Positions 1 through 46,479 of a stretch of DNA of 46,479 nt are shown piece by piece (position 1 is the first letter of the stretch; each line of letters starts with the position of its first letter). The position numbers were made by a program, and so were the translations under genes. Below the pieces are notes generated by a model. It saw only the letters and a program-made list of their open reading frames with translations. It was not told the origin of the DNA and did no database searches. The DNA lies in the NCBI RefSeq assembly GCF_003072065.1, contig NZ_QCYG01000013.1:1-46479 (forward strand). Reading direction: 5' to 3'. Source of the DNA: Thalassorhabdomicrobium marinisediminis. GTDB lineage: Bacteria; Pseudomonadota; Alphaproteobacteria; Rhodobacterales; Rhodobacteraceae.

Positions 1-51
1 CGGAATTTCAGCGCGTGTCGTGATGTCGCCGGGGAAAGGGGCGATTTCGTC

Positions 52-381
52 TCAAATTCGATCCATGCAACAAGGCCCCTTTTCGGTGCCGTCGGCGTTC
101 AGGGCGGCCACGGCCTGTGCATCCTCACCCACGGTGAGGTAGTCGCCGGACACCCAACCGGTGTTGTCATCGGCCGTCACCTTGCACCATGTCAGGTCTT
201 CAAGGCAGCCTTCGATCGACACGCTGGCATTGGCGTCCAGAACCATCTGCGATTCCGTGAACTCGCTCGGGCCCGTGCGCAGGTTCAACGCGGTTGAGGT
301 CGACCCCTCGGTCGCGGCAAAGGCGGGGGCGGCGATACCGCCGATAAGGGCACTCGTCAGGAACATTTTAGTCAGTTTCAT
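52..381 (-). CDS. secreted SH3-like (SH3b) domain protein
   Basis: A 109-residue protein with a clear signal peptide (basic start, hydrophobic core, AFA-A cleavage site near residue 22). It is followed by one small bacterial SH3 domain with the usual ALNLRTGPS opening and a GWVSGDYL ending. SH3b domains of this kind bind cell-wall or other extracytoplasmic ligands, so a periplasmic or envelope role is inferred. Two cysteines in the middle (CLEDLTWC) could form a disulfide, and the tail carries a CC pair. An AAGGAG ribosome site lies a few bases before the ATG at 381. The gene stands alone. The specific ligand cannot be told from sequence. Confidence 0.8.
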   Translation of the reverse strand: MKLTKMFLTSALIGGIAAPAFAATEGSTSTALNLRTGPSEFTESQMVLDANASVSIEGCLEDLTWCKVTADDNTGWVSGDYLTVGEDAQAVAALNADGTEKGPCCMDRI

Positions 382-602
382 GATCGTCTCCTTCTTGTCT
401 GGTCGCAGGCAGATGCGTCTGCATCACTGCCCGACCGCTGGGGGACAAACGGGGTGCGGGGCCTTCCGTTCCCGCGTGTTTTTCCGTTTCGGCAGGAACC
501 CGCCCGACGGCGCGCTGTCCATCGGCCAACCTCTGCCAAACAGAACAATCTTAATGTAACGAGCTGATTTCGGGTAACTTTCTGTCACCCGTCACGCCCA
601 CC

Positions 603-1124
603 CTAGAGTCGTGCCGCCAGTGCGGAATCCAGGTCGCTGACGGAGTCGTGCGCAGCAGGGGCGGAGAAGGCCACGGCGAGGTCTTCGGCCCGTTGCGCAT
701 AGCGGGCATAGGCGTTCATCCGGTCTGCCATGACATCGGCCCGCGCGCTCAGCCGCCAAGGCAGAATATGCAGCCTGCGCACCTGCCCCTTGCTTCGAAC
801 CTGCACCACAATCCAAGCGGTCACAGGGACCGGCCCGCAGTGGACCCGCTGCACCTCGGCCCCCGAGTACGAGGGCCAAGAAGTCGGACCGTGCCCCATC
901 ACACTGAAGCCCTGCGCCCCCGCTGCAAAGCTGGCGCGGGGCCACCAGATCACCCGCGCAACCGGTCCCAGAAGCATGAGACCGGTGAGGCCGGACACCA
1001 CCGCCCCCCAAAGACTCCCGTTGCCGATGCTCCAAGACAGCACCGCACCGCACAGGCACAGCAGGCCGGCCACGGCATAGCGCCTGAGCATTCCGGTGTC
1101 TGGGAAAAGGGCAATCGGGTCCAT
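603..1124 (-). CDS. small membrane protein of unknown function
   Basis: A 173-residue protein starting MDPIALFPDTG. Two closely spaced hydrophobic stretches (about residues 14-55) would form a membrane hairpin, followed by a soluble domain of roughly 100 residues. This is the arrangement of small photosynthetic-complex-assembly-like or PH-like membrane proteins, but no family is recognised. An upstream in-frame TTG at 1172 would add 16 residues, and the ATG at 1124 was preferred. A second reading frame on the same strand (592-1131) is also open, but its arginine- and cysteine-rich translation looks like a shadow of GC-rich coding sequence. Confidence 0.55.
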   Translation of the reverse strand: MDPIALFPDTGMLRRYAVAGLLCLCGAVLSWSIGNGSLWGAVVSGLTGLMLLGPVARVIWWPRASFAAGAQGFSVMGHGPTSWPSYSGAEVQRVHCGPVPVTAWIVVQVRSKGQVRRLHILPWRLSARADVMADRMNAYARYAQRAEDLAVAFSAPAAHDSVSDLDSALAARL

Positions 1125-1220
1125 GGCGCATCCTGACAGGGCGCGCCCAGACTGGCAGAGATCTATGACCAAATTATAACGGCACCGTGCGCAACCCGTG
1201 ACGCCCCCCGCCGCGCGGCC

Positions 1221-2879
1221 CTATCCGTCGTCGCGGTAGCGGTTCACGATGGGGTAGCGCCGGTCAAGCCAGAAGGACTTCATCGACAGGCGCGGCCCGG
1301 GGGCGGACTGAAACCGTTTGTATTCGCTGATATAAAGCAGGTGTTCGACCCGCTTCACCGTCTCGCGATCATATCCTGCGGCGACGCATTCCGCGACGCT
1401 GGCCTCGCCGTCCACCAGCATCGTCAGGATCCCGTCGAGAACCTCGTATTCCGGCAGGCTGTCGCTGTCCTTCTGGTCGTCGCGCAACTCGGCCGAGGGG
1501 GGCTTGTCGATGATCGCGGTGGGGATCACCTCACCCTGGGGGGCCTTCATCCACGGGCGGTGATGGGCATTGCGCCAGCGGCAGATGTCGAACACCCGCG
1601 TTTTATAAAGGTCCTTGATCGGATTATAGCCCCCCGCCATGTCGCCATAAATCGTGGCATAGCCCACCGCGACCTCGGACTTGTTGCCCGTGGTCAGAAG
1701 CATCTCTCCGAACTTGTTGGACTGCGCCATGAGCAATAGCCCTCGGATGCGGCTCTGGATGTTCTCCTCGGTCAGCCCCTCTTCCAGCCCCGCGAACAAG
1801 GGGGCGAGCGTGTCGGTCACTGCGTCGCGCACCTTGCCAATAGGCACGATGTCATAGGTCACGCCCAACGCGGCGGCGGCGTCCTTGGCATCGGTGAGCG
1901 ATGCTTCCGAGGTATATTCGGACGGCAGCATCACGCAGCGCACGTTCTCCGGCCCCAGCGCATCTGCGGCAATCGCCGCGACGATGGCCGAATCCACCCC
2001 GCCGGACAGGCCCAGCAGCGCCTTTTTGAACCCCGTCTTGCCCATGTAATCCCGCAGGGCGAGCGTCATGGCCGCATAATCGGTCTCGAGCGTGTCCGGC
2101 TCAAGCGCGCGCGCGCCCTCTTGCGCGACCCATCCGTCGCCCTCGTGGGTGAAATCGACGTGGACGACAGCCTCTTCGAACCATGGAAGCTGCACCGCCA
2201 GCGCCCCGCCCGGGTTGAGCACGAAGGAACCGCCGTCGAACACCTGATCGTCCTGCCCGCCGACCATGTTGAGATAGACCAGCGGCACCTCACACTCGAC
2301 CACGCGCGAAATCATCGTGTTCAGGCGAAGCTGATGTTTGTCGCGGAAATAGGGCGAGCCATTGGGCACCAAAAGCAGCTCGGCCCCGCTTTCGACCATG
2401 GCTTCGGGCACGTCGGGATACCAGGCATCCTCACAAATCGGGGTGCCGATGCGCAGCGGGCCCGCGTCCCAGGGGCCCTGCATATCCGCGCGCTTGAACA
2501 GGCGCACTTCGTCGAAGACGTTGAAATTGGGCAGGAAAAACTTGCGGGTGATCGCGTGGATCTTGCCGCCCTTGAGGATGAAATAGGCGTTGTGCAACCG
2601 CGTCTCTTCCCGCAGCGGGCCGCCGATGGCCAGCATCGGCCCGTCGGCGCAGGCGGCGGCCAGCACCTCAAGCTCGGCCATGGCGTCCTGTTCGAACACC
2701 GGCTTGGTGACAAGGTCCTGCGTTTGATAGCCCACCAGAAACATCTCGGGCAGCATCACCAGATCGGCCCCGGCGTCGCGGCCCTGTTCCCACGCGATCC
2801 GCGCCTTTTCGGCATTGCCGGCGATGTCGCCCACGGTGGGGTTCAGCTGCGCCATCGTCAGACGGAATCGGGTGCTCAT
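1221..2879 (-). CDS. nadE: glutamine-dependent NAD+ synthetase
   Basis: A 552-residue two-domain enzyme that makes NAD+ from deamido-NAD+, ATP and glutamine in the cytoplasm, the last step of NAD synthesis. The N-terminal nitrilase-type glutaminase domain shows its triad at E45 (LPEMF), K113 (TRKFF) and C149 (PICEDAW). The C-terminal synthetase domain carries the PP-loop SGGVDS at 292-297 and the FGEMLLTTGNKSE stretch typical of the family. Length fits bacterial two-domain NadE. The ATG at 2879 was chosen because AAAGG lies 7 bases upstream and the family usually begins with a motif like FRLTMAQLNPTVGD; an in-frame start ten codons upstream is less likely. Confidence 0.95.
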   Translation of the reverse strand: MSTRFRLTMAQLNPTVGDIAGNAEKARIAWEQGRDAGADLVMLPEMFLVGYQTQDLVTKPVFEQDAMAELEVLAAACADGPMLAIGGPLREETRLHNAYFILKGGKIHAITRKFFLPNFNVFDEVRLFKRADMQGPWDAGPLRIGTPICEDAWYPDVPEAMVESGAELLLVPNGSPYFRDKHQLRLNTMISRVVECEVPLVYLNMVGGQDDQVFDGGSFVLNPGGALAVQLPWFEEAVVHVDFTHEGDGWVAQEGARALEPDTLETDYAAMTLALRDYMGKTGFKKALLGLSGGVDSAIVAAIAADALGPENVRCVMLPSEYTSEASLTDAKDAAAALGVTYDIVPIGKVRDAVTDTLAPLFAGLEEGLTEENIQSRIRGLLLMAQSNKFGEMLLTTGNKSEVAVGYATIYGDMAGGYNPIKDLYKTRVFDICRWRNAHHRPWMKAPQGEVIPTAIIDKPPSAELRDDQKDSDSLPEYEVLDGILTMLVDGEASVAECVAAGYDRETVKRVEHLLYISEYKRFQSAPGPRLSMKSFWLDRRYPIVNRYRDDG

Positions 2880-3019
2880 AGCGGTGCCTTTCATGCCTTT
2901 GCCCCCCATCTAAAGCCCAACGGTGGCAAGGGGAAGCCGAAGCGCGCAAAGCGCCGTTGCCCTACCCCCGCCTTCCCCGTATCGTGCCCCGAAACCTTAC
3001 CAAGAAAGAGCCGCCCCTA

Positions 3020-4534
3020 ATGATGCGCCTGACACCGCACCTGATCGCCGCCCTGATGCTCGCCACGCCCGCGCTGGCGCAATCGGTCCAGACCAAACAG
3101 TACGACGACGGCGGCATCTACGAAGGGCAGTTCCTGAACGGATTGCAGCACGGGCGCGGCATCTACACGCTGCCCAACGGCTACCGCTATGAAGGCGAAT
3201 GGTTCGAGGGGGAAATCCGCGGTCAGGGCACGGCGCAGTTCCCCAACGGTTCGATCTATGAAGGCCAGTTCGCGGCGGGCAAGCCCGAAGGCTTCGGCGT
3301 GATCAACTTCGCGGACGGCGGCACCTACGAAGGCGACTGGACCGACGGCAAGATCACCGGACGCGGCATCGCGCGCTACGCCAACGGCGTGGTCTATGAA
3401 GGCGACTTCCGCAACGCGATGCACCACGGCCAAGGCACCATGCGCTCGCCCGGGGGCTATGTTTACGAAGGCCCGTGGGTCAATGGCGTCAAGGAAGGCG
3501 AAGGCAAAGTCACCTACCCCGATGGCGCGGTCTATGAGGGGACGCTTGCGGATGGCGAGCGTGAGGGCCTCGGCACCCTGACCATGCCTGACGGTCTGGT
3601 TTATGAAGGCACGTGGAAGGACGGCCAGATCGAGGGGCGCGGCCGGCTGATCCAGCCCAACGGCGACATCTACGAAGGCGATCTTGTCGCGGGCAAGCGT
3701 CAGGGCGCGGGCACCGTCACCTATGCCAATGGCGACGTTTATGAGGGCACCTTCGACAACGACCTGCGCCACGGCGAGGGCACGTTCACCGGCGCGGACG
3801 GCTATCGCTACGTGGGCGACTGGTCCGAAGGCATGATGCAGGGTGAGGGGGAAGTGACCTATCCCGATGGCTCGGTCTATGTGGGCACCTTCAAGGACGA
3901 TCTGGCCCACGGCACCGGCAAGATCACCTATCCCGACGGCTCCACCTATGAAGGCGAGTGGGAGGCCGGCGTGATCAACGGCACCGGCGTCGCGACCTAT
4001 GCCAACGGGCTGGTTTATGAAGGCGAGTTCAAGAACGCCAAGAACCACGGTCAGGGCATCATGCGCTATGCGGACGGCTACACCTATGAAGGCGCATGGG
4101 AAAACGGCCAGCGGGAAGGTTTCGGCGTCGCCACCTATGCCGATGGCACGGTTTATGAGGGGGAGTTCCGCAACGGCCAACGTCACGGCACCGGCAAGAT
4201 CACCATGGCCGACGGCTTCACCTATGAAGGCGAATGGGACATGGGCGAGATTTCCGGCGTCGGCGTGGCGACCTACAGCAACGGAGATGTTTATTCGGGC
4301 ATGTTCCGCTCAGGCCGGCGGCAGGGCGAAGGCACGATGACCTATGCGGATTCGGGACAGGTGGCCGAAGGCGAATGGCAAGACGGCGCGTTAGTGACGC
4401 GCGGCACCGCCACCCCCGGATCGGACACCGTCACCCCCGAGCCTGCCGACGCGCCAGAGGCCACCCCGACCCCCGGTGAGGGCGTGGAAACGGACGACGC
4501 AGCACCTGACGCAGACGCGGGCGCGGACAATTAA
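3020..4534 (+). CDS. secreted MORN-repeat protein
   Basis: A 504-residue protein with a signal peptide (MMRLTPHLIAALMLATPALA) and about 19 consecutive MORN repeats of 23 residues. Each is built on Y-x-G-x-(F/W)-x-x-G followed by a G-x-G turn and a Y-x-(D/N)-G motif. MORN arrays form elongated beta-sheets that bind lipids or proteins; here the signal peptide places it outside the cytoplasm. The C-terminal 50 residues are Pro/Thr/Asp-rich and look disordered. The start is at 3020 because translation from further upstream would bury the signal peptide. The gene stops inside the last codon of the convergent CreA gene: the two stops share the bases TTAA. The function is unknown. Confidence 0.85.
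   Translation: MMRLTPHLIAALMLATPALAQSVQTKQYDDGGIYEGQFLNGLQHGRGIYTLPNGYRYEGEWFEGEIRGQGTAQFPNGSIYEGQFAAGKPEGFGVINFADGGTYEGDWTDGKITGRGIARYANGVVYEGDFRNAMHHGQGTMRSPGGYVYEGPWVNGVKEGEGKVTYPDGAVYEGTLADGEREGLGTLTMPDGLVYEGTWKDGQIEGRGRLIQPNGDIYEGDLVAGKRQGAGTVTYANGDVYEGTFDNDLRHGEGTFTGADGYRYVGDWSEGMMQGEGEVTYPDGSVYVGTFKDDLAHGTGKITYPDGSTYEGEWEAGVINGTGVATYANGLVYEGEFKNAKNHGQGIMRYADGYTYEGAWENGQREGFGVATYADGTVYEGEFRNGQRHGTGKITMADGFTYEGEWDMGEISGVGVATYSNGDVYSGMFRSGRRQGEGTMTYADSGQVAEGEWQDGALVTRGTATPGSDTVTPEPADAPEATPTPGEGVETDDAAPDADAGADN
3110..4390 (+). repeat. 69-bp coding repeats of the MORN protein
   Basis: About 19 diverged copies of a 69-bp unit, each coding for a 23-residue MORN repeat. The copies keep tAtGAaGGC-like cores (for the YEG triplet) but vary between. 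They are in-frame protein repeats, not a CRISPR or satellite array. Confidence 0.75.
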
Positions 4535-5001
4535 TTCTGCACCGCCTGCGTGTCATAAAGCGGAATCGTTGAGATCGACATCTTGGCCGACCCTTGGCTG
4601 AGCTCGTTCGCGTGGCTCAGATAGATCAGCACCTGATTGTCCTCGTCCAGAATGCGCGTCAGCCGCAGGGATTTGAACACGATCGACCGCCCCTCTCGGA
4701 ACACCGTTTCCCCGTCGTCCGAACGATCGATGTCGCCGATGACGATCGGTCCGGTCTGACGGCAATCAATCGAGGCGTTCGACGGGTCCTCGAACCAGTT
4801 GCCGTTTGACAGCCGGTCGATCAGGCTGCGCTCGAAATAGGCGATGTGACAGGTGACGCCCTGCACATCCGGATCGTCGATGGCCTCAACGATGATATCG
4901 TTCCCGACCCAGTCCACGCCGACGCGCCCCACTTCTTCCGCCGCGGCCGAGGTGACGAGGAGCGTAGCGCAAAGGGAGATGAGGGACTTGATCGGGGACA
5001 T
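4531..5001 (-). CDS. creA: CreA family periplasmic protein
   Basis: A 156-residue protein with a signal peptide followed by the CreA signature (EEVGRVGVDWVGNDI, then DPDVQGVTCHIAYFERS, then DPSNASIDCRQTGPI, then RSIVFKSLRLTRILDE). Two cysteines are likely disulfide-bonded in the periplasm. The family is widespread in proteobacteria and its biochemical role is unknown. The ATG at 5001 was chosen because GGGGAGAA-like purines are absent further upstream and it places the signal peptide at the N-terminus; a longer open frame extends to 5088. It is divergent from the diguanylate cyclase and convergent with the MORN gene. Confidence 0.85.
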   Translation of the reverse strand: MSPIKSLISLCATLLVTSAAAEEVGRVGVDWVGNDIIVEAIDDPDVQGVTCHIAYFERSLIDRLSNGNWFEDPSNASIDCRQTGPIVIGDIDRSDDGETVFREGRSIVFKSLRLTRILDEDNQVLIYLSHANELSQGSAKMSISTIPLYDTQAVQN

Positions 5002-5173
5002 GGTGCGGCCTTTTGTGATGTGTGCCTGACCCAACGCACAAAGCCGCCGGCCCGTTCCCCGATCTGCATAGTAGTCGCACCAAACCACCGCCCGCCCCCC
5101 TCTGCCCCCGCGCTTACCACTTTTTCAGGTTTTTCTTGCAGAACACCCCGACGCAGCAGACGGGGGAACGGAC

Positions 5174-5929
5174 GTGGAAAAACTTGTCGATGTGATCGCA
5201 CCGACCAACCTGACCAATTTTCTGGTGAAATCCTTCATTCTGGTCTCTGTCTATACTGCGACCCATGTCACCGTGACCCAGGCCGTCGCCACCCGCGTGG
5301 ACGACACGTTGCACACGCAGGTGCTTTTGACCTTCCTCATCGGCGCACCCTTCTCTTTGTTCGTGATGAGCATCATGTCCGTCCAGCGGCGGTTGAAATC
5401 CCGCCTGCGTCGTCTGGCGGAAACCGATGCGCTCACCGGTCTGCGCAACCGCGCGCAGTTCCTCAAAGTGGCGGCACTGCACCTTGGGGGCGACCAACCG
5501 GTGGCCGCCCTGATGATCGATCTGGACCACTTCAAAGCGATCAATGACCGTTACGGCCATTACGTGGGCGACCTGACGTTACAGCAGGTGGCCCGACATC
5601 TGCAGACATCGGTTCGGGCCAGCGACATTGTCGGGCGTCTGGGCGGAGAAGAGTTCGCAGTCGTGCTGCCGAATACAATGGTTGAGACCGCACAGCACGT
5701 GGCCAAACGGATTTGCCGCCCGGTCCGCGTGCAGATCACGGACGCGGACGGCAAGCCGCAGGGCGCGCTTGAAGTCACCATGTCCGTGGGCGGCGTGATG
5801 AACCTGCCCGGAAAATCCCTTATCGACCTTCTGAAACAGGCCGACGACGCCATGTATCAGGCAAAGCATTCGGGCCGGGCACGGGTCGTCTTCTACGACT
5901 CGACCAGCCCCACCCAGCTCGCAGGCTAG
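5174..5929 (+). CDS. membrane-anchored diguanylate cyclase (GGDEF)
   Basis: A 251-residue protein with two predicted transmembrane helices (about residues 17-37 and 49-69) and a cytoplasmic GGDEF domain. The active site reads GGEEF at 157-161, and metal/GTP residues sit in MIDLDHFKAINDRYGH (114-129). An RxxD inhibitory site (R148-A-S-D151) lies exactly five residues before GGEEF, so an active enzyme with c-di-GMP product inhibition is expected. It makes cyclic di-GMP from two GTP and would bias cells towards a sessile state. There is no sensory domain other than the short membrane region. The start is GTG with GGGGGAA just upstream. Confidence 0.9.
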   Translation: MEKLVDVIAPTNLTNFLVKSFILVSVYTATHVTVTQAVATRVDDTLHTQVLLTFLIGAPFSLFVMSIMSVQRRLKSRLRRLAETDALTGLRNRAQFLKVAALHLGGDQPVAALMIDLDHFKAINDRYGHYVGDLTLQQVARHLQTSVRASDIVGRLGGEEFAVVLPNTMVETAQHVAKRICRPVRVQITDADGKPQGALEVTMSVGGVMNLPGKSLIDLLKQADDAMYQAKHSGRARVVFYDSTSPTQLAG

Positions 5930-6079
5930 ACCGGCAGCGCAGGCGCGATCCGACTCCCGCGTATCGCGGATTTGTTCCCGCTTGCTGCAAAAATATCCGC
6001 CGGAACCAATCCGCCTTTTCGGTGTTTTCACAGTGAAGCAGGGCACAACAGCCTTGCCAAACGAATGAAGGAGAATGCC

Positions 6080-7096
6080 GTGAAGAACCTACTGACAAGC
6101 ACCGCTACAGTGATTGCTCTGACCGCGTCTGCCGCTTACGCAGAGAGCCACACAGCCGCCTTTTCTGAAATGACCTTCGATGAGGCGATGAACCTCAACG
6201 CGTCCGAGCTGATTGGCAAGCGCGTCTATGCCTCCGAAGCCGATATCGAGAACAACTCCATGATCGCCGAAGACGGTGAAAAGGAATGGGACGACATCGG
6301 CGAGATCAACGAAATCGTGCTGACCCGTGACGGTCAGGTCCAGAACGTCGTTGTTGGCGTCGGTGGCTTCCTTGGCATGGGCGAAAAGGACGTCGCCATC
6401 GCGATGGACCAGCTTCGTTTCGTCATGGAAGAGGGTGAAGACGACCCGGATGACTATTTCCTCGTCGTGAACGCCAGCGCCGCCGGTGTTGAGGATGCGC
6501 CCGAGTATCGCTCCAACCGTATGGACGATGACATGGACGACATGGACGACGAGATGGACGACGCCGCACAAGAGGCCGAGACCGAGATGAATGAGCTCGA
6601 GGTCCAGACCGAGTCGGAAATGAACGAAGCCGAGGCCGAGATCGAAACCGAGATGAACGAGGCTGAAGCCGAAGTCGAAACGGAGATGAACGAGGCCGAA
6701 GCCGAGCTGGAAACCGTTGAAGCGGAAACCGAGCAGGAACTGGCCGAAGCGGACGCCGAAATGGAACGTCTGGCCCTGACCCGTCCGGCTGTTGAGCGTG
6801 AAGGCTATGCCGACGTGGCCTACGACGACCTGACGACCGAAGACCTGACAGGGGCCAACGTCTATGGCGCCAATGATGAAGACATCGGCGAGGTCTCCGA
6901 GCTGATCCTCTCCGAAGACGGCAAGATCGAACAGGCCGTTTTGGACATCGGTGGCTTCCTGGGCCTGGGTGAGCACTCTGTCGCCGTCCCCATGGACGAG
7001 CTGCAGATCATCCGCGACGAAGCCGGTATGGACCTGCGCGTCTATATCGAAAGCTCGCAGGAAGCGCTGGAAGCACAGCCTGAATACGAAGGCTAA
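6080..7096 (+). CDS. periplasmic double PRC-barrel protein with acidic repeat linker
   Basis: A 338-residue protein with a signal peptide (VKNLLTSTATVIALTASAAYA) and two PRC-barrel domains (about 30-120 and 245-335). Each has the IGEINEIVL or IGEVSELIL strand and a GGFLG(L/M)GE(H/K) loop. Between them is a highly acidic stretch: DDDMDDMDD followed by repeats of about 11 residues built on ETEMNEAEAE, probably helical. PRC barrels bind proteins, pigments or RNA depending on context, and double PRC-barrel secreted proteins of this type are common in Rhodobacteraceae but lack an assigned job. The GTG at 6080 has GAAGGAG six bases upstream, which decides the start over the ATG at 6065. Confidence 0.85.
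   Translation: MKNLLTSTATVIALTASAAYAESHTAAFSEMTFDEAMNLNASELIGKRVYASEADIENNSMIAEDGEKEWDDIGEINEIVLTRDGQVQNVVVGVGGFLGMGEKDVAIAMDQLRFVMEEGEDDPDDYFLVVNASAAGVEDAPEYRSNRMDDDMDDMDDEMDDAAQEAETEMNELEVQTESEMNEAEAEIETEMNEAEAEVETEMNEAEAELETVEAETEQELAEADAEMERLALTRPAVEREGYADVAYDDLTTEDLTGANVYGANDEDIGEVSELILSEDGKIEQAVLDIGGFLGLGEHSVAVPMDELQIIRDEAGMDLRVYIESSQEALEAQPEYEG
6571..6735 (+). repeat. 33-bp acidic coding repeats in the PRC-barrel gene
   Basis: Four or so in-frame repeats of about 33 bp, each coding for a unit like ETEMNEAEAEI/V/L. They form the linker between the two PRC-barrel domains. Copy number in such repeats can vary by slippage or recombination. Confidence 0.6.
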
Positions 7097-7115
7097 ATCC
7101 TTCCGCTTTCAAACC

Positions 7116-7144
7116 AACGGCCGGAGCATCGCTCCGGCCGTTTT
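7116..7144 (+). terminator. rho-independent terminator of the PRC-barrel gene
   Basis: A 12-bp perfect stem (7116-7127 with 7131-7142) with a 3-base loop ATC and a T-run beginning within the stem (TTTT). It lies 19 bases after the stop codon of the PRC-barrel gene. It may also serve the convergent SDR gene. Confidence 0.85.
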
Positions 7145-7154
7145 CGTATGCGCT

Positions 7155-7814
7155 TCACCAGTCCACGCGCATTCCGGCATAGTCGAAGAACTGCCCGGAT
7201 TGCGACGGCTCCAAACGCAACAGGACGTCGCACAGATTGCGCGCGGCGACTTGTGCTGTCACCTTCCGATAGCTGCCATAATCGGCGGTGAACCCTGTCT
7301 GGACCGTGCCCGGGTGCAGGCTGACCACCACCGCGTCGCGCGCCTTGCGCCCGATCTCGATCGCCGCGCCGCGCACGATCTGGTTCAGGGCCGCTTTCGA
7401 GGCTCGGTAGGAATGCCAACCGCCGATCCGGTTGTCCCCGATCGACCCCACGCGCGCCGACAACACGCCCACATGGGCCCGCCCCTCACGCGGCAACAAA
7501 CGCGCCACCTCTGCCAGAACCAAGGCCGGCCCCACCGCGTTCACCGCATAGACATCGAGCATCCTCTGCGGCTCCAACGCCGCCAGCGACTTCTCCGGTG
7601 TGGCACCCACGGCCAGCGTGCCGACCGCGATCAACACCACCTCGAACGGGCCGCTCAGCCGCCCCAGCACCCGCTCGACCGAAGCCTTGTCGGTCACTTC
7701 CAGCCCATCCGCGCTGCGCGACAGCCCGGTGACCGCGAACCCGCGCCCCTGCAACTCCGCCACCAGCGCGGCTCCGATCCCGCCCGAAGCGCCAATCACC
7801 AATGCGTTCTTCAT
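7155..7814 (-). CDS. short-chain dehydrogenase/reductase
   Basis: A 219-residue Rossmann-fold NAD(P)-dependent oxidoreductase. The cofactor loop is GASGGIG at 8-14. A catalytic serine (S119 or S124) and the YxxxK pair Y136/K140 (YRASK) are intact. The GGWHSYRASKAALN motif is typical of the CsgA/short C-factor-like SDR branch. The substrate cannot be inferred. It is transcribed away from the leucine gene, and the two promoters must lie in the 7815-7995 interval. Confidence 0.85.
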   Translation of the reverse strand: MKNALVIGASGGIGAALVAELQGRGFAVTGLSRSADGLEVTDKASVERVLGRLSGPFEVVLIAVGTLAVGATPEKSLAALEPQRMLDVYAVNAVGPALVLAEVARLLPREGRAHVGVLSARVGSIGDNRIGGWHSYRASKAALNQIVRGAAIEIGRKARDAVVVSLHPGTVQTGFTADYGSYRKVTAQVAARNLCDVLLRLEPSQSGQFFDYAGMRVDW

Positions 7815-7858
7815 GCCCCAACACTAACCTATCCCGCGGCCCGCGCTACTTCTTTGGT

Positions 7859-7915
7859 TCAAAAATACCTCGGGGGGGGGCCGGGCCTCTGGCCCGGGCC
7901 GGGGGCCGCGCCCCC
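7859..7915. repeat. dispersed twin-hairpin intergenic repeat, copy 1
   Basis: An AAAATACCT lead is followed by a run of Gs, a 7-bp stem (7881-7887 with 7891-7897, loop TCT) and a second 6-bp stem (GGGGGC/GCCCCC, 7901-7915, loop 3). The same layout recurs at 16571-16626. From memory, elements of this form are common between genes in Rhodobacterales, where they probably act as terminators or mRNA 3' ends. Confidence 0.5.
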
Positions 7916-7960
7916 TGCCATGCCGCGGCCCCCGCTGCAAAAATTTCCCGCGCTGCCCCC

Positions 7961-7988
7961 TTTTCAATCGTCCCCGCATCCGTATAGT
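7961..7988 (+). promoter_or_regulatory. predicted promoter of the leuL-leuA transcript
   Basis: TTTTCA (7961-7966), a 16-base spacer and TATAGT (7983-7988) fit a sigma-70-type promoter. Transcription would start about position 7995-7996, which is the A of the leader peptide ATG. The leader mRNA is therefore probably leaderless. Confidence 0.5.
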
Positions 7989-7995
7989 CGCCCCC

Positions 7996-8052
7996 ATGAC
8001 GCGTATCGCCCATACCCCGGCCCTCCTTGGCCTCCTCCTTAGCCGCCTCTGA
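7996..8052 (+). CDS. leuL: leucine leader peptide (leuL)
   Basis: An 18-codon open frame, MTRIAHTPALLGLLLSRL, ends 73 bases before the leuA start. Six of its 18 residues are leucine, clustered as LL, LLL and L near the end, the hallmark of an amino-acid attenuation leader. The stop codon sits inside the 5' arm of a GC-rich hairpin. In the usual mechanism, ribosome stalling at the Leu codons under leucine shortage prevents terminator formation and lets leuA be transcribed. No ribosome site precedes the ATG, which agrees with the predicted start of transcription at the ATG itself, as is known for the trp leader of Sinorhizobium. Too short for routine gene calling. Confidence 0.8.
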   Translation: MTRIAHTPALLGLLLSRL

Positions 8053-8087
8053 GCGTGCCGGTTGGCGCGACCGCTCAGGGGGATTTT
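8046..8087 (+). terminator. attenuator terminator hairpin upstream of leuA
   Basis: CCTCTGAGCG (8046-8055) pairs with CGCTCAGGGG (8072-8081) with one G-T wobble, then GATTTTC follows. The 5' arm overlaps the last codons and stop of leuL, so a ribosome stalled upstream or at the stop would change folding. A smaller inner stem (GCC/GGC) is possible inside the loop. Confidence 0.65.
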
Positions 8088-8125
8088 CGCGCCGACACTT
8101 TTAGGAAAAACAAGGACTTAAAAAC

Positions 8126-9685
8126 ATGACCGATCATGTATTGATCTTCGACACGACGCTGCGCGACGGCGAGCAATCCCCCGGCGCGACCATGACCCAC
8201 GCGGAAAAGCTGGAAATCGCCGAAATGCTCGACGACATGGGCGTGGACATCATCGAAGCGGGCTTTCCCATCGCTTCCGAAGGCGACTTCAACGCCGTGG
8301 CCGAGATCGCCAAACGGGCAAAATCCGCGCAGATCTGCGGGCTGAGCCGCGCCAACTTCAAGGACATCGACCGCTGTTGGGAGGCCGTGAAACACGCGGG
8401 CAACCCGCGCATCCACACCTTCATCGGCACCTCGCCCCTGCACCGGGCGATCCCCAACCTCGACATGGACCAGATGGCCGAACGCATCCACGACTGCGTG
8501 ACCCACGCCCGCAACCTGTGCGACAATGTGCAATGGTCCAGCATGGATGCCACCCGCACCGAATGGGATTTCCTCAAGCGCACGGTGGACATCGCCATCA
8601 AAGCCGGCGCGACCACGATCAATATCCCCGACACCGTGGGCTACACCGAACCGGGCGAAAGCGCCGATCTGATCCGCCGCCTGCTGGAAGAGGTCGAGAA
8701 CGCCGAGACGGTAATTTTCTCGACCCATTGTCACAACGATCTGGGCATGGCGACGGCCAACAGCCTCGCCGCTGTGAACGGCGGCGCGCGGCAGATCGAA
8801 TGCACGATCAACGGGCTGGGCGAGCGGGCGGGCAACACCGCGCTGGAAGAGGTCGTGATGGCCCTGCGCGTGCGCAACGACGTCATGCCCTATGACACGA
8901 AGATCGACACCACGAAGATCATGAATATCTCGCGCCGTGTCGCCACCGTCTCGGGCTTTCCGGTGCAGTTCAACAAGGCCATCGTCGGCAAGAACGCCTT
9001 CGCCCACGAGTCCGGCATCCATCAGGACGGCATGTTGAAAAACCGCGAGACCTTCGAGGTGATGAAACCCGAGGATGTGGGCCTGACCGGAACCTCCCTG
9101 CCGCTGGGCAAGCACTCGGGCCGGGCTGCGCTGCGCGACAAGCTGGGCAAACTGGGCTTCGAGATGGGCGACAATGAGCTCAAGGACATTTTCGTCCGGT
9201 TCAAGGATCTGGCCGACCGCAAGAAAGAGGTGTTCGACGAAGACCTGATCGCGCTGGTACACCAGAACAGCAGCGACGACGATCACCTCAAGCTGAAAGA
9301 CCTCACCGTGATCTGCGGCATGTCCGGCCCGCAAAAGGCCACGATGGTGCTGGAAGTGGGCGGCACCGACCAGACCATTCAGGCCACCGGCGATGGCCCC
9401 GTGGACGCGACCTTCAACGCGGTCAAGGAACTCTACCCCCACGCCGCGCGCCTGCAACTCTATCAGGTCCACGCCGTGACCGAGGGCACCGACGCTCAGG
9501 CGACGGTGTCTGTCCGGATGGAGGAAGAAGGCCGCATCGCCACGGGTCAATCCGCCGACACCGACACTGTCGTCGCTTCGGCGCGGGCCTATATCAACGC
9601 GCTCAACCGGTTGATCCTGCGTCGCCAACGCACTGGCCCGGGCGCGGATGCCAGGGAAATCCGCTATACGGATGCGGGCGAATAG
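8126..9685 (+). CDS. leuA: 2-isopropylmalate synthase
   Basis: A 519-residue cytoplasmic enzyme that condenses acetyl-CoA with 2-oxoisovalerate, the first committed step of leucine synthesis. The N-terminal TIM barrel starts with DTTLRDGEQSPG (metal-binding D14, Q17 region) and carries the HxH metal ligands H201 and H203 (STHCHNDLG). The C-terminal third (about 390-510) is the LeuA regulatory domain that binds leucine (VTEGTDAQATVSVRM, then ADTDTVVASARAYINALN). Length is typical. AAGGA lies before the ATG. Control is by transcription attenuation through leuL and the hairpin upstream, plus allosteric leucine feedback. Confidence 0.95.
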   Translation: MTDHVLIFDTTLRDGEQSPGATMTHAEKLEIAEMLDDMGVDIIEAGFPIASEGDFNAVAEIAKRAKSAQICGLSRANFKDIDRCWEAVKHAGNPRIHTFIGTSPLHRAIPNLDMDQMAERIHDCVTHARNLCDNVQWSSMDATRTEWDFLKRTVDIAIKAGATTINIPDTVGYTEPGESADLIRRLLEEVENAETVIFSTHCHNDLGMATANSLAAVNGGARQIECTINGLGERAGNTALEEVVMALRVRNDVMPYDTKIDTTKIMNISRRVATVSGFPVQFNKAIVGKNAFAHESGIHQDGMLKNRETFEVMKPEDVGLTGTSLPLGKHSGRAALRDKLGKLGFEMGDNELKDIFVRFKDLADRKKEVFDEDLIALVHQNSSDDDHLKLKDLTVICGMSGPQKATMVLEVGGTDQTIQATGDGPVDATFNAVKELYPHAARLQLYQVHAVTEGTDAQATVSVRMEEEGRIATGQSADTDTVVASARAYINALNRLILRRQRTGPGADAREIRYTDAGE

Positions 9686-9720
9686 CGGGTCTTGGCGCAG
9701 CGTTTGCCCCACCCGTTCCA

Positions 9721-9743
9721 GCCGCGGCGCCCGTCGCCGCGGC
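9721..9743 (+). other. GC-rich hairpin after leuA
   Basis: A 9-bp perfect inverted repeat (9721-9729 with 9735-9743, 5-base loop) lies 36 bases after the leuA stop. There is no T-run, so it may be a mRNA-stabilising 3' end or a rho-dependent boundary before mreB. Confidence 0.35.
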
Positions 9744-9813
9744 CCCCCGCGCGGCGGAATAACGCCATCGGACCGGCTGCCCCCCTTTCGCGCAGGGCGT
9801 CATCGCCATATAA

Positions 9814-10914
<1,101 letters not shown>

Positions 10915-10931
10915 AGTTTGCGGGGACGACC

Positions 10932-11882
10932 GTGGCCCGGGACCGACAAACAGGCGAGGATTACGTAAGCCCCGTCCGGCGCTTGCTGGTCGGCGTGCTG
11001 GTGCTGTTCCTGCTGGGGACCTTCGTGATCTGGCGCATCGACAATCCGCGGGTGGAACGGTTCCGCATGATGGTCATCGACCGGGTCGTGCCCAGTTTCG
11101 ACTGGGCCATGGCCCCGGTGACCGGCATCGCCAACCTGCTGGCGGATTTCCAATCTTATCAACGCCTTGCGCAACAGAACGTGGATCTGCGGCGGGAATT
11201 GCAGGACATGAAAAGCTGGCGCGAGGCGGCGATCCAGCTGGATCAGGAAAACGCCCGTCTGCGGGATCTGATCAACGTGCAGATGGACCCGCAACTGACC
11301 CGGATCACCGGCGTGGTGATGGCCGACTCCGGCTCTCCGTTCCGGCAGACCGTGCTGCTCAACGTGGGCGCGCGCGACGGCATCCTTGACGGCTGGCCGG
11401 CGATGGACGGGATCGGGCTGGTGGGGCGGATCTCCGGCGTCGGGCAGGAAACCTCGCGCGTGATCCTTGTGACCGACACCTCAAGCCAGATCGCGGTGTC
11501 GATCCAGCCCTCGGGGCAGCGGGCGATCCTGACCGGCGACAACACGATCAACCCGCTGCTAGAATTCATCGAGGACCCCGACCTTGTGAAGCCCGGCGAC
11601 CGGGTGGTGACCTCGGGCGATGGCGGCGTGTTTCCGGCGGACCTGCTGGTGGGACAACTGGCGCGGGGCACCGACGGCCGGTTCCGCGCGCGCCTCTCGG
11701 CCGATCTGGAACGGCTCGAGTTCCTGCGCGTCCTGCGCTCGCAACCCACCGCGCGGATCGAGGATGCGGGCACGCTTCTGGCCCCGATGATCCCGCCGCA
11801 GCCCCCCGCCCCCGAGGGCGAGACGCCCGAGACCTCCGACGCGCCGGATGGCACCGAGACGGCGGACAGCACCGATGGCTGA
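10932..11882 (+). CDS. mreC: rod shape-determining protein MreC
   Basis: A 316-residue bitopic membrane protein of the elongasome. One transmembrane helix (about residues 18-37, LLVGVLVLFLLGTFVIW) is followed by a coiled coil (about 68-105) and the two beta-barrel MreC core (about 115-270, with GVVMADSGSPFRQTVLLNVG and VKPGDRVVTSGDGGVFPADLLVG). The last 45 residues are Pro/Glu-rich and likely disordered. The start is GTG with GGGGA upstream. It overlaps mreD by 8 bases, which suggests translational coupling. Confidence 0.95.
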   Translation: MARDRQTGEDYVSPVRRLLVGVLVLFLLGTFVIWRIDNPRVERFRMMVIDRVVPSFDWAMAPVTGIANLLADFQSYQRLAQQNVDLRRELQDMKSWREAAIQLDQENARLRDLINVQMDPQLTRITGVVMADSGSPFRQTVLLNVGARDGILDGWPAMDGIGLVGRISGVGQETSRVILVTDTSSQIAVSIQPSGQRAILTGDNTINPLLEFIEDPDLVKPGDRVVTSGDGGVFPADLLVGQLARGTDGRFRARLSADLERLEFLRVLRSQPTARIEDAGTLLAPMIPPQPPAPEGETPETSDAPDGTETADSTDG

Positions 11883-12501
11883 GACTTCGGTCACCCGCCG
11901 CCGCATCATCGGCCGCATCACATATCTTGCGCTGGCGTTGCTCATCCTTTTCGTGCAGCTGATCCCGCTCGACACGGTGCCGCCCGGCCTTGGGGGCACC
12001 TCTTTGCTGCCAATCACCCAGCCCCGCGCCCTTGCGGGAACCGAGACCGAGGTGCTGTTCGATCCGGCCCGCTGGATCGGCCCCGACGTGCTGCTGCTGC
12101 TGACGCTGGCCTGGGTCGTGCGGCGACCCTCTTTCGTTTCGGCGCTGGCCGTCGCGGCGGTCTATCTTCTGGCGGACATGCTGTTGCAACGGCCCCCCGG
12201 CCTCTGGTCCGGGCTGGTGCTGATCCTGACCGAGACCCTGCGCCGCCGTGCGCGCAGCCTTTGGACGCTGCCGTTCATGCTGGAATGGGCGACCGTCGCG
12301 GGCGGCGTGATCGCCATTTCGGCGGTTTATCGCCTTGTCCTGTCCTTGGCGGTGGTGCCGCAGCCCCCTCTGGGGCTGACTTTGCTGCACCTGATGATTA
12401 CATTGGCGCTCTATCCGGCGGCGGTGTTCCTGTCTTATGCCCTGTTTGGCGTAAGCCGCCCCGCCCCGGGCGAAGTTGACGCATTGGGGCACAGATTATG
12501 A
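11875..12501 (+). CDS. mreD: rod shape-determining protein MreD
   Basis: A 208-residue polytopic inner-membrane protein with about five or six hydrophobic helices, the third member of the Mre complex. Sequence identity in the MreD family is low, so the call leans on position between mreC and mrdA as well as on hydrophobicity. The ATG at 11875 was chosen over the upstream in-frame codon at 11848 because it gives the normal length and an 8-base overlap with mreC. Its TGA overlaps the mrdA ATG (ATGA). Confidence 0.88.
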   Translation: MAETSVTRRRIIGRITYLALALLILFVQLIPLDTVPPGLGGTSLLPITQPRALAGTETEVLFDPARWIGPDVLLLLTLAWVVRRPSFVSALAVAAVYLLADMLLQRPPGLWSGLVLILTETLRRRARSLWTLPFMLEWATVAGGVIAISAVYRLVLSLAVVPQPPLGLTLLHLMITLALYPAAVFLSYALFGVSRPAPGEVDALGHRL

Positions 12502-14462
12502 AGCGCGGGCCACGGGAAACGGCAGACAGCAGTCGCCGCCTGACACGGCGGTCGATCCTGCTGGGCACGGCGCAGCTTGGCATCGTCGGGGTGCTGGGCG
12601 CGCGGATGAGCTCGATGCAGGTCGATCAGGCCGACACCTACCGGATGCTGGCCGAGGAAAACCGCATCAACATCGGGCTGATACCCCCCGCGCGCGGGAT
12701 CATCTACGACATCAACGGCGTCGTGCTGGCGGACAATGAGCAGCATTATTCCATCGTCATGACGCGCGAGGGCGCGGGCGACGTGGATGAGGTTCTGGCA
12801 CGGCTGGGCCGCTTGATCTCCCTTGACCCCGAAAAGCTCGAAAAGGCGCGCGAAGAACTCAAGGTGCGCTCGGCCTTCGTGCCGGTGACCGTCGCCGAAC
12901 GCATCTCGTGGGAGGATCTCGCCCGCGTCACCGTGAACGCCCCCGCCCTGCCCGGCGTCGTGGCCGAACACGGGCGCAGCCGCCACTACCCGCAAGGGGC
13001 CGATCTGGCCCATGTGGTCGGCTACGTCGGCCCGGTCAGCGATTATGACCTCAGCCGGATCGACGATCAGGACCCGCTGTTGCAGATTCCCCGGTTCCAG
13101 ATCGGTAAGACGATGGTGGAAAACCAGCTTGAGCAGGAACTGCGCGGATCGGCGGGCACCAAACGGGTCGAGGTGAACGCCGCCGGCCGGGTGATGCGCG
13201 AACTGGACCGCGTGGAAGGCATCCCCGGCGCCGATGTGCAACTGACCATCGACGCGCGGCTACAGAACTACATGCATGCGCGGCTTGACGGGGAATCGGC
13301 GGCCGCCATCGTCATCGACGTGACCAATGGCGACATCAAGGGCCTTGCCTCAACCCCCGCTTTCGATCCCAACGTCTTCGTGCAGGGCATCTCGACCAGC
13401 CTCTGGAATGAGCTGAACGAGCGTGACATCGACAGCCAGCTGCACCGCAGACCACTGGCGGCCAAGGCGGTGCAGGGCACCTACCCGCCCGGCTCGACCT
13501 TCAAGATGGTCACCGCCCTTGCCGCGCTTGAGGATGGCGTGATTCAGGCGGACGATACGGTGCGCTGCGTCGGGCATATCGACGTGTTCGACGTCCGGTT
13601 CCACTGCTGGAAACGGGCCGGACACGGCAACATGAACCTCAACGACAGCCTGAAGCATTCCTGCGACGTCTATTACTACGACATCGCCCAGCGCGTGGGC
13701 ATCGACAAGATGGCCGCCATGGGCCGCAAGCTGGGACTGGGCGAGCGGCACGATTTGCCGCTGTCCGCGATCCGGTCGGGCATCATGCCCGACAAGGCGT
13801 GGAAACGCGCGGCCCGGGGGGAGGATTGGCGCATCGGCGATACGGTCAACGCCAGCATCGGTCAGGGCTATGTGGCGACCTCGCCGCTGCAACTGGCGGT
13901 GATGACCGCGCGGATCGCCACCGGACGTTCGGTCAAGCCGCGTCTGGTGCGCTCCATCGGCGGGGTCGAACAGCCCTCGGGCGCGGGCGAGAGCCTCGGG
14001 CTGAACGAAAACAACCTGCGCCGGGTGCGGCGCGCGATGTTCGACGTCTCCAACAACAATCGCGGCACCGCCTACCGGTCGCGCATCGCGGTCGAGGAAT
14101 TCAAGATGGCGGGCAAGACCGGCACCAGTCAGGTGCGCCGCATCACCGCCGAGGAACGCCGCGCCGGGGTGACCCGCAACGCCGACCTGCCGTGGAACCG
14201 CCGGGATCACGCGCTCTTCGTGGCCTTCGCCCCGGCGGACAATCCGAAATATGCGGTCGCGGTGGTGGTGGAACATGGCGGCGGTGGGTCGACCGTTGCG
14301 GCCCCGATCGCCCGCGACGTGATGCTGCAGGCGCTCTATGACGGCACTCCCCCGCTTGAGGCCTATCCGTCGGCCGTGCGCGGCCGGATCGCGGAGCAGC
14401 AGAAACACATTGCAACCATGCTGCGCGACATCCGGCCCGGCCCGACCGTCGAAGAAGCCTGA
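12498..14462 (+). CDS. mrdA: penicillin-binding protein 2, elongation transpeptidase
   Basis: A 654-residue class B penicillin-binding protein that cross-links peptidoglycan during lateral wall growth, partner of RodA. An N-terminal membrane helix (about 18-37) precedes the dimerisation/pedestal domain and the transpeptidase domain. Catalytic motifs are all present: SxxK as S333-T-F-K336, SxN-type as SCD in LKHSCDVYYYD, and KTG at 540-542 (GKTGTSQV). Start ATG shares ATGA with the mreD stop. beta-Lactams such as mecillinam target this class. Confidence 0.96.
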   Translation: MKRGPRETADSSRRLTRRSILLGTAQLGIVGVLGARMSSMQVDQADTYRMLAEENRINIGLIPPARGIIYDINGVVLADNEQHYSIVMTREGAGDVDEVLARLGRLISLDPEKLEKAREELKVRSAFVPVTVAERISWEDLARVTVNAPALPGVVAEHGRSRHYPQGADLAHVVGYVGPVSDYDLSRIDDQDPLLQIPRFQIGKTMVENQLEQELRGSAGTKRVEVNAAGRVMRELDRVEGIPGADVQLTIDARLQNYMHARLDGESAAAIVIDVTNGDIKGLASTPAFDPNVFVQGISTSLWNELNERDIDSQLHRRPLAAKAVQGTYPPGSTFKMVTALAALEDGVIQADDTVRCVGHIDVFDVRFHCWKRAGHGNMNLNDSLKHSCDVYYYDIAQRVGIDKMAAMGRKLGLGERHDLPLSAIRSGIMPDKAWKRAARGEDWRIGDTVNASIGQGYVATSPLQLAVMTARIATGRSVKPRLVRSIGGVEQPSGAGESLGLNENNLRRVRRAMFDVSNNNRGTAYRSRIAVEEFKMAGKTGTSQVRRITAEERRAGVTRNADLPWNRRDHALFVAFAPADNPKYAVAVVVEHGGGGSTVAAPIARDVMLQALYDGTPPLEAYPSAVRGRIAEQQKHIATMLRDIRPGPTVEEA

Positions 14463-14468
14463 CGCCGC

Positions 14469-15608
14469 ATGTCCTATCTTGAATATCAGGTCAAATCCGT
14501 CCCCTCCGGTCTGCGTAAGCTGCTGGCGCTGAACTGGCCGCTGATCTTCCTGATCACCGCCGTCTCGGCCTTCGGTTTTGTAATGCTCTATTCGGTGGCC
14601 GGAGGGTCCATGCGGCCCTGGGCGGTGGCGCAAGCGCAGCGTTTCGGCCTTGGTATGGTGATCATGCTGGCCATGGCGATGGTGCCGATCTGGTTCTGGC
14701 GCAACATGTCCGTGGTCAGCTACGGCATCGCGCTGGTGCTGCTGGTGCTGGTGGACCTCATCGGGGTTGAGAGGAACGGCTCACAACGCTGGCTCGACCT
14801 TGGCCCAATGGACCTGCAACCCTCCGAGATGATGAAAATCTCGCTGATCATGCTTTTGGCGGCCTATTACGACTGGCTGCCGCTGCACAAGGTCAGCCGC
14901 CCGTTCTGGATCCTTGTGCCGCTGCTGTTCATCGCAGCGCCCGCCTACCTCGTGCTGGCACAACCGGACCTTGGGACGACGATGCTGATGGTCGCGGGCG
15001 GCGGCGCGATCATGTTTCTGGCCGGCGTTCACTGGGGCTATTTCGCGACGGTCATCGCCGCCGTCGTCGCGCTCGTGACGGCGGTGTTCCAGTCGCGCGG
15101 CACCGCGTGGCAGATCCTCAAGGACTACCAGTATCGCCGGATCGATACGTTCCTGGACCCCACGCAGGACCCGCTGGGCGCGGGCTACCACATCACGCAA
15201 GCGAAAATCGCTTTGGGCTCAGGCGGCTGGACCGGACGGGGCTTCATGCAGGGCACGCAAAGCCGGCTGAACTTCCTGCCGGAAAAACACACCGACTTCA
15301 TCTTCACCACGCTGGCCGAGGAATTCGGCTTTCTCGGCGCCTTCGGCCTGTTGATCCTGTATGCGCTGATCATCCTGTTCTGCGTGCAATCGGCGGTCAC
15401 CAACAAGGACCGTTTCGCGGCGCTTCTGACCATGGGCGTGGCGGTGGCCTTCTTTTTGTTCTTCGCGGTGAACATGGCCATGGTCATGGGGCTGGCCCCG
15501 GTCGTCGGGGTGCCCTTGCCCCTTGTCAGTTACGGCGGCTCTGCCATGCTGGTGCTGATGGTCGCCTTCGGCCTCGTCCAGTCTGCCCACGTCCACAAGC
15601 CGCGATAG
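14469..15608 (+). CDS. rodA: peptidoglycan glycosyltransferase RodA (SEDS)
   Basis: A 379-residue polytopic SEDS-family membrane enzyme that polymerises lipid II into glycan strands for cell elongation, working with PBP2. Hallmarks include QPDLGTTMLM, the PEKHTDFIF loop and the C-terminal GVPLPLVSYGGSAML. About ten membrane helices are evident. It begins 6 bases after the mrdA stop and ends the elongasome operon, although the dehydrogenase gene follows after only 9 bases. Confidence 0.96.
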   Translation: MSYLEYQVKSVPSGLRKLLALNWPLIFLITAVSAFGFVMLYSVAGGSMRPWAVAQAQRFGLGMVIMLAMAMVPIWFWRNMSVVSYGIALVLLVLVDLIGVERNGSQRWLDLGPMDLQPSEMMKISLIMLLAAYYDWLPLHKVSRPFWILVPLLFIAAPAYLVLAQPDLGTTMLMVAGGGAIMFLAGVHWGYFATVIAAVVALVTAVFQSRGTAWQILKDYQYRRIDTFLDPTQDPLGAGYHITQAKIALGSGGWTGRGFMQGTQSRLNFLPEKHTDFIFTTLAEEFGFLGAFGLLILYALIILFCVQSAVTNKDRFAALLTMGVAVAFFLFFAVNMAMVMGLAPVVGVPLPLVSYGGSAMLVLMVAFGLVQSAHVHKPR

Positions 15609-15617
15609 GTTCCCCGC

Positions 15618-16556
15618 ATGTCTTCCACCCCGATCAAGGTGCTGTTCTCCGCAGGCGATGCCGCCTGGCCCGCCTACCGCAAAGCCCTGCCCAAGGCCTT
15701 CGCGCAACACAACCTCGACGTCGATCTGGCCCGCGATCATGCGCCCGGGACGGTGGATTACATCGTCGCCGCCCCCAACGGCCCGGTGCGCGACTTCACC
15801 CCCTACACGCGCTGCAAGGCGGTGCTGAACCTCTGGGCGGGGGTCGAGGATATCGCCCCGAACCGGACCCTGACGCAGCCGCTGGCGCGGATGGTCGACC
15901 CCGGATTGACCGCGGGGATGGTGGAATGGGTTGTCGCCCACACCTTGCGTCATCACATGGGCATCGACCTGCACATCCACGGACAGGACGGCCAATGGCG
16001 CGATCACGTGCCGCCCCTGGCACAAGACCGCCCGGTCACCATACTGGGGCTGGGCGAGTTGGGCACCGCCTGCGCGCAGGCGCTGGCGCAGCTTGGCTTT
16101 CCCGTCACGGGGTGGAGCCGGACGGCGAAATCCATCGACAATGTCACCTGCCTGTCCGGGGATGAAGGGCTGACCCCCGCCCTGCAGGATGCGGAAATCG
16201 TGGTGCTTCTGCTGCCCCTGACCGATGCGACCGAAAACATCCTCAACGCGCAAACACTGGCGCTGCTGGCCGACGGCGCTTTCGTCATCAACCCCGGCCG
16301 TGGCCCGCTCATTGACGACGGCGCGCTTCTCGCCGCGCTGGATCGCAACATCGCCCATGCCACGCTGGACGTGTTCCGCACCGAGCCTCTGCCCGCCGAT
16401 CACCCGTTCTGGGCCCATCCGCAGGTCACGGTGACGCCGCATATCGCCTCGGCCACGCGGCCCGAGACCTCGGCGCTCTGCATCGCCGACAACATCGCCC
16501 GCGGCGAAGCCGGACGCCCCTTCGCGCACCTCGTAGATCGCGCCCGAGGTTACTGA
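15618..16556 (+). CDS. glyoxylate/hydroxypyruvate reductase A-like 2-hydroxyacid dehydrogenase
   Basis: A 312-residue D-2-hydroxyacid dehydrogenase of the GhrA type, expected to reduce glyoxylate or hydroxypyruvate with NAD(P)H. The nucleotide loop is GLGELG at 144-149, and the catalytic set is R228 (NPGRG), E256 (FRTEPLP) and H275 (TVTPHIAS). The N-terminal domain with FxxGD-WPAYRKALP matches the GhrA branch. It may be cotranscribed with rodA, but a functional link is not evident. Confidence 0.85.
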   Translation: MSSTPIKVLFSAGDAAWPAYRKALPKAFAQHNLDVDLARDHAPGTVDYIVAAPNGPVRDFTPYTRCKAVLNLWAGVEDIAPNRTLTQPLARMVDPGLTAGMVEWVVAHTLRHHMGIDLHIHGQDGQWRDHVPPLAQDRPVTILGLGELGTACAQALAQLGFPVTGWSRTAKSIDNVTCLSGDEGLTPALQDAEIVVLLLPLTDATENILNAQTLALLADGAFVINPGRGPLIDDGALLAALDRNIAHATLDVFRTEPLPADHPFWAHPQVTVTPHIASATRPETSALCIADNIARGEAGRPFAHLVDRARGY

Positions 16557-16570
16557 GCAGCCCCATCTTT

Positions 16571-16626
16571 GCTTAAGAAATATCCCGGGGAGTCGCGCGC
16601 GCCCGCGCGCGGCGGGGCAGAGCCCC
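16571..16626. repeat. dispersed twin-hairpin intergenic repeat, copy 2
   Basis: AAGAAATATCCCGGGG is followed by a 7-bp stem (16594-16600 with 16605-16611, loop 4) and a second 5-bp stem GGGGC-AGA-GCCCC (16614-16626). This matches the layout of the copy at 7859-7915, although the stem sequences differ. It lies between the convergent dehydrogenase and SseB-like genes and probably serves as their shared transcript end. Confidence 0.5.
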
Positions 16627-16659
16627 CGTCCCCGCCCGCAAAGCCCGCCGCGTTACAGG

Positions 16660-17460
16660 CTAGTGCAGTTTGGGCGGCTTCGCCGGGTCCATGCCCGGGT
16701 TCGCACCGGGCTGGCTGGGCATCTGCGGCGTCGGCAAGTCGAACCGCAGCCCGACCTTGGCGATGCGTTCGGACACCGGATCGCCCCCCTCCAGATGCGC
16801 CACGTCCAACATGCCCGCGTCGATGCCCGAGAACACCAAAGCCTCATTCACGGCGGCGGTCAGCGCCGCTTCCGCGCCTTCGATCGTGCCGACAAAAGCC
16901 AGCATGTGCCCGCGCCCGCCGCCTTCATAGGTGACGCCGCACAGATAGGCCTCGACCGCCAGCCCGGCCGCCGTGGCAAGTTTGCGGTCAAGCGCCTGCA
17001 GCAAGCTGTCGGGCAATCCCCGCGGCGGGGTGAGTTCGGTGATCTGGCCCTCCACCTCTTCCGGGTCGCGGCCCAGCGTCTGGGCGAGCCAGTCCACCGC
17101 CTCGGCGGGGATCAGCATGGCCGAAGGCGCGACACCCATGTTCAGCGCCATGCCCATGTTCTGGCCTTCCAGCATCTGCGCCATCGCGCGGCCGGACAGG
17201 GCGGCATAGGGCGCGATGTCCTTGCCGTAGAACTCCGACATCCGCGCCTCGCGGTCGAAGATCAGCACATAGGACTGGTCCTCGACCTCGAAAGTCGCCG
17301 GGGTGATCCGGTCGCCCTCGGCCTCTTTCTCCAGCAACAAAAACACCTCGCTCTCGGCCAGCCGCTCATAGAACCGTAGGCGGGCGATGTCGTCTTCGTC
17401 GTTGGCAGCCATCGCCCCGTGGGCGCGGTCGATCTCGGTGATCTCAGTCTCGTCAGTCAT
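16660..17460 (-). CDS. SseB family protein
   Basis: A 266-residue soluble protein resembling the SseB N-terminal domain family. It contains FYERLAESEVFLLLEKEAEGD, the VLIFDREARMSEF segment and a MGMALNMGVAPSAMLIPAEAVDWL stretch. The C-terminal half has the GVTYEGGGRGHMLAF segment often found in the alphaproteobacterial version. The function is unknown; SseB was named as a possible enhancer of rhodanese-linked sensitivity, but this is weak evidence. Its start codon overlaps the uracil-DNA-glycosylase-like gene by 8 bases, so the two form an operon. Confidence 0.7.
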   Translation of the reverse strand: MTDETEITEIDRAHGAMAANDEDDIARLRFYERLAESEVFLLLEKEAEGDRITPATFEVEDQSYVLIFDREARMSEFYGKDIAPYAALSGRAMAQMLEGQNMGMALNMGVAPSAMLIPAEAVDWLAQTLGRDPEEVEGQITELTPPRGLPDSLLQALDRKLATAAGLAVEAYLCGVTYEGGGRGHMLAFVGTIEGAEAALTAAVNEALVFSGIDAGMLDVAHLEGGDPVSERIAKVGLRFDLPTPQMPSQPGANPGMDPAKPPKLH

Positions 17461-18046
17461 TCAGAACCTCTTTGACCCGGGCCTTCAGCGCGGGCAAAAC
17501 CTCTTCGCCGAACCAGGGATTCTTCGTCAGCCACCCGGTATTGCGCCACGACGGATGAGGCAAGACAAAGGTGTCCGGCGCATAGGCGCGCCAGTTCTGC
17601 ACGGTTTCCGTCACCCCCGCTTTCGTCCCCAGATGATACCGGTGCGCCGCCCCCCCGACGAGGACCCGCAACCGCACCTGCGGCAGTTCCGCCATCACCC
17701 GGTCATGCCATGTCTGGCCGCAGACCTTGGGCGGCGGCAGGTCGTAGCCCTGGGCATTGTAGCCCGGAAAGCAGAAGGCCATGGGCACGATCGCCACCCG
17801 CGACAGGTCGTAGAAGACCTCGGGCGGCATGCCCAGCCAGTCGCGCAGACGGTCGCCCGAGGCATCGGTGAAGGGCTTGCCGCTGCGATGCACCCGCAGG
17901 CCAGGCGCCTGCCCGGCAATCAATACCCGCGCGGTGGGGGTGAACCAGGGCACCGGGCGCGGCTGGTGGCGGGTCTTGGTTGCCGCGAACCGCTCGGCGC
18001 AGATGCGGCAATTCGTGATCTCGTCGCGCAGGGTCATCCCCGTCAT
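17453..18046 (-). CDS. uracil-DNA glycosylase family protein
   Basis: A 197-residue protein of the uracil-DNA-glycosylase fold. Motif 1 region is GQAPG at 45-49 (LIAGQAPGLRVHRSGKPF), and the C-terminal HPS motif (LPHPSWRN) supplies the residue that inserts into the minor groove. An N-terminal CxxC (NCRIC) is present but the full four-cysteine iron-sulfur set of family 4/5 enzymes is not apparent. Base specificity is therefore uncertain. First gene of a two-gene reverse-strand operon with the SseB-like gene. Confidence 0.75.
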   Translation of the reverse strand: MTGMTLRDEITNCRICAERFAATKTRHQPRPVPWFTPTARVLIAGQAPGLRVHRSGKPFTDASGDRLRDWLGMPPEVFYDLSRVAIVPMAFCFPGYNAQGYDLPPPKVCGQTWHDRVMAELPQVRLRVLVGGAAHRYHLGTKAGVTETVQNWRAYAPDTFVLPHPSWRNTGWLTKNPWFGEEVLPALKARVKEVLND

Positions 18047-18199
18047 GTAAGGTGCGGTGGCGAAATCTCCAACGGGGCGCCCGGAGCGGCGCGCCCATTC
18101 GCCATTGCAACAATGGCCCGACCATCGACATATTGTAGCCAGATTGCGAACCTATACCCGCAATCCATGGATCCCCCGCCCCCAAGGGGCAAACATCAG

Positions 18200-18886
18200 A
18201 TGAGGTCGGCTGCGGAAATGCTCGAGTTTGTGAACGTCAGCAAGTCCTTCTGGACCGGCACGCAGCGCAAGGTGATCCTTGACCGCGCCAGCTTTCGCGT
18301 GGAACTGGGCAATTCGCTGGGCATCCTTGCCCCCAACGGCACCGGCAAGACCACGATCATCAACATGATGGCGGGGCTGGAAAAACCGGACGAGGGCGAG
18401 ATCATTCGCCAAAGCCGCATTTCCTTTCCGCTGGGGTTCATGGGCGGCGTGGTCAGCCGCCACACCGCGCGCGAGAATTGCCGCTATATCGCGCGGCTCT
18501 ACGGGCTGGACCCGGACTACGTCGAAGCCTTCTGCCGCTGGATGGCCGGGATCAACGAATATTTCGACATGCCCGTGGGCACCTATTCCCAGGGCATGCG
18601 CGCGCGCTTTACCTTTTCATTGATGCTGGCGCTGGATTTTGACATCTATCTGATCGATGAAGGAATGCCCCAGACCACGGATGCCGAGTTCAACTGCAAG
18701 GCGGGGGAAGTGCTCAAAGAGCGCCTTGAGACCACAACGGTGATCATCGTGTCCCACCAAGCGAAGACGCTTGAACGATTCGCCAGATCGGCGGCGGTCC
18801 TGAAGGACGGCAAGTTGGTTATGTTTGACACCTTGGAAGAAGCGAAACAGCTCTATGACTACGAAGCCCAAGGCGCAGAAATTTAG
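18200..18886 (+). CDS. polysaccharide-export ABC transporter ATPase (KpsT/Wzt-like)
   Basis: A 228-residue ABC ATPase of the capsule/O-antigen export class. Walker A is APNGTGKTT at 44-52, the signature is TYSQGMRARF, Walker B is FDIYLIDEG, and the H-loop is VSHQAKTLERF. The short length without an added carbohydrate-binding domain matches KpsT/CtrD rather than Wzt. The matching permease (KpsM) is not in the window. The ATG at 18200 has AAGGGG 10 bases upstream. The next gene begins inside its last 32 bases in another frame. Confidence 0.85.
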   Translation: MRSAAEMLEFVNVSKSFWTGTQRKVILDRASFRVELGNSLGILAPNGTGKTTIINMMAGLEKPDEGEIIRQSRISFPLGFMGGVVSRHTARENCRYIARLYGLDPDYVEAFCRWMAGINEYFDMPVGTYSQGMRARFTFSLMLALDFDIYLIDEGMPQTTDAEFNCKAGEVLKERLETTTVIIVSHQAKTLERFARSAAVLKDGKLVMFDTLEEAKQLYDYEAQGAEI

Positions 18887-20537
18887 GGTTCGCCGCGCCT
18901 CTGCCCAGCCAAAGGCAGACGCGCCCGCGACTCCACCGCCGCAAACATCCGACGCGCAGGGCAAGCCGGACGCGCGCCCGTCCCCTGAACCGACACCAAA
19001 GACGCAACCGGACCCCACGCCCAAGACGGGCGCGGTGGACAGCGCGCGCACCGTCGCCGCCGAAACCGACATCGACGCGATCCGGCAAGAGGGTCTGACC
19101 GGACGCCAGTTGCGTATGGCGCGGCGGGTGGCGCAGAAGAACGGCCTTGCCGTGACCTCGGACTTCGACGCGGTGCGACAGCTTCGCCAGAAGGGCATCG
19201 ACCCGTTCCAGCGGGCCAACGTGCTCGAACTCGTCACCCCGAACAACGCCCAGACCCGCGCCGCGGCCACTGAATTGCAGACCACCACCGCCAAGGAACC
19301 GGCCGAACAGCCGCGGGTGCAACTGCCGCAGACCGTGAAACGGAGCAACGCGCTGCCCTCGACCCAGCTTGGCGCGCCGGACAATCCCGCCGAACGCCGC
19401 GCGAGCGAGATCAGCCGCATCCAGCGCGACATCGCCAAACGCCGCCGCCGCAACCTGTTGGCGTTGATGGGGCGGCTGGCGATGTTCGTCATCCTGCCGA
19501 CGCTGGCCGCGGGCTATTATTTCTACGTCGTGGCCACCCCGATGTATGGCACGAAATCCGAATTCGTGATCCAGCAGGCGGAAAGCACCGGCGCCTCGGG
19601 CCTTGGCGGTCTGTTTCAGGGCACCGGCCTTGCCACCCAGACCGACAGCACCACCGTGCAATCCTACATGACCAGCCGCGAAGCGTTCCTGCGGCTGGAT
19701 GAGGATCACGGCTTCATCGAACATTTCTCGGACCCGTCGATCGACCCGATCCAGCGGCTGGAAGAGGGCGCCTCGAACGAGGCTGCCTATGCGGTCTTTC
19801 AGGATCACGTGCAAATCGGCTACGACCCCACCGAAGGCATCCTGAAAATGGAGGTTATCGCCGCCGACCCGCAGAAAAGTCAGGAGTTTTCCGAAGCCCT
19901 GATCGGCTACGCCGAAGAGCAGGTGGACCAGTTGACCCAGCGGGTGCGTTCGGACCAGATGGAAGGCGCCATGCTTGAGGCGGAACAGGCGGAAGAGCGG
20001 CGGCAGGAGGCGCTCGCCGCGCTCGTCGCCGTGCAAGAAGAGATCCAGCAACCCGACGCCACCGGTGCCACTGCCTCGCTCCAGCAGCGGATCACCACCT
20101 TGCAGATCGAGCTCGATCAGGAACGGCTCAGCCTTGCCAGCCTGCTCAACAACCGCCGCCCCAATGAGGCTCAGGTCAACGCCACGCAATCGCAGATCAC
20201 CCTGCTGGAAAACCAGATCAACGATCTGCGCGGTCAGTTGTCCAGCGGCGACGGCGGGTCGATCGTGTCGAACAACGCGCGGCTGCGGCAGGCGGAAGAG
20301 AATTACCTGATCGCCGTGCAAAAGGTGCAGGCGGCCAGCGCCTCGCTCGACACCGCGCGGATCGAGGCCAACCGGCAGGTGCGCTACATGTCAATTTCCG
20401 TCGCACCCATCGCCCCGGATGAGGCGACCTATCCCAAAGCCTTCGAAAATACCTTGTTGGCGTTCTTGATCCTGTCGGGCATCTACTTGATGATCTCCCT
20501 CACCGCTTCAATCCTTCGCGAACAGGTAAGCTCTTGA
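18855..20537 (+). CDS. capsule polysaccharide export inner-membrane protein (KpsE/Wzz-like)
   Basis: A 560-residue polysaccharide co-polymerase/export-type protein. A long Pro/Ala/Thr-rich cytoplasmic N-terminus (about 200 residues) precedes a first membrane helix ([20 protein letters not shown]), a large periplasmic region with strong coiled-coil content, and a second membrane helix near the C-terminus ([18 protein letters not shown]). The segment [17 protein letters not shown] is typical of KpsE/CtrB proteins that link the ABC exporter to the outer-membrane channel. The ATG at 18855 overlaps kpsT by 32 bases; an upstream TTG at 18825 is less likely. Its TGA shares one base with the kdsA ATG. 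Confidence 0.8.
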
Positions 20538-21370
20538 TGAAAGACGTCGAAATTGGGTCTGTGACGGCCTCGAACGACCGCCCGTTGACGATCATCGCCG
20601 GCCCGTGCCAGCTTGAAAGTCTGGACCACGCGCGCATGATTGCCACCGAAATGGCGCGCGTCTGCGACACGCACGGCGCGCAATTCGTGTTCAAGGGCAG
20701 CTATGATAAGGCCAACCGCACGTCCCTGTCGGGAAAACGCGGGCTTGGCATGGACGAGGGGCTGGCGATTCACGCCGCCATCCGCAAGGAGTTCGGCTGC
20801 CCCGTGCTGACCGACGTCCACGCGCCCGACCAATGCGCCCCCGTGGCCGAGGTCTGCGACATCCTGCAAATCCCGGCCTTCCTGAGCCGCCAGACCGATC
20901 TGTTGCTCGCCGCCGGAGAGACCGGTGCTGCGATCAACGTCAAGAAGGGCCAGTTCCTTGCCCCTTGGGACATGGCGAACGTGGTGGACAAGGTCGAATC
21001 CACCGGCAACCGGCGCATCCTGCTGACCGAGCGCGGCGTGTCTTTTGGCTACAACGCGCTGGTGGCCGACATGCGGTCCCTGCCCGAGATGATGAAGACC
21101 GGCTATCCGGTGGTGATGGACGCCACCCACGCGGTCGCGCAACCCGGCGGTCTGGGCGGCGCCAGCGGCGGCCAACGCGAGTTTGCGCCGGTGCTGGCAC
21201 GGGCTGCCGTGGCGCTTGGTATCGGGGCGGTGTTCCTTGAAACCCACGAAGACCCCGACAACGCGCCGTCGGATGGGCCCAACATGATCCGGCTTGCGGA
21301 TATGGACGGCGTGATCCGGACGCTCATGGCGCTGGATGCCGTGGCCAAGGCCGACCCCGCCCGTATCTGA
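20537..21370 (+). CDS. kdsA: 3-deoxy-8-phosphooctulonate synthase
   Basis: A 277-residue cytoplasmic TIM-barrel enzyme that condenses arabinose-5-phosphate with phosphoenolpyruvate to KDO-8-phosphate, a precursor of lipopolysaccharide and of KDO-linked capsules. Family motifs include IAGPCQLES (20-28), [29 protein letters not shown] and the C-terminal [17 protein letters not shown]. Its ATG overlaps the last base of the KpsE-like gene, so KDO supply is coupled to the export genes; KDO is known to link ABC-exported capsules to their lipid anchor. Confidence 0.95.
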
Positions 21371-21440
21371 GGCGCGGCTCTGGTCAGGCGGAGACGTTCC
21401 CCCTAGGATCGGCGAAAATCGTCCTCAACGGGGTAATCCG

Positions 21441-22781
21441 ATGTCCTTTCTCCGGCTGTGTCTGCTGACCCTCACGCTGCTTTTCCCGGCGCTTACGACC
21501 CTCGCACAGGAGGGGCCGTCGGGCACGATCACCACGGAGCAATCCCGCCAGCAGGACGCCGATATCGCCGTGCGCATCCGCGAAATCCTGCACGAGCTGG
21601 GCAATTACGACGATGTCACCGTGACAGTCCGCGAAGGTATCGTGCGCCTGCGCGGCACCACCGCCTCAATGGCCGAAGCGCAGGCGCTTGAGCCGCTCGT
21701 CTCGCGGGTCGAAGGCGTCGTCGCCGTGCGCAACGACGTCACCGAAACCGCCGAGCTTGCCCGCCGCCTTGATCCGGCGGTCGACCGGTTCATGGCCCGC
21801 GTCAACCAATTGCTGGTGGTGCTGCCCCTGCTGGTGATCGCCGCGCTGGTGATGGGCCTTATCACCATCATCGGCTTTCTGGTGGCCCGGATGCGCCAAC
21901 CGTGGGACCGGCTTGCCCCCAATGCCTTCATCGCCGATGTCTTCCGCCAGTTCGTGCGCATCGCCTTCGTGATCATCGGCCTTGTCGTGGCGCTCGACAT
22001 CCTCAACGCGACCGCGCTCCTCTCGACGATCCTGGGCGCCGCCGGCCTGATCGGTCTGGCCATCGGCTTTGCCGTGCGCGATACGGTCGAGAATTTCATC
22101 GCCTCGGTCATGCTGTCGATCCGCCAGCCGTTCCGCCCCAACGACGTGGTCGAGATCAACGGCGATCAGGGCAAGGTGATCCGCCTGACCTCGCGCGCGA
22201 CCATCCTGCTCAGTTTCGACGGCAACCACATCCGGATCCCCAACGCGACGGTCTTCAAAGCGCGAATCATCAACTTCAGCGAAAACCGCGAACGCCGGTT
22301 CCTGTTCACCGTGGGCATCGACAGCGCGACGGATCTGGCGAAAGCGCGGGATCTGGCGAAATCCATCGTGCATGATCTGCCCTTCGTGCTACCCGAACCC
22401 AAGGCCAACGCCTGGCTGGGCGACATCACCGATGCGGGCACCGAATTGAACGTGGCGGGCTGGATCGACCAGACCGAAACCTCGCTCCTGCTGGCCCGGG
22501 GAGAGGCGTTGCGCCTCGTCAAGCTCGCGCTCGAGCATGAAGGCATCGCCCTGCCCAACACCACCTACACGCTGGACCTTCCCGGCCCCTTCCTGCCCGC
22601 CGAGGCCTCCGCCGAAACGCCCACCCCCGCCAGCCCGACGCCGCCGCCCAAACCCCAAGGCAGCCGTGCCGTGGCCGAGGTGTCCTCGGAAGAAGACGGC
22701 GCGCTGGACCGCATGATCGACGCCGAACGCCAGTCGGAAGAGAAAGAGGACCTGCTGCGCGAAGACGCGGCGACGGAATGA
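21441..22781 (+). CDS. MscS-type mechanosensitive channel with BON domain
   Basis: A 446-residue inner-membrane channel. A signal peptide (to about residue 23, LAQEG) is followed by a periplasmic BON domain (about 30-95, TVTVREGIVRLRGTTAS), two or three membrane helices, and the MscS pore and cytoplasmic domains (GAAGLIGLAIGFAVRDTVENFIASVML as pore helix, then FRPNDVVEINGDQGKV). The tail is rich in Pro and charged residues. It likely gates under membrane tension to release solutes. BON domains usually bind phospholipid, which could help sense the envelope. The ATG at 21441 was chosen because it starts the signal peptide. Confidence 0.88.
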   Translation: MSFLRLCLLTLTLLFPALTTLAQEGPSGTITTEQSRQQDADIAVRIREILHELGNYDDVTVTVREGIVRLRGTTASMAEAQALEPLVSRVEGVVAVRNDVTETAELARRLDPAVDRFMARVNQLLVVLPLLVIAALVMGLITIIGFLVARMRQPWDRLAPNAFIADVFRQFVRIAFVIIGLVVALDILNATALLSTILGAAGLIGLAIGFAVRDTVENFIASVMLSIRQPFRPNDVVEINGDQGKVIRLTSRATILLSFDGNHIRIPNATVFKARIINFSENRERRFLFTVGIDSATDLAKARDLAKSIVHDLPFVLPEPKANAWLGDITDAGTELNVAGWIDQTETSLLLARGEALRLVKLALEHEGIALPNTTYTLDLPGPFLPAEASAETPTPASPTPPPKPQGSRAVAEVSSEEDGALDRMIDAERQSEEKEDLLREDAATE

Positions 22782-22842
22782 CAGAAACCCGTTTTTCAGG
22801 GTTGATCCCCCCTGCGGTTTTTCGTATCAGCCAAGTCGCTGC

Positions 22843-22917
22843 TGGGATGTAGCCAAGTGGTAAGGCAACTGTTTTTGGTACAGTGTACCGTAGGTTCGAA
22901 TCCTACCATCCCAGCCA
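22843..22917 (+). tRNA. tRNA-Gln (anticodon UUG) with encoded CCA
   Basis: A complete cloverleaf: acceptor TGGGATG/CATCCCA, D arm GCC/GGC, anticodon stem ACTGT/ACAGT with loop TTTTGGT giving anticodon TTG, T arm GTAGG/CCTAC with loop TTCGAAT, discriminator G and an encoded CCA. The 3' half is the integration target of the element to its right, and the gene is intact after integration. Confidence 0.95.
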
Positions 22918-22920
22918 ACT
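22901..22920 (+). repeat. attL core, 3' end of tRNA-Gln
   Basis: TCCTACCATCCCAGCCAACT is found here and again, perfectly, at 44001-44020. Here it forms the 3' side of the T loop, the T and acceptor stems and CCA of the tRNA. The flanks differ at both sides, so the shared core is exactly 20 bp. Confidence 0.85.
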
Positions 22921-22991
22921 TTCCGGATTTATCGTTTTAGATCAGGCAGCCCGCCTTATTAGCTGGGATGATCTGAGGTTTTGCGACACAG

Positions 22992-23027
22992 GTGTTTACA
23001 CAAGCGTTTACACAAGTGCTCACACAA
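22992..23027 (+). repeat. left triplet of 12-bp repeats (probable integrase arm sites)
   Basis: Three back-to-back 12-mers: GTGTTTACACAA, GCGTTTACACAA and GTGCTCACACAA. They start 72 bases inside the attL core and end 66 bases before the integrase start. An equivalent triplet lies inside attR at 43884-43919, sharing the exact 12-mer GTGTTTACACAA in the same orientation. Confidence 0.65.
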
Positions 23028-23093
23028 AAAGCCGCCCGAGGCGCCTTGGGATCAAATTTTCCCTCCTGAACAGTGACCAGAATCGAGGTCACT

Positions 23094-25097
23094 ATGGACA
23101 GATTTTTTTACCTTACCAGACGGCGAGAAACGTGGTTTTACCGCCGTCGCCTCCCCGGTTTGTCCACAGAAAAACGCCCGGTGATGCTGTCCTTAGGGAC
23201 GACAGATCGCAAATTGGCCCTTAAATCCTGTGCAAAGCTCACCGCGCACATGGACCAAATGCTGGACAACGATCTTCATATGACACTGCCCGAAACGGAG
23301 GTAGCCGCCTTTTTCAAGGCCGAGCTACGCCGTGTCCTGCGCGACCTCAGGGTCGAACGCACGGTCGAGCATGTCGACGGGTCCATGACAGCATGCAAGG
23401 CCCGCCAGAATCATCTCAAAGCAGTTATTCTGTCCAGCATGGCCGAAGATGGTCTGTGCAAAGAGATGCCGCAGATGAGGCTGGCGCAAATTGATCCGTC
23501 CCTGCGCGATGAAGCACTGTCTTTGCACAGTGAAACCTATGCAACCTTCATGTCCGATCGGTTCAACGCGGATATTCAGCAACGCGCTACGGACATCCTG
23601 AAGCGTTCCGATTTTGCTCAATACGACAAGCTTTTCCTGCGCAAAGCCACTCTGGAAGCGCATATGGCCGCGCATGTAGCGCTGGGAGCCGTTCCCGTTC
23701 ACGCATGCGAGCAAGCCCGCACGGCAGCAATAGACCTTCTGTCGGGCCATCAAACACCCGAACGCTCCGAAGCGCCCGCACTGCCCCCGATACCACCCGA
23801 ACCTGTTGCAACTGCACCGACACAAAAGCCGTGCGTTACCGAAGGTGTTGATTTGATCCAGGATCGCTTCACGGCACAAACAATCCATGTCCAACGCGAA
23901 CAGGCCATGCAGCAGCCGGAGGAGCCCGAATTTGACGGCACAGCGCAGAATGTCGTGGTTGAGCGGACATATGGTGCTGATCTATTCGGCACGGCTGTCC
24001 GGATGATCCGAAGATCAAAGTCCCAAGAAGATACCTCCCTGCAAAAACTGAAATCCGTAAGCCTTTTCCTCTACCTCACGGGGGTGCAGATGGTCACGGA
24101 TGTGCGCCAGCATCATATCGATATGTTCGGGCATTCTTTGGAAAAGCAGCTTCCCAAACATTACTGGAAATCAGATGCGCAGAAGAACCTGACTTTTAGG
24201 GAACTGGTGGAAACTATCCAGAACAGGACGGACATCGCTGTGGGCCTGTCCCCTCCAACGATCGCACGGCATCTGACGACCATCGTTGGTATTATCAGAT
24301 TTGCCGCCAATGAGGGGAATACGCTGCCGTTTACGCCGCAAACGACCGATTTGATCCCCATCGACAAACGTTCAGACGCTCAAAAGCGGTCGGTGTTCGT
24401 TTTGGAAGACGTCCAACGGGTCTTTGCGCATCCACTTTGGCAGGGCTGCAAAAGCAAGGGACGACGGCATGAGGTGGGTAAGATTCTCATTAAGGATCAC
24501 CATTACTGGATCAACCTTCTGCTCGCCTATACAGGCGCGCGCCGTTCAGAAATTGCAGGGCTTCGCGAGAGCGATGTTGGGTATGACGATGATATCCCTT
24601 TCGTGCATATTCGCGAAAATACAGTGCGTGGCCTCAAGACGAGGTTCAGCCAACGGCGCGTCCCGCTCCATCCACACCTGATCGAGCTTGGATTCATGGA
24701 ATTCGTTAATGGAAGACGTTCATCTCACCAGTCATTCCTTTTCCCTGAAGCAATCCCCGCGAAAGTAAGAGAGATGTGCTTACAAGCGGATGGTCGCCCC
24801 CCGCCCTATGATAAGAAATTCGGAGACAGTCTCGATCACGTCTGGCGCCAATCCCTGCTTCGGAGCCTCGACGGAAATCCCGAAAAATATTGTGTAGCCA
24901 GTCTGCGCAGTTACGTAAACGATACGCTTATCAATCTGCGCCAGGAAGATGGCAGCACCCTTGTCGTTCCCGGTATCGATCGGCGCGACCTCATGGGACA
25001 CAGGCCCTTGGATGTGAATGAAGGGACCTATCGCCGCGATGCGAAGCCTCTGGGACCGCTGTATGTGGCTATTAAGTTGCTCCCGAGGTTGTTCTAG
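23094..25097 (+). CDS. tyrosine recombinase (integrase) of the element
   Basis: A 667-residue phage-type integrase expected to catalyse integration into tRNA-Gln. The N-terminal RFFYLTRRRETWFYRRRLP segment resembles the DUF6538-type N-terminus common in alphaproteobacterial integrases. A long central region and SAM-like core-binding segment follow. In the catalytic domain the first arginine is in GARRSE (about residue 481), the beta-hairpin lysine in GLKTRFSQRRVPLH, box II in SLRSYV...LMGH, and the nucleophile tyrosine in GTYRRD (about 645). The ATG at 23094 has GAGG seven bases upstream; a GTG at 23073 is possible. Its position beside attL fits the usual layout. Confidence 0.88.
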   Translation: MDRFFYLTRRRETWFYRRRLPGLSTEKRPVMLSLGTTDRKLALKSCAKLTAHMDQMLDNDLHMTLPETEVAAFFKAELRRVLRDLRVERTVEHVDGSMTACKARQNHLKAVILSSMAEDGLCKEMPQMRLAQIDPSLRDEALSLHSETYATFMSDRFNADIQQRATDILKRSDFAQYDKLFLRKATLEAHMAAHVALGAVPVHACEQARTAAIDLLSGHQTPERSEAPALPPIPPEPVATAPTQKPCVTEGVDLIQDRFTAQTIHVQREQAMQQPEEPEFDGTAQNVVVERTYGADLFGTAVRMIRRSKSQEDTSLQKLKSVSLFLYLTGVQMVTDVRQHHIDMFGHSLEKQLPKHYWKSDAQKNLTFRELVETIQNRTDIAVGLSPPTIARHLTTIVGIIRFAANEGNTLPFTPQTTDLIPIDKRSDAQKRSVFVLEDVQRVFAHPLWQGCKSKGRRHEVGKILIKDHHYWINLLLAYTGARRSEIAGLRESDVGYDDDIPFVHIRENTVRGLKTRFSQRRVPLHPHLIELGFMEFVNGRRSSHQSFLFPEAIPAKVREMCLQADGRPPPYDKKFGDSLDHVWRQSLLRSLDGNPEKYCVASLRSYVNDTLINLRQEDGSTLVVPGIDRRDLMGHRPLDVNEGTYRRDAKPLGPLYVAIKLLPRLF

Positions 25098-25290
25098 ATA
25101 TGCGAGTGATGAGCCGCTACAAGTTCGTATTATATCACACGAATTCAGAAAATACCCTTTCCATCTTTGCAGCCCAATACTTTTATACAAATGAAACCAT
25201 TAGTCAGGTCAGGCTCCCAAAAAAGGCCATACGGATTGCCCTCACACTTGTTTAGGGCAATGATCTGAAAAACAGAAAATTGCAGTATCG

Positions 25291-28041
25291 ATGCCCCATC
25301 CAATCAACCAAACCCCCGAACAGATCGCTCGAGATCAAATCGACAAGCGCTTGGTCACTGCTGGCTGGCAGGTGCAGGACAAGGCATCGCTGAACCCCAA
25401 CGCGTCGCTGGGGGTCGCGGTGCGGGAATACCAGACCGACATTGGACCAGCGGACTATGTCCTCTTCGTCGAAGGGAAAGCCGTTGGCGTGGTTGAGGCC
25501 AAGCCGGACAGTTGGGGCGAGCGCCTGACAACCGTTGAAGAGCAATCCTCGGGCTACGCGGCAGCCAAGCTGAAATGGGTGAAGAACAACGAGCCTTTGC
25601 CCTTCGTTTACGAAGCCACGTCCGTCGTGACACGGTTCACTGACGGGCGCGATCCCGCACCGCGATCACGAGAGGTGTTTACGTTTCACCAACCCGAAAC
25701 CCTCAAAGCTTGGGCGAACGCTCCGCAATCCTTGCGCGCTGGCCTGCAAAACCTGCCAGACTTGAATACAGACGGTCTACGGGCATGCCAAATCACTGCC
25801 ATCACCAAGCTGGAGAACTCGCTTCAGATGGTCAAACCCCGCGCTTTGGTGCAGATGGCAACCGGATCTGGAAAAACTTTTACTTCGATCACGCAAATCT
25901 ACCGCCTTCTTAAACACGCGGGCGCGCGGCGCATCTTGTTTCTGGTAGATACAAAAAACCTTGGCGAACAGGCTGAGGGGGAATTCATGGCCTATCTGCC
26001 CAACGACGATAACCGCAAGTTCACTGAACTTTACAACGTCCAACGCCTGACGTCGCCCTCAATGGCTGGCGACACGCAGGTGGTGATTTCCACGATCCAG
26101 CGCATGTATGCGACCCTCAAGGGCGAGCCGCTGGACGAGGCGGCGGAAGAGGATCACCCCGAAGAACAAAAGTGGCAGCGCAAGCAGCCCCTGCCCGTTG
26201 TTTATAACCCGAAACTACCACCCGAGACCTTTGATGTGGTAGTAATCGACGAATGCCACCGCTCCATTTACAATCTCTGGCGGCAGGTGATCGAATATTT
26301 CGACGCCTTCCTCATCGGCCTGACTGCCACGCCGGATGCGCGCACCTACGGCTTCTTCCAGCAAAATGTCGTCAGCGAATACACCCACGAGAATGCGGTC
26401 GCTGACAAAGTGAACGTGGGCAACGAGGTCTTCTTGATAGAGACCGAGATGTCCAAAGGCGGAGGAAGCGTAAAAGCCAAGCAGATGGTGGAAAAGCGCG
26501 AGCGCCAAACCCGCGCGCGCCGTTGGGAGACACAGGATGACGATCTGAAATACGCGGCAAGCCAACTGGATCGCTCTGTCGTTGCCCCCGACCAGATCCG
26601 CACCGTCATCACGACCTACCGCGATGCCTGGCCCACGATCTTTCCAGGGCGCAGAGAAGTGCCGAAAACCCTGATCTTTGCTAAGACCGACAGCCATGCA
26701 GATGACATCATCCAGATGGTGCGCACCGAATTTGGTGAGGGCAATGAATTCTGCCGCAAGATTACCGGCGGTGCGAAGAACCCGAAATCGACCCTTGCGG
26801 CCTTTCGCAACGAATATTACCCGCGCATCGCCGTAACCGTCGACATGATCGCAACCGGAACGGATGTGAAGGCGCTGGAATGCCTGATCTTCATGCGCGA
26901 TGTGAAATCGAAAAACTATTTCGAACAGATGAAGGGGCGCGGCACCCGTGTCGTCACCGCTGATGCACTGCAAAAGGTTACGCCTTCTGCGCAGGCGAAA
27001 ACCCATTACGTCATTGTCGATGCCGTGGGCGTCACGAAATCCATCAAGACCGCCAGCCAGCCGTTGGACACCAAGCCGTCGATCCCGTTCAAAGACCTCG
27101 CCATGGGGCTGTTGATGGGTGATCGCAGCGCTGACACCGTCAGCTCGCTTGCCTCCCGCCTGTCGCGGCTGGATACGAAACTGGACGCCGCGGACAAAGA
27201 CAAGATCGCGGCGGAGGCGGGCCAGCCCCTGTCCAACCTTGTGCGCGATCTGTTTGATGCCATTGATCCGGATAGGGTCGAGGAAGACGCCAAGGCCGCT
27301 GGCCACCCGGAGCCGGACGATGCCGCGATGAACGAGGCGCAAGAGGCGCGGATCAAACAGGTCTCAACCCTATTCACTGGCACGCTGATCAACATGATCG
27401 ACACGATCCGCCGTGACTATGACCAGACGATTGACCATGATAGCAAAGACACGCTGCTGAATGCCGACTTTGCGGGGGACGTGACCGAAAACGCCGAGGC
27501 GATGACATCGGAGTTTGAGGAATACCTGAAAGACAACCGCGACCAGATCGCCGCGCTGACAATCTATTTCAACACCCCTGCACGCCGCGCCGAGGTGAGC
27601 TTTGCCATGGTCAAGGAGCTGCTGGTGAGGTTGACTGCTGACCGCCCCCGCCTTGCGCCGCTGACCGTCTGGCGCGCCTATGCGCATCTGGAGGGCTACA
27701 AGGGCGATAGCCCCGCAGGCAATCTGACGGCACTGGTGGCGCTGGTGCGGCGGGTGACGGGGCTGGATAGCACGCTGACCCGCCATTCAGACCGCGTGCG
27801 CAAAAACTTCCAGAACTGGATTTTGAAACACCACGCCGGCGCGGGCGAAAAGTTTTCAGAGGAGCAGATGGACTGGCTGCGCATGATCCGCGACCATCTG
27901 GCGACATCTTTCATCATCGAGCGTGACGATCTGGACATGGCCCCCTTTGACGGCAAGGGCGGGATGGGGCAGATGTATGCGCTGTTTGGCGAAGGCATGG
28001 AGGCCGTGATGGATGAGATGAATGAGGCGTTGTCTGCATGA
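25291..28041 (+). CDS. hsdR: type I restriction enzyme subunit R (HsdR)
   Basis: A 916-residue restriction and translocation subunit. The N-terminal PD-(D/E)XK nuclease shows D55 and E69-A-K71 (GPADYVLF, VVEAK). Two helicase domains follow with Walker A ATGSGKT at 190-196, DECH at 320-323, the GLTATP motif and the MKGRGTRV motif VI. The C-terminal third is the helical region that docks on the methylase. It cuts DNA far from unmethylated recognition sites after ATP-driven translocation. No convincing ribosome site precedes the ATG. Its TGA overlaps the hsdS ATG (ATGA), starting a chain of four such overlaps. Confidence 0.93.
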   Translation: MPHPINQTPEQIARDQIDKRLVTAGWQVQDKASLNPNASLGVAVREYQTDIGPADYVLFVEGKAVGVVEAKPDSWGERLTTVEEQSSGYAAAKLKWVKNNEPLPFVYEATSVVTRFTDGRDPAPRSREVFTFHQPETLKAWANAPQSLRAGLQNLPDLNTDGLRACQITAITKLENSLQMVKPRALVQMATGSGKTFTSITQIYRLLKHAGARRILFLVDTKNLGEQAEGEFMAYLPNDDNRKFTELYNVQRLTSPSMAGDTQVVISTIQRMYATLKGEPLDEAAEEDHPEEQKWQRKQPLPVVYNPKLPPETFDVVVIDECHRSIYNLWRQVIEYFDAFLIGLTATPDARTYGFFQQNVVSEYTHENAVADKVNVGNEVFLIETEMSKGGGSVKAKQMVEKRERQTRARRWETQDDDLKYAASQLDRSVVAPDQIRTVITTYRDAWPTIFPGRREVPKTLIFAKTDSHADDIIQMVRTEFGEGNEFCRKITGGAKNPKSTLAAFRNEYYPRIAVTVDMIATGTDVKALECLIFMRDVKSKNYFEQMKGRGTRVVTADALQKVTPSAQAKTHYVIVDAVGVTKSIKTASQPLDTKPSIPFKDLAMGLLMGDRSADTVSSLASRLSRLDTKLDAADKDKIAAEAGQPLSNLVRDLFDAIDPDRVEEDAKAAGHPEPDDAAMNEAQEARIKQVSTLFTGTLINMIDTIRRDYDQTIDHDSKDTLLNADFAGDVTENAEAMTSEFEEYLKDNRDQIAALTIYFNTPARRAEVSFAMVKELLVRLTADRPRLAPLTVWRAYAHLEGYKGDSPAGNLTALVALVRRVTGLDSTLTRHSDRVRKNFQNWILKHHAGAGEKFSEEQMDWLRMIRDHLATSFIIERDDLDMAPFDGKGGMGQMYALFGEGMEAVMDEMNEALSA

Positions 28042-29558
28042 CTGATGTGCCACAGGTCACTAAGCCTGACGAATGGACCCCAGTTGCACCGGTCGTTCCA
28101 GATAGTTGGGCAGAGGCGTCATTCGATGAGGTTTTCAGCGTTATTTCAACCTCGGAAAAGAAAATTCCACAGAAGCTATATCTAAAAAAAGGTAAGTGGC
28201 CCGTAATTGACCAAGGTGCATCGTTTGTCGGTGGATATACGGATGATGAAAACACGATTATCTATGTGGATGAACCGCTCCTTGTTTTCGGAGACCATAC
28301 CCGCTGCTTTAAATTTGTGAGGAACGACTTTGCGCCCGGTGCGGATGGCATCAAAATACTGGCAGCCTCACCGCTTCTATTGCCAAAATTTTACTACTAT
28401 CTTTATTCGGCAATAAAGCTACCCAATCGCGGCTATTCCCGCCATTTTGGATTCCTAAAGCGTTGTATTTTCCCCATCGCCCCCCTCAATGAACAACGCC
28501 GCATCGTGGACAAGATCGAGGCGATGTTCGAGCGGATCGACAAGGGGGTCGAGAATTTGCAGGCGGCGCGGGCCGCACTTGGGCTTTACCGCCAATCCTT
28601 GCTCAAATCCGCATTTGAAGGCCGCCTGACCGCCGATTGGCGCGCGGCCAACGCGGATAAGTTGGAAGATCCCAAAACCCTCTTGGCCCGCATCCAAACC
28701 GAACGCGACGCCCGCTACAAGGCCGCGCTGGACGACTGGCAAACCGCCCTTGAGGCGTGGCGCAACGGCGGAGAAGAAGGCAAGAAACCTGCGAAGCCGA
28801 AACGGCCACGCGACATCCCCGTATCAAGCATCAACTTGGGATTGAACGGCTGGGCGAAAATTCCGCTTGGCCTGATGATTGAGACCCCAAGCTATGGAAC
28901 CTCGAAGAAGTGCGACTACGATGGCGGCGCATATGGTGTGCTCAGGATTCCAAACATTGGCGCAGGTCGAATAGATGCAACCGACCTTAAGAAAGCTGAC
29001 TTTAACGACAACGAGGCAGAACAATACTCCCTTATTGAAGGTGATATCCTTACGGTTCGTTCCAACGGGAGCCTGTCCATCGTTGGCAAACCAGCCTTAG
29101 TCACTGCGCAGGATACCGGAAACCTATTTGCGGGATACCTGATCCGGCTTAGAGCAATTTCTAACTCGCTTCGTCCGCAATACCTCGCCCACATAATGGC
29201 TGAGCCGCATATTCGCGGACAGATCGAAGCAAAGGCAAAATCTACAAGCGGGGTGAATAATATCAGCGCGAAGGAATTGCAGGACTTGAATATTCCCATC
29301 TGCTCCCCCGCCGAACAATCCGAAATCACCCGTATCCTCGACGAACGCCTCTCTGCTGCCGACACGATGGAGGCCGAGATCGACGCCGCGCTCACACGCG
29401 CCGACGCCCTGCGCCAATCCATCCTCAAACAAGCATTCAGCGGCAAGTTGGCCCCCCAAGACCCCGACGACGAACCCGCCGCCGCCCTGCTTGCCCGTAT
29501 CAAGGCCGAACGTGAGGCCGCACCAAAGCCGAAACGAAAAAAGCGAGGCGCTGCATGA
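28038..29558 (+). CDS. hsdS: type I restriction specificity subunit S (HsdS)
   Basis: A 506-residue DNA-recognition subunit with the standard layout: target-recognition domain 1 (about 20-150), central conserved coiled coil (NEQRRIVDKIEAMFERIDKG to LKSAFEGRLTADWR, about 153-200), target-recognition domain 2 (about 265-420), and a C-terminal coiled coil (AEQSEITRILDERLSAAD to ILKQAFSGKL). It sets which bipartite DNA sequence is methylated or restricted. The two recognition domains are coded by A/T-rich sequence while the coiled coils are G/C-rich, a sign of domain replacement. The ATG overlaps hsdR and the TGA overlaps the next gene. Confidence 0.93.
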   Translation: MTDVPQVTKPDEWTPVAPVVPDSWAEASFDEVFSVISTSEKKIPQKLYLKKGKWPVIDQGASFVGGYTDDENTIIYVDEPLLVFGDHTRCFKFVRNDFAPGADGIKILAASPLLLPKFYYYLYSAIKLPNRGYSRHFGFLKRCIFPIAPLNEQRRIVDKIEAMFERIDKGVENLQAARAALGLYRQSLLKSAFEGRLTADWRAANADKLEDPKTLLARIQTERDARYKAALDDWQTALEAWRNGGEEGKKPAKPKRPRDIPVSSINLGLNGWAKIPLGLMIETPSYGTSKKCDYDGGAYGVLRIPNIGAGRIDATDLKKADFNDNEAEQYSLIEGDILTVRSNGSLSIVGKPALVTAQDTGNLFAGYLIRLRAISNSLRPQYLAHIMAEPHIRGQIEAKAKSTSGVNNISAKELQDLNIPICSPAEQSEITRILDERLSAADTMEAEIDAALTRADALRQSILKQAFSGKLAPQDPDDEPAAALLARIKAEREAAPKPKRKKRGAA

Positions 29559-30013
29559 ATAATTTCCAGCGTGAAGGCGCAATCAGCAACACGCAAGTTG
29601 GCCGTGACTTTGAATTGCGGGCACAAAAGATTCTAGCGGGACACGGGCTGGAGTTGAATCTCAACCACAAAGTTCCTTGCGGGTTGGGAAACCTCAAAAA
29701 GAACCATGCCTTTGACCTCGGGTCAGACAACCCTCGCATCATTGTCGAATGTAAAACACAGACATGGACATCAGGTGGCAATATCCCCAGTGCAAAGATG
29801 AAAAACTGGGCCGAAGCCATGTTCTATTTCCACATGGCACCGCCAGACTACCGCAAGATTTTCTTTGCCGAGCGCAGCCATCGCATGGGCTATAAAGAAA
29901 GCCTTTTAAGTTATTTCCGCCGCACACAAGCTCACATGATCCCATACGACGTGGAGTTCTGGGAACTTGATCGCGACAGTGACGCACTTGTTAGACCTGA
30001 GGACCAAATATGA
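29555..30013 (+). CDS. small PD-(D/E)XK nuclease-like protein within the type I operon
   Basis: A 152-residue protein with a candidate restriction-endonuclease-like core: E20 in an opening helix (VGRDFELRAQKIL), D54 (NHAFDLGSD) and E65-C-K67 (RIIVECKTQTW), spaced as in PD-(D/E)XK enzymes. It has no other recognisable domain. The start overlaps the hsdS stop by ATGA, and its stop overlaps the next gene the same way, so it is translated as part of the hsd operon. It may add a nuclease activity or bind DNA ends. The family is not one I can name. No hsd operon requires such a protein. Confidence 0.7.
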   Translation: MNNFQREGAISNTQVGRDFELRAQKILAGHGLELNLNHKVPCGLGNLKKNHAFDLGSDNPRIIVECKTQTWTSGGNIPSAKMKNWAEAMFYFHMAPPDYRKIFFAERSHRMGYKESLLSYFRRTQAHMIPYDVEFWELDRDSDALVRPEDQI

Positions 30014-31860
30014 GCACTTTTGACAGCACCAAACTCCCCCTGCCGCAGGTTTTGGCCGACATTACCAAAGGGATTATCCAGCTACCCGATTTCCAACGCG
30101 GCTGGGTCTGGGATGATGAGCATGTGAAGTCCCTCTTGATCAGCATCGCGCGGTCGTTCCCAGTGGGTGCAGTGATGATGCTCGACACAGGTGGAGAAGT
30201 CCGGTTTCAGGTGCGCCCGATCGAGAATGTCACGTTTAAGGACAAGGTGCCGGAACCCGAGCGGCTGATCCTCGACGGCCAGCAACGCCTGACATCGCTC
30301 ACTCAGGTGTTGGCGCTGAATAAACCCGTGCAGACCTTTGATGCCAAGGGCAAGAAGATCGACCGATACTACTATATCGACATTGCCACGGCATTGGAGG
30401 ACGGCGGGTTGGAAGATGCATTTATCTCGGTGCCTGCCGACAAGAAACTGAAGACTAATTTCGACCGCGATGTTGTGCTGGACCTGTCATCCACCGAGTT
30501 GGAGGTGACAAACTTTCATTTCCCATGCTCGGAAATTCTCAGTTCGGATGCTTGGGAGGAAGCATTGCACGAACACGCCCCTGAGAAATTCAGCGACTTT
30601 ATGGCATTCCGAAAGAAGGTCCTTACCGCGTTTCGTAGCTATCAACTGCCCGCTATCACCCTAGGCAAGGCCACGTCTAAGGAGGCAGTCTGCCTGGTAT
30701 TTGAAAAAGTAAATACAGGCGGTGTGCCACTATCCGTGTTCGAATTGGTGACCGCTACTTTTGCCGCCGACGGCTTCAATCTGCGCGATGATTGGTATGG
30801 AAGCAAGTTGCGAGGCTTTGAGGGCCGCGCGACGCGTCTTAGTAAGGAACCGATGCTGAAAGGGTTTGCGGCGGCGGATTTCCTGCAAGTGATCTCGATT
30901 TTGAAAAGCTCGGGCATGCGGAAAGCCGATATCGCGGCTGGCAAAAAGGGCAAGGCCGTTTCTGCCGTCAGCGCAAAGCGTGCAACCGTGCTCTCATTGA
31001 CCCTGGAAGACTATCAAAAGTGGGCGCCTGAGGTTGAAGAAGGCTTAATGCTGGTCGCAAAGTTCATGCGAAAACAGTGTTTCTTTAACGCACGCGAACT
31101 ACCTTATCGCACTCAGCTGATCCCATTGGCCGCAGTTCTATCGCAAATCAAAGAACGCTGGTTGGAGCCGCGCATTTATGACCGCCTGTCCCGTTGGTTT
31201 TGGTGTGGTGTCCTTGGCGAACTTTACGGCGGCGCAGTGGAGACCCGTATTGCAAACGATTATGAAGAGTTAATGCCATGGCTCACCAGCGACCTTGATG
31301 ACGAAAATTTCGAATTAACCTATCAGTTCCCCCGCACCATTTCTGAGGCAGCTTTTCAGGAAAGCCGTCTGGACACGCTGCGCTCCCGAAACAGCGCCGC
31401 CTACAAAGGTCTGAATGTGCTTGTGATACGGCAAGGTGCGCGCGATTTCTTTTGGAAAGCGACTATCCAAGAACTCGATAAAGAAGAGCTGGGCCTCGAC
31501 ATCCATCACATATTCCCGCGAGCGTGGTGTGAGGATCAGGGAATTAAGGAAAGCGTTTACAACTCCATCGTGAACAAGACACCCATTGCTTACAAGGCCA
31601 ACAGGATGATCGGGCGTAAGGCACCGTCTGTCTACCTCGCCGACCTACAAAAGCACAAACAGGTCAACCTATCAGACGAGGAGATGAACGAAATCCTCAC
31701 CAGCCACTACATTCCGGAAGCCGAACTGCGGGCGAACGATTTTGAACAATTTTACAGTGGCCGTAAAAGCAAGCTGATCCAGATTGTTGAAAGTGCAATG
31801 GGCAAGTCGGCACAGCTCGACCAGTCTGGCGTGGCCTATAAGACCGAGGTAGAAGCATGA
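30010..31860 (+). CDS. DUF262/HNH (GmrSD- or SspE-like) nuclease within the type I operon
   Basis: A 616-residue protein. The N-terminal DUF262 (ParB/Srx-like, GmrS-type) domain shows LPDFQRGWVWD (25-36), PVGAVMMLD and the nucleotide-binding DGQQRLTSL motif at 89-97. The C-terminal region has an HNH-type nuclease motif LDIHHIFPRAW (about 495-505) followed by SIVNKTPIAYKANRMIG, as in DUF1524. Proteins with this layout act as type IV modification-dependent nucleases (GmrSD) or as the SspE effector of phosphorothioate defence. Here it sits between hsdS and hsdM, joined to both neighbours by ATGA overlaps. What modification it senses, if any, cannot be told. Confidence 0.82.
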   Translation: MSTFDSTKLPLPQVLADITKGIIQLPDFQRGWVWDDEHVKSLLISIARSFPVGAVMMLDTGGEVRFQVRPIENVTFKDKVPEPERLILDGQQRLTSLTQVLALNKPVQTFDAKGKKIDRYYYIDIATALEDGGLEDAFISVPADKKLKTNFDRDVVLDLSSTELEVTNFHFPCSEILSSDAWEEALHEHAPEKFSDFMAFRKKVLTAFRSYQLPAITLGKATSKEAVCLVFEKVNTGGVPLSVFELVTATFAADGFNLRDDWYGSKLRGFEGRATRLSKEPMLKGFAAADFLQVISILKSSGMRKADIAAGKKGKAVSAVSAKRATVLSLTLEDYQKWAPEVEEGLMLVAKFMRKQCFFNARELPYRTQLIPLAAVLSQIKERWLEPRIYDRLSRWFWCGVLGELYGGAVETRIANDYEELMPWLTSDLDDENFELTYQFPRTISEAAFQESRLDTLRSRNSAAYKGLNVLVIRQGARDFFWKATIQELDKEELGLDIHHIFPRAWCEDQGIKESVYNSIVNKTPIAYKANRMIGRKAPSVYLADLQKHKQVNLSDEEMNEILTSHYIPEAELRANDFEQFYSGRKSKLIQIVESAMGKSAQLDQSGVAYKTEVEA

Positions 31861-33329
31861 GCACCGCCCCTATTGTTTCAAAAGTCTGGAGTTTCTGCAC
31901 CACCCTGCGTGATGACGGCGTGGGCTATGGCGACTATCTTGAACAGCTGACCTATCTGATCTTCCTCAAAATGGCAGATGAATACGGCAAACCACCTTAT
32001 AGCCGCGATATCGGCATTCCGTCGGGTTTTGACTGGACCTCCCTCACCACCAAGCGCGGTGCGGACCTTGAGGCGCATTACGTGGCCTTGCTGCGCAAGC
32101 TGGGCGAACAGCGCGGGATGCTCGGGCAGATCTTCACCAAATCCCAAAACAAAATCACAGATCCGGCGAAGCTATTCCGGCTGATCGATATGGTAGACGG
32201 CACGAAATGGGTGCAGCTCGGCTCTGATGTGAAGGGAGACATTTACGAAGGTCTCCTTGAGCGCAACGCCGAGGACACGAAATCAGGGGCAGGTCAGTAT
32301 TTCACCCCGCGCGCCTTGATCAGCGCAATGGTGCAATGCATGCGCCCCGCCCCCGGCCAGACCATCGCAGATCCGGCCTGTGGCACGGGTGGTTTTTTTC
32401 TGGCTGCCAGTGATTTTCTGACTTCCACAGATAATTATTCTTTGGATAAAGACCAAAAGGCATTCCTGAAACACAGCACGTTTTCGGGAAACGAGATCGT
32501 GGCGGGGACGCGGCGCCTGTGCCTTATGAACATGTATTTGCACGGTATCGGCGAAATGACAGGCGAGAGCCTTGTGTCTCCTGCTGATGCACTGATCTCG
32601 GCCCCTTCCGAGGGCGTAGACATCGTGCTGGCAAACCCGCCATTCGGCAAGAAAAGCTCGATGAGTTTCACCAATGCCGAAGGGGAGCAAGAGTCCGAAG
32701 ACCTGACTTACAACCGACAGGACTTCTGGGCGACAACCTCGAACAAGCAGTTGAATTTCGTGCAGCACATCAGCGCGATGCTGAAAACCACTGGCCGCGC
32801 GGCTGTGGTTGTGCCGGACAACGTGCTGTTTGAGGGCGGCGCTGGCGAAGTGATCCGACGCAAGCTTTTGCAGAACACCGACTTGCACACAATCCTGCGC
32901 CTGCCGACTGGCATTTTCTATGCACAAGGCGTCAAGGCGAACGTGATCTTCTTTGACAACCGCCCCGCCAGCCCCGATCCGCAGACCTCTCAGGTCTGGT
33001 TCTATGACTACCGCACGAATGTTCACCACACACTGAAACAAAAGCCTCTCACACATGCGCATCTGGAAGATTTTGTCCGCTGTTACAATCCCGAGAACCG
33101 GCATAAGCGCAGAGCCACATGGAGCGATGAAACATCAGACGGAAGGTGGCGCGCGTTCTCGCGGCAGGAGCTACTCAGCCGTGACAAGGCCAGCCTTGAT
33201 CTGTTCTGGCTCAAAGACGCCACCATGACAGACCTCGACAATTTGCCCGAACCTGAAGTTCTGATGTCGGAAATTTTGGAAAACCTTGAAGCAGCCATGG
33301 AACAGTTTGCAGCCGCAAGTCAGGCATGA
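31857..33329 (+). CDS. hsdM: type I DNA methyltransferase subunit M (HsdM)
   Basis: A 490-residue adenine-N6 methyltransferase. The N-terminal HsdM helical domain (to about 140) is followed by SAM-binding motif I DPACGTGGF at 172-180 and catalytic motif IV NPPF at 260-263. QYFTPRALISAMV is the usual lead-in. With HsdS it methylates the recognition site and protects host DNA. Last gene of the five-gene operon; its ATG overlaps the DUF262 gene's stop. Having M last and separated from R and S by two other genes is unusual among type I loci. Confidence 0.94.
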   Translation: MSTAPIVSKVWSFCTTLRDDGVGYGDYLEQLTYLIFLKMADEYGKPPYSRDIGIPSGFDWTSLTTKRGADLEAHYVALLRKLGEQRGMLGQIFTKSQNKITDPAKLFRLIDMVDGTKWVQLGSDVKGDIYEGLLERNAEDTKSGAGQYFTPRALISAMVQCMRPAPGQTIADPACGTGGFFLAASDFLTSTDNYSLDKDQKAFLKHSTFSGNEIVAGTRRLCLMNMYLHGIGEMTGESLVSPADALISAPSEGVDIVLANPPFGKKSSMSFTNAEGEQESEDLTYNRQDFWATTSNKQLNFVQHISAMLKTTGRAAVVVPDNVLFEGGAGEVIRRKLLQNTDLHTILRLPTGIFYAQGVKANVIFFDNRPASPDPQTSQVWFYDYRTNVHHTLKQKPLTHAHLEDFVRCYNPENRHKRRATWSDETSDGRWRAFSRQELLSRDKASLDLFWLKDATMTDLDNLPEPEVLMSEILENLEAAMEQFAAASQA

Positions 33330-33798
33330 TGGTTAAAATCCCCACTATTTTGTCGCGTCACCACCCAAACGCGTTCCGTTCAGTGCGTCTGGGTGGTGAT
33401 GTGTCGTTCGATATTTCTAACGCAGCCAGAAAAGAAAAACGGCCTCCAGCACCAAAACTTGGTAAAACATAAAAACGGGCCCCCTCCTTAGGTCCTTGCC
33501 GCAGATGTGCAAAAAAGCGGTTGCAGATAAACTTCATGGAAGAGCGTGGCAAACACGGTGCCTTCGCTATGGCGCAACAAAGTGGGCCCAGACCTTTATC
33601 CACAAAAAAGCGACATACCTGTCCAGAATAGACGATATTCACTGATGACAGAATGAACTGCGTCCTTAAGTCCAGAAAACGAGCGCGATCCGAGGTCATT
33701 CGGGAAGCCATACTCGGGCATAGCGGTGAGGTTATCACAGCTCGCCGGGTGGGCATCCTGAACATCTGACGATTGCCAGACCCTGAAGGACAAGCCGT
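33330..33798. other. non-coding interval between hsdM and mobC-like gene
   Basis: About 470 bases without a convincing gene. It holds a large inverted repeat near its left end (separate entry) and then A-rich sequence. A reverse-strand frame is open from 34110 to 33358 but overlaps the MobC-like gene and has no family resemblance. The position, directly upstream of mobilisation genes, is where an origin of transfer is expected. Confidence 0.5.
33358..33399. repeat. 15-bp inverted repeat, candidate oriT or terminator
   Basis: TCACCACCCAAACGC (33358-33372) and GCGTCTGGGTGGTGA (33385-33399) are inverted copies with one mismatch around a 12-base loop. It begins 28 bases after the hsdM stop. There is no T-run on either side, so an origin-of-transfer dyad is as likely as a terminator; the relaxase genes begin 400 bases downstream. 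Confidence 0.45.
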
Positions 33799-34107
33799 AT
33801 GCCAAAGAGAGAAACACCTTGGAAGATTTACCCGACAGCTGAACAGAAGGCTGCGATCACGGCGGGGCAGACGGCGGCGCGATATAGCACTCGATCCGCG
33901 TATATTATCGACTGCGTGCTGGAGGAGCCTTCTGCAGACCTTTCCAGAATTGCGGCACAAGTTGGCCGGCTGGGACTGCTCGCAAATGAAATCCTTGGGG
34001 AAGATGAAAGCTACAATCGCCGGTTGGCGGGACGTAGGGCCGATAAAGCGGTGCGGAAAATCATTGAGGCCTGTGACGCGATTACCGACAGACTTCGAGA
34101 GGAGTGA
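33799..34107 (+). CDS. MobC-like mobilisation accessory protein
   Basis: A 102-residue, charged, mostly helical protein beginning MPKRETPWKIYPTAEQKAAI. The AARYSTRSAYIIDCVL segment resembles the ribbon-helix-helix region of MobC/relaxosome accessory proteins, followed by RIAAQVGRLGLLANEIL. It would bind the origin of transfer and help strand opening for the relaxase. It ends one base before the relaxase ATG, whose GAGAGGAG ribosome site lies inside its end. The call is based on position and general resemblance. Confidence 0.65.
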   Translation: MPKRETPWKIYPTAEQKAAITAGQTAARYSTRSAYIIDCVLEEPSADLSRIAAQVGRLGLLANEILGEDESYNRRLAGRRADKAVRKIIEACDAITDRLREE

Positions 34108-34108
34108 C

Positions 34109-35545
34109 ATGCGCCCGTATATTCAAATTCACAATGATCCAGATCGCCTCAATCGCTACATCAACAAGGACGGAGCCGAGCCGATCGGCGGCACGATCCC
34201 GAACCGGAGCAATCGCGATTTGTTCAAACGGTTTCGCGTTTTGGCCGCCGCCCAACCCGATGAACCCCAATTTCTGCACATGACATTATCGCTACCCGTC
34301 GGGATTAAGGCGGCAAAGAAGATCTGGAAACGGACGGTCGCAACGGCGATGAAGATGCTTGGGCTCGATCCAGAAATGACGCCTTGGTTCGCCAAACGCC
34401 ACACAGACGGGGCTTGCGATCACGTGCATACCGCGATCGTCCTTCGCGATTTCGCGGGGCGGCCTATCACATTCACAGGATCATCCGCGAAAAGCGAAGC
34501 CGCTCACAAACATCTGTGTTCGATGCTTGGCTTGCCCCCGCCGGCATATTTCGATCCGGATGCGTTACCCCGCCTGGAACCCATCACGCCAGGGCGCAGA
34601 CTAACCGAAGCAATCCCCGCCGCGTTGCACAAAGACCTGCAACAAGTCCTTCTTCGGAGGCAGCCCGAAACTCTGGCTGACTTGAACCAACATCTCGAGG
34701 AGCAAAATAGTGCGTTTCATGGAGAGGAAAAGGTCAACGCTTTTGGCACCCAAGCCTTTGCATTTTCCTCAACTGACGCACAGATGTTTAGCGGCGCACT
34801 TGGCCCAGCATGGCGACCCCGCGCTTTACGCGAGCGGCTCACCTTCTGCGGCACGCTTCGCAAACTACGAAACGCCCTCGATTGCGAAGCACTTATCGAC
34901 ATCTTCCAAACCCCAAAAATGGAGAGCCTCCTTGACCAAGCCATTAGATCAACACGCACCGCTCGACCTGCCGGAACCATCCAAAGTGATATTCGATCAA
35001 CTGCTGCAGACGCACAAGAAGGTGGAGGGGCTCTACCCCCTGATCGATCTGCTGACGAGGCCGGACGACCAGAGGGAAGCACTGGGCGAACGCTTGGCCA
35101 GCCTGCTGCGGGAGCTGATCGAAACACAGCAAACGTATCAGGCGCAGCACGCGGAAATGACCAAAGCGTTTACGGAGTTGAGTCGACAAACAGAAACACT
35201 GACCAACACCATGCAAGATCGGCTGGTCAGACAAGAGAAGAAGATGAGCCAATTGATGAAGATGCTGGGACATCCCATCGATTGACACTCGCGATGCTTT
35301 TGAGGCGCGTATGCGCTGCAGCAGCTGAACGAACACCCGGATGGAAATCAAAAATAGCACGCGACCACACCACAATTGTGGTGGTCTTTGATGATATGAG
35401 CGCTGTCAGAGTTTCGGCCTATGACGTGAAGGTCTTGAGGGGCGGCGCAGAGGCTCTCGCGTTTCAGGAGGATTATCTAAGGCATCTGCCAGAACACCCC
35501 CAAGAAAAAGATGCCGACGCAGATCATGATGACTTTGGGTTCTAA
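34109..35545 (+). CDS. mobilisation relaxase (HUH/MobA-VirD2-like)
   Basis: A 478-residue relaxase expected to nick the origin of transfer and stay covalently bound to the strand. The HUH metal site is H98-T-D...D-H105-V-H107, with HMTLSLP (57-63) as the preceding strand. The nucleophile is probably one of the N-terminal tyrosines (Y4 or Y17). Residues about 275-392 are low in complexity (Ser/Thr/Gly/Asp-rich) and correspond to a second gene in another frame. The C-terminus (TLAMLLRRVCAAAAERTPGWKSKI, then VVVFDDMSAVRVSAYD) is again conserved-looking. GAGAGGAG precedes the ATG; a longer in-frame extension to 33773 is a shadow of mobC. Confidence 0.82.
   Translation: MRPYIQIHNDPDRLNRYINKDGAEPIGGTIPNRSNRDLFKRFRVLAAAQPDEPQFLHMTLSLPVGIKAAKKIWKRTVATAMKMLGLDPEMTPWFAKRHTDGACDHVHTAIVLRDFAGRPITFTGSSAKSEAAHKHLCSMLGLPPPAYFDPDALPRLEPITPGRRLTEAIPAALHKDLQQVLLRRQPETLADLNQHLEEQNSAFHGEEKVNAFGTQAFAFSSTDAQMFSGALGPAWRPRALRERLTFCGTLRKLRNALDCEALIDIFQTPKMESLLDQAIRSTRTARPAGTIQSDIRSTAADAQEGGGALPPDRSADEAGRPEGSTGRTLGQPAAGADRNTANVSGAARGNDQSVYGVESTNRNTDQHHARSAGQTREEDEPIDEDAGTSHRLTLAMLLRRVCAAAAERTPGWKSKIARDHTTIVVVFDDMSAVRVSAYDVKVLRGGAEALAFQEDYLRHLPEHPQEKDADADHDDFGF
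34932..35285 (+). CDS. overprinted MobB-like protein inside the relaxase gene
   Basis: A 117-residue reading frame lies wholly inside the relaxase gene, shifted by one base. The product is LTKPLDQHAPLDLPEPS... ending QLMKMLGHPID, with a helical, leucine-rich middle (EALGERLASLLRELIETQQ) and a probable coiled coil at the end. Codons in this frame end mostly in G or C (for example CTG, GAC, CTC), as in true genes here, while the relaxase frame does not over the same span. The TTG start at 34932 has GGAGAG five bases upstream. Overlap of this kind is known for mobB within mobA of RSF1010. An ATG further upstream at 34710 would run through sequence that looks coding only in the relaxase frame. 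Confidence 0.65.
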   Translation: MTKPLDQHAPLDLPEPSKVIFDQLLQTHKKVEGLYPLIDLLTRPDDQREALGERLASLLRELIETQQTYQAQHAEMTKAFTELSRQTETLTNTMQDRLVRQEKKMSQLMKMLGHPID

Positions 35546-35729
35546 GTGTGACTGGGGTGACCAATGCGATTTCAGGACCCTCGAAATGGGCGGAAAGCGG
35601 TCGTTCTCTGCACATGCGAAGGTGCGGCTCATTTCCGAAGAAAGCGGACACTTACAACGTCACTGCACCCAATCATCCCATTTTGTTGCTAACCGAGGAG
35701 AATGATCGACCGGCGAAATTTTTTGTGCG

Positions 35730-36593
35730 TCAGCCTTCTTCCCGATATCGTTTGGCAAACGAGAGAGCATTTAGTTCGAGCGGATAGGTGTTGATGTATT
35801 CTGCTGCTGAGAGCTCGTGCAATGTTGCAATTCTTAGCACCGGATCAGACGGAGAAAACGGCTCTGACCAAGAAATCTTGCTTGCCTGATCGTTCAACTC
35901 CTTCCTGATCACTTCAACATCTCTAACTTCCCGGTTCTCCGGCTCCTTGAGGATCGCCAATATTGTGATCGACACCCCTTCTGTATTTTCCCAAGCAGCA
36001 TGCGGAAAAACACGGAACTCCGATATCGAACGCAGGGATTTACCGAAATCGGACCCCTTGCCATACTTTTTGTTCACGGCAATCCTGAAGGTGTCCATGC
36101 ATGCGTTGAATTTATCCGGAAAGCCGAAGCGCCCATAGAAACGCTCAAGAGATCTTGCAAAATTTTGCAAGTCGAGCTCCCGGGGGCAACCTCGTTGCCT
36201 GGACCACTCCACAAGGAGATCTTTCTTAACACTCATGGCACGTGTGAAGTCGACTACAAGATTCTCAGGCGCACCGGCAAGCATTCCAAATCTTGGAACT
36301 TCGCCTTTCCCAACAGCGGAAAGATGTGCAGCTTTGAGCTCAACGAGAGGGCAAACGGTCACATAGGAAACGGTGGTCTTTTCAGGATCGCGGACAATAT
36401 CGCAGGTTTGCGAAATTACGCAGAGCCCTTGGTGCTCCTCCTCGACATCCGCCGAAAAAACGGCCCCCTCGTCCTCTGCATCAAAAGGTGGAGAGCAAAA
36501 AAGAAATTCATTACAGTCAGTCGTGAAATCGCCTTGCTGCCATTCAGCAAGGCGATCTGCAACGCTCAACTCCTCAGATGCCTCATCGAGCAA
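35730..36593 (-). CDS. unknown protein with SQTCD motif, third gene of TIGR04255/HTH operon
   Basis: A 287-residue soluble protein with no recognised domain. A conserved-looking motif VISQTCDIVR (59-68) follows an acidic N-terminal segment, and cysteines 27, 33, 58 and 64 are grouped near it. No membrane helices or signal peptide are seen. The start is TTG at 36593, supported by AAGGA eight bases upstream; that site overlaps the stop codon of the preceding gene. Gap to that gene is 12 bases. As the distal member of an operon with an HTH protein, it could be an effector or toxin, but this is only inferred. Confidence 0.6.
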   Translation of the reverse strand: MLDEASEELSVADRLAEWQQGDFTTDCNEFLFCSPPFDAEDEGAVFSADVEEEHQGLCVISQTCDIVRDPEKTTVSYVTVCPLVELKAAHLSAVGKGEVPRFGMLAGAPENLVVDFTRAMSVKKDLLVEWSRQRGCPRELDLQNFARSLERFYGRFGFPDKFNACMDTFRIAVNKKYGKGSDFGKSLRSISEFRVFPHAAWENTEGVSITILAILKEPENREVRDVEVIRKELNDQASKISWSEPFSPSDPVLRIATLHELSAAEYINTYPLELNALSFAKRYREEG

Positions 36594-36605
36594 CAGGATA
36601 TTCCT

Positions 36606-37328
36606 TTATACTTTGGCTCGGCGAATGCTCTTTCGTCGGGTCTTGGGACGCGCCATAAGCTCGACCTCAGATTCGTCGCTGAGATCTTCAGACGGAGAGT
36701 ATTCAAGCGGTGCGTTTTTTGCTCGCGCTTCCTCGGTGATGACGGCTCCAAAGGAAACACGGCCAATGCCTTCCCCTGCGCGATCTCTAATCGCTTGGAA
36801 TGCACCATCCTTCATGAGCTCGAAGAACGTTTTACCGTCAACTGCCTCACTCAGAAGCAGCCGCTTGTTCTCTTCCATCGTCCCTCGGTCGATGAAACGA
36901 AGCATGGCAACAACTGCGCCCAGTTTCTCATGATTTTCACCGGAAACAGGTTCCCCAGCTTTCCAATAATGTATAGCCCTTGGTTTGACATTGAAAACTT
37001 CAGAAACTTGCGCCCATGTAAGGCCACTGAGGCGCTTGAGCTCGACAGTCAATTCACTTGGAGACTCTACAATGGCCTCAATGGCACCTTCGTCGGCTGC
37101 CACAGAAATGCGAATGCCTTCAGACGATGTGCCTGAGCGGAGCTTCTGCCATTTGAGCAGCTGAATTGCATCTTCTGTCGAAATCGAAACTCTCGTTTTT
37201 TCAAGAAACGGAGCAGCTATTCCCGGTTGATTTTCATGGGGGATCACTTCCGAAAAATTTGGATGACCTATCGCACCAACCGGCAGACATAACGCCATAG
37301 CAGTGATAGTAGAACCTTGTATTCCCAT
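36606..37328 (-). CDS. HTH protein, middle gene of TIGR04255 operon
   Basis: A 240-residue protein with a central helix-turn-helix (about 93-130, LTWAQVSEVFNVKPRAIHYWKAG) followed by a segment (GKTFFELMKDGAFQAIRD) that loosely recalls the toxin-binding end of Xre/MbcA-type antitoxins. The C-terminal 30 residues are basic (PKTRRKSIRRAK) and could bind nucleic acid. The ATG has GGGGGGAA upstream. It starts 2 bases after the TIGR04255-like stop. It could be the operon's own repressor or an antitoxin; the sequence does not settle which. Confidence 0.65.
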   Translation of the reverse strand: MGIQGSTITAMALCLPVGAIGHPNFSEVIPHENQPGIAAPFLEKTRVSISTEDAIQLLKWQKLRSGTSSEGIRISVAADEGAIEAIVESPSELTVELKRLSGLTWAQVSEVFNVKPRAIHYWKAGEPVSGENHEKLGAVVAMLRFIDRGTMEENKRLLLSEAVDGKTFFELMKDGAFQAIRDRAGEGIGRVSFGAVITEEARAKNAPLEYSPSEDLSDESEVELMARPKTRRKSIRRAKV

Positions 37329-37330
37329 AA

Positions 37331-38143
37331 CTATTCCCCCCTAAAGCGATTCATAAATTCTTCGGTAATACTCCACCGAAAAAAAGCGTAAGCCCTTGCT
37401 GCAACTTTGTCGAGCTCTGTGCAAAGCGAATCGGGCTCCAGTAGAGTTGAAGCACAGTCGGCGCTGAAGGAGTCAACGTCTAACACCCAGCTTGCTTCAT
37501 CCACAGGAGGCGCCACCTCAGGATCATGACTAAAGCCTTTCGGGGCTAAGCCATAGCGTGCTATCAGTTTGCCTTCAGCGGTCTTGCCGACAATTTCACT
37601 CATCGAAATCTCTATGTGCTGAGCCAAATTTGGCTGAAGCACATTGAGAAGTTCGGATCTGATGAGGGTTGAGAGCTCGCCGAGAAAATCCTCCCCGACA
37701 AGTCGGTCCACATACCGAAAACCGACGCGCTCAACCAGTGGCGGCGAGATGCTGGTGGTTAAGGCCGCCAAGATGACGTGCATTCTTTCAAGGAAATCTT
37801 CTCTTGAAATATACTTGGCGGTTTCCAGCGCTATGAAGTCCGTGGCCAGAGATATCTGTATAACCTTTTCAGGATCAAGAAATCTCCACACCGTTGATTC
37901 GACCGCCTGATGTTGAATTTCTTTACCAGAGACACGCAACTCTACAGATTGAACCGTGTCAGCCCGGACATGAGGATATTGGGAACGCAAGGCCTCTTGG
38001 AAATCAGCGATGTAGCTTTCATTACTGATTTTGGAGATCTTGGAGAACCTGACCTGGGCGAGGACGCGAACCAAAGGAGCATCTGCCAACGGCACGCTTG
38101 CAGGGACCTCGCCAAAAAGTGGGTCATCGGCTGGCTGTGACAT
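37331..38143 (-). CDS. TIGR04255 family protein
   Basis: A 270-residue protein beginning MSQPADDPLFGEVPASVPLADAPLVRVLAQVRF, the usual opening of the sporadically distributed TIGR04255 family, followed by VSGKEIQHQAVESTVWRFLD, REDFLERMHVILAAL and ERVGFRYVDRL. The family has no known biochemical role. Its patchy distribution on mobile elements fits a defence or stress function. The ATG at 38143 has GGGGAG upstream and was preferred over longer in-frame starts (to 38314). First gene of a three-gene reverse-strand operon. Confidence 0.75.
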   Translation of the reverse strand: MSQPADDPLFGEVPASVPLADAPLVRVLAQVRFSKISKISNESYIADFQEALRSQYPHVRADTVQSVELRVSGKEIQHQAVESTVWRFLDPEKVIQISLATDFIALETAKYISREDFLERMHVILAALTTSISPPLVERVGFRYVDRLVGEDFLGELSTLIRSELLNVLQPNLAQHIEISMSEIVGKTAEGKLIARYGLAPKGFSHDPEVAPPVDEASWVLDVDSFSADCASTLLEPDSLCTELDKVAARAYAFFRWSITEEFMNRFRGE

Positions 38144-39004
38144 GTCTCTCCCCATCGGTTTTTCGGTGCCTTTACAGTGTATGAAGTAGAGTGTGAAGTA
38201 AAATTTTTTAGTAGGGAACTGTGAATATTGTCCTACCCCTTCGTTTGGGGACACGCCGCCACAGCTCTCGCAGCCGGCATGATCACAGTCTAAATCGGAT
38301 GTATGCTCGTTCACGTCCGTCTCTGTAGAATCACTCTTGACGGCTGCTGGGGTGCTGACCAGTCAAACGTAGTCAACGCATAAGCGCTTGAGTTCGAACT
38401 GACCCAGATATTGTTCCCGTGCCGAATGTCCGGAAAGCGGACTGCAACCGCAGAAAATCGAAACCGTGTCGAGTGACGGCTCCGGGCCGTTCTCGACGAT
38501 CAGAGGATGGGACATCTACTATGCATGCGTCTTACCGGCAGGTCAGTTTTGCGTCCCCCCTGCCTTGATTTAGTGAGGCGATGCGCACCTATTAATGAAC
38601 GAAAATCATCGGCATCCGCGTTACAGCACCGTCGACTGCGAAGATACCATACAGAAAAATGCAGAATAGAATTTCATTTCGGACCCTCCAATCAGCTCGA
38701 AAAGAATAACGAAACTATTTCATCACTTCACTCACATTAGAATACCACCAAACAGAGGTATCGTATTTGCGTCAGAGTCGCGGTCGTGCGAACTGCGGGC
38801 AGTCCACAGCCAAATCCGTGCTTCGGGGCGTCGGGGCGTCGAAACTCCAAACCACGCGAGCCCGCCAAGATTACATCTGGCCGGGCGGTTGTCACGTATT
38901 TTCAAGGCTCTGCCCGAAAGGTGGCGGCGCTTTGTGCGTGCGCAAAGTTTCGAACGCCCTGCTTTTTACGCCGGGTTGCCTCTCAAATCCACGGAGGGGC
39001 AGAC
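38144..39004. other. 860-bp interval without a recognised gene
   Basis: Lies between the reverse-strand TIGR04255 operon and the forward LuxR-type gene, so it must hold both promoters. Short open frames on the + strand (38507-38740, 38786-39004) have no recognisable product or ribosome site. Base composition changes from A/T-rich (38640-38770) to G/C-rich (38815-38890), as if assembled from different sources. The short tandem GGGGCGTC occurs twice at 38824-38839. No RNA gene was recognised. Confidence 0.4.
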
Positions 39005-39415
39005 ATGTTTCATGATTTCAGAACTACTCATCAGATAGCGCCAATTGGGATCAATCAAAGCTCGGCGATGCAGCTTGATCAGACCATCAGTGGTTCACGG
39101 TCAGTGGGCGCAGCGGCGCTTATCCTTCACCGTATGTCCGGAGCCAAGGATGGCAAAGTATCCCCTCTGCAAACCGGCGGTGCGCGGACGGCAGGTGATA
39201 CATCAGAGCGCGCCGCGCTGTATCTTGCCCCACGGGAACTTGATGTGCTTAAGTGGGCCGCCCAAGGCAAAACCACTTGGGAGACCGCTCAACTTTTAAA
39301 TTTGTCAGAAGCGACTGTCGCATTTTACACGCGGCGTGCTTGTGCTCGCTTGGGCGTGAAATCAAAAATACATGCGGTCGCCGTTTGCATTAGCGCGGGG
39401 CTTTTCAAAATCTGA
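39005..39415 (+). CDS. LuxR-type HTH regulator without ligand domain
   Basis: A 136-residue protein whose C-terminal half (about 75-136) is a LuxR/GerE helix-turn-helix: LAPRELDVLKWAAQGKTTWETAQLLNLSEATVAFYTRRACARLGVKSK is the diagnostic run, given here in part only as its start PRELDVLKWAAQGKT and end ARLGVKSK. The first 70 residues are not an autoinducer-binding domain. It probably controls promoters on the element without acyl-homoserine lactone. The ATG at 39005 has GGAGGGG upstream. An in-frame extension to 38786 is less likely. Confidence 0.75.
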   Translation: MFHDFRTTHQIAPIGINQSSAMQLDQTISGSRSVGAAALILHRMSGAKDGKVSPLQTGGARTAGDTSERAALYLAPRELDVLKWAAQGKTTWETAQLLNLSEATVAFYTRRACARLGVKSKIHAVAVCISAGLFKI

Positions 39416-39438
39416 CAAGGTTGAGCGGAGATGACTTC

Positions 39439-39630
39439 TTAGCCCCCGCCCTCTTTCCAATCGTCCAGAAAGTCCGCCAAAATGCGCCGCATGGCTTCTG
39501 GCCGGGTCGGTATATCATCAAGGGTTCGGCGATACGCATCAATATCGTCGATCATTTCAGGCTCCATCCGGATCATCACCGGTTTGGTGTCGGTTTTCGG
39601 GCGGCCAATCTTCTTTTTCTGCTCAGACAT
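39439..39630 (-). CDS. ribbon-helix-helix DNA-binding protein
   Basis: A 63-residue protein, MSEQKKKIGRPKTDTKPVM..., with a short basic arm and a ribbon-helix-helix core (VMIRMEPEMIDDIDAYRRT as beta-strand and helix A, then PTRPEAMRRILADFLDDW as helix B). Proteins of this type repress their own promoter or are antitoxins. No toxin gene is next to it. It is divergent from the gene at 39752, whose promoter lies in the shared 121-base gap and is a likely target. Confidence 0.7.
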   Translation of the reverse strand: MSEQKKKIGRPKTDTKPVMIRMEPEMIDDIDAYRRTLDDIPTRPEAMRRILADFLDDWKEGGG

Positions 39631-39652
39631 GTCGAATCATCCTTAAAACTGC

Positions 39653-39681
39653 TTGACTATCTGATTACAAAATTACATACT
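39653..39681 (+). promoter_or_regulatory. sigma-70-type promoter of the 39752 gene
   Basis: TTGACT (39653-39658), a 17-base spacer and CATACT (39676-39681). Transcription would start near 39688, 64 bases before the ATG at 39752. It lies directly upstream of the divergent ribbon-helix-helix gene. Confidence 0.45.
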
Positions 39682-39751
39682 AAGCGGACCAAGGCAAGAG
39701 CGGCAACTCTCGCCAAGGTCCTGATCATCGTCATTCCACAGGAGAAATCTG

Positions 39752-40279
39752 ATGACTAAACAATTTACTATCACGCCCGGTGACGGGCATGAACCCCCTC
39801 GCGTAACCCCAATGTCTCTGGCATTCGGTGATGTTCTCAAAACGATGCGTGCGTTCATCGTCGCGGAGCGTGACCTCGAAGACATCGCATACAGCCGCGA
39901 TCCGGCTTACGCGATTTGGGCCGAGGATACAGAAAAAGCGCATGAAGAACTCGCGGAAGCTCTGGTCAACGTGCATAGCTTGCCTGTCTTGGTCCGCGAG
40001 GATCAGCCGCTGCGCCGCATGGCACTGCTTGCAGATGCAATGATCGGGCATGAAGAACCTGGCGGCGCGCGGGCTTTACACCTACAGATGCAGGTAGCGT
40101 TTTTCACAAAGTTTCAAGTGCTTGGGATCTCTTCAACGGCAATGCATCGCAACGGACTTTTGATCCACGGACGCCATCTTATCGATGCGATGATCAGTTT
40201 GGCGTTGTTTGACGGCGGTCCTGTCGATGGCCCACATACTGATGAGCCGCCGGAAAGCGACTTGGGCACGGCCCTCTAA
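39752..40279 (+). CDS. hypothetical protein of the cargo module
   Basis: A 175-residue soluble protein of mainly helical character, not recognised. It opens MTKQFTITPGDGHEPP, has a helical middle (VLKTMRAFIVAERDLEDIAYSRD, EELAEALVNVH) and an acidic, Pro-rich tail. AGGAGAA lies seven bases before the ATG and a good promoter lies upstream, so it is probably expressed. It precedes the zinc-ribbon/GIY-YIG gene by 129 bases in the same direction. Confidence 0.6.
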   Translation: MTKQFTITPGDGHEPPRVTPMSLAFGDVLKTMRAFIVAERDLEDIAYSRDPAYAIWAEDTEKAHEELAEALVNVHSLPVLVREDQPLRRMALLADAMIGHEEPGGARALHLQMQVAFFTKFQVLGISSTAMHRNGLLIHGRHLIDAMISLALFDGGPVDGPHTDEPPESDLGTAL

Positions 40280-40408
40280 AGCGAGCTGGCCAATTCCCCT
40301 CCCCTCAAATTTGGGGAGAGCCACTTCATCACATTTTTATAGAAAGGCCGCCTGCCTGTGCCGCGTCATTGACGTGCGCTGTAGCTGCGGTTTCTCGGAG
40401 GATTCCTC

Positions 40409-41350
40409 ATGTCCAACTTCGCCAATACCCTCGCGATCTCCGGCTCTCCCGTCCCAATCTACCCCGGCAAGCTCATGCCTCACTGGATTGAGGCGGCACG
40501 GGACAAAGGTTACGATATTGTCGCCCGCATCATTGACCGTTTTCATCTCGCGCTGCGCTGCCAACATTGCGGTGAACTGATCAAGGTCAGGCTTTTCACG
40601 CTGATCTCCGCGCAACCGCTGTGTTCTGTTTGCACGCAAAAACAATGGGTTTTGACTGCACAGGCCGCAGGTCTGATCTTCCTTAAACGGTGTCCTGATA
40701 ACCGCCACTACGCATTCTATGAGGCCGCGTGCGGTCATAAAATCCGCCGTCAGTTTGAATTTGCCGAACGTGTGGCAGCGGGTAAAACCGACCTTCGTTG
40801 CGATATTTGCCATAAAGAAACTGAAATGCGCGAAGCTGCTGCACGTGGCTGGGAACTCATCGGGCCTGATCCAGAGAGCGACCCGAACTACAGGCACTAC
40901 CGCCATTCGGACTGCGGGCACGAACAACGGATCGCCCGCGCGAACTTGCAGACAGGGCGTATCTCATGTGGCGCGTGCGGAGAGCAATGGCCTGCAGCAC
41001 CTAGCTATCTCTACGCCATCCAGTTCACGCTACCAAACAGCCGTGAGCTGGTGAAGCTGGGCTATTCGAACAATCCTGAAAGTCGCCTATATCATCAGCT
41101 GCTGCGGGACACAGACATGCCCTGCGAATTCTTGCGAAAGGTGTCCGTGAACTCTGGCCAACTTGCCATTCGTCTTGAAAAGCGCCTGCACAAAAAGCTG
41201 CGGGAGAGCTTTCCTGACGCCGTAGTCCCTCACGCCGTTTTTGCAGATCAGATCAAGGTGAAATCCGAAATTTACGATATTGCTATGACCCCTGTGATCC
41301 TCGCCGAGCTTGATGCGCTCGCTGAACCGACGAGCGTGAGCGGCTCATAG
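40409..41350 (+). CDS. zinc-ribbon protein with GIY-YIG-like nuclease domain
   Basis: A 313-residue protein with several cysteine pairs in the first 190 residues that look like zinc ribbons (CQHCGEL with PLCSVC; AACGHK with CDICHK; DCGHEQ with CGACGE). The C-terminal domain (about 198-300) opens SYLYAIQF and continues LVKLGYSNNPESRLYHQL, the pattern of GIY-YIG/T5orf172 endonucleases, with RLEKRLHKKLRESF later. The expected role is DNA binding through the ribbons and cleavage. It could act in homing, repair or defence. It precedes the AAA+/M41 protease gene. Confidence 0.7.
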   Translation: MSNFANTLAISGSPVPIYPGKLMPHWIEAARDKGYDIVARIIDRFHLALRCQHCGELIKVRLFTLISAQPLCSVCTQKQWVLTAQAAGLIFLKRCPDNRHYAFYEAACGHKIRRQFEFAERVAAGKTDLRCDICHKETEMREAAARGWELIGPDPESDPNYRHYRHSDCGHEQRIARANLQTGRISCGACGEQWPAAPSYLYAIQFTLPNSRELVKLGYSNNPESRLYHQLLRDTDMPCEFLRKVSVNSGQLAIRLEKRLHKKLRESFPDAVVPHAVFADQIKVKSEIYDIAMTPVILAELDALAEPTSVSGS

Positions 41351-41374
41351 TCTATGCCGAAAATCTTTTTCGTT

Positions 41375-41396
41375 TCTCCGGTCATCCGGCCGGAGA
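41375..41396. other. inverted repeat before the AAA+/M41 protease gene
   Basis: TCTCCGG (41375-41381) and CCGGAGA (41390-41396) around an 8-base loop, between the GIY-YIG gene and the AAA+ gene. It is followed by the palindrome ATATGCATAT. It could be an operator or a weak terminator/attenuator. Confidence 0.3.
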
Positions 41397-41430
41397 TCAC
41401 ATATGCATATTTTATATGGAGGGCTTTATC

Positions 41431-43506
41431 ATGCCCCATCTCACCAAAAAAACGCCCACTTGGGCAGCATTCGCCGACACTCTGATTGAACGCCTTCGCC
41501 GCCACCACGGCCTTGCTCCAGCGCGCTTTCTGAACGACGAAGACGAAGAGCCATCCGAGCTGGATATTCTTTTTCAAAAACTCGAAGGCCCTGTTCCAGC
41601 AACGCAATTCACCGAGCGCGCAGATATTCCATCACGGTATCTGCCCGCTCGACAGCTTTTGACTGGCATCAGGTTGGCAGCGGCCTTTGGTTCGCAAGAT
41701 CAAGAGCAGGAAAGCGCGCAATGTGGTGCCATTACCATCATCCGTGACATTGCTATCGAGGACCTGCAACTGATCAAAGACACTCTGAAAAGTGCCTTCC
41801 CAACCCGATGGCTTATCATTGAGCCGGACGTGGCAGAGGTTGCGTTTGCGAAGAATGCACAGTCGCGCTTCGATCGTCTTCTTGTCGATTGCGTCGATAA
41901 GATTGAGCCGGTTCTTATTCTCCAACCAGACGGCATAACACTGCCCTTTCATCTGAAAGCCATTGCTCCAACAACTCTGGCTTTCTCAAACGTCACGCAT
42001 GATGTGCTCTTGAAGTTTCTTGAGTGCGGGCATCTCTCTGACCAGCTTGCTGGCGCTGGCAATGTCCGAGCAGCACTACCGACTGAAACAGCCATGAAGG
42101 CTCTCGGCACCGTTGATGTCTGCGCGGCCACGCGTGCCCCCGCGCTGCATCAAGCCGTGGAACGCCTGCGCAGGATGACGCATCGTGATGCCAAAGGGAA
42201 CGGTCCCCGCCTTGAAGACATGACGGGTGACAACATTGCACTGACTGCAGCGCGGCGCATCGTGGCCGATCTGCTCGATTGGCAGGCCGGGAAAGCCGCT
42301 TGGCATGAGCTGAGCCATTCTTTGCTGCTGTATGGTGCGCCCGGCACCGGCAAAACATGGTTGGCCCGCGCGATGGGCAATAGTGCGGGGCTTACCGTAG
42401 TGACCGGCAGCTTCGGCGAATGGCAAGCAGCGGGCCATCTTGGGGATATGCTGCGCGAAATGCGCGCGACTTTCGCCAAAGCGCGCCGCAATGCGCCGTG
42501 CATCCTCGTGATTGACGAGATCGACGCGGTCGGGTCGCGGACAGATGACGATCGCCATGCCTCCCACTATCGCATTCAAGTGATCACGGCTTTTCTCGCA
42601 GAGATGGATCAGATCGCGCAGCGAGAAGGTGTTGTTGTCGTTGGCACCTGCAACCATGTCGACCGCATGGATCCCGCTGTGCTGCGTTCAGGGCGTATGG
42701 ATGTTAAGATCGAGGTCCCCTTGCCGGATGCTGAAGCACTGTATGCGATCCTCTCCCACGACTTAAGCAAAGACATTGCCGACCACGAGCTTCAGAAGCT
42801 CGCCCATCGTGCCGTGGGCCACAGCGCGGCTGACATTGACGCTGCAATTCGTGCTGCCCGCTCCAACGCGCGGCACGAAAGGAAGCTGTTGCATGTCGCA
42901 ATGCTGGAAGAACAATTGAAAATTGGCTCCGCCAAAGAGAACCCCAACCGCACATGGCGAATTGCGGTTCATGAAGCAGGGCATGCTGTCATCGGCAAAG
43001 CTCTGGACTTGGGGCCCATTGACCGCATCATGATCACAGGTGACGGCGGCCAAATCCATCGCCGCGCGCAATCAAGCGAAAGCCGCCTCTGCGATATCGA
43101 GGATGAAATCGTCTATTCCTTGGGCGGACGGGCAGCTGAACGGCTCATGCTCGGCGAAGTATCAGCCGGCGCGGGCGGGCCCGCAACATCGGATCTGGCC
43201 CTTGCGACCCGCCATGCCGTGGACATCGAGGCAGCATACGGCCTCGGCCATGAAGGGCCGGTCTGGCACGCAAACCCCGATGCACTTCACCTCGCGACAC
43301 CAGCGATCCGTGACCGTGTCCGCCAGCGCATTATGAAGGCGGAAAAACGCGCCGGAGAAATCCTGCGGCAGCATCAACAGGTCTTGGAAGCACTCGCCAG
43401 TGAGCTTGTCGAGAAGAGATCGTTGCGCAGCTCTGAAATTGCGCAGCTTCTTCAGCACGTTACTGAGAACACTTCCACTACGACGCCTGAAAATGCACCG
43501 CCATGA
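41431..43506 (+). CDS. FtsH-like AAA+ zinc metalloprotease without membrane anchor
   Basis: A 691-residue protein. An N-terminal region of about 240 residues has no recognised domain and no membrane helix, unlike true FtsH. The AAA+ module follows with Walker A GAPGTGKT (about 302-309), Walker B LVIDEIDAVGSR and the second region of homology TCNHVDRMDPAVLRSGRMD with its arginines. The peptidase M41 domain has the zinc site HEAGH (about 514-518), LGGRAAERL and the third ligand in GPATSDLALATRH. The FtsH pore motif (FVG) is replaced by a WQAAG-like segment. All catalytic residues appear intact, so it should unfold and degrade soluble substrates. GGAGGG precedes the ATG at 41431. Confidence 0.85.
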   Translation: MPHLTKKTPTWAAFADTLIERLRRHHGLAPARFLNDEDEEPSELDILFQKLEGPVPATQFTERADIPSRYLPARQLLTGIRLAAAFGSQDQEQESAQCGAITIIRDIAIEDLQLIKDTLKSAFPTRWLIIEPDVAEVAFAKNAQSRFDRLLVDCVDKIEPVLILQPDGITLPFHLKAIAPTTLAFSNVTHDVLLKFLECGHLSDQLAGAGNVRAALPTETAMKALGTVDVCAATRAPALHQAVERLRRMTHRDAKGNGPRLEDMTGDNIALTAARRIVADLLDWQAGKAAWHELSHSLLLYGAPGTGKTWLARAMGNSAGLTVVTGSFGEWQAAGHLGDMLREMRATFAKARRNAPCILVIDEIDAVGSRTDDDRHASHYRIQVITAFLAEMDQIAQREGVVVVGTCNHVDRMDPAVLRSGRMDVKIEVPLPDAEALYAILSHDLSKDIADHELQKLAHRAVGHSAADIDAAIRAARSNARHERKLLHVAMLEEQLKIGSAKENPNRTWRIAVHEAGHAVIGKALDLGPIDRIMITGDGGQIHRRAQSSESRLCDIEDEIVYSLGGRAAERLMLGEVSAGAGGPATSDLALATRHAVDIEAAYGLGHEGPVWHANPDALHLATPAIRDRVRQRIMKAEKRAGEILRQHQQVLEALASELVEKRSLRSSEIAQLLQHVTENTSTTTPENAPP

Positions 43507-43706
43507 AGGAGGCATCGAAATTAGCTTTAAAAACCCGGCCCGGCCTTAAACGCCTCTTTCACATACATGAAGAAACAACACCTCAACCAACCCCAACACC
43601 AAAATCCGCTGAAGAAAAAACCGGGGCAACGCCCCCAATATCTAACCCGCGAACGCGCCATCAACCGCGATGCGGCAAGCGGCGCAAAAATCGCCCGGCC
43701 CCATAG
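43503..43706 (+). CDS. possible small basic protein after the AAA+/M41 gene
   Basis: A 67-residue frame whose ATG overlaps the protease stop (ATGA), as in coupled genes. The product is MKEASKLALKTRPGLKR..., rich in Lys, Arg, Pro and Thr and probably disordered. A second frame (43567-43758) of similar length is open over the same bases. There is no family resemblance and the coding signal is weak, so it may not be a gene. Confidence 0.3.
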   Translation: MKEASKLALKTRPGLKRLFHIHEETTPQPTPTPKSAEEKTGATPPISNPRTRHQPRCGKRRKNRPAP

Positions 43707-44000
43707 GGGCGGGCCTCAAAGACGACAAACGAGTAAAATAGAGGACACACCACAATAAGATTAGCGCCAGCCTAACCCAAAACGTCCATCAGCAAATTCA
43801 TTGTTCGATGTGCTTCCCGAAAGAGACTGGCAATGTAAACACCATCGTTCTACGCTTTGAAATACACACTTTCCCGCACCTGCTTGTTTACACAGGTGTT
43901 TACACAAAAGGTTACACACATCACTGTTCAGGAATATTGCCTAAATCATAAATGACTGATTTTTAATGATTTAAAGTTAGCCCTCAAAGTTAGCTGGGTT
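43707..44000. other. right-end non-coding arm of the element
   Basis: About 290 bases between the last gene and the attR core. It contains the right repeat triplet (separate entry), A/T-rich sequence (43921-43980) of the sort that bends easily, and two copies of AAAGTTAGC at 43974-43982 and 43987-43995. No gene was found. Confidence 0.45.
43884..43919 (+). repeat. right triplet of 12-bp repeats (probable integrase arm sites)
   Basis: Three back-to-back 12-mers: TTGTTTACACAG, GTGTTTACACAA and AAGGTTACACAC. They end 81 bases before the attR core. The middle copy is identical to the first copy of the left triplet at 22992. Confidence 0.65.
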
Positions 44001-44020
44001 TCCTACCATCCCAGCCAACT
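44001..44020 (+). repeat. attR core (also start of the next element)
   Basis: TCCTACCATCCCAGCCAACT, a perfect copy of the 3' end of tRNA-Gln at 22901-22920, 21,100 bases to the right. Here it is not part of a tRNA: the upstream bases do not form the rest of the cloverleaf. The second integrase begins 42 bases later. Confidence 0.85.
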
Positions 44021-44061
44021 ATTCCCACAAAGCCAAAGAAGACAGGCCTCCCAAGGCCCGT

Positions 44062-46284
44062 TTGTCGCGCCATGTGTCACAGTCCGAGAGAACTGTAACA
44101 CACGCTGTGACACAGGGCGCGCCCCGGCCGCGATACCAGCCCAAGCGAAAGCGCCCCTACTCCGCCGGGCCATACCTGATGCGCCGGGGCCGCATTTTCT
44201 ACTTTCGCAAACGGCTCCCACTCATCGGATCAAACCGGCACTCAAACCTTTTTCTATGTCTTTCACTTGGAACCGACCTCCCGTTCGACGCCGTGATGCG
44301 CGCAGCCGCGCTGCTCACGGTCTACGAGCAAGAGGAAGAATATATCGTGGACGCCCTAACTACTGGCACGCTGAGTGCCGAAGACATCAAAGTCATCCTG
44401 TCTGAGAAGTTGCGCACTCAACTCAAGCGCATTCAGGATTTGCCTGTTGCCACCCAGGGTCAAACAGAAGATCAATTAGACGCGCGGATTGAAGCACTTG
44501 AGGCAGAAAACAAGTCCTTGCGTCGAGCGGCACGTCAAGCAAATTGGACGAGCGTCCAAGACTCGCTCTACGCCGCAGCAAAGCAGGTTGGTCTCGATGT
44601 TCCGGACGAAATCGACGCAGACTTCGGACGCCAAGCTCTTTCTTTGAAGAAGCGTATCAACGAAATCGAAATAGACGTCTTGGACGGCGACGACGTCCGA
44701 CATGCTGCTCGCCCATTGCTCGAAGAGTATAGAGCAGCGGATTTCGACAGCTTTGTCACCAACCCAGTAACTGCAGATGCCGCCTTTGCGATGGTTGACG
44801 AGTTGCACCCATCCAATGGGATGAAACGGATCAACAAGACTCTAAAAGGTGTCTACACCGAATTCTTCGGAAATGTGCCCCCGCAGACGATCAACTTGGC
44901 TCGGCAAGAAGAGTTCTTCGAGTGGCTCTCTCGGTTCCCAAGATCGAATGGGCGGTCCCACGGCCGGAATGCCTGGACGAACAGAAAAGAAGCAAACGGC
45001 GAGGGGCCCCAAGGAACTGATATTTCAAAAACGGAAGAAATATCGGCCGCAGATGCTCACGACCACATTGTCACAGAACAGATACGGGATTTGCAGGACA
45101 TTTCTTCAGCTGAGAAGCGAGCCCGGCTCGCTGAACTCTTGACGCCACGACTTACATTGAAGACGCTCGAGAAATACAGAGATAGCCTCAACCGTCTCTT
45201 CAAAGCGACAAGGGCGCTTGGTGGGGACGCACCCGTTGCCGTATCCTATAAGAAGTTGGAAAATATAATAAAAAAGCAGAAATCTGAAGACGAATTGTCT
45301 ATCCGGGTTACCAAGCCGAAGACAAGGCTTCCATGGAGCAAAGAGCGGCTCGCCGCGTTCCTGACCAGCCCGTTGTTCACGGGCAGCGCTTCCATCCACC
45401 GCCGTTGGCAAAATGGGCAAGTCGTGACGCGGGATGCGACATACTGGGTTCCACTTTTGGTCCTCACTCTCGGGTCTCGCATCAAAGAGATTTTGCACCT
45501 CAAGAAATTTGACGTGAGGGTCCGAGACGGTGAACTCTGCCTTGCACTCAATTGGGGTCCGGAAGATTCTGGTAAGACTGAAAGTGCGCGGCGCATTCTG
45601 CCAGTGCCCCAACTGTTGTTGCAACTTGGTTTCGCAGAATGGTTCCGGAACCTTCCAGAAGATCAAATGATGCTTTTTCCCGAGGCTCTGGCGCGCAGTG
45701 AAAGCGGTGATGTGGTCAGCGCTTTCGGCAAGCATCTGCGCAGAATTCTTGATCACCTTGGCCTGGCCGATTTCGATGAGGATTTCTATGCCTCCCGCAA
45801 AACCCTTTCGAGCATGCTTGACAAAGCGGGGGTCTCCGAAGGTCGTCGGCAGGCCATCGCCGGCCACTCGCAAGGCACTATCCTTAACTGTCATTACACC
45901 GCACACAACGTCGAGCAGCTCAAGTCGGCTCTCGATGAGGCTGATTTCAAACTTGAGATCAGCCACAATCCGAAGCTTGGATTCCCTGTCATCCGCAAAT
46001 GCCACCTGGCCGGTCAAACCATGTTGGACTTAGAAGTGACATTGAGCGAAGACCACAAGGTAGAAAAACTTGTCGTTCGTGATTCAAAGGCCGATGAATC
46101 GATGCTGGAGTATGACACTATGACTGAAAGCAGTGCGGCTGACCGTCAAAAAGCAGCTCAAGACCTGACTGAACTTGCGAAGAGCTACTCGCTCCGAATG
46201 CCGAGTAACTCTGAGCGACGCAAAGCCGTAGAACATCTTATGGCCTACGCAGATATGGCTAATTCCGCCTCACAGTCTGCATGA
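44062..46284 (+). CDS. second tyrosine recombinase (integrase)
   Basis: A protein of up to 740 residues, longer than and only distantly similar to the first integrase. RGRIFYFRKRLPLIG near residues 40-55 is the counterpart of the first integrase's N-terminus. A coiled-coil central region follows. In the catalytic domain the first arginine lies in LGSRIKEILHL (about 472), the next elements in ASRKTLSSMLDKAGV and IAGHSQG, and the tyrosine in NCHYTAHN (about 611). A C-terminal extension of about 120 residues follows the tyrosine, which is unusual. The start is uncertain: TTG at 44062 has AAGG upstream, while an ATG at 44179 would drop an N-terminal stretch coded by repeat sequence. Confidence 0.8.
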   Translation: MSRHVSQSERTVTHAVTQGAPRPRYQPKRKRPYSAGPYLMRRGRIFYFRKRLPLIGSNRHSNLFLCLSLGTDLPFDAVMRAAALLTVYEQEEEYIVDALTTGTLSAEDIKVILSEKLRTQLKRIQDLPVATQGQTEDQLDARIEALEAENKSLRRAARQANWTSVQDSLYAAAKQVGLDVPDEIDADFGRQALSLKKRINEIEIDVLDGDDVRHAARPLLEEYRAADFDSFVTNPVTADAAFAMVDELHPSNGMKRINKTLKGVYTEFFGNVPPQTINLARQEEFFEWLSRFPRSNGRSHGRNAWTNRKEANGEGPQGTDISKTEEISAADAHDHIVTEQIRDLQDISSAEKRARLAELLTPRLTLKTLEKYRDSLNRLFKATRALGGDAPVAVSYKKLENIIKKQKSEDELSIRVTKPKTRLPWSKERLAAFLTSPLFTGSASIHRRWQNGQVVTRDATYWVPLLVLTLGSRIKEILHLKKFDVRVRDGELCLALNWGPEDSGKTESARRILPVPQLLLQLGFAEWFRNLPEDQMMLFPEALARSESGDVVSAFGKHLRRILDHLGLADFDEDFYASRKTLSSMLDKAGVSEGRRQAIAGHSQGTILNCHYTAHNVEQLKSALDEADFKLEISHNPKLGFPVIRKCHLAGQTMLDLEVTLSEDHKVEKLVVRDSKADESMLEYDTMTESSAADRQKAAQDLTELAKSYSLRMPSNSERRKAVEHLMAYADMANSASQSA
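44073..44116. repeat. inverted and direct repeats at the start of the second integrase
   Basis: TGTGTCACAG (44073-44082) and CTGTGACACA (44105-44114) form a perfect 10-bp inverted repeat. CTGTAACACACG (44093-44104) and CTGTGACACAGG (44105-44116) form adjacent 12-bp direct repeats. These resemble in form the arm-type repeats of the first element and may bind the second integrase. Confidence 0.45.
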
Positions 46285-46344
46285 AGTTGACTGTGACTAT
46301 CGCCGTTGCGCGCCTGTCAGATTGGTCCTGATCTAAATCGAAAC

Positions 46345-46377
46345 TGTTCGGCCGAGGGAATTCCCATCGGCCGAACA
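46345..46377 (+). terminator. hairpin after the second integrase
   Basis: TGTTCGGCCGA (46345-46355) pairs perfectly with TCGGCCGAACA (46367-46377), with an inner GGGAATTCCC palindrome in the loop. It lies 61 bases after the integrase stop. There is no T-run, so an operator or mRNA 3' end is also possible. Confidence 0.45.
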
Positions 46378-46479
46378 CTGGAGCTATTGGATCAGCTCCA
46401 TAGTGAACTGGCCCCCATTTCGACCGGACACCTTGGACTGACCAAGGAGGCTTAAGGATAGCCTTAAGCACATGCTTAT

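Follow-up and report, generated by a model that had tools for sequence, protein, structure and literature searches.

A conserved gene nested in the +1 frame of a relaxase gene on a putative integrative mobilizable element of Thalassorhabdomicrobium marinisediminis

The stretch of DNA analysed here, referred to as the window, comprises 46,479 nucleotides of contig NZ_QCYG01000013.1 of Thalassorhabdomicrobium marinisediminis (Rhodobacteraceae). Two 20-base copies of a tRNA-Gln 3' end, at 22901-22920 and 44001-44020, form the left and right ends of an element and bound 21.1 kb of DNA containing mob genes, an integrase-like gene and a type I restriction-modification set whose parts flank the gene for a GmrSD_N protein. 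The integrase-like gene adjoins the left repeat (23073-25097, plus strand); its product matches DUF6538 (E 2.6e-6) and is a recombinase as judged by eye, with no Phage_integrase match at 1e-3. No type IV secretion-system domains were found in the 13 element proteins scanned, the small ORFs lying outside the scan. Judged by its repeats and gene content, the interval 22901-44020 is laid out like an integrative mobilizable element, which would depend on a borrowed helper.

Several further genes accompany this arrangement. Between hsdS and hsdM, at 29555-31860, lie the genes for a family-less protein of 152 amino acids and a GmrSD_N protein of 616 amino acids, so that the type I locus looks as if a defence module had been inserted into it or added to it. 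An FtsH-like protein with AAA and M41 peptidase parts is encoded at 41416-43506, and its ATPase part also matches the PADLOC IetA models. Downstream of the mob operon, three genes on the minus strand (35730-38314) matched neither Pfam at 1e-3 nor PADLOC and possibly represent unknown cargo. Just beyond the right repeat, a second integrase-like gene (44062-46284; Phage_integrase E 2.5e-4, below the cut-off) is placed as if a second element stood in tandem at the same tRNA.

The mob genes begin with a mobC-like gene of 102 amino acids (33799-34107, plus strand; NikA-like PF21983 at E 0.0023, below the curated cut-off), which ends one base before the relaxase gene. It is preceded by a block at 33458-33798 that, by visual reading of the alignment, is almost identical in the related locus L004; the DNA ahead of the block has no such near-identity. 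We regard this block as a candidate origin-of-transfer region. The sequence ATCCTG, a motif of MOBP nic sites, occurs at the same place before mobC only in the window and L004, and for this reason no nic site is claimed.

The relaxase gene itself (34109-35545, plus strand) encodes 478 amino acids and matches Pfam PF03432 with E 7.8e-6 and 26.6 bits, above the cut-off of 24.6. In an alignment of 11 sequences, Y17, H105 and H107 are invariant, and H57 and H98 nearly so. Domain, catalytic tyrosine and histidine triad together identify the predicted product as a MOBP-like HUH relaxase, its placement in MOBP over MOBQ being provisional. A Foldseek search with the relaxase model returned nothing at E 0.001; lipoate ligases headed the list and the NES relaxase stood fifth (probability 0.95, E 0.044). 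A PDB sequence search with the relaxase gave two ribosomal entries and nothing else.

Wholly within the relaxase gene, on the same strand and in its +1 frame, a second gene of 117 codons plus stop extends from a TTG start at 34932 to 35285, with the ribosome site GGAGAG ahead of the start at 34921-34926 (plus strand). Both the frame, offset by one base, and its ribosome site had been noticed in a preliminary description of this DNA and are confirmed here. The G+C content at codon positions 1, 2 and 3 of the inner frame (0.62, 0.32 and 0.69) follows the usual coding pattern; the third-position preference, earlier called strong, is clear but only moderate. The length of the inner frame lies by itself within chance: in 500 codon shuffles of the window relaxase the +1 frame was at least as long in 36%, and in 45% of synonymous reshufflings the region stayed open, as it did in 6% of the shuffles confined to the overlap codons. 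The case for regarding the frame as a real gene rests on comparison with relatives.

Relatives of the relaxase are few. A scan of species genomes returned two, L004 (87% identity) and L005 (44%), and among 53 records of a plasmid collection two held full-length relatives (L002 and L003, both from Rhodobacterales), the other 51 matching over less than half. Searches of 394 genomes of the window's own family matched the relaxase nine times with a single sequence and, with a profile, ten times; both counts include the window's genome. The relaxase was present in 1 of 385 genomes sampled from the class and in 1 of 19 from the genus, each time in its own genome only. The relaxase is thus rare and, within the material searched, nearly confined to its own family. 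The viral collection held no relative among 45 candidate stretches. When the inner protein was searched against the plasmids by tblastn, nothing was recovered at E 0.01, though two plasmids bear diverged relatives.

The detailed comparison comprised 13 relaxase loci including the window. L011 was excluded, as its relaxase ends short of the overlap, at residue 144; L012, cut by a contig end after 82 inner codons, was dropped from the left-one-out test only; and L022, a relaxase fragment with one stop that covers model positions 158-302, was not counted. A homologous +1 frame is present at the same place in all 12 loci that reach the overlap, window included, and none contains an internal stop codon (L012 up to its contig end), a search for such stops having been proposed beforehand as a check. 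The window, L004 and L005 share a TTG start codon for the inner frame, which begins with ATG in the remaining nine; as read by eye from a listing, GGAG lies immediately 5' of the start in 9 of the 12 and is lacking in L007, L013 and L014. The common core of the inner proteins reads KVxxLxPLLDLL...LGExL. With E-values from 8.5e-21 to 2.4e-8, left-one-out profiles, from which the near twin was also removed, recovered the inner protein in all 11 loci. The same overlap DNA read in the relaxase frame scored E 17 or worse, or was unscored, in 11 of 11. As a control, the +1 frame of the 5' part of the relaxase reached E 0.0012 once; its ten other cases either scored 0.085 or worse or went unscored.

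Two profile matches stand apart from this set. One (L031, genome G151, E 1.4e-4) was judged a chance match, being an ORF that lies upstream of a recombinase at a site where no relaxase is present. The other (L042 6750-7363, genome G311) is an inner-like frame of 142 codons with E 1.2e-7 beside an integrase-like gene; its relaxase frame left at most a weak trace (E 0.0034) in a local search and no match at E 1 genome-wide.

Selection changes frame at the borders of the overlap. As the Nei-Gojobori omega of one frame is biased in overlapping frames by the other, only its contrast along the gene was used. Between the window and L004, relaxase omega rises from 0.19 ahead of the overlap to 1.44 inside it and falls to 0.42 beyond it, with 0.23 for the inner frame. 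Differences at relaxase codon positions 1, 2 and 3 number 20/20/57 ahead of the overlap and 12/11/6 inside it (Fisher p 5.5e-4). The pair L009-L010 gives 0.21, 2.97 and 0.22 for the relaxase and 0.26 for the inner frame (Fisher p 5.5e-12), and the window with L005 gives 0.16 before and 1.64 within, with 0.34 for the inner frame (Fisher p 1.9e-5). When outer substitutions were placed randomly without inner constraint, inner changes were as few as observed in 0.25% of 2000 simulations for window-L004 and in 0 of 1000 runs for L009-L010. The omega shift, the profiles and the simulation thus bear out the original proposal of a second gene inside the relaxase gene, with selection acting mainly on the inner frame. 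Whether the relaxase frame might instead be the better conserved over 34932-35285 had been set as a further check; by profiles and omega it is the inner frame that is more conserved. Among pairs of a second, ColE1-type relaxase, several of which share sequences, two of five had no significant shift (L037-L038, p 0.085; L034-L035, p 1.0), and relaxase omega in the overlap of L034-L035 is 0.65.

Structurally, the inner protein is modelled by AlphaFold2 as two helices, residues 16-41 and 48-111, at a mean pLDDT of 80, in keeping with the helical product foreseen from the sequence. The highest 19-residue hydropathy is 0.28 in the window protein and at most 1.01 in 11 members of the family, which therefore have no membrane helix. 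A Foldseek search with the inner model found no PDB match at E 0.001 or better. Of the 41 sequences that a PDB sequence search with the inner family returned at E up to 1, most were designed bundles or coiled coils, and the best (3.5e-5) was a designed protein. The relaxase model is of middling quality (mean pLDDT 66). Its residues 264-391 (34898-35281) fall below pLDDT 50 and separate folded parts on either side, including, past the overlap, a small C-terminal part of about residues 394-462 (35288-35494). The nested gene covers residues 275-393, a nearly exact match to this modelled disordered linker. The low complexity that had been ascribed to the relaxase frame in this stretch is evident by eye and corresponds to disorder in the model. 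If the model is right, the placement of the overlap on a disordered linker would explain how both genes coexist.

Small genes nested in relaxase genes are already known. In RSF1010, mobB lies within mobA/repB in a different frame, and its product is reported to be essential for mobilisation (PMC2200642). In pSNC3-Kan, MobB and MobD are both encoded inside mobA, and the published coordinates place mobB and mobD in the +1 frame (PMC9282650). Among the papers listed, the nearest case in the order concerns two Paracoccus MOBP5 plasmids, in which mobA, mobB and mobC are described as three ORFs that overlap (PMC3832669). As judged by titles and abstract openings among the records listed, no published nested gene was found in the relaxase group of the window. 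The window gene resembles mobB of RSF1010/R1162 (IncQ) in encoding a small protein nested in a relaxase gene in another frame, a likeness of arrangement. The transport signals of R1162 are said to require MobB. The same plan recurs in pGNB2, whose MOBP relaxase is a remote relative of the window's: a +1 frame of about 228 codons (L045 3183-3866) in its relaxase-primase gene is absent from the gene table and looks like an unlisted MobB. Its protein of about 228 amino acids has a clear hydrophobic stretch by eye, in contrast to the window protein with its 117 amino acids and low hydropathy.

A membrane helix is a defining trait of MobB. The ColE1-type genes mbeB/mobB and mbeD/mobD are nested in mbeA/mobA, in the +1 frame in L039 and L040 as in the window; ColE1-type plasmids carry two nested genes, whereas the window has one. 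Unlike the window protein, MbeB spans the membrane with a helix (hydropathy 2.39 in L040), and none of the 11 members matched a MobB or MbeB model of Pfam or NCBIfam at E 0.01. An identity with MobB/MbeB is ruled out on these two grounds. The suggestion that the gene encodes a MobB-like protein accordingly holds for its position; it fails for the missing membrane helix, and the sole mob-protein model matched is that of MbeD, weakly and by one member in 11. MbeD is small, helical and without a membrane helix, like the window protein, which is that one member, with 17.5 bits and E 0.0038 against model NF033829; the curated cut-off is 60 bits, and membership in the MbeD family is rejected, since the score falls short of it. 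In a profile-profile comparison of the inner family with MbeD, the probability was 42% and the score 26.4, the maximum of 100 heptad shuffles being 25.8. For single MbeD proteins, 0, 133, 35, 55, 3 and 8 of 200 heptad shuffles reached the observed score. With one match among 11 members and single proteins mostly within their shuffles, kinship to MbeD is not established. The relaxases differ as well, the window relaxase carrying a three-histidine motif and that of ColE1, according to a review, an HEN motif.

Closer similarity is found among the nested proteins of Rhodobacterales ColE1-type relaxases, which are likewise encoded in the +1 frame. The window-family profile recognised those of L034 (Paracoccus yeei, E 1.1e-5) and L033 (genome G039, E 9e-5), each outscoring every one of its 200 heptad shuffles; L033 was also recovered by the family profile in a genome search (E 8.6e-4), and the nested protein of L035 scored E 0.018. 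The Sulfitobacter nested proteins of L036, L037, L038 and L041 were not recognised (E 0.99 to 15). In the reverse direction, a profile of the second type recognised only part of the window family, with 0, 0, 53, 41, 6, 149, 171, 1, 0, 0 and 15 of 200 shuffles reaching the score of the respective members. The hosts of L033 and L034 belong to a different relaxase clade, and L034 and L035 have another nested frame ahead of the one compared. Taken together, the window family likely has kin in the nested frames of these relaxases, as far as profile similarity can indicate. What is new at the locus is not the arrangement; it is an unnamed protein family without a membrane helix, in its particular host relaxase group.

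Gene tables treat the two frames unevenly. The table of plasmid L002 lists the inner frame (4794-5114) and not the relaxase; in that of L003 the inner frame (4851-5270) appears together with a C-terminal relaxase piece (5294-5944), the whole relaxase again being unlisted. These entries do not bear out the expectation that routine annotation would call the relaxase only. Both plasmids are typed as non-mobilizable. Among six plasmids with ColE1-type relaxases, nested frames are listed without the whole relaxase in L034, L035 and L037, and the reverse holds in L036, L038 and L041. The gene table describes itself as incomplete, so little weight attaches to a missing entry. The ColE1-type relaxase genes of L034 (2501-4456) and L035 (2501-4681, Sulfitobacter faviae) each contain two nested +1 frames, which the tables list in place of the relaxase.

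We consider it likely that 34932-35285 is a real nested gene for a soluble, helical and probably oligomeric accessory protein that acts with the relaxase at the origin of transfer. It would be translated from its TTG start and own ribosome site on a mobC-mobA messenger, and the protein would steady the relaxosome or present the relaxase to a secretion channel borrowed from elsewhere. For the relaxase the overlap would be tolerable, since the overlapped DNA would encode only a disordered linker between the nuclease and the small C-terminal domain. A helper role in the relaxosome is suggested by the position of the gene, the mobC-mobA neighbourhood and the co-occurrence with the relaxase. We count in its favour that there are published nested mob genes on which mobilisation depends or with which it is linked. 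Counted against it are the lack of any mobilisation-family match at cut-off, the absence of an MbeB-like membrane helix, and the variable start and inconstant GGAG noted above.

The most likely reading is thus a relaxosome accessory of an integrative mobilizable element, and its main rival is exclusion. ColE1 MbeD is credited with exclusion (PMC2831885), and the nested gene could be an MbeD-like factor that hinders the entry of related elements and is no transfer helper. The window protein recalls MbeD by its size, its helical make-up and the absence of a membrane helix, and this reading can also draw on its weak NF033829 match and on a profile comparison slightly above its shuffles. With the MbeD model matched by a single member, however, and single MbeD proteins doing no better than many heptad shuffles, we find this reading improbable. 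Somewhat more improbable still is a real nested gene that mainly serves the relaxase as a folding partner or translational brake; nesting makes co-synthesis certain, and the inner frame accompanies the relaxase in all 11 loci with complete overlap, yet such wide conservation fits a relaxosome partner equally well. As for a frame open merely through base composition and the codon make-up of the linker, with no useful protein, it could draw on the shuffles and reshufflings given above. The inner protein, however, is conserved among relaxases 22-45% identical to the window's, which the relaxase frame over the overlap is not, and selection switches frame there in close pairs and simulation. On frame-wise selection, left-one-out profiles and simulation we reject a chance open frame, to which we assign a negligible probability.

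We raise tentatively, as a possibility we would not favour outright, that over the overlap the inner gene came first or dominates and the linker is its by-product. An ancestral nuclease gene would have read through a downstream helper gene, in a frame other than the helper's, into the small C-terminal domain, leaving the linker as unconstrained filler translated from helper DNA. That one helper family persists in the +1 frame of two relaxase clades would suggest that the nesting is ancestral and general in these mob operons, and that it was missed since annotation keeps one frame.

As a whole, the locus is a clear bacterial example of gene overlap: more than one pair of relatives shows selection passing from one frame to the other where the genes meet. 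It also adds an unnamed family to the nested transfer proteins. Furthermore, as gene tables tend to keep one frame and the plasmids L002 and L003 are typed as non-mobilizable, the mobile elements of the order may be under-counted.
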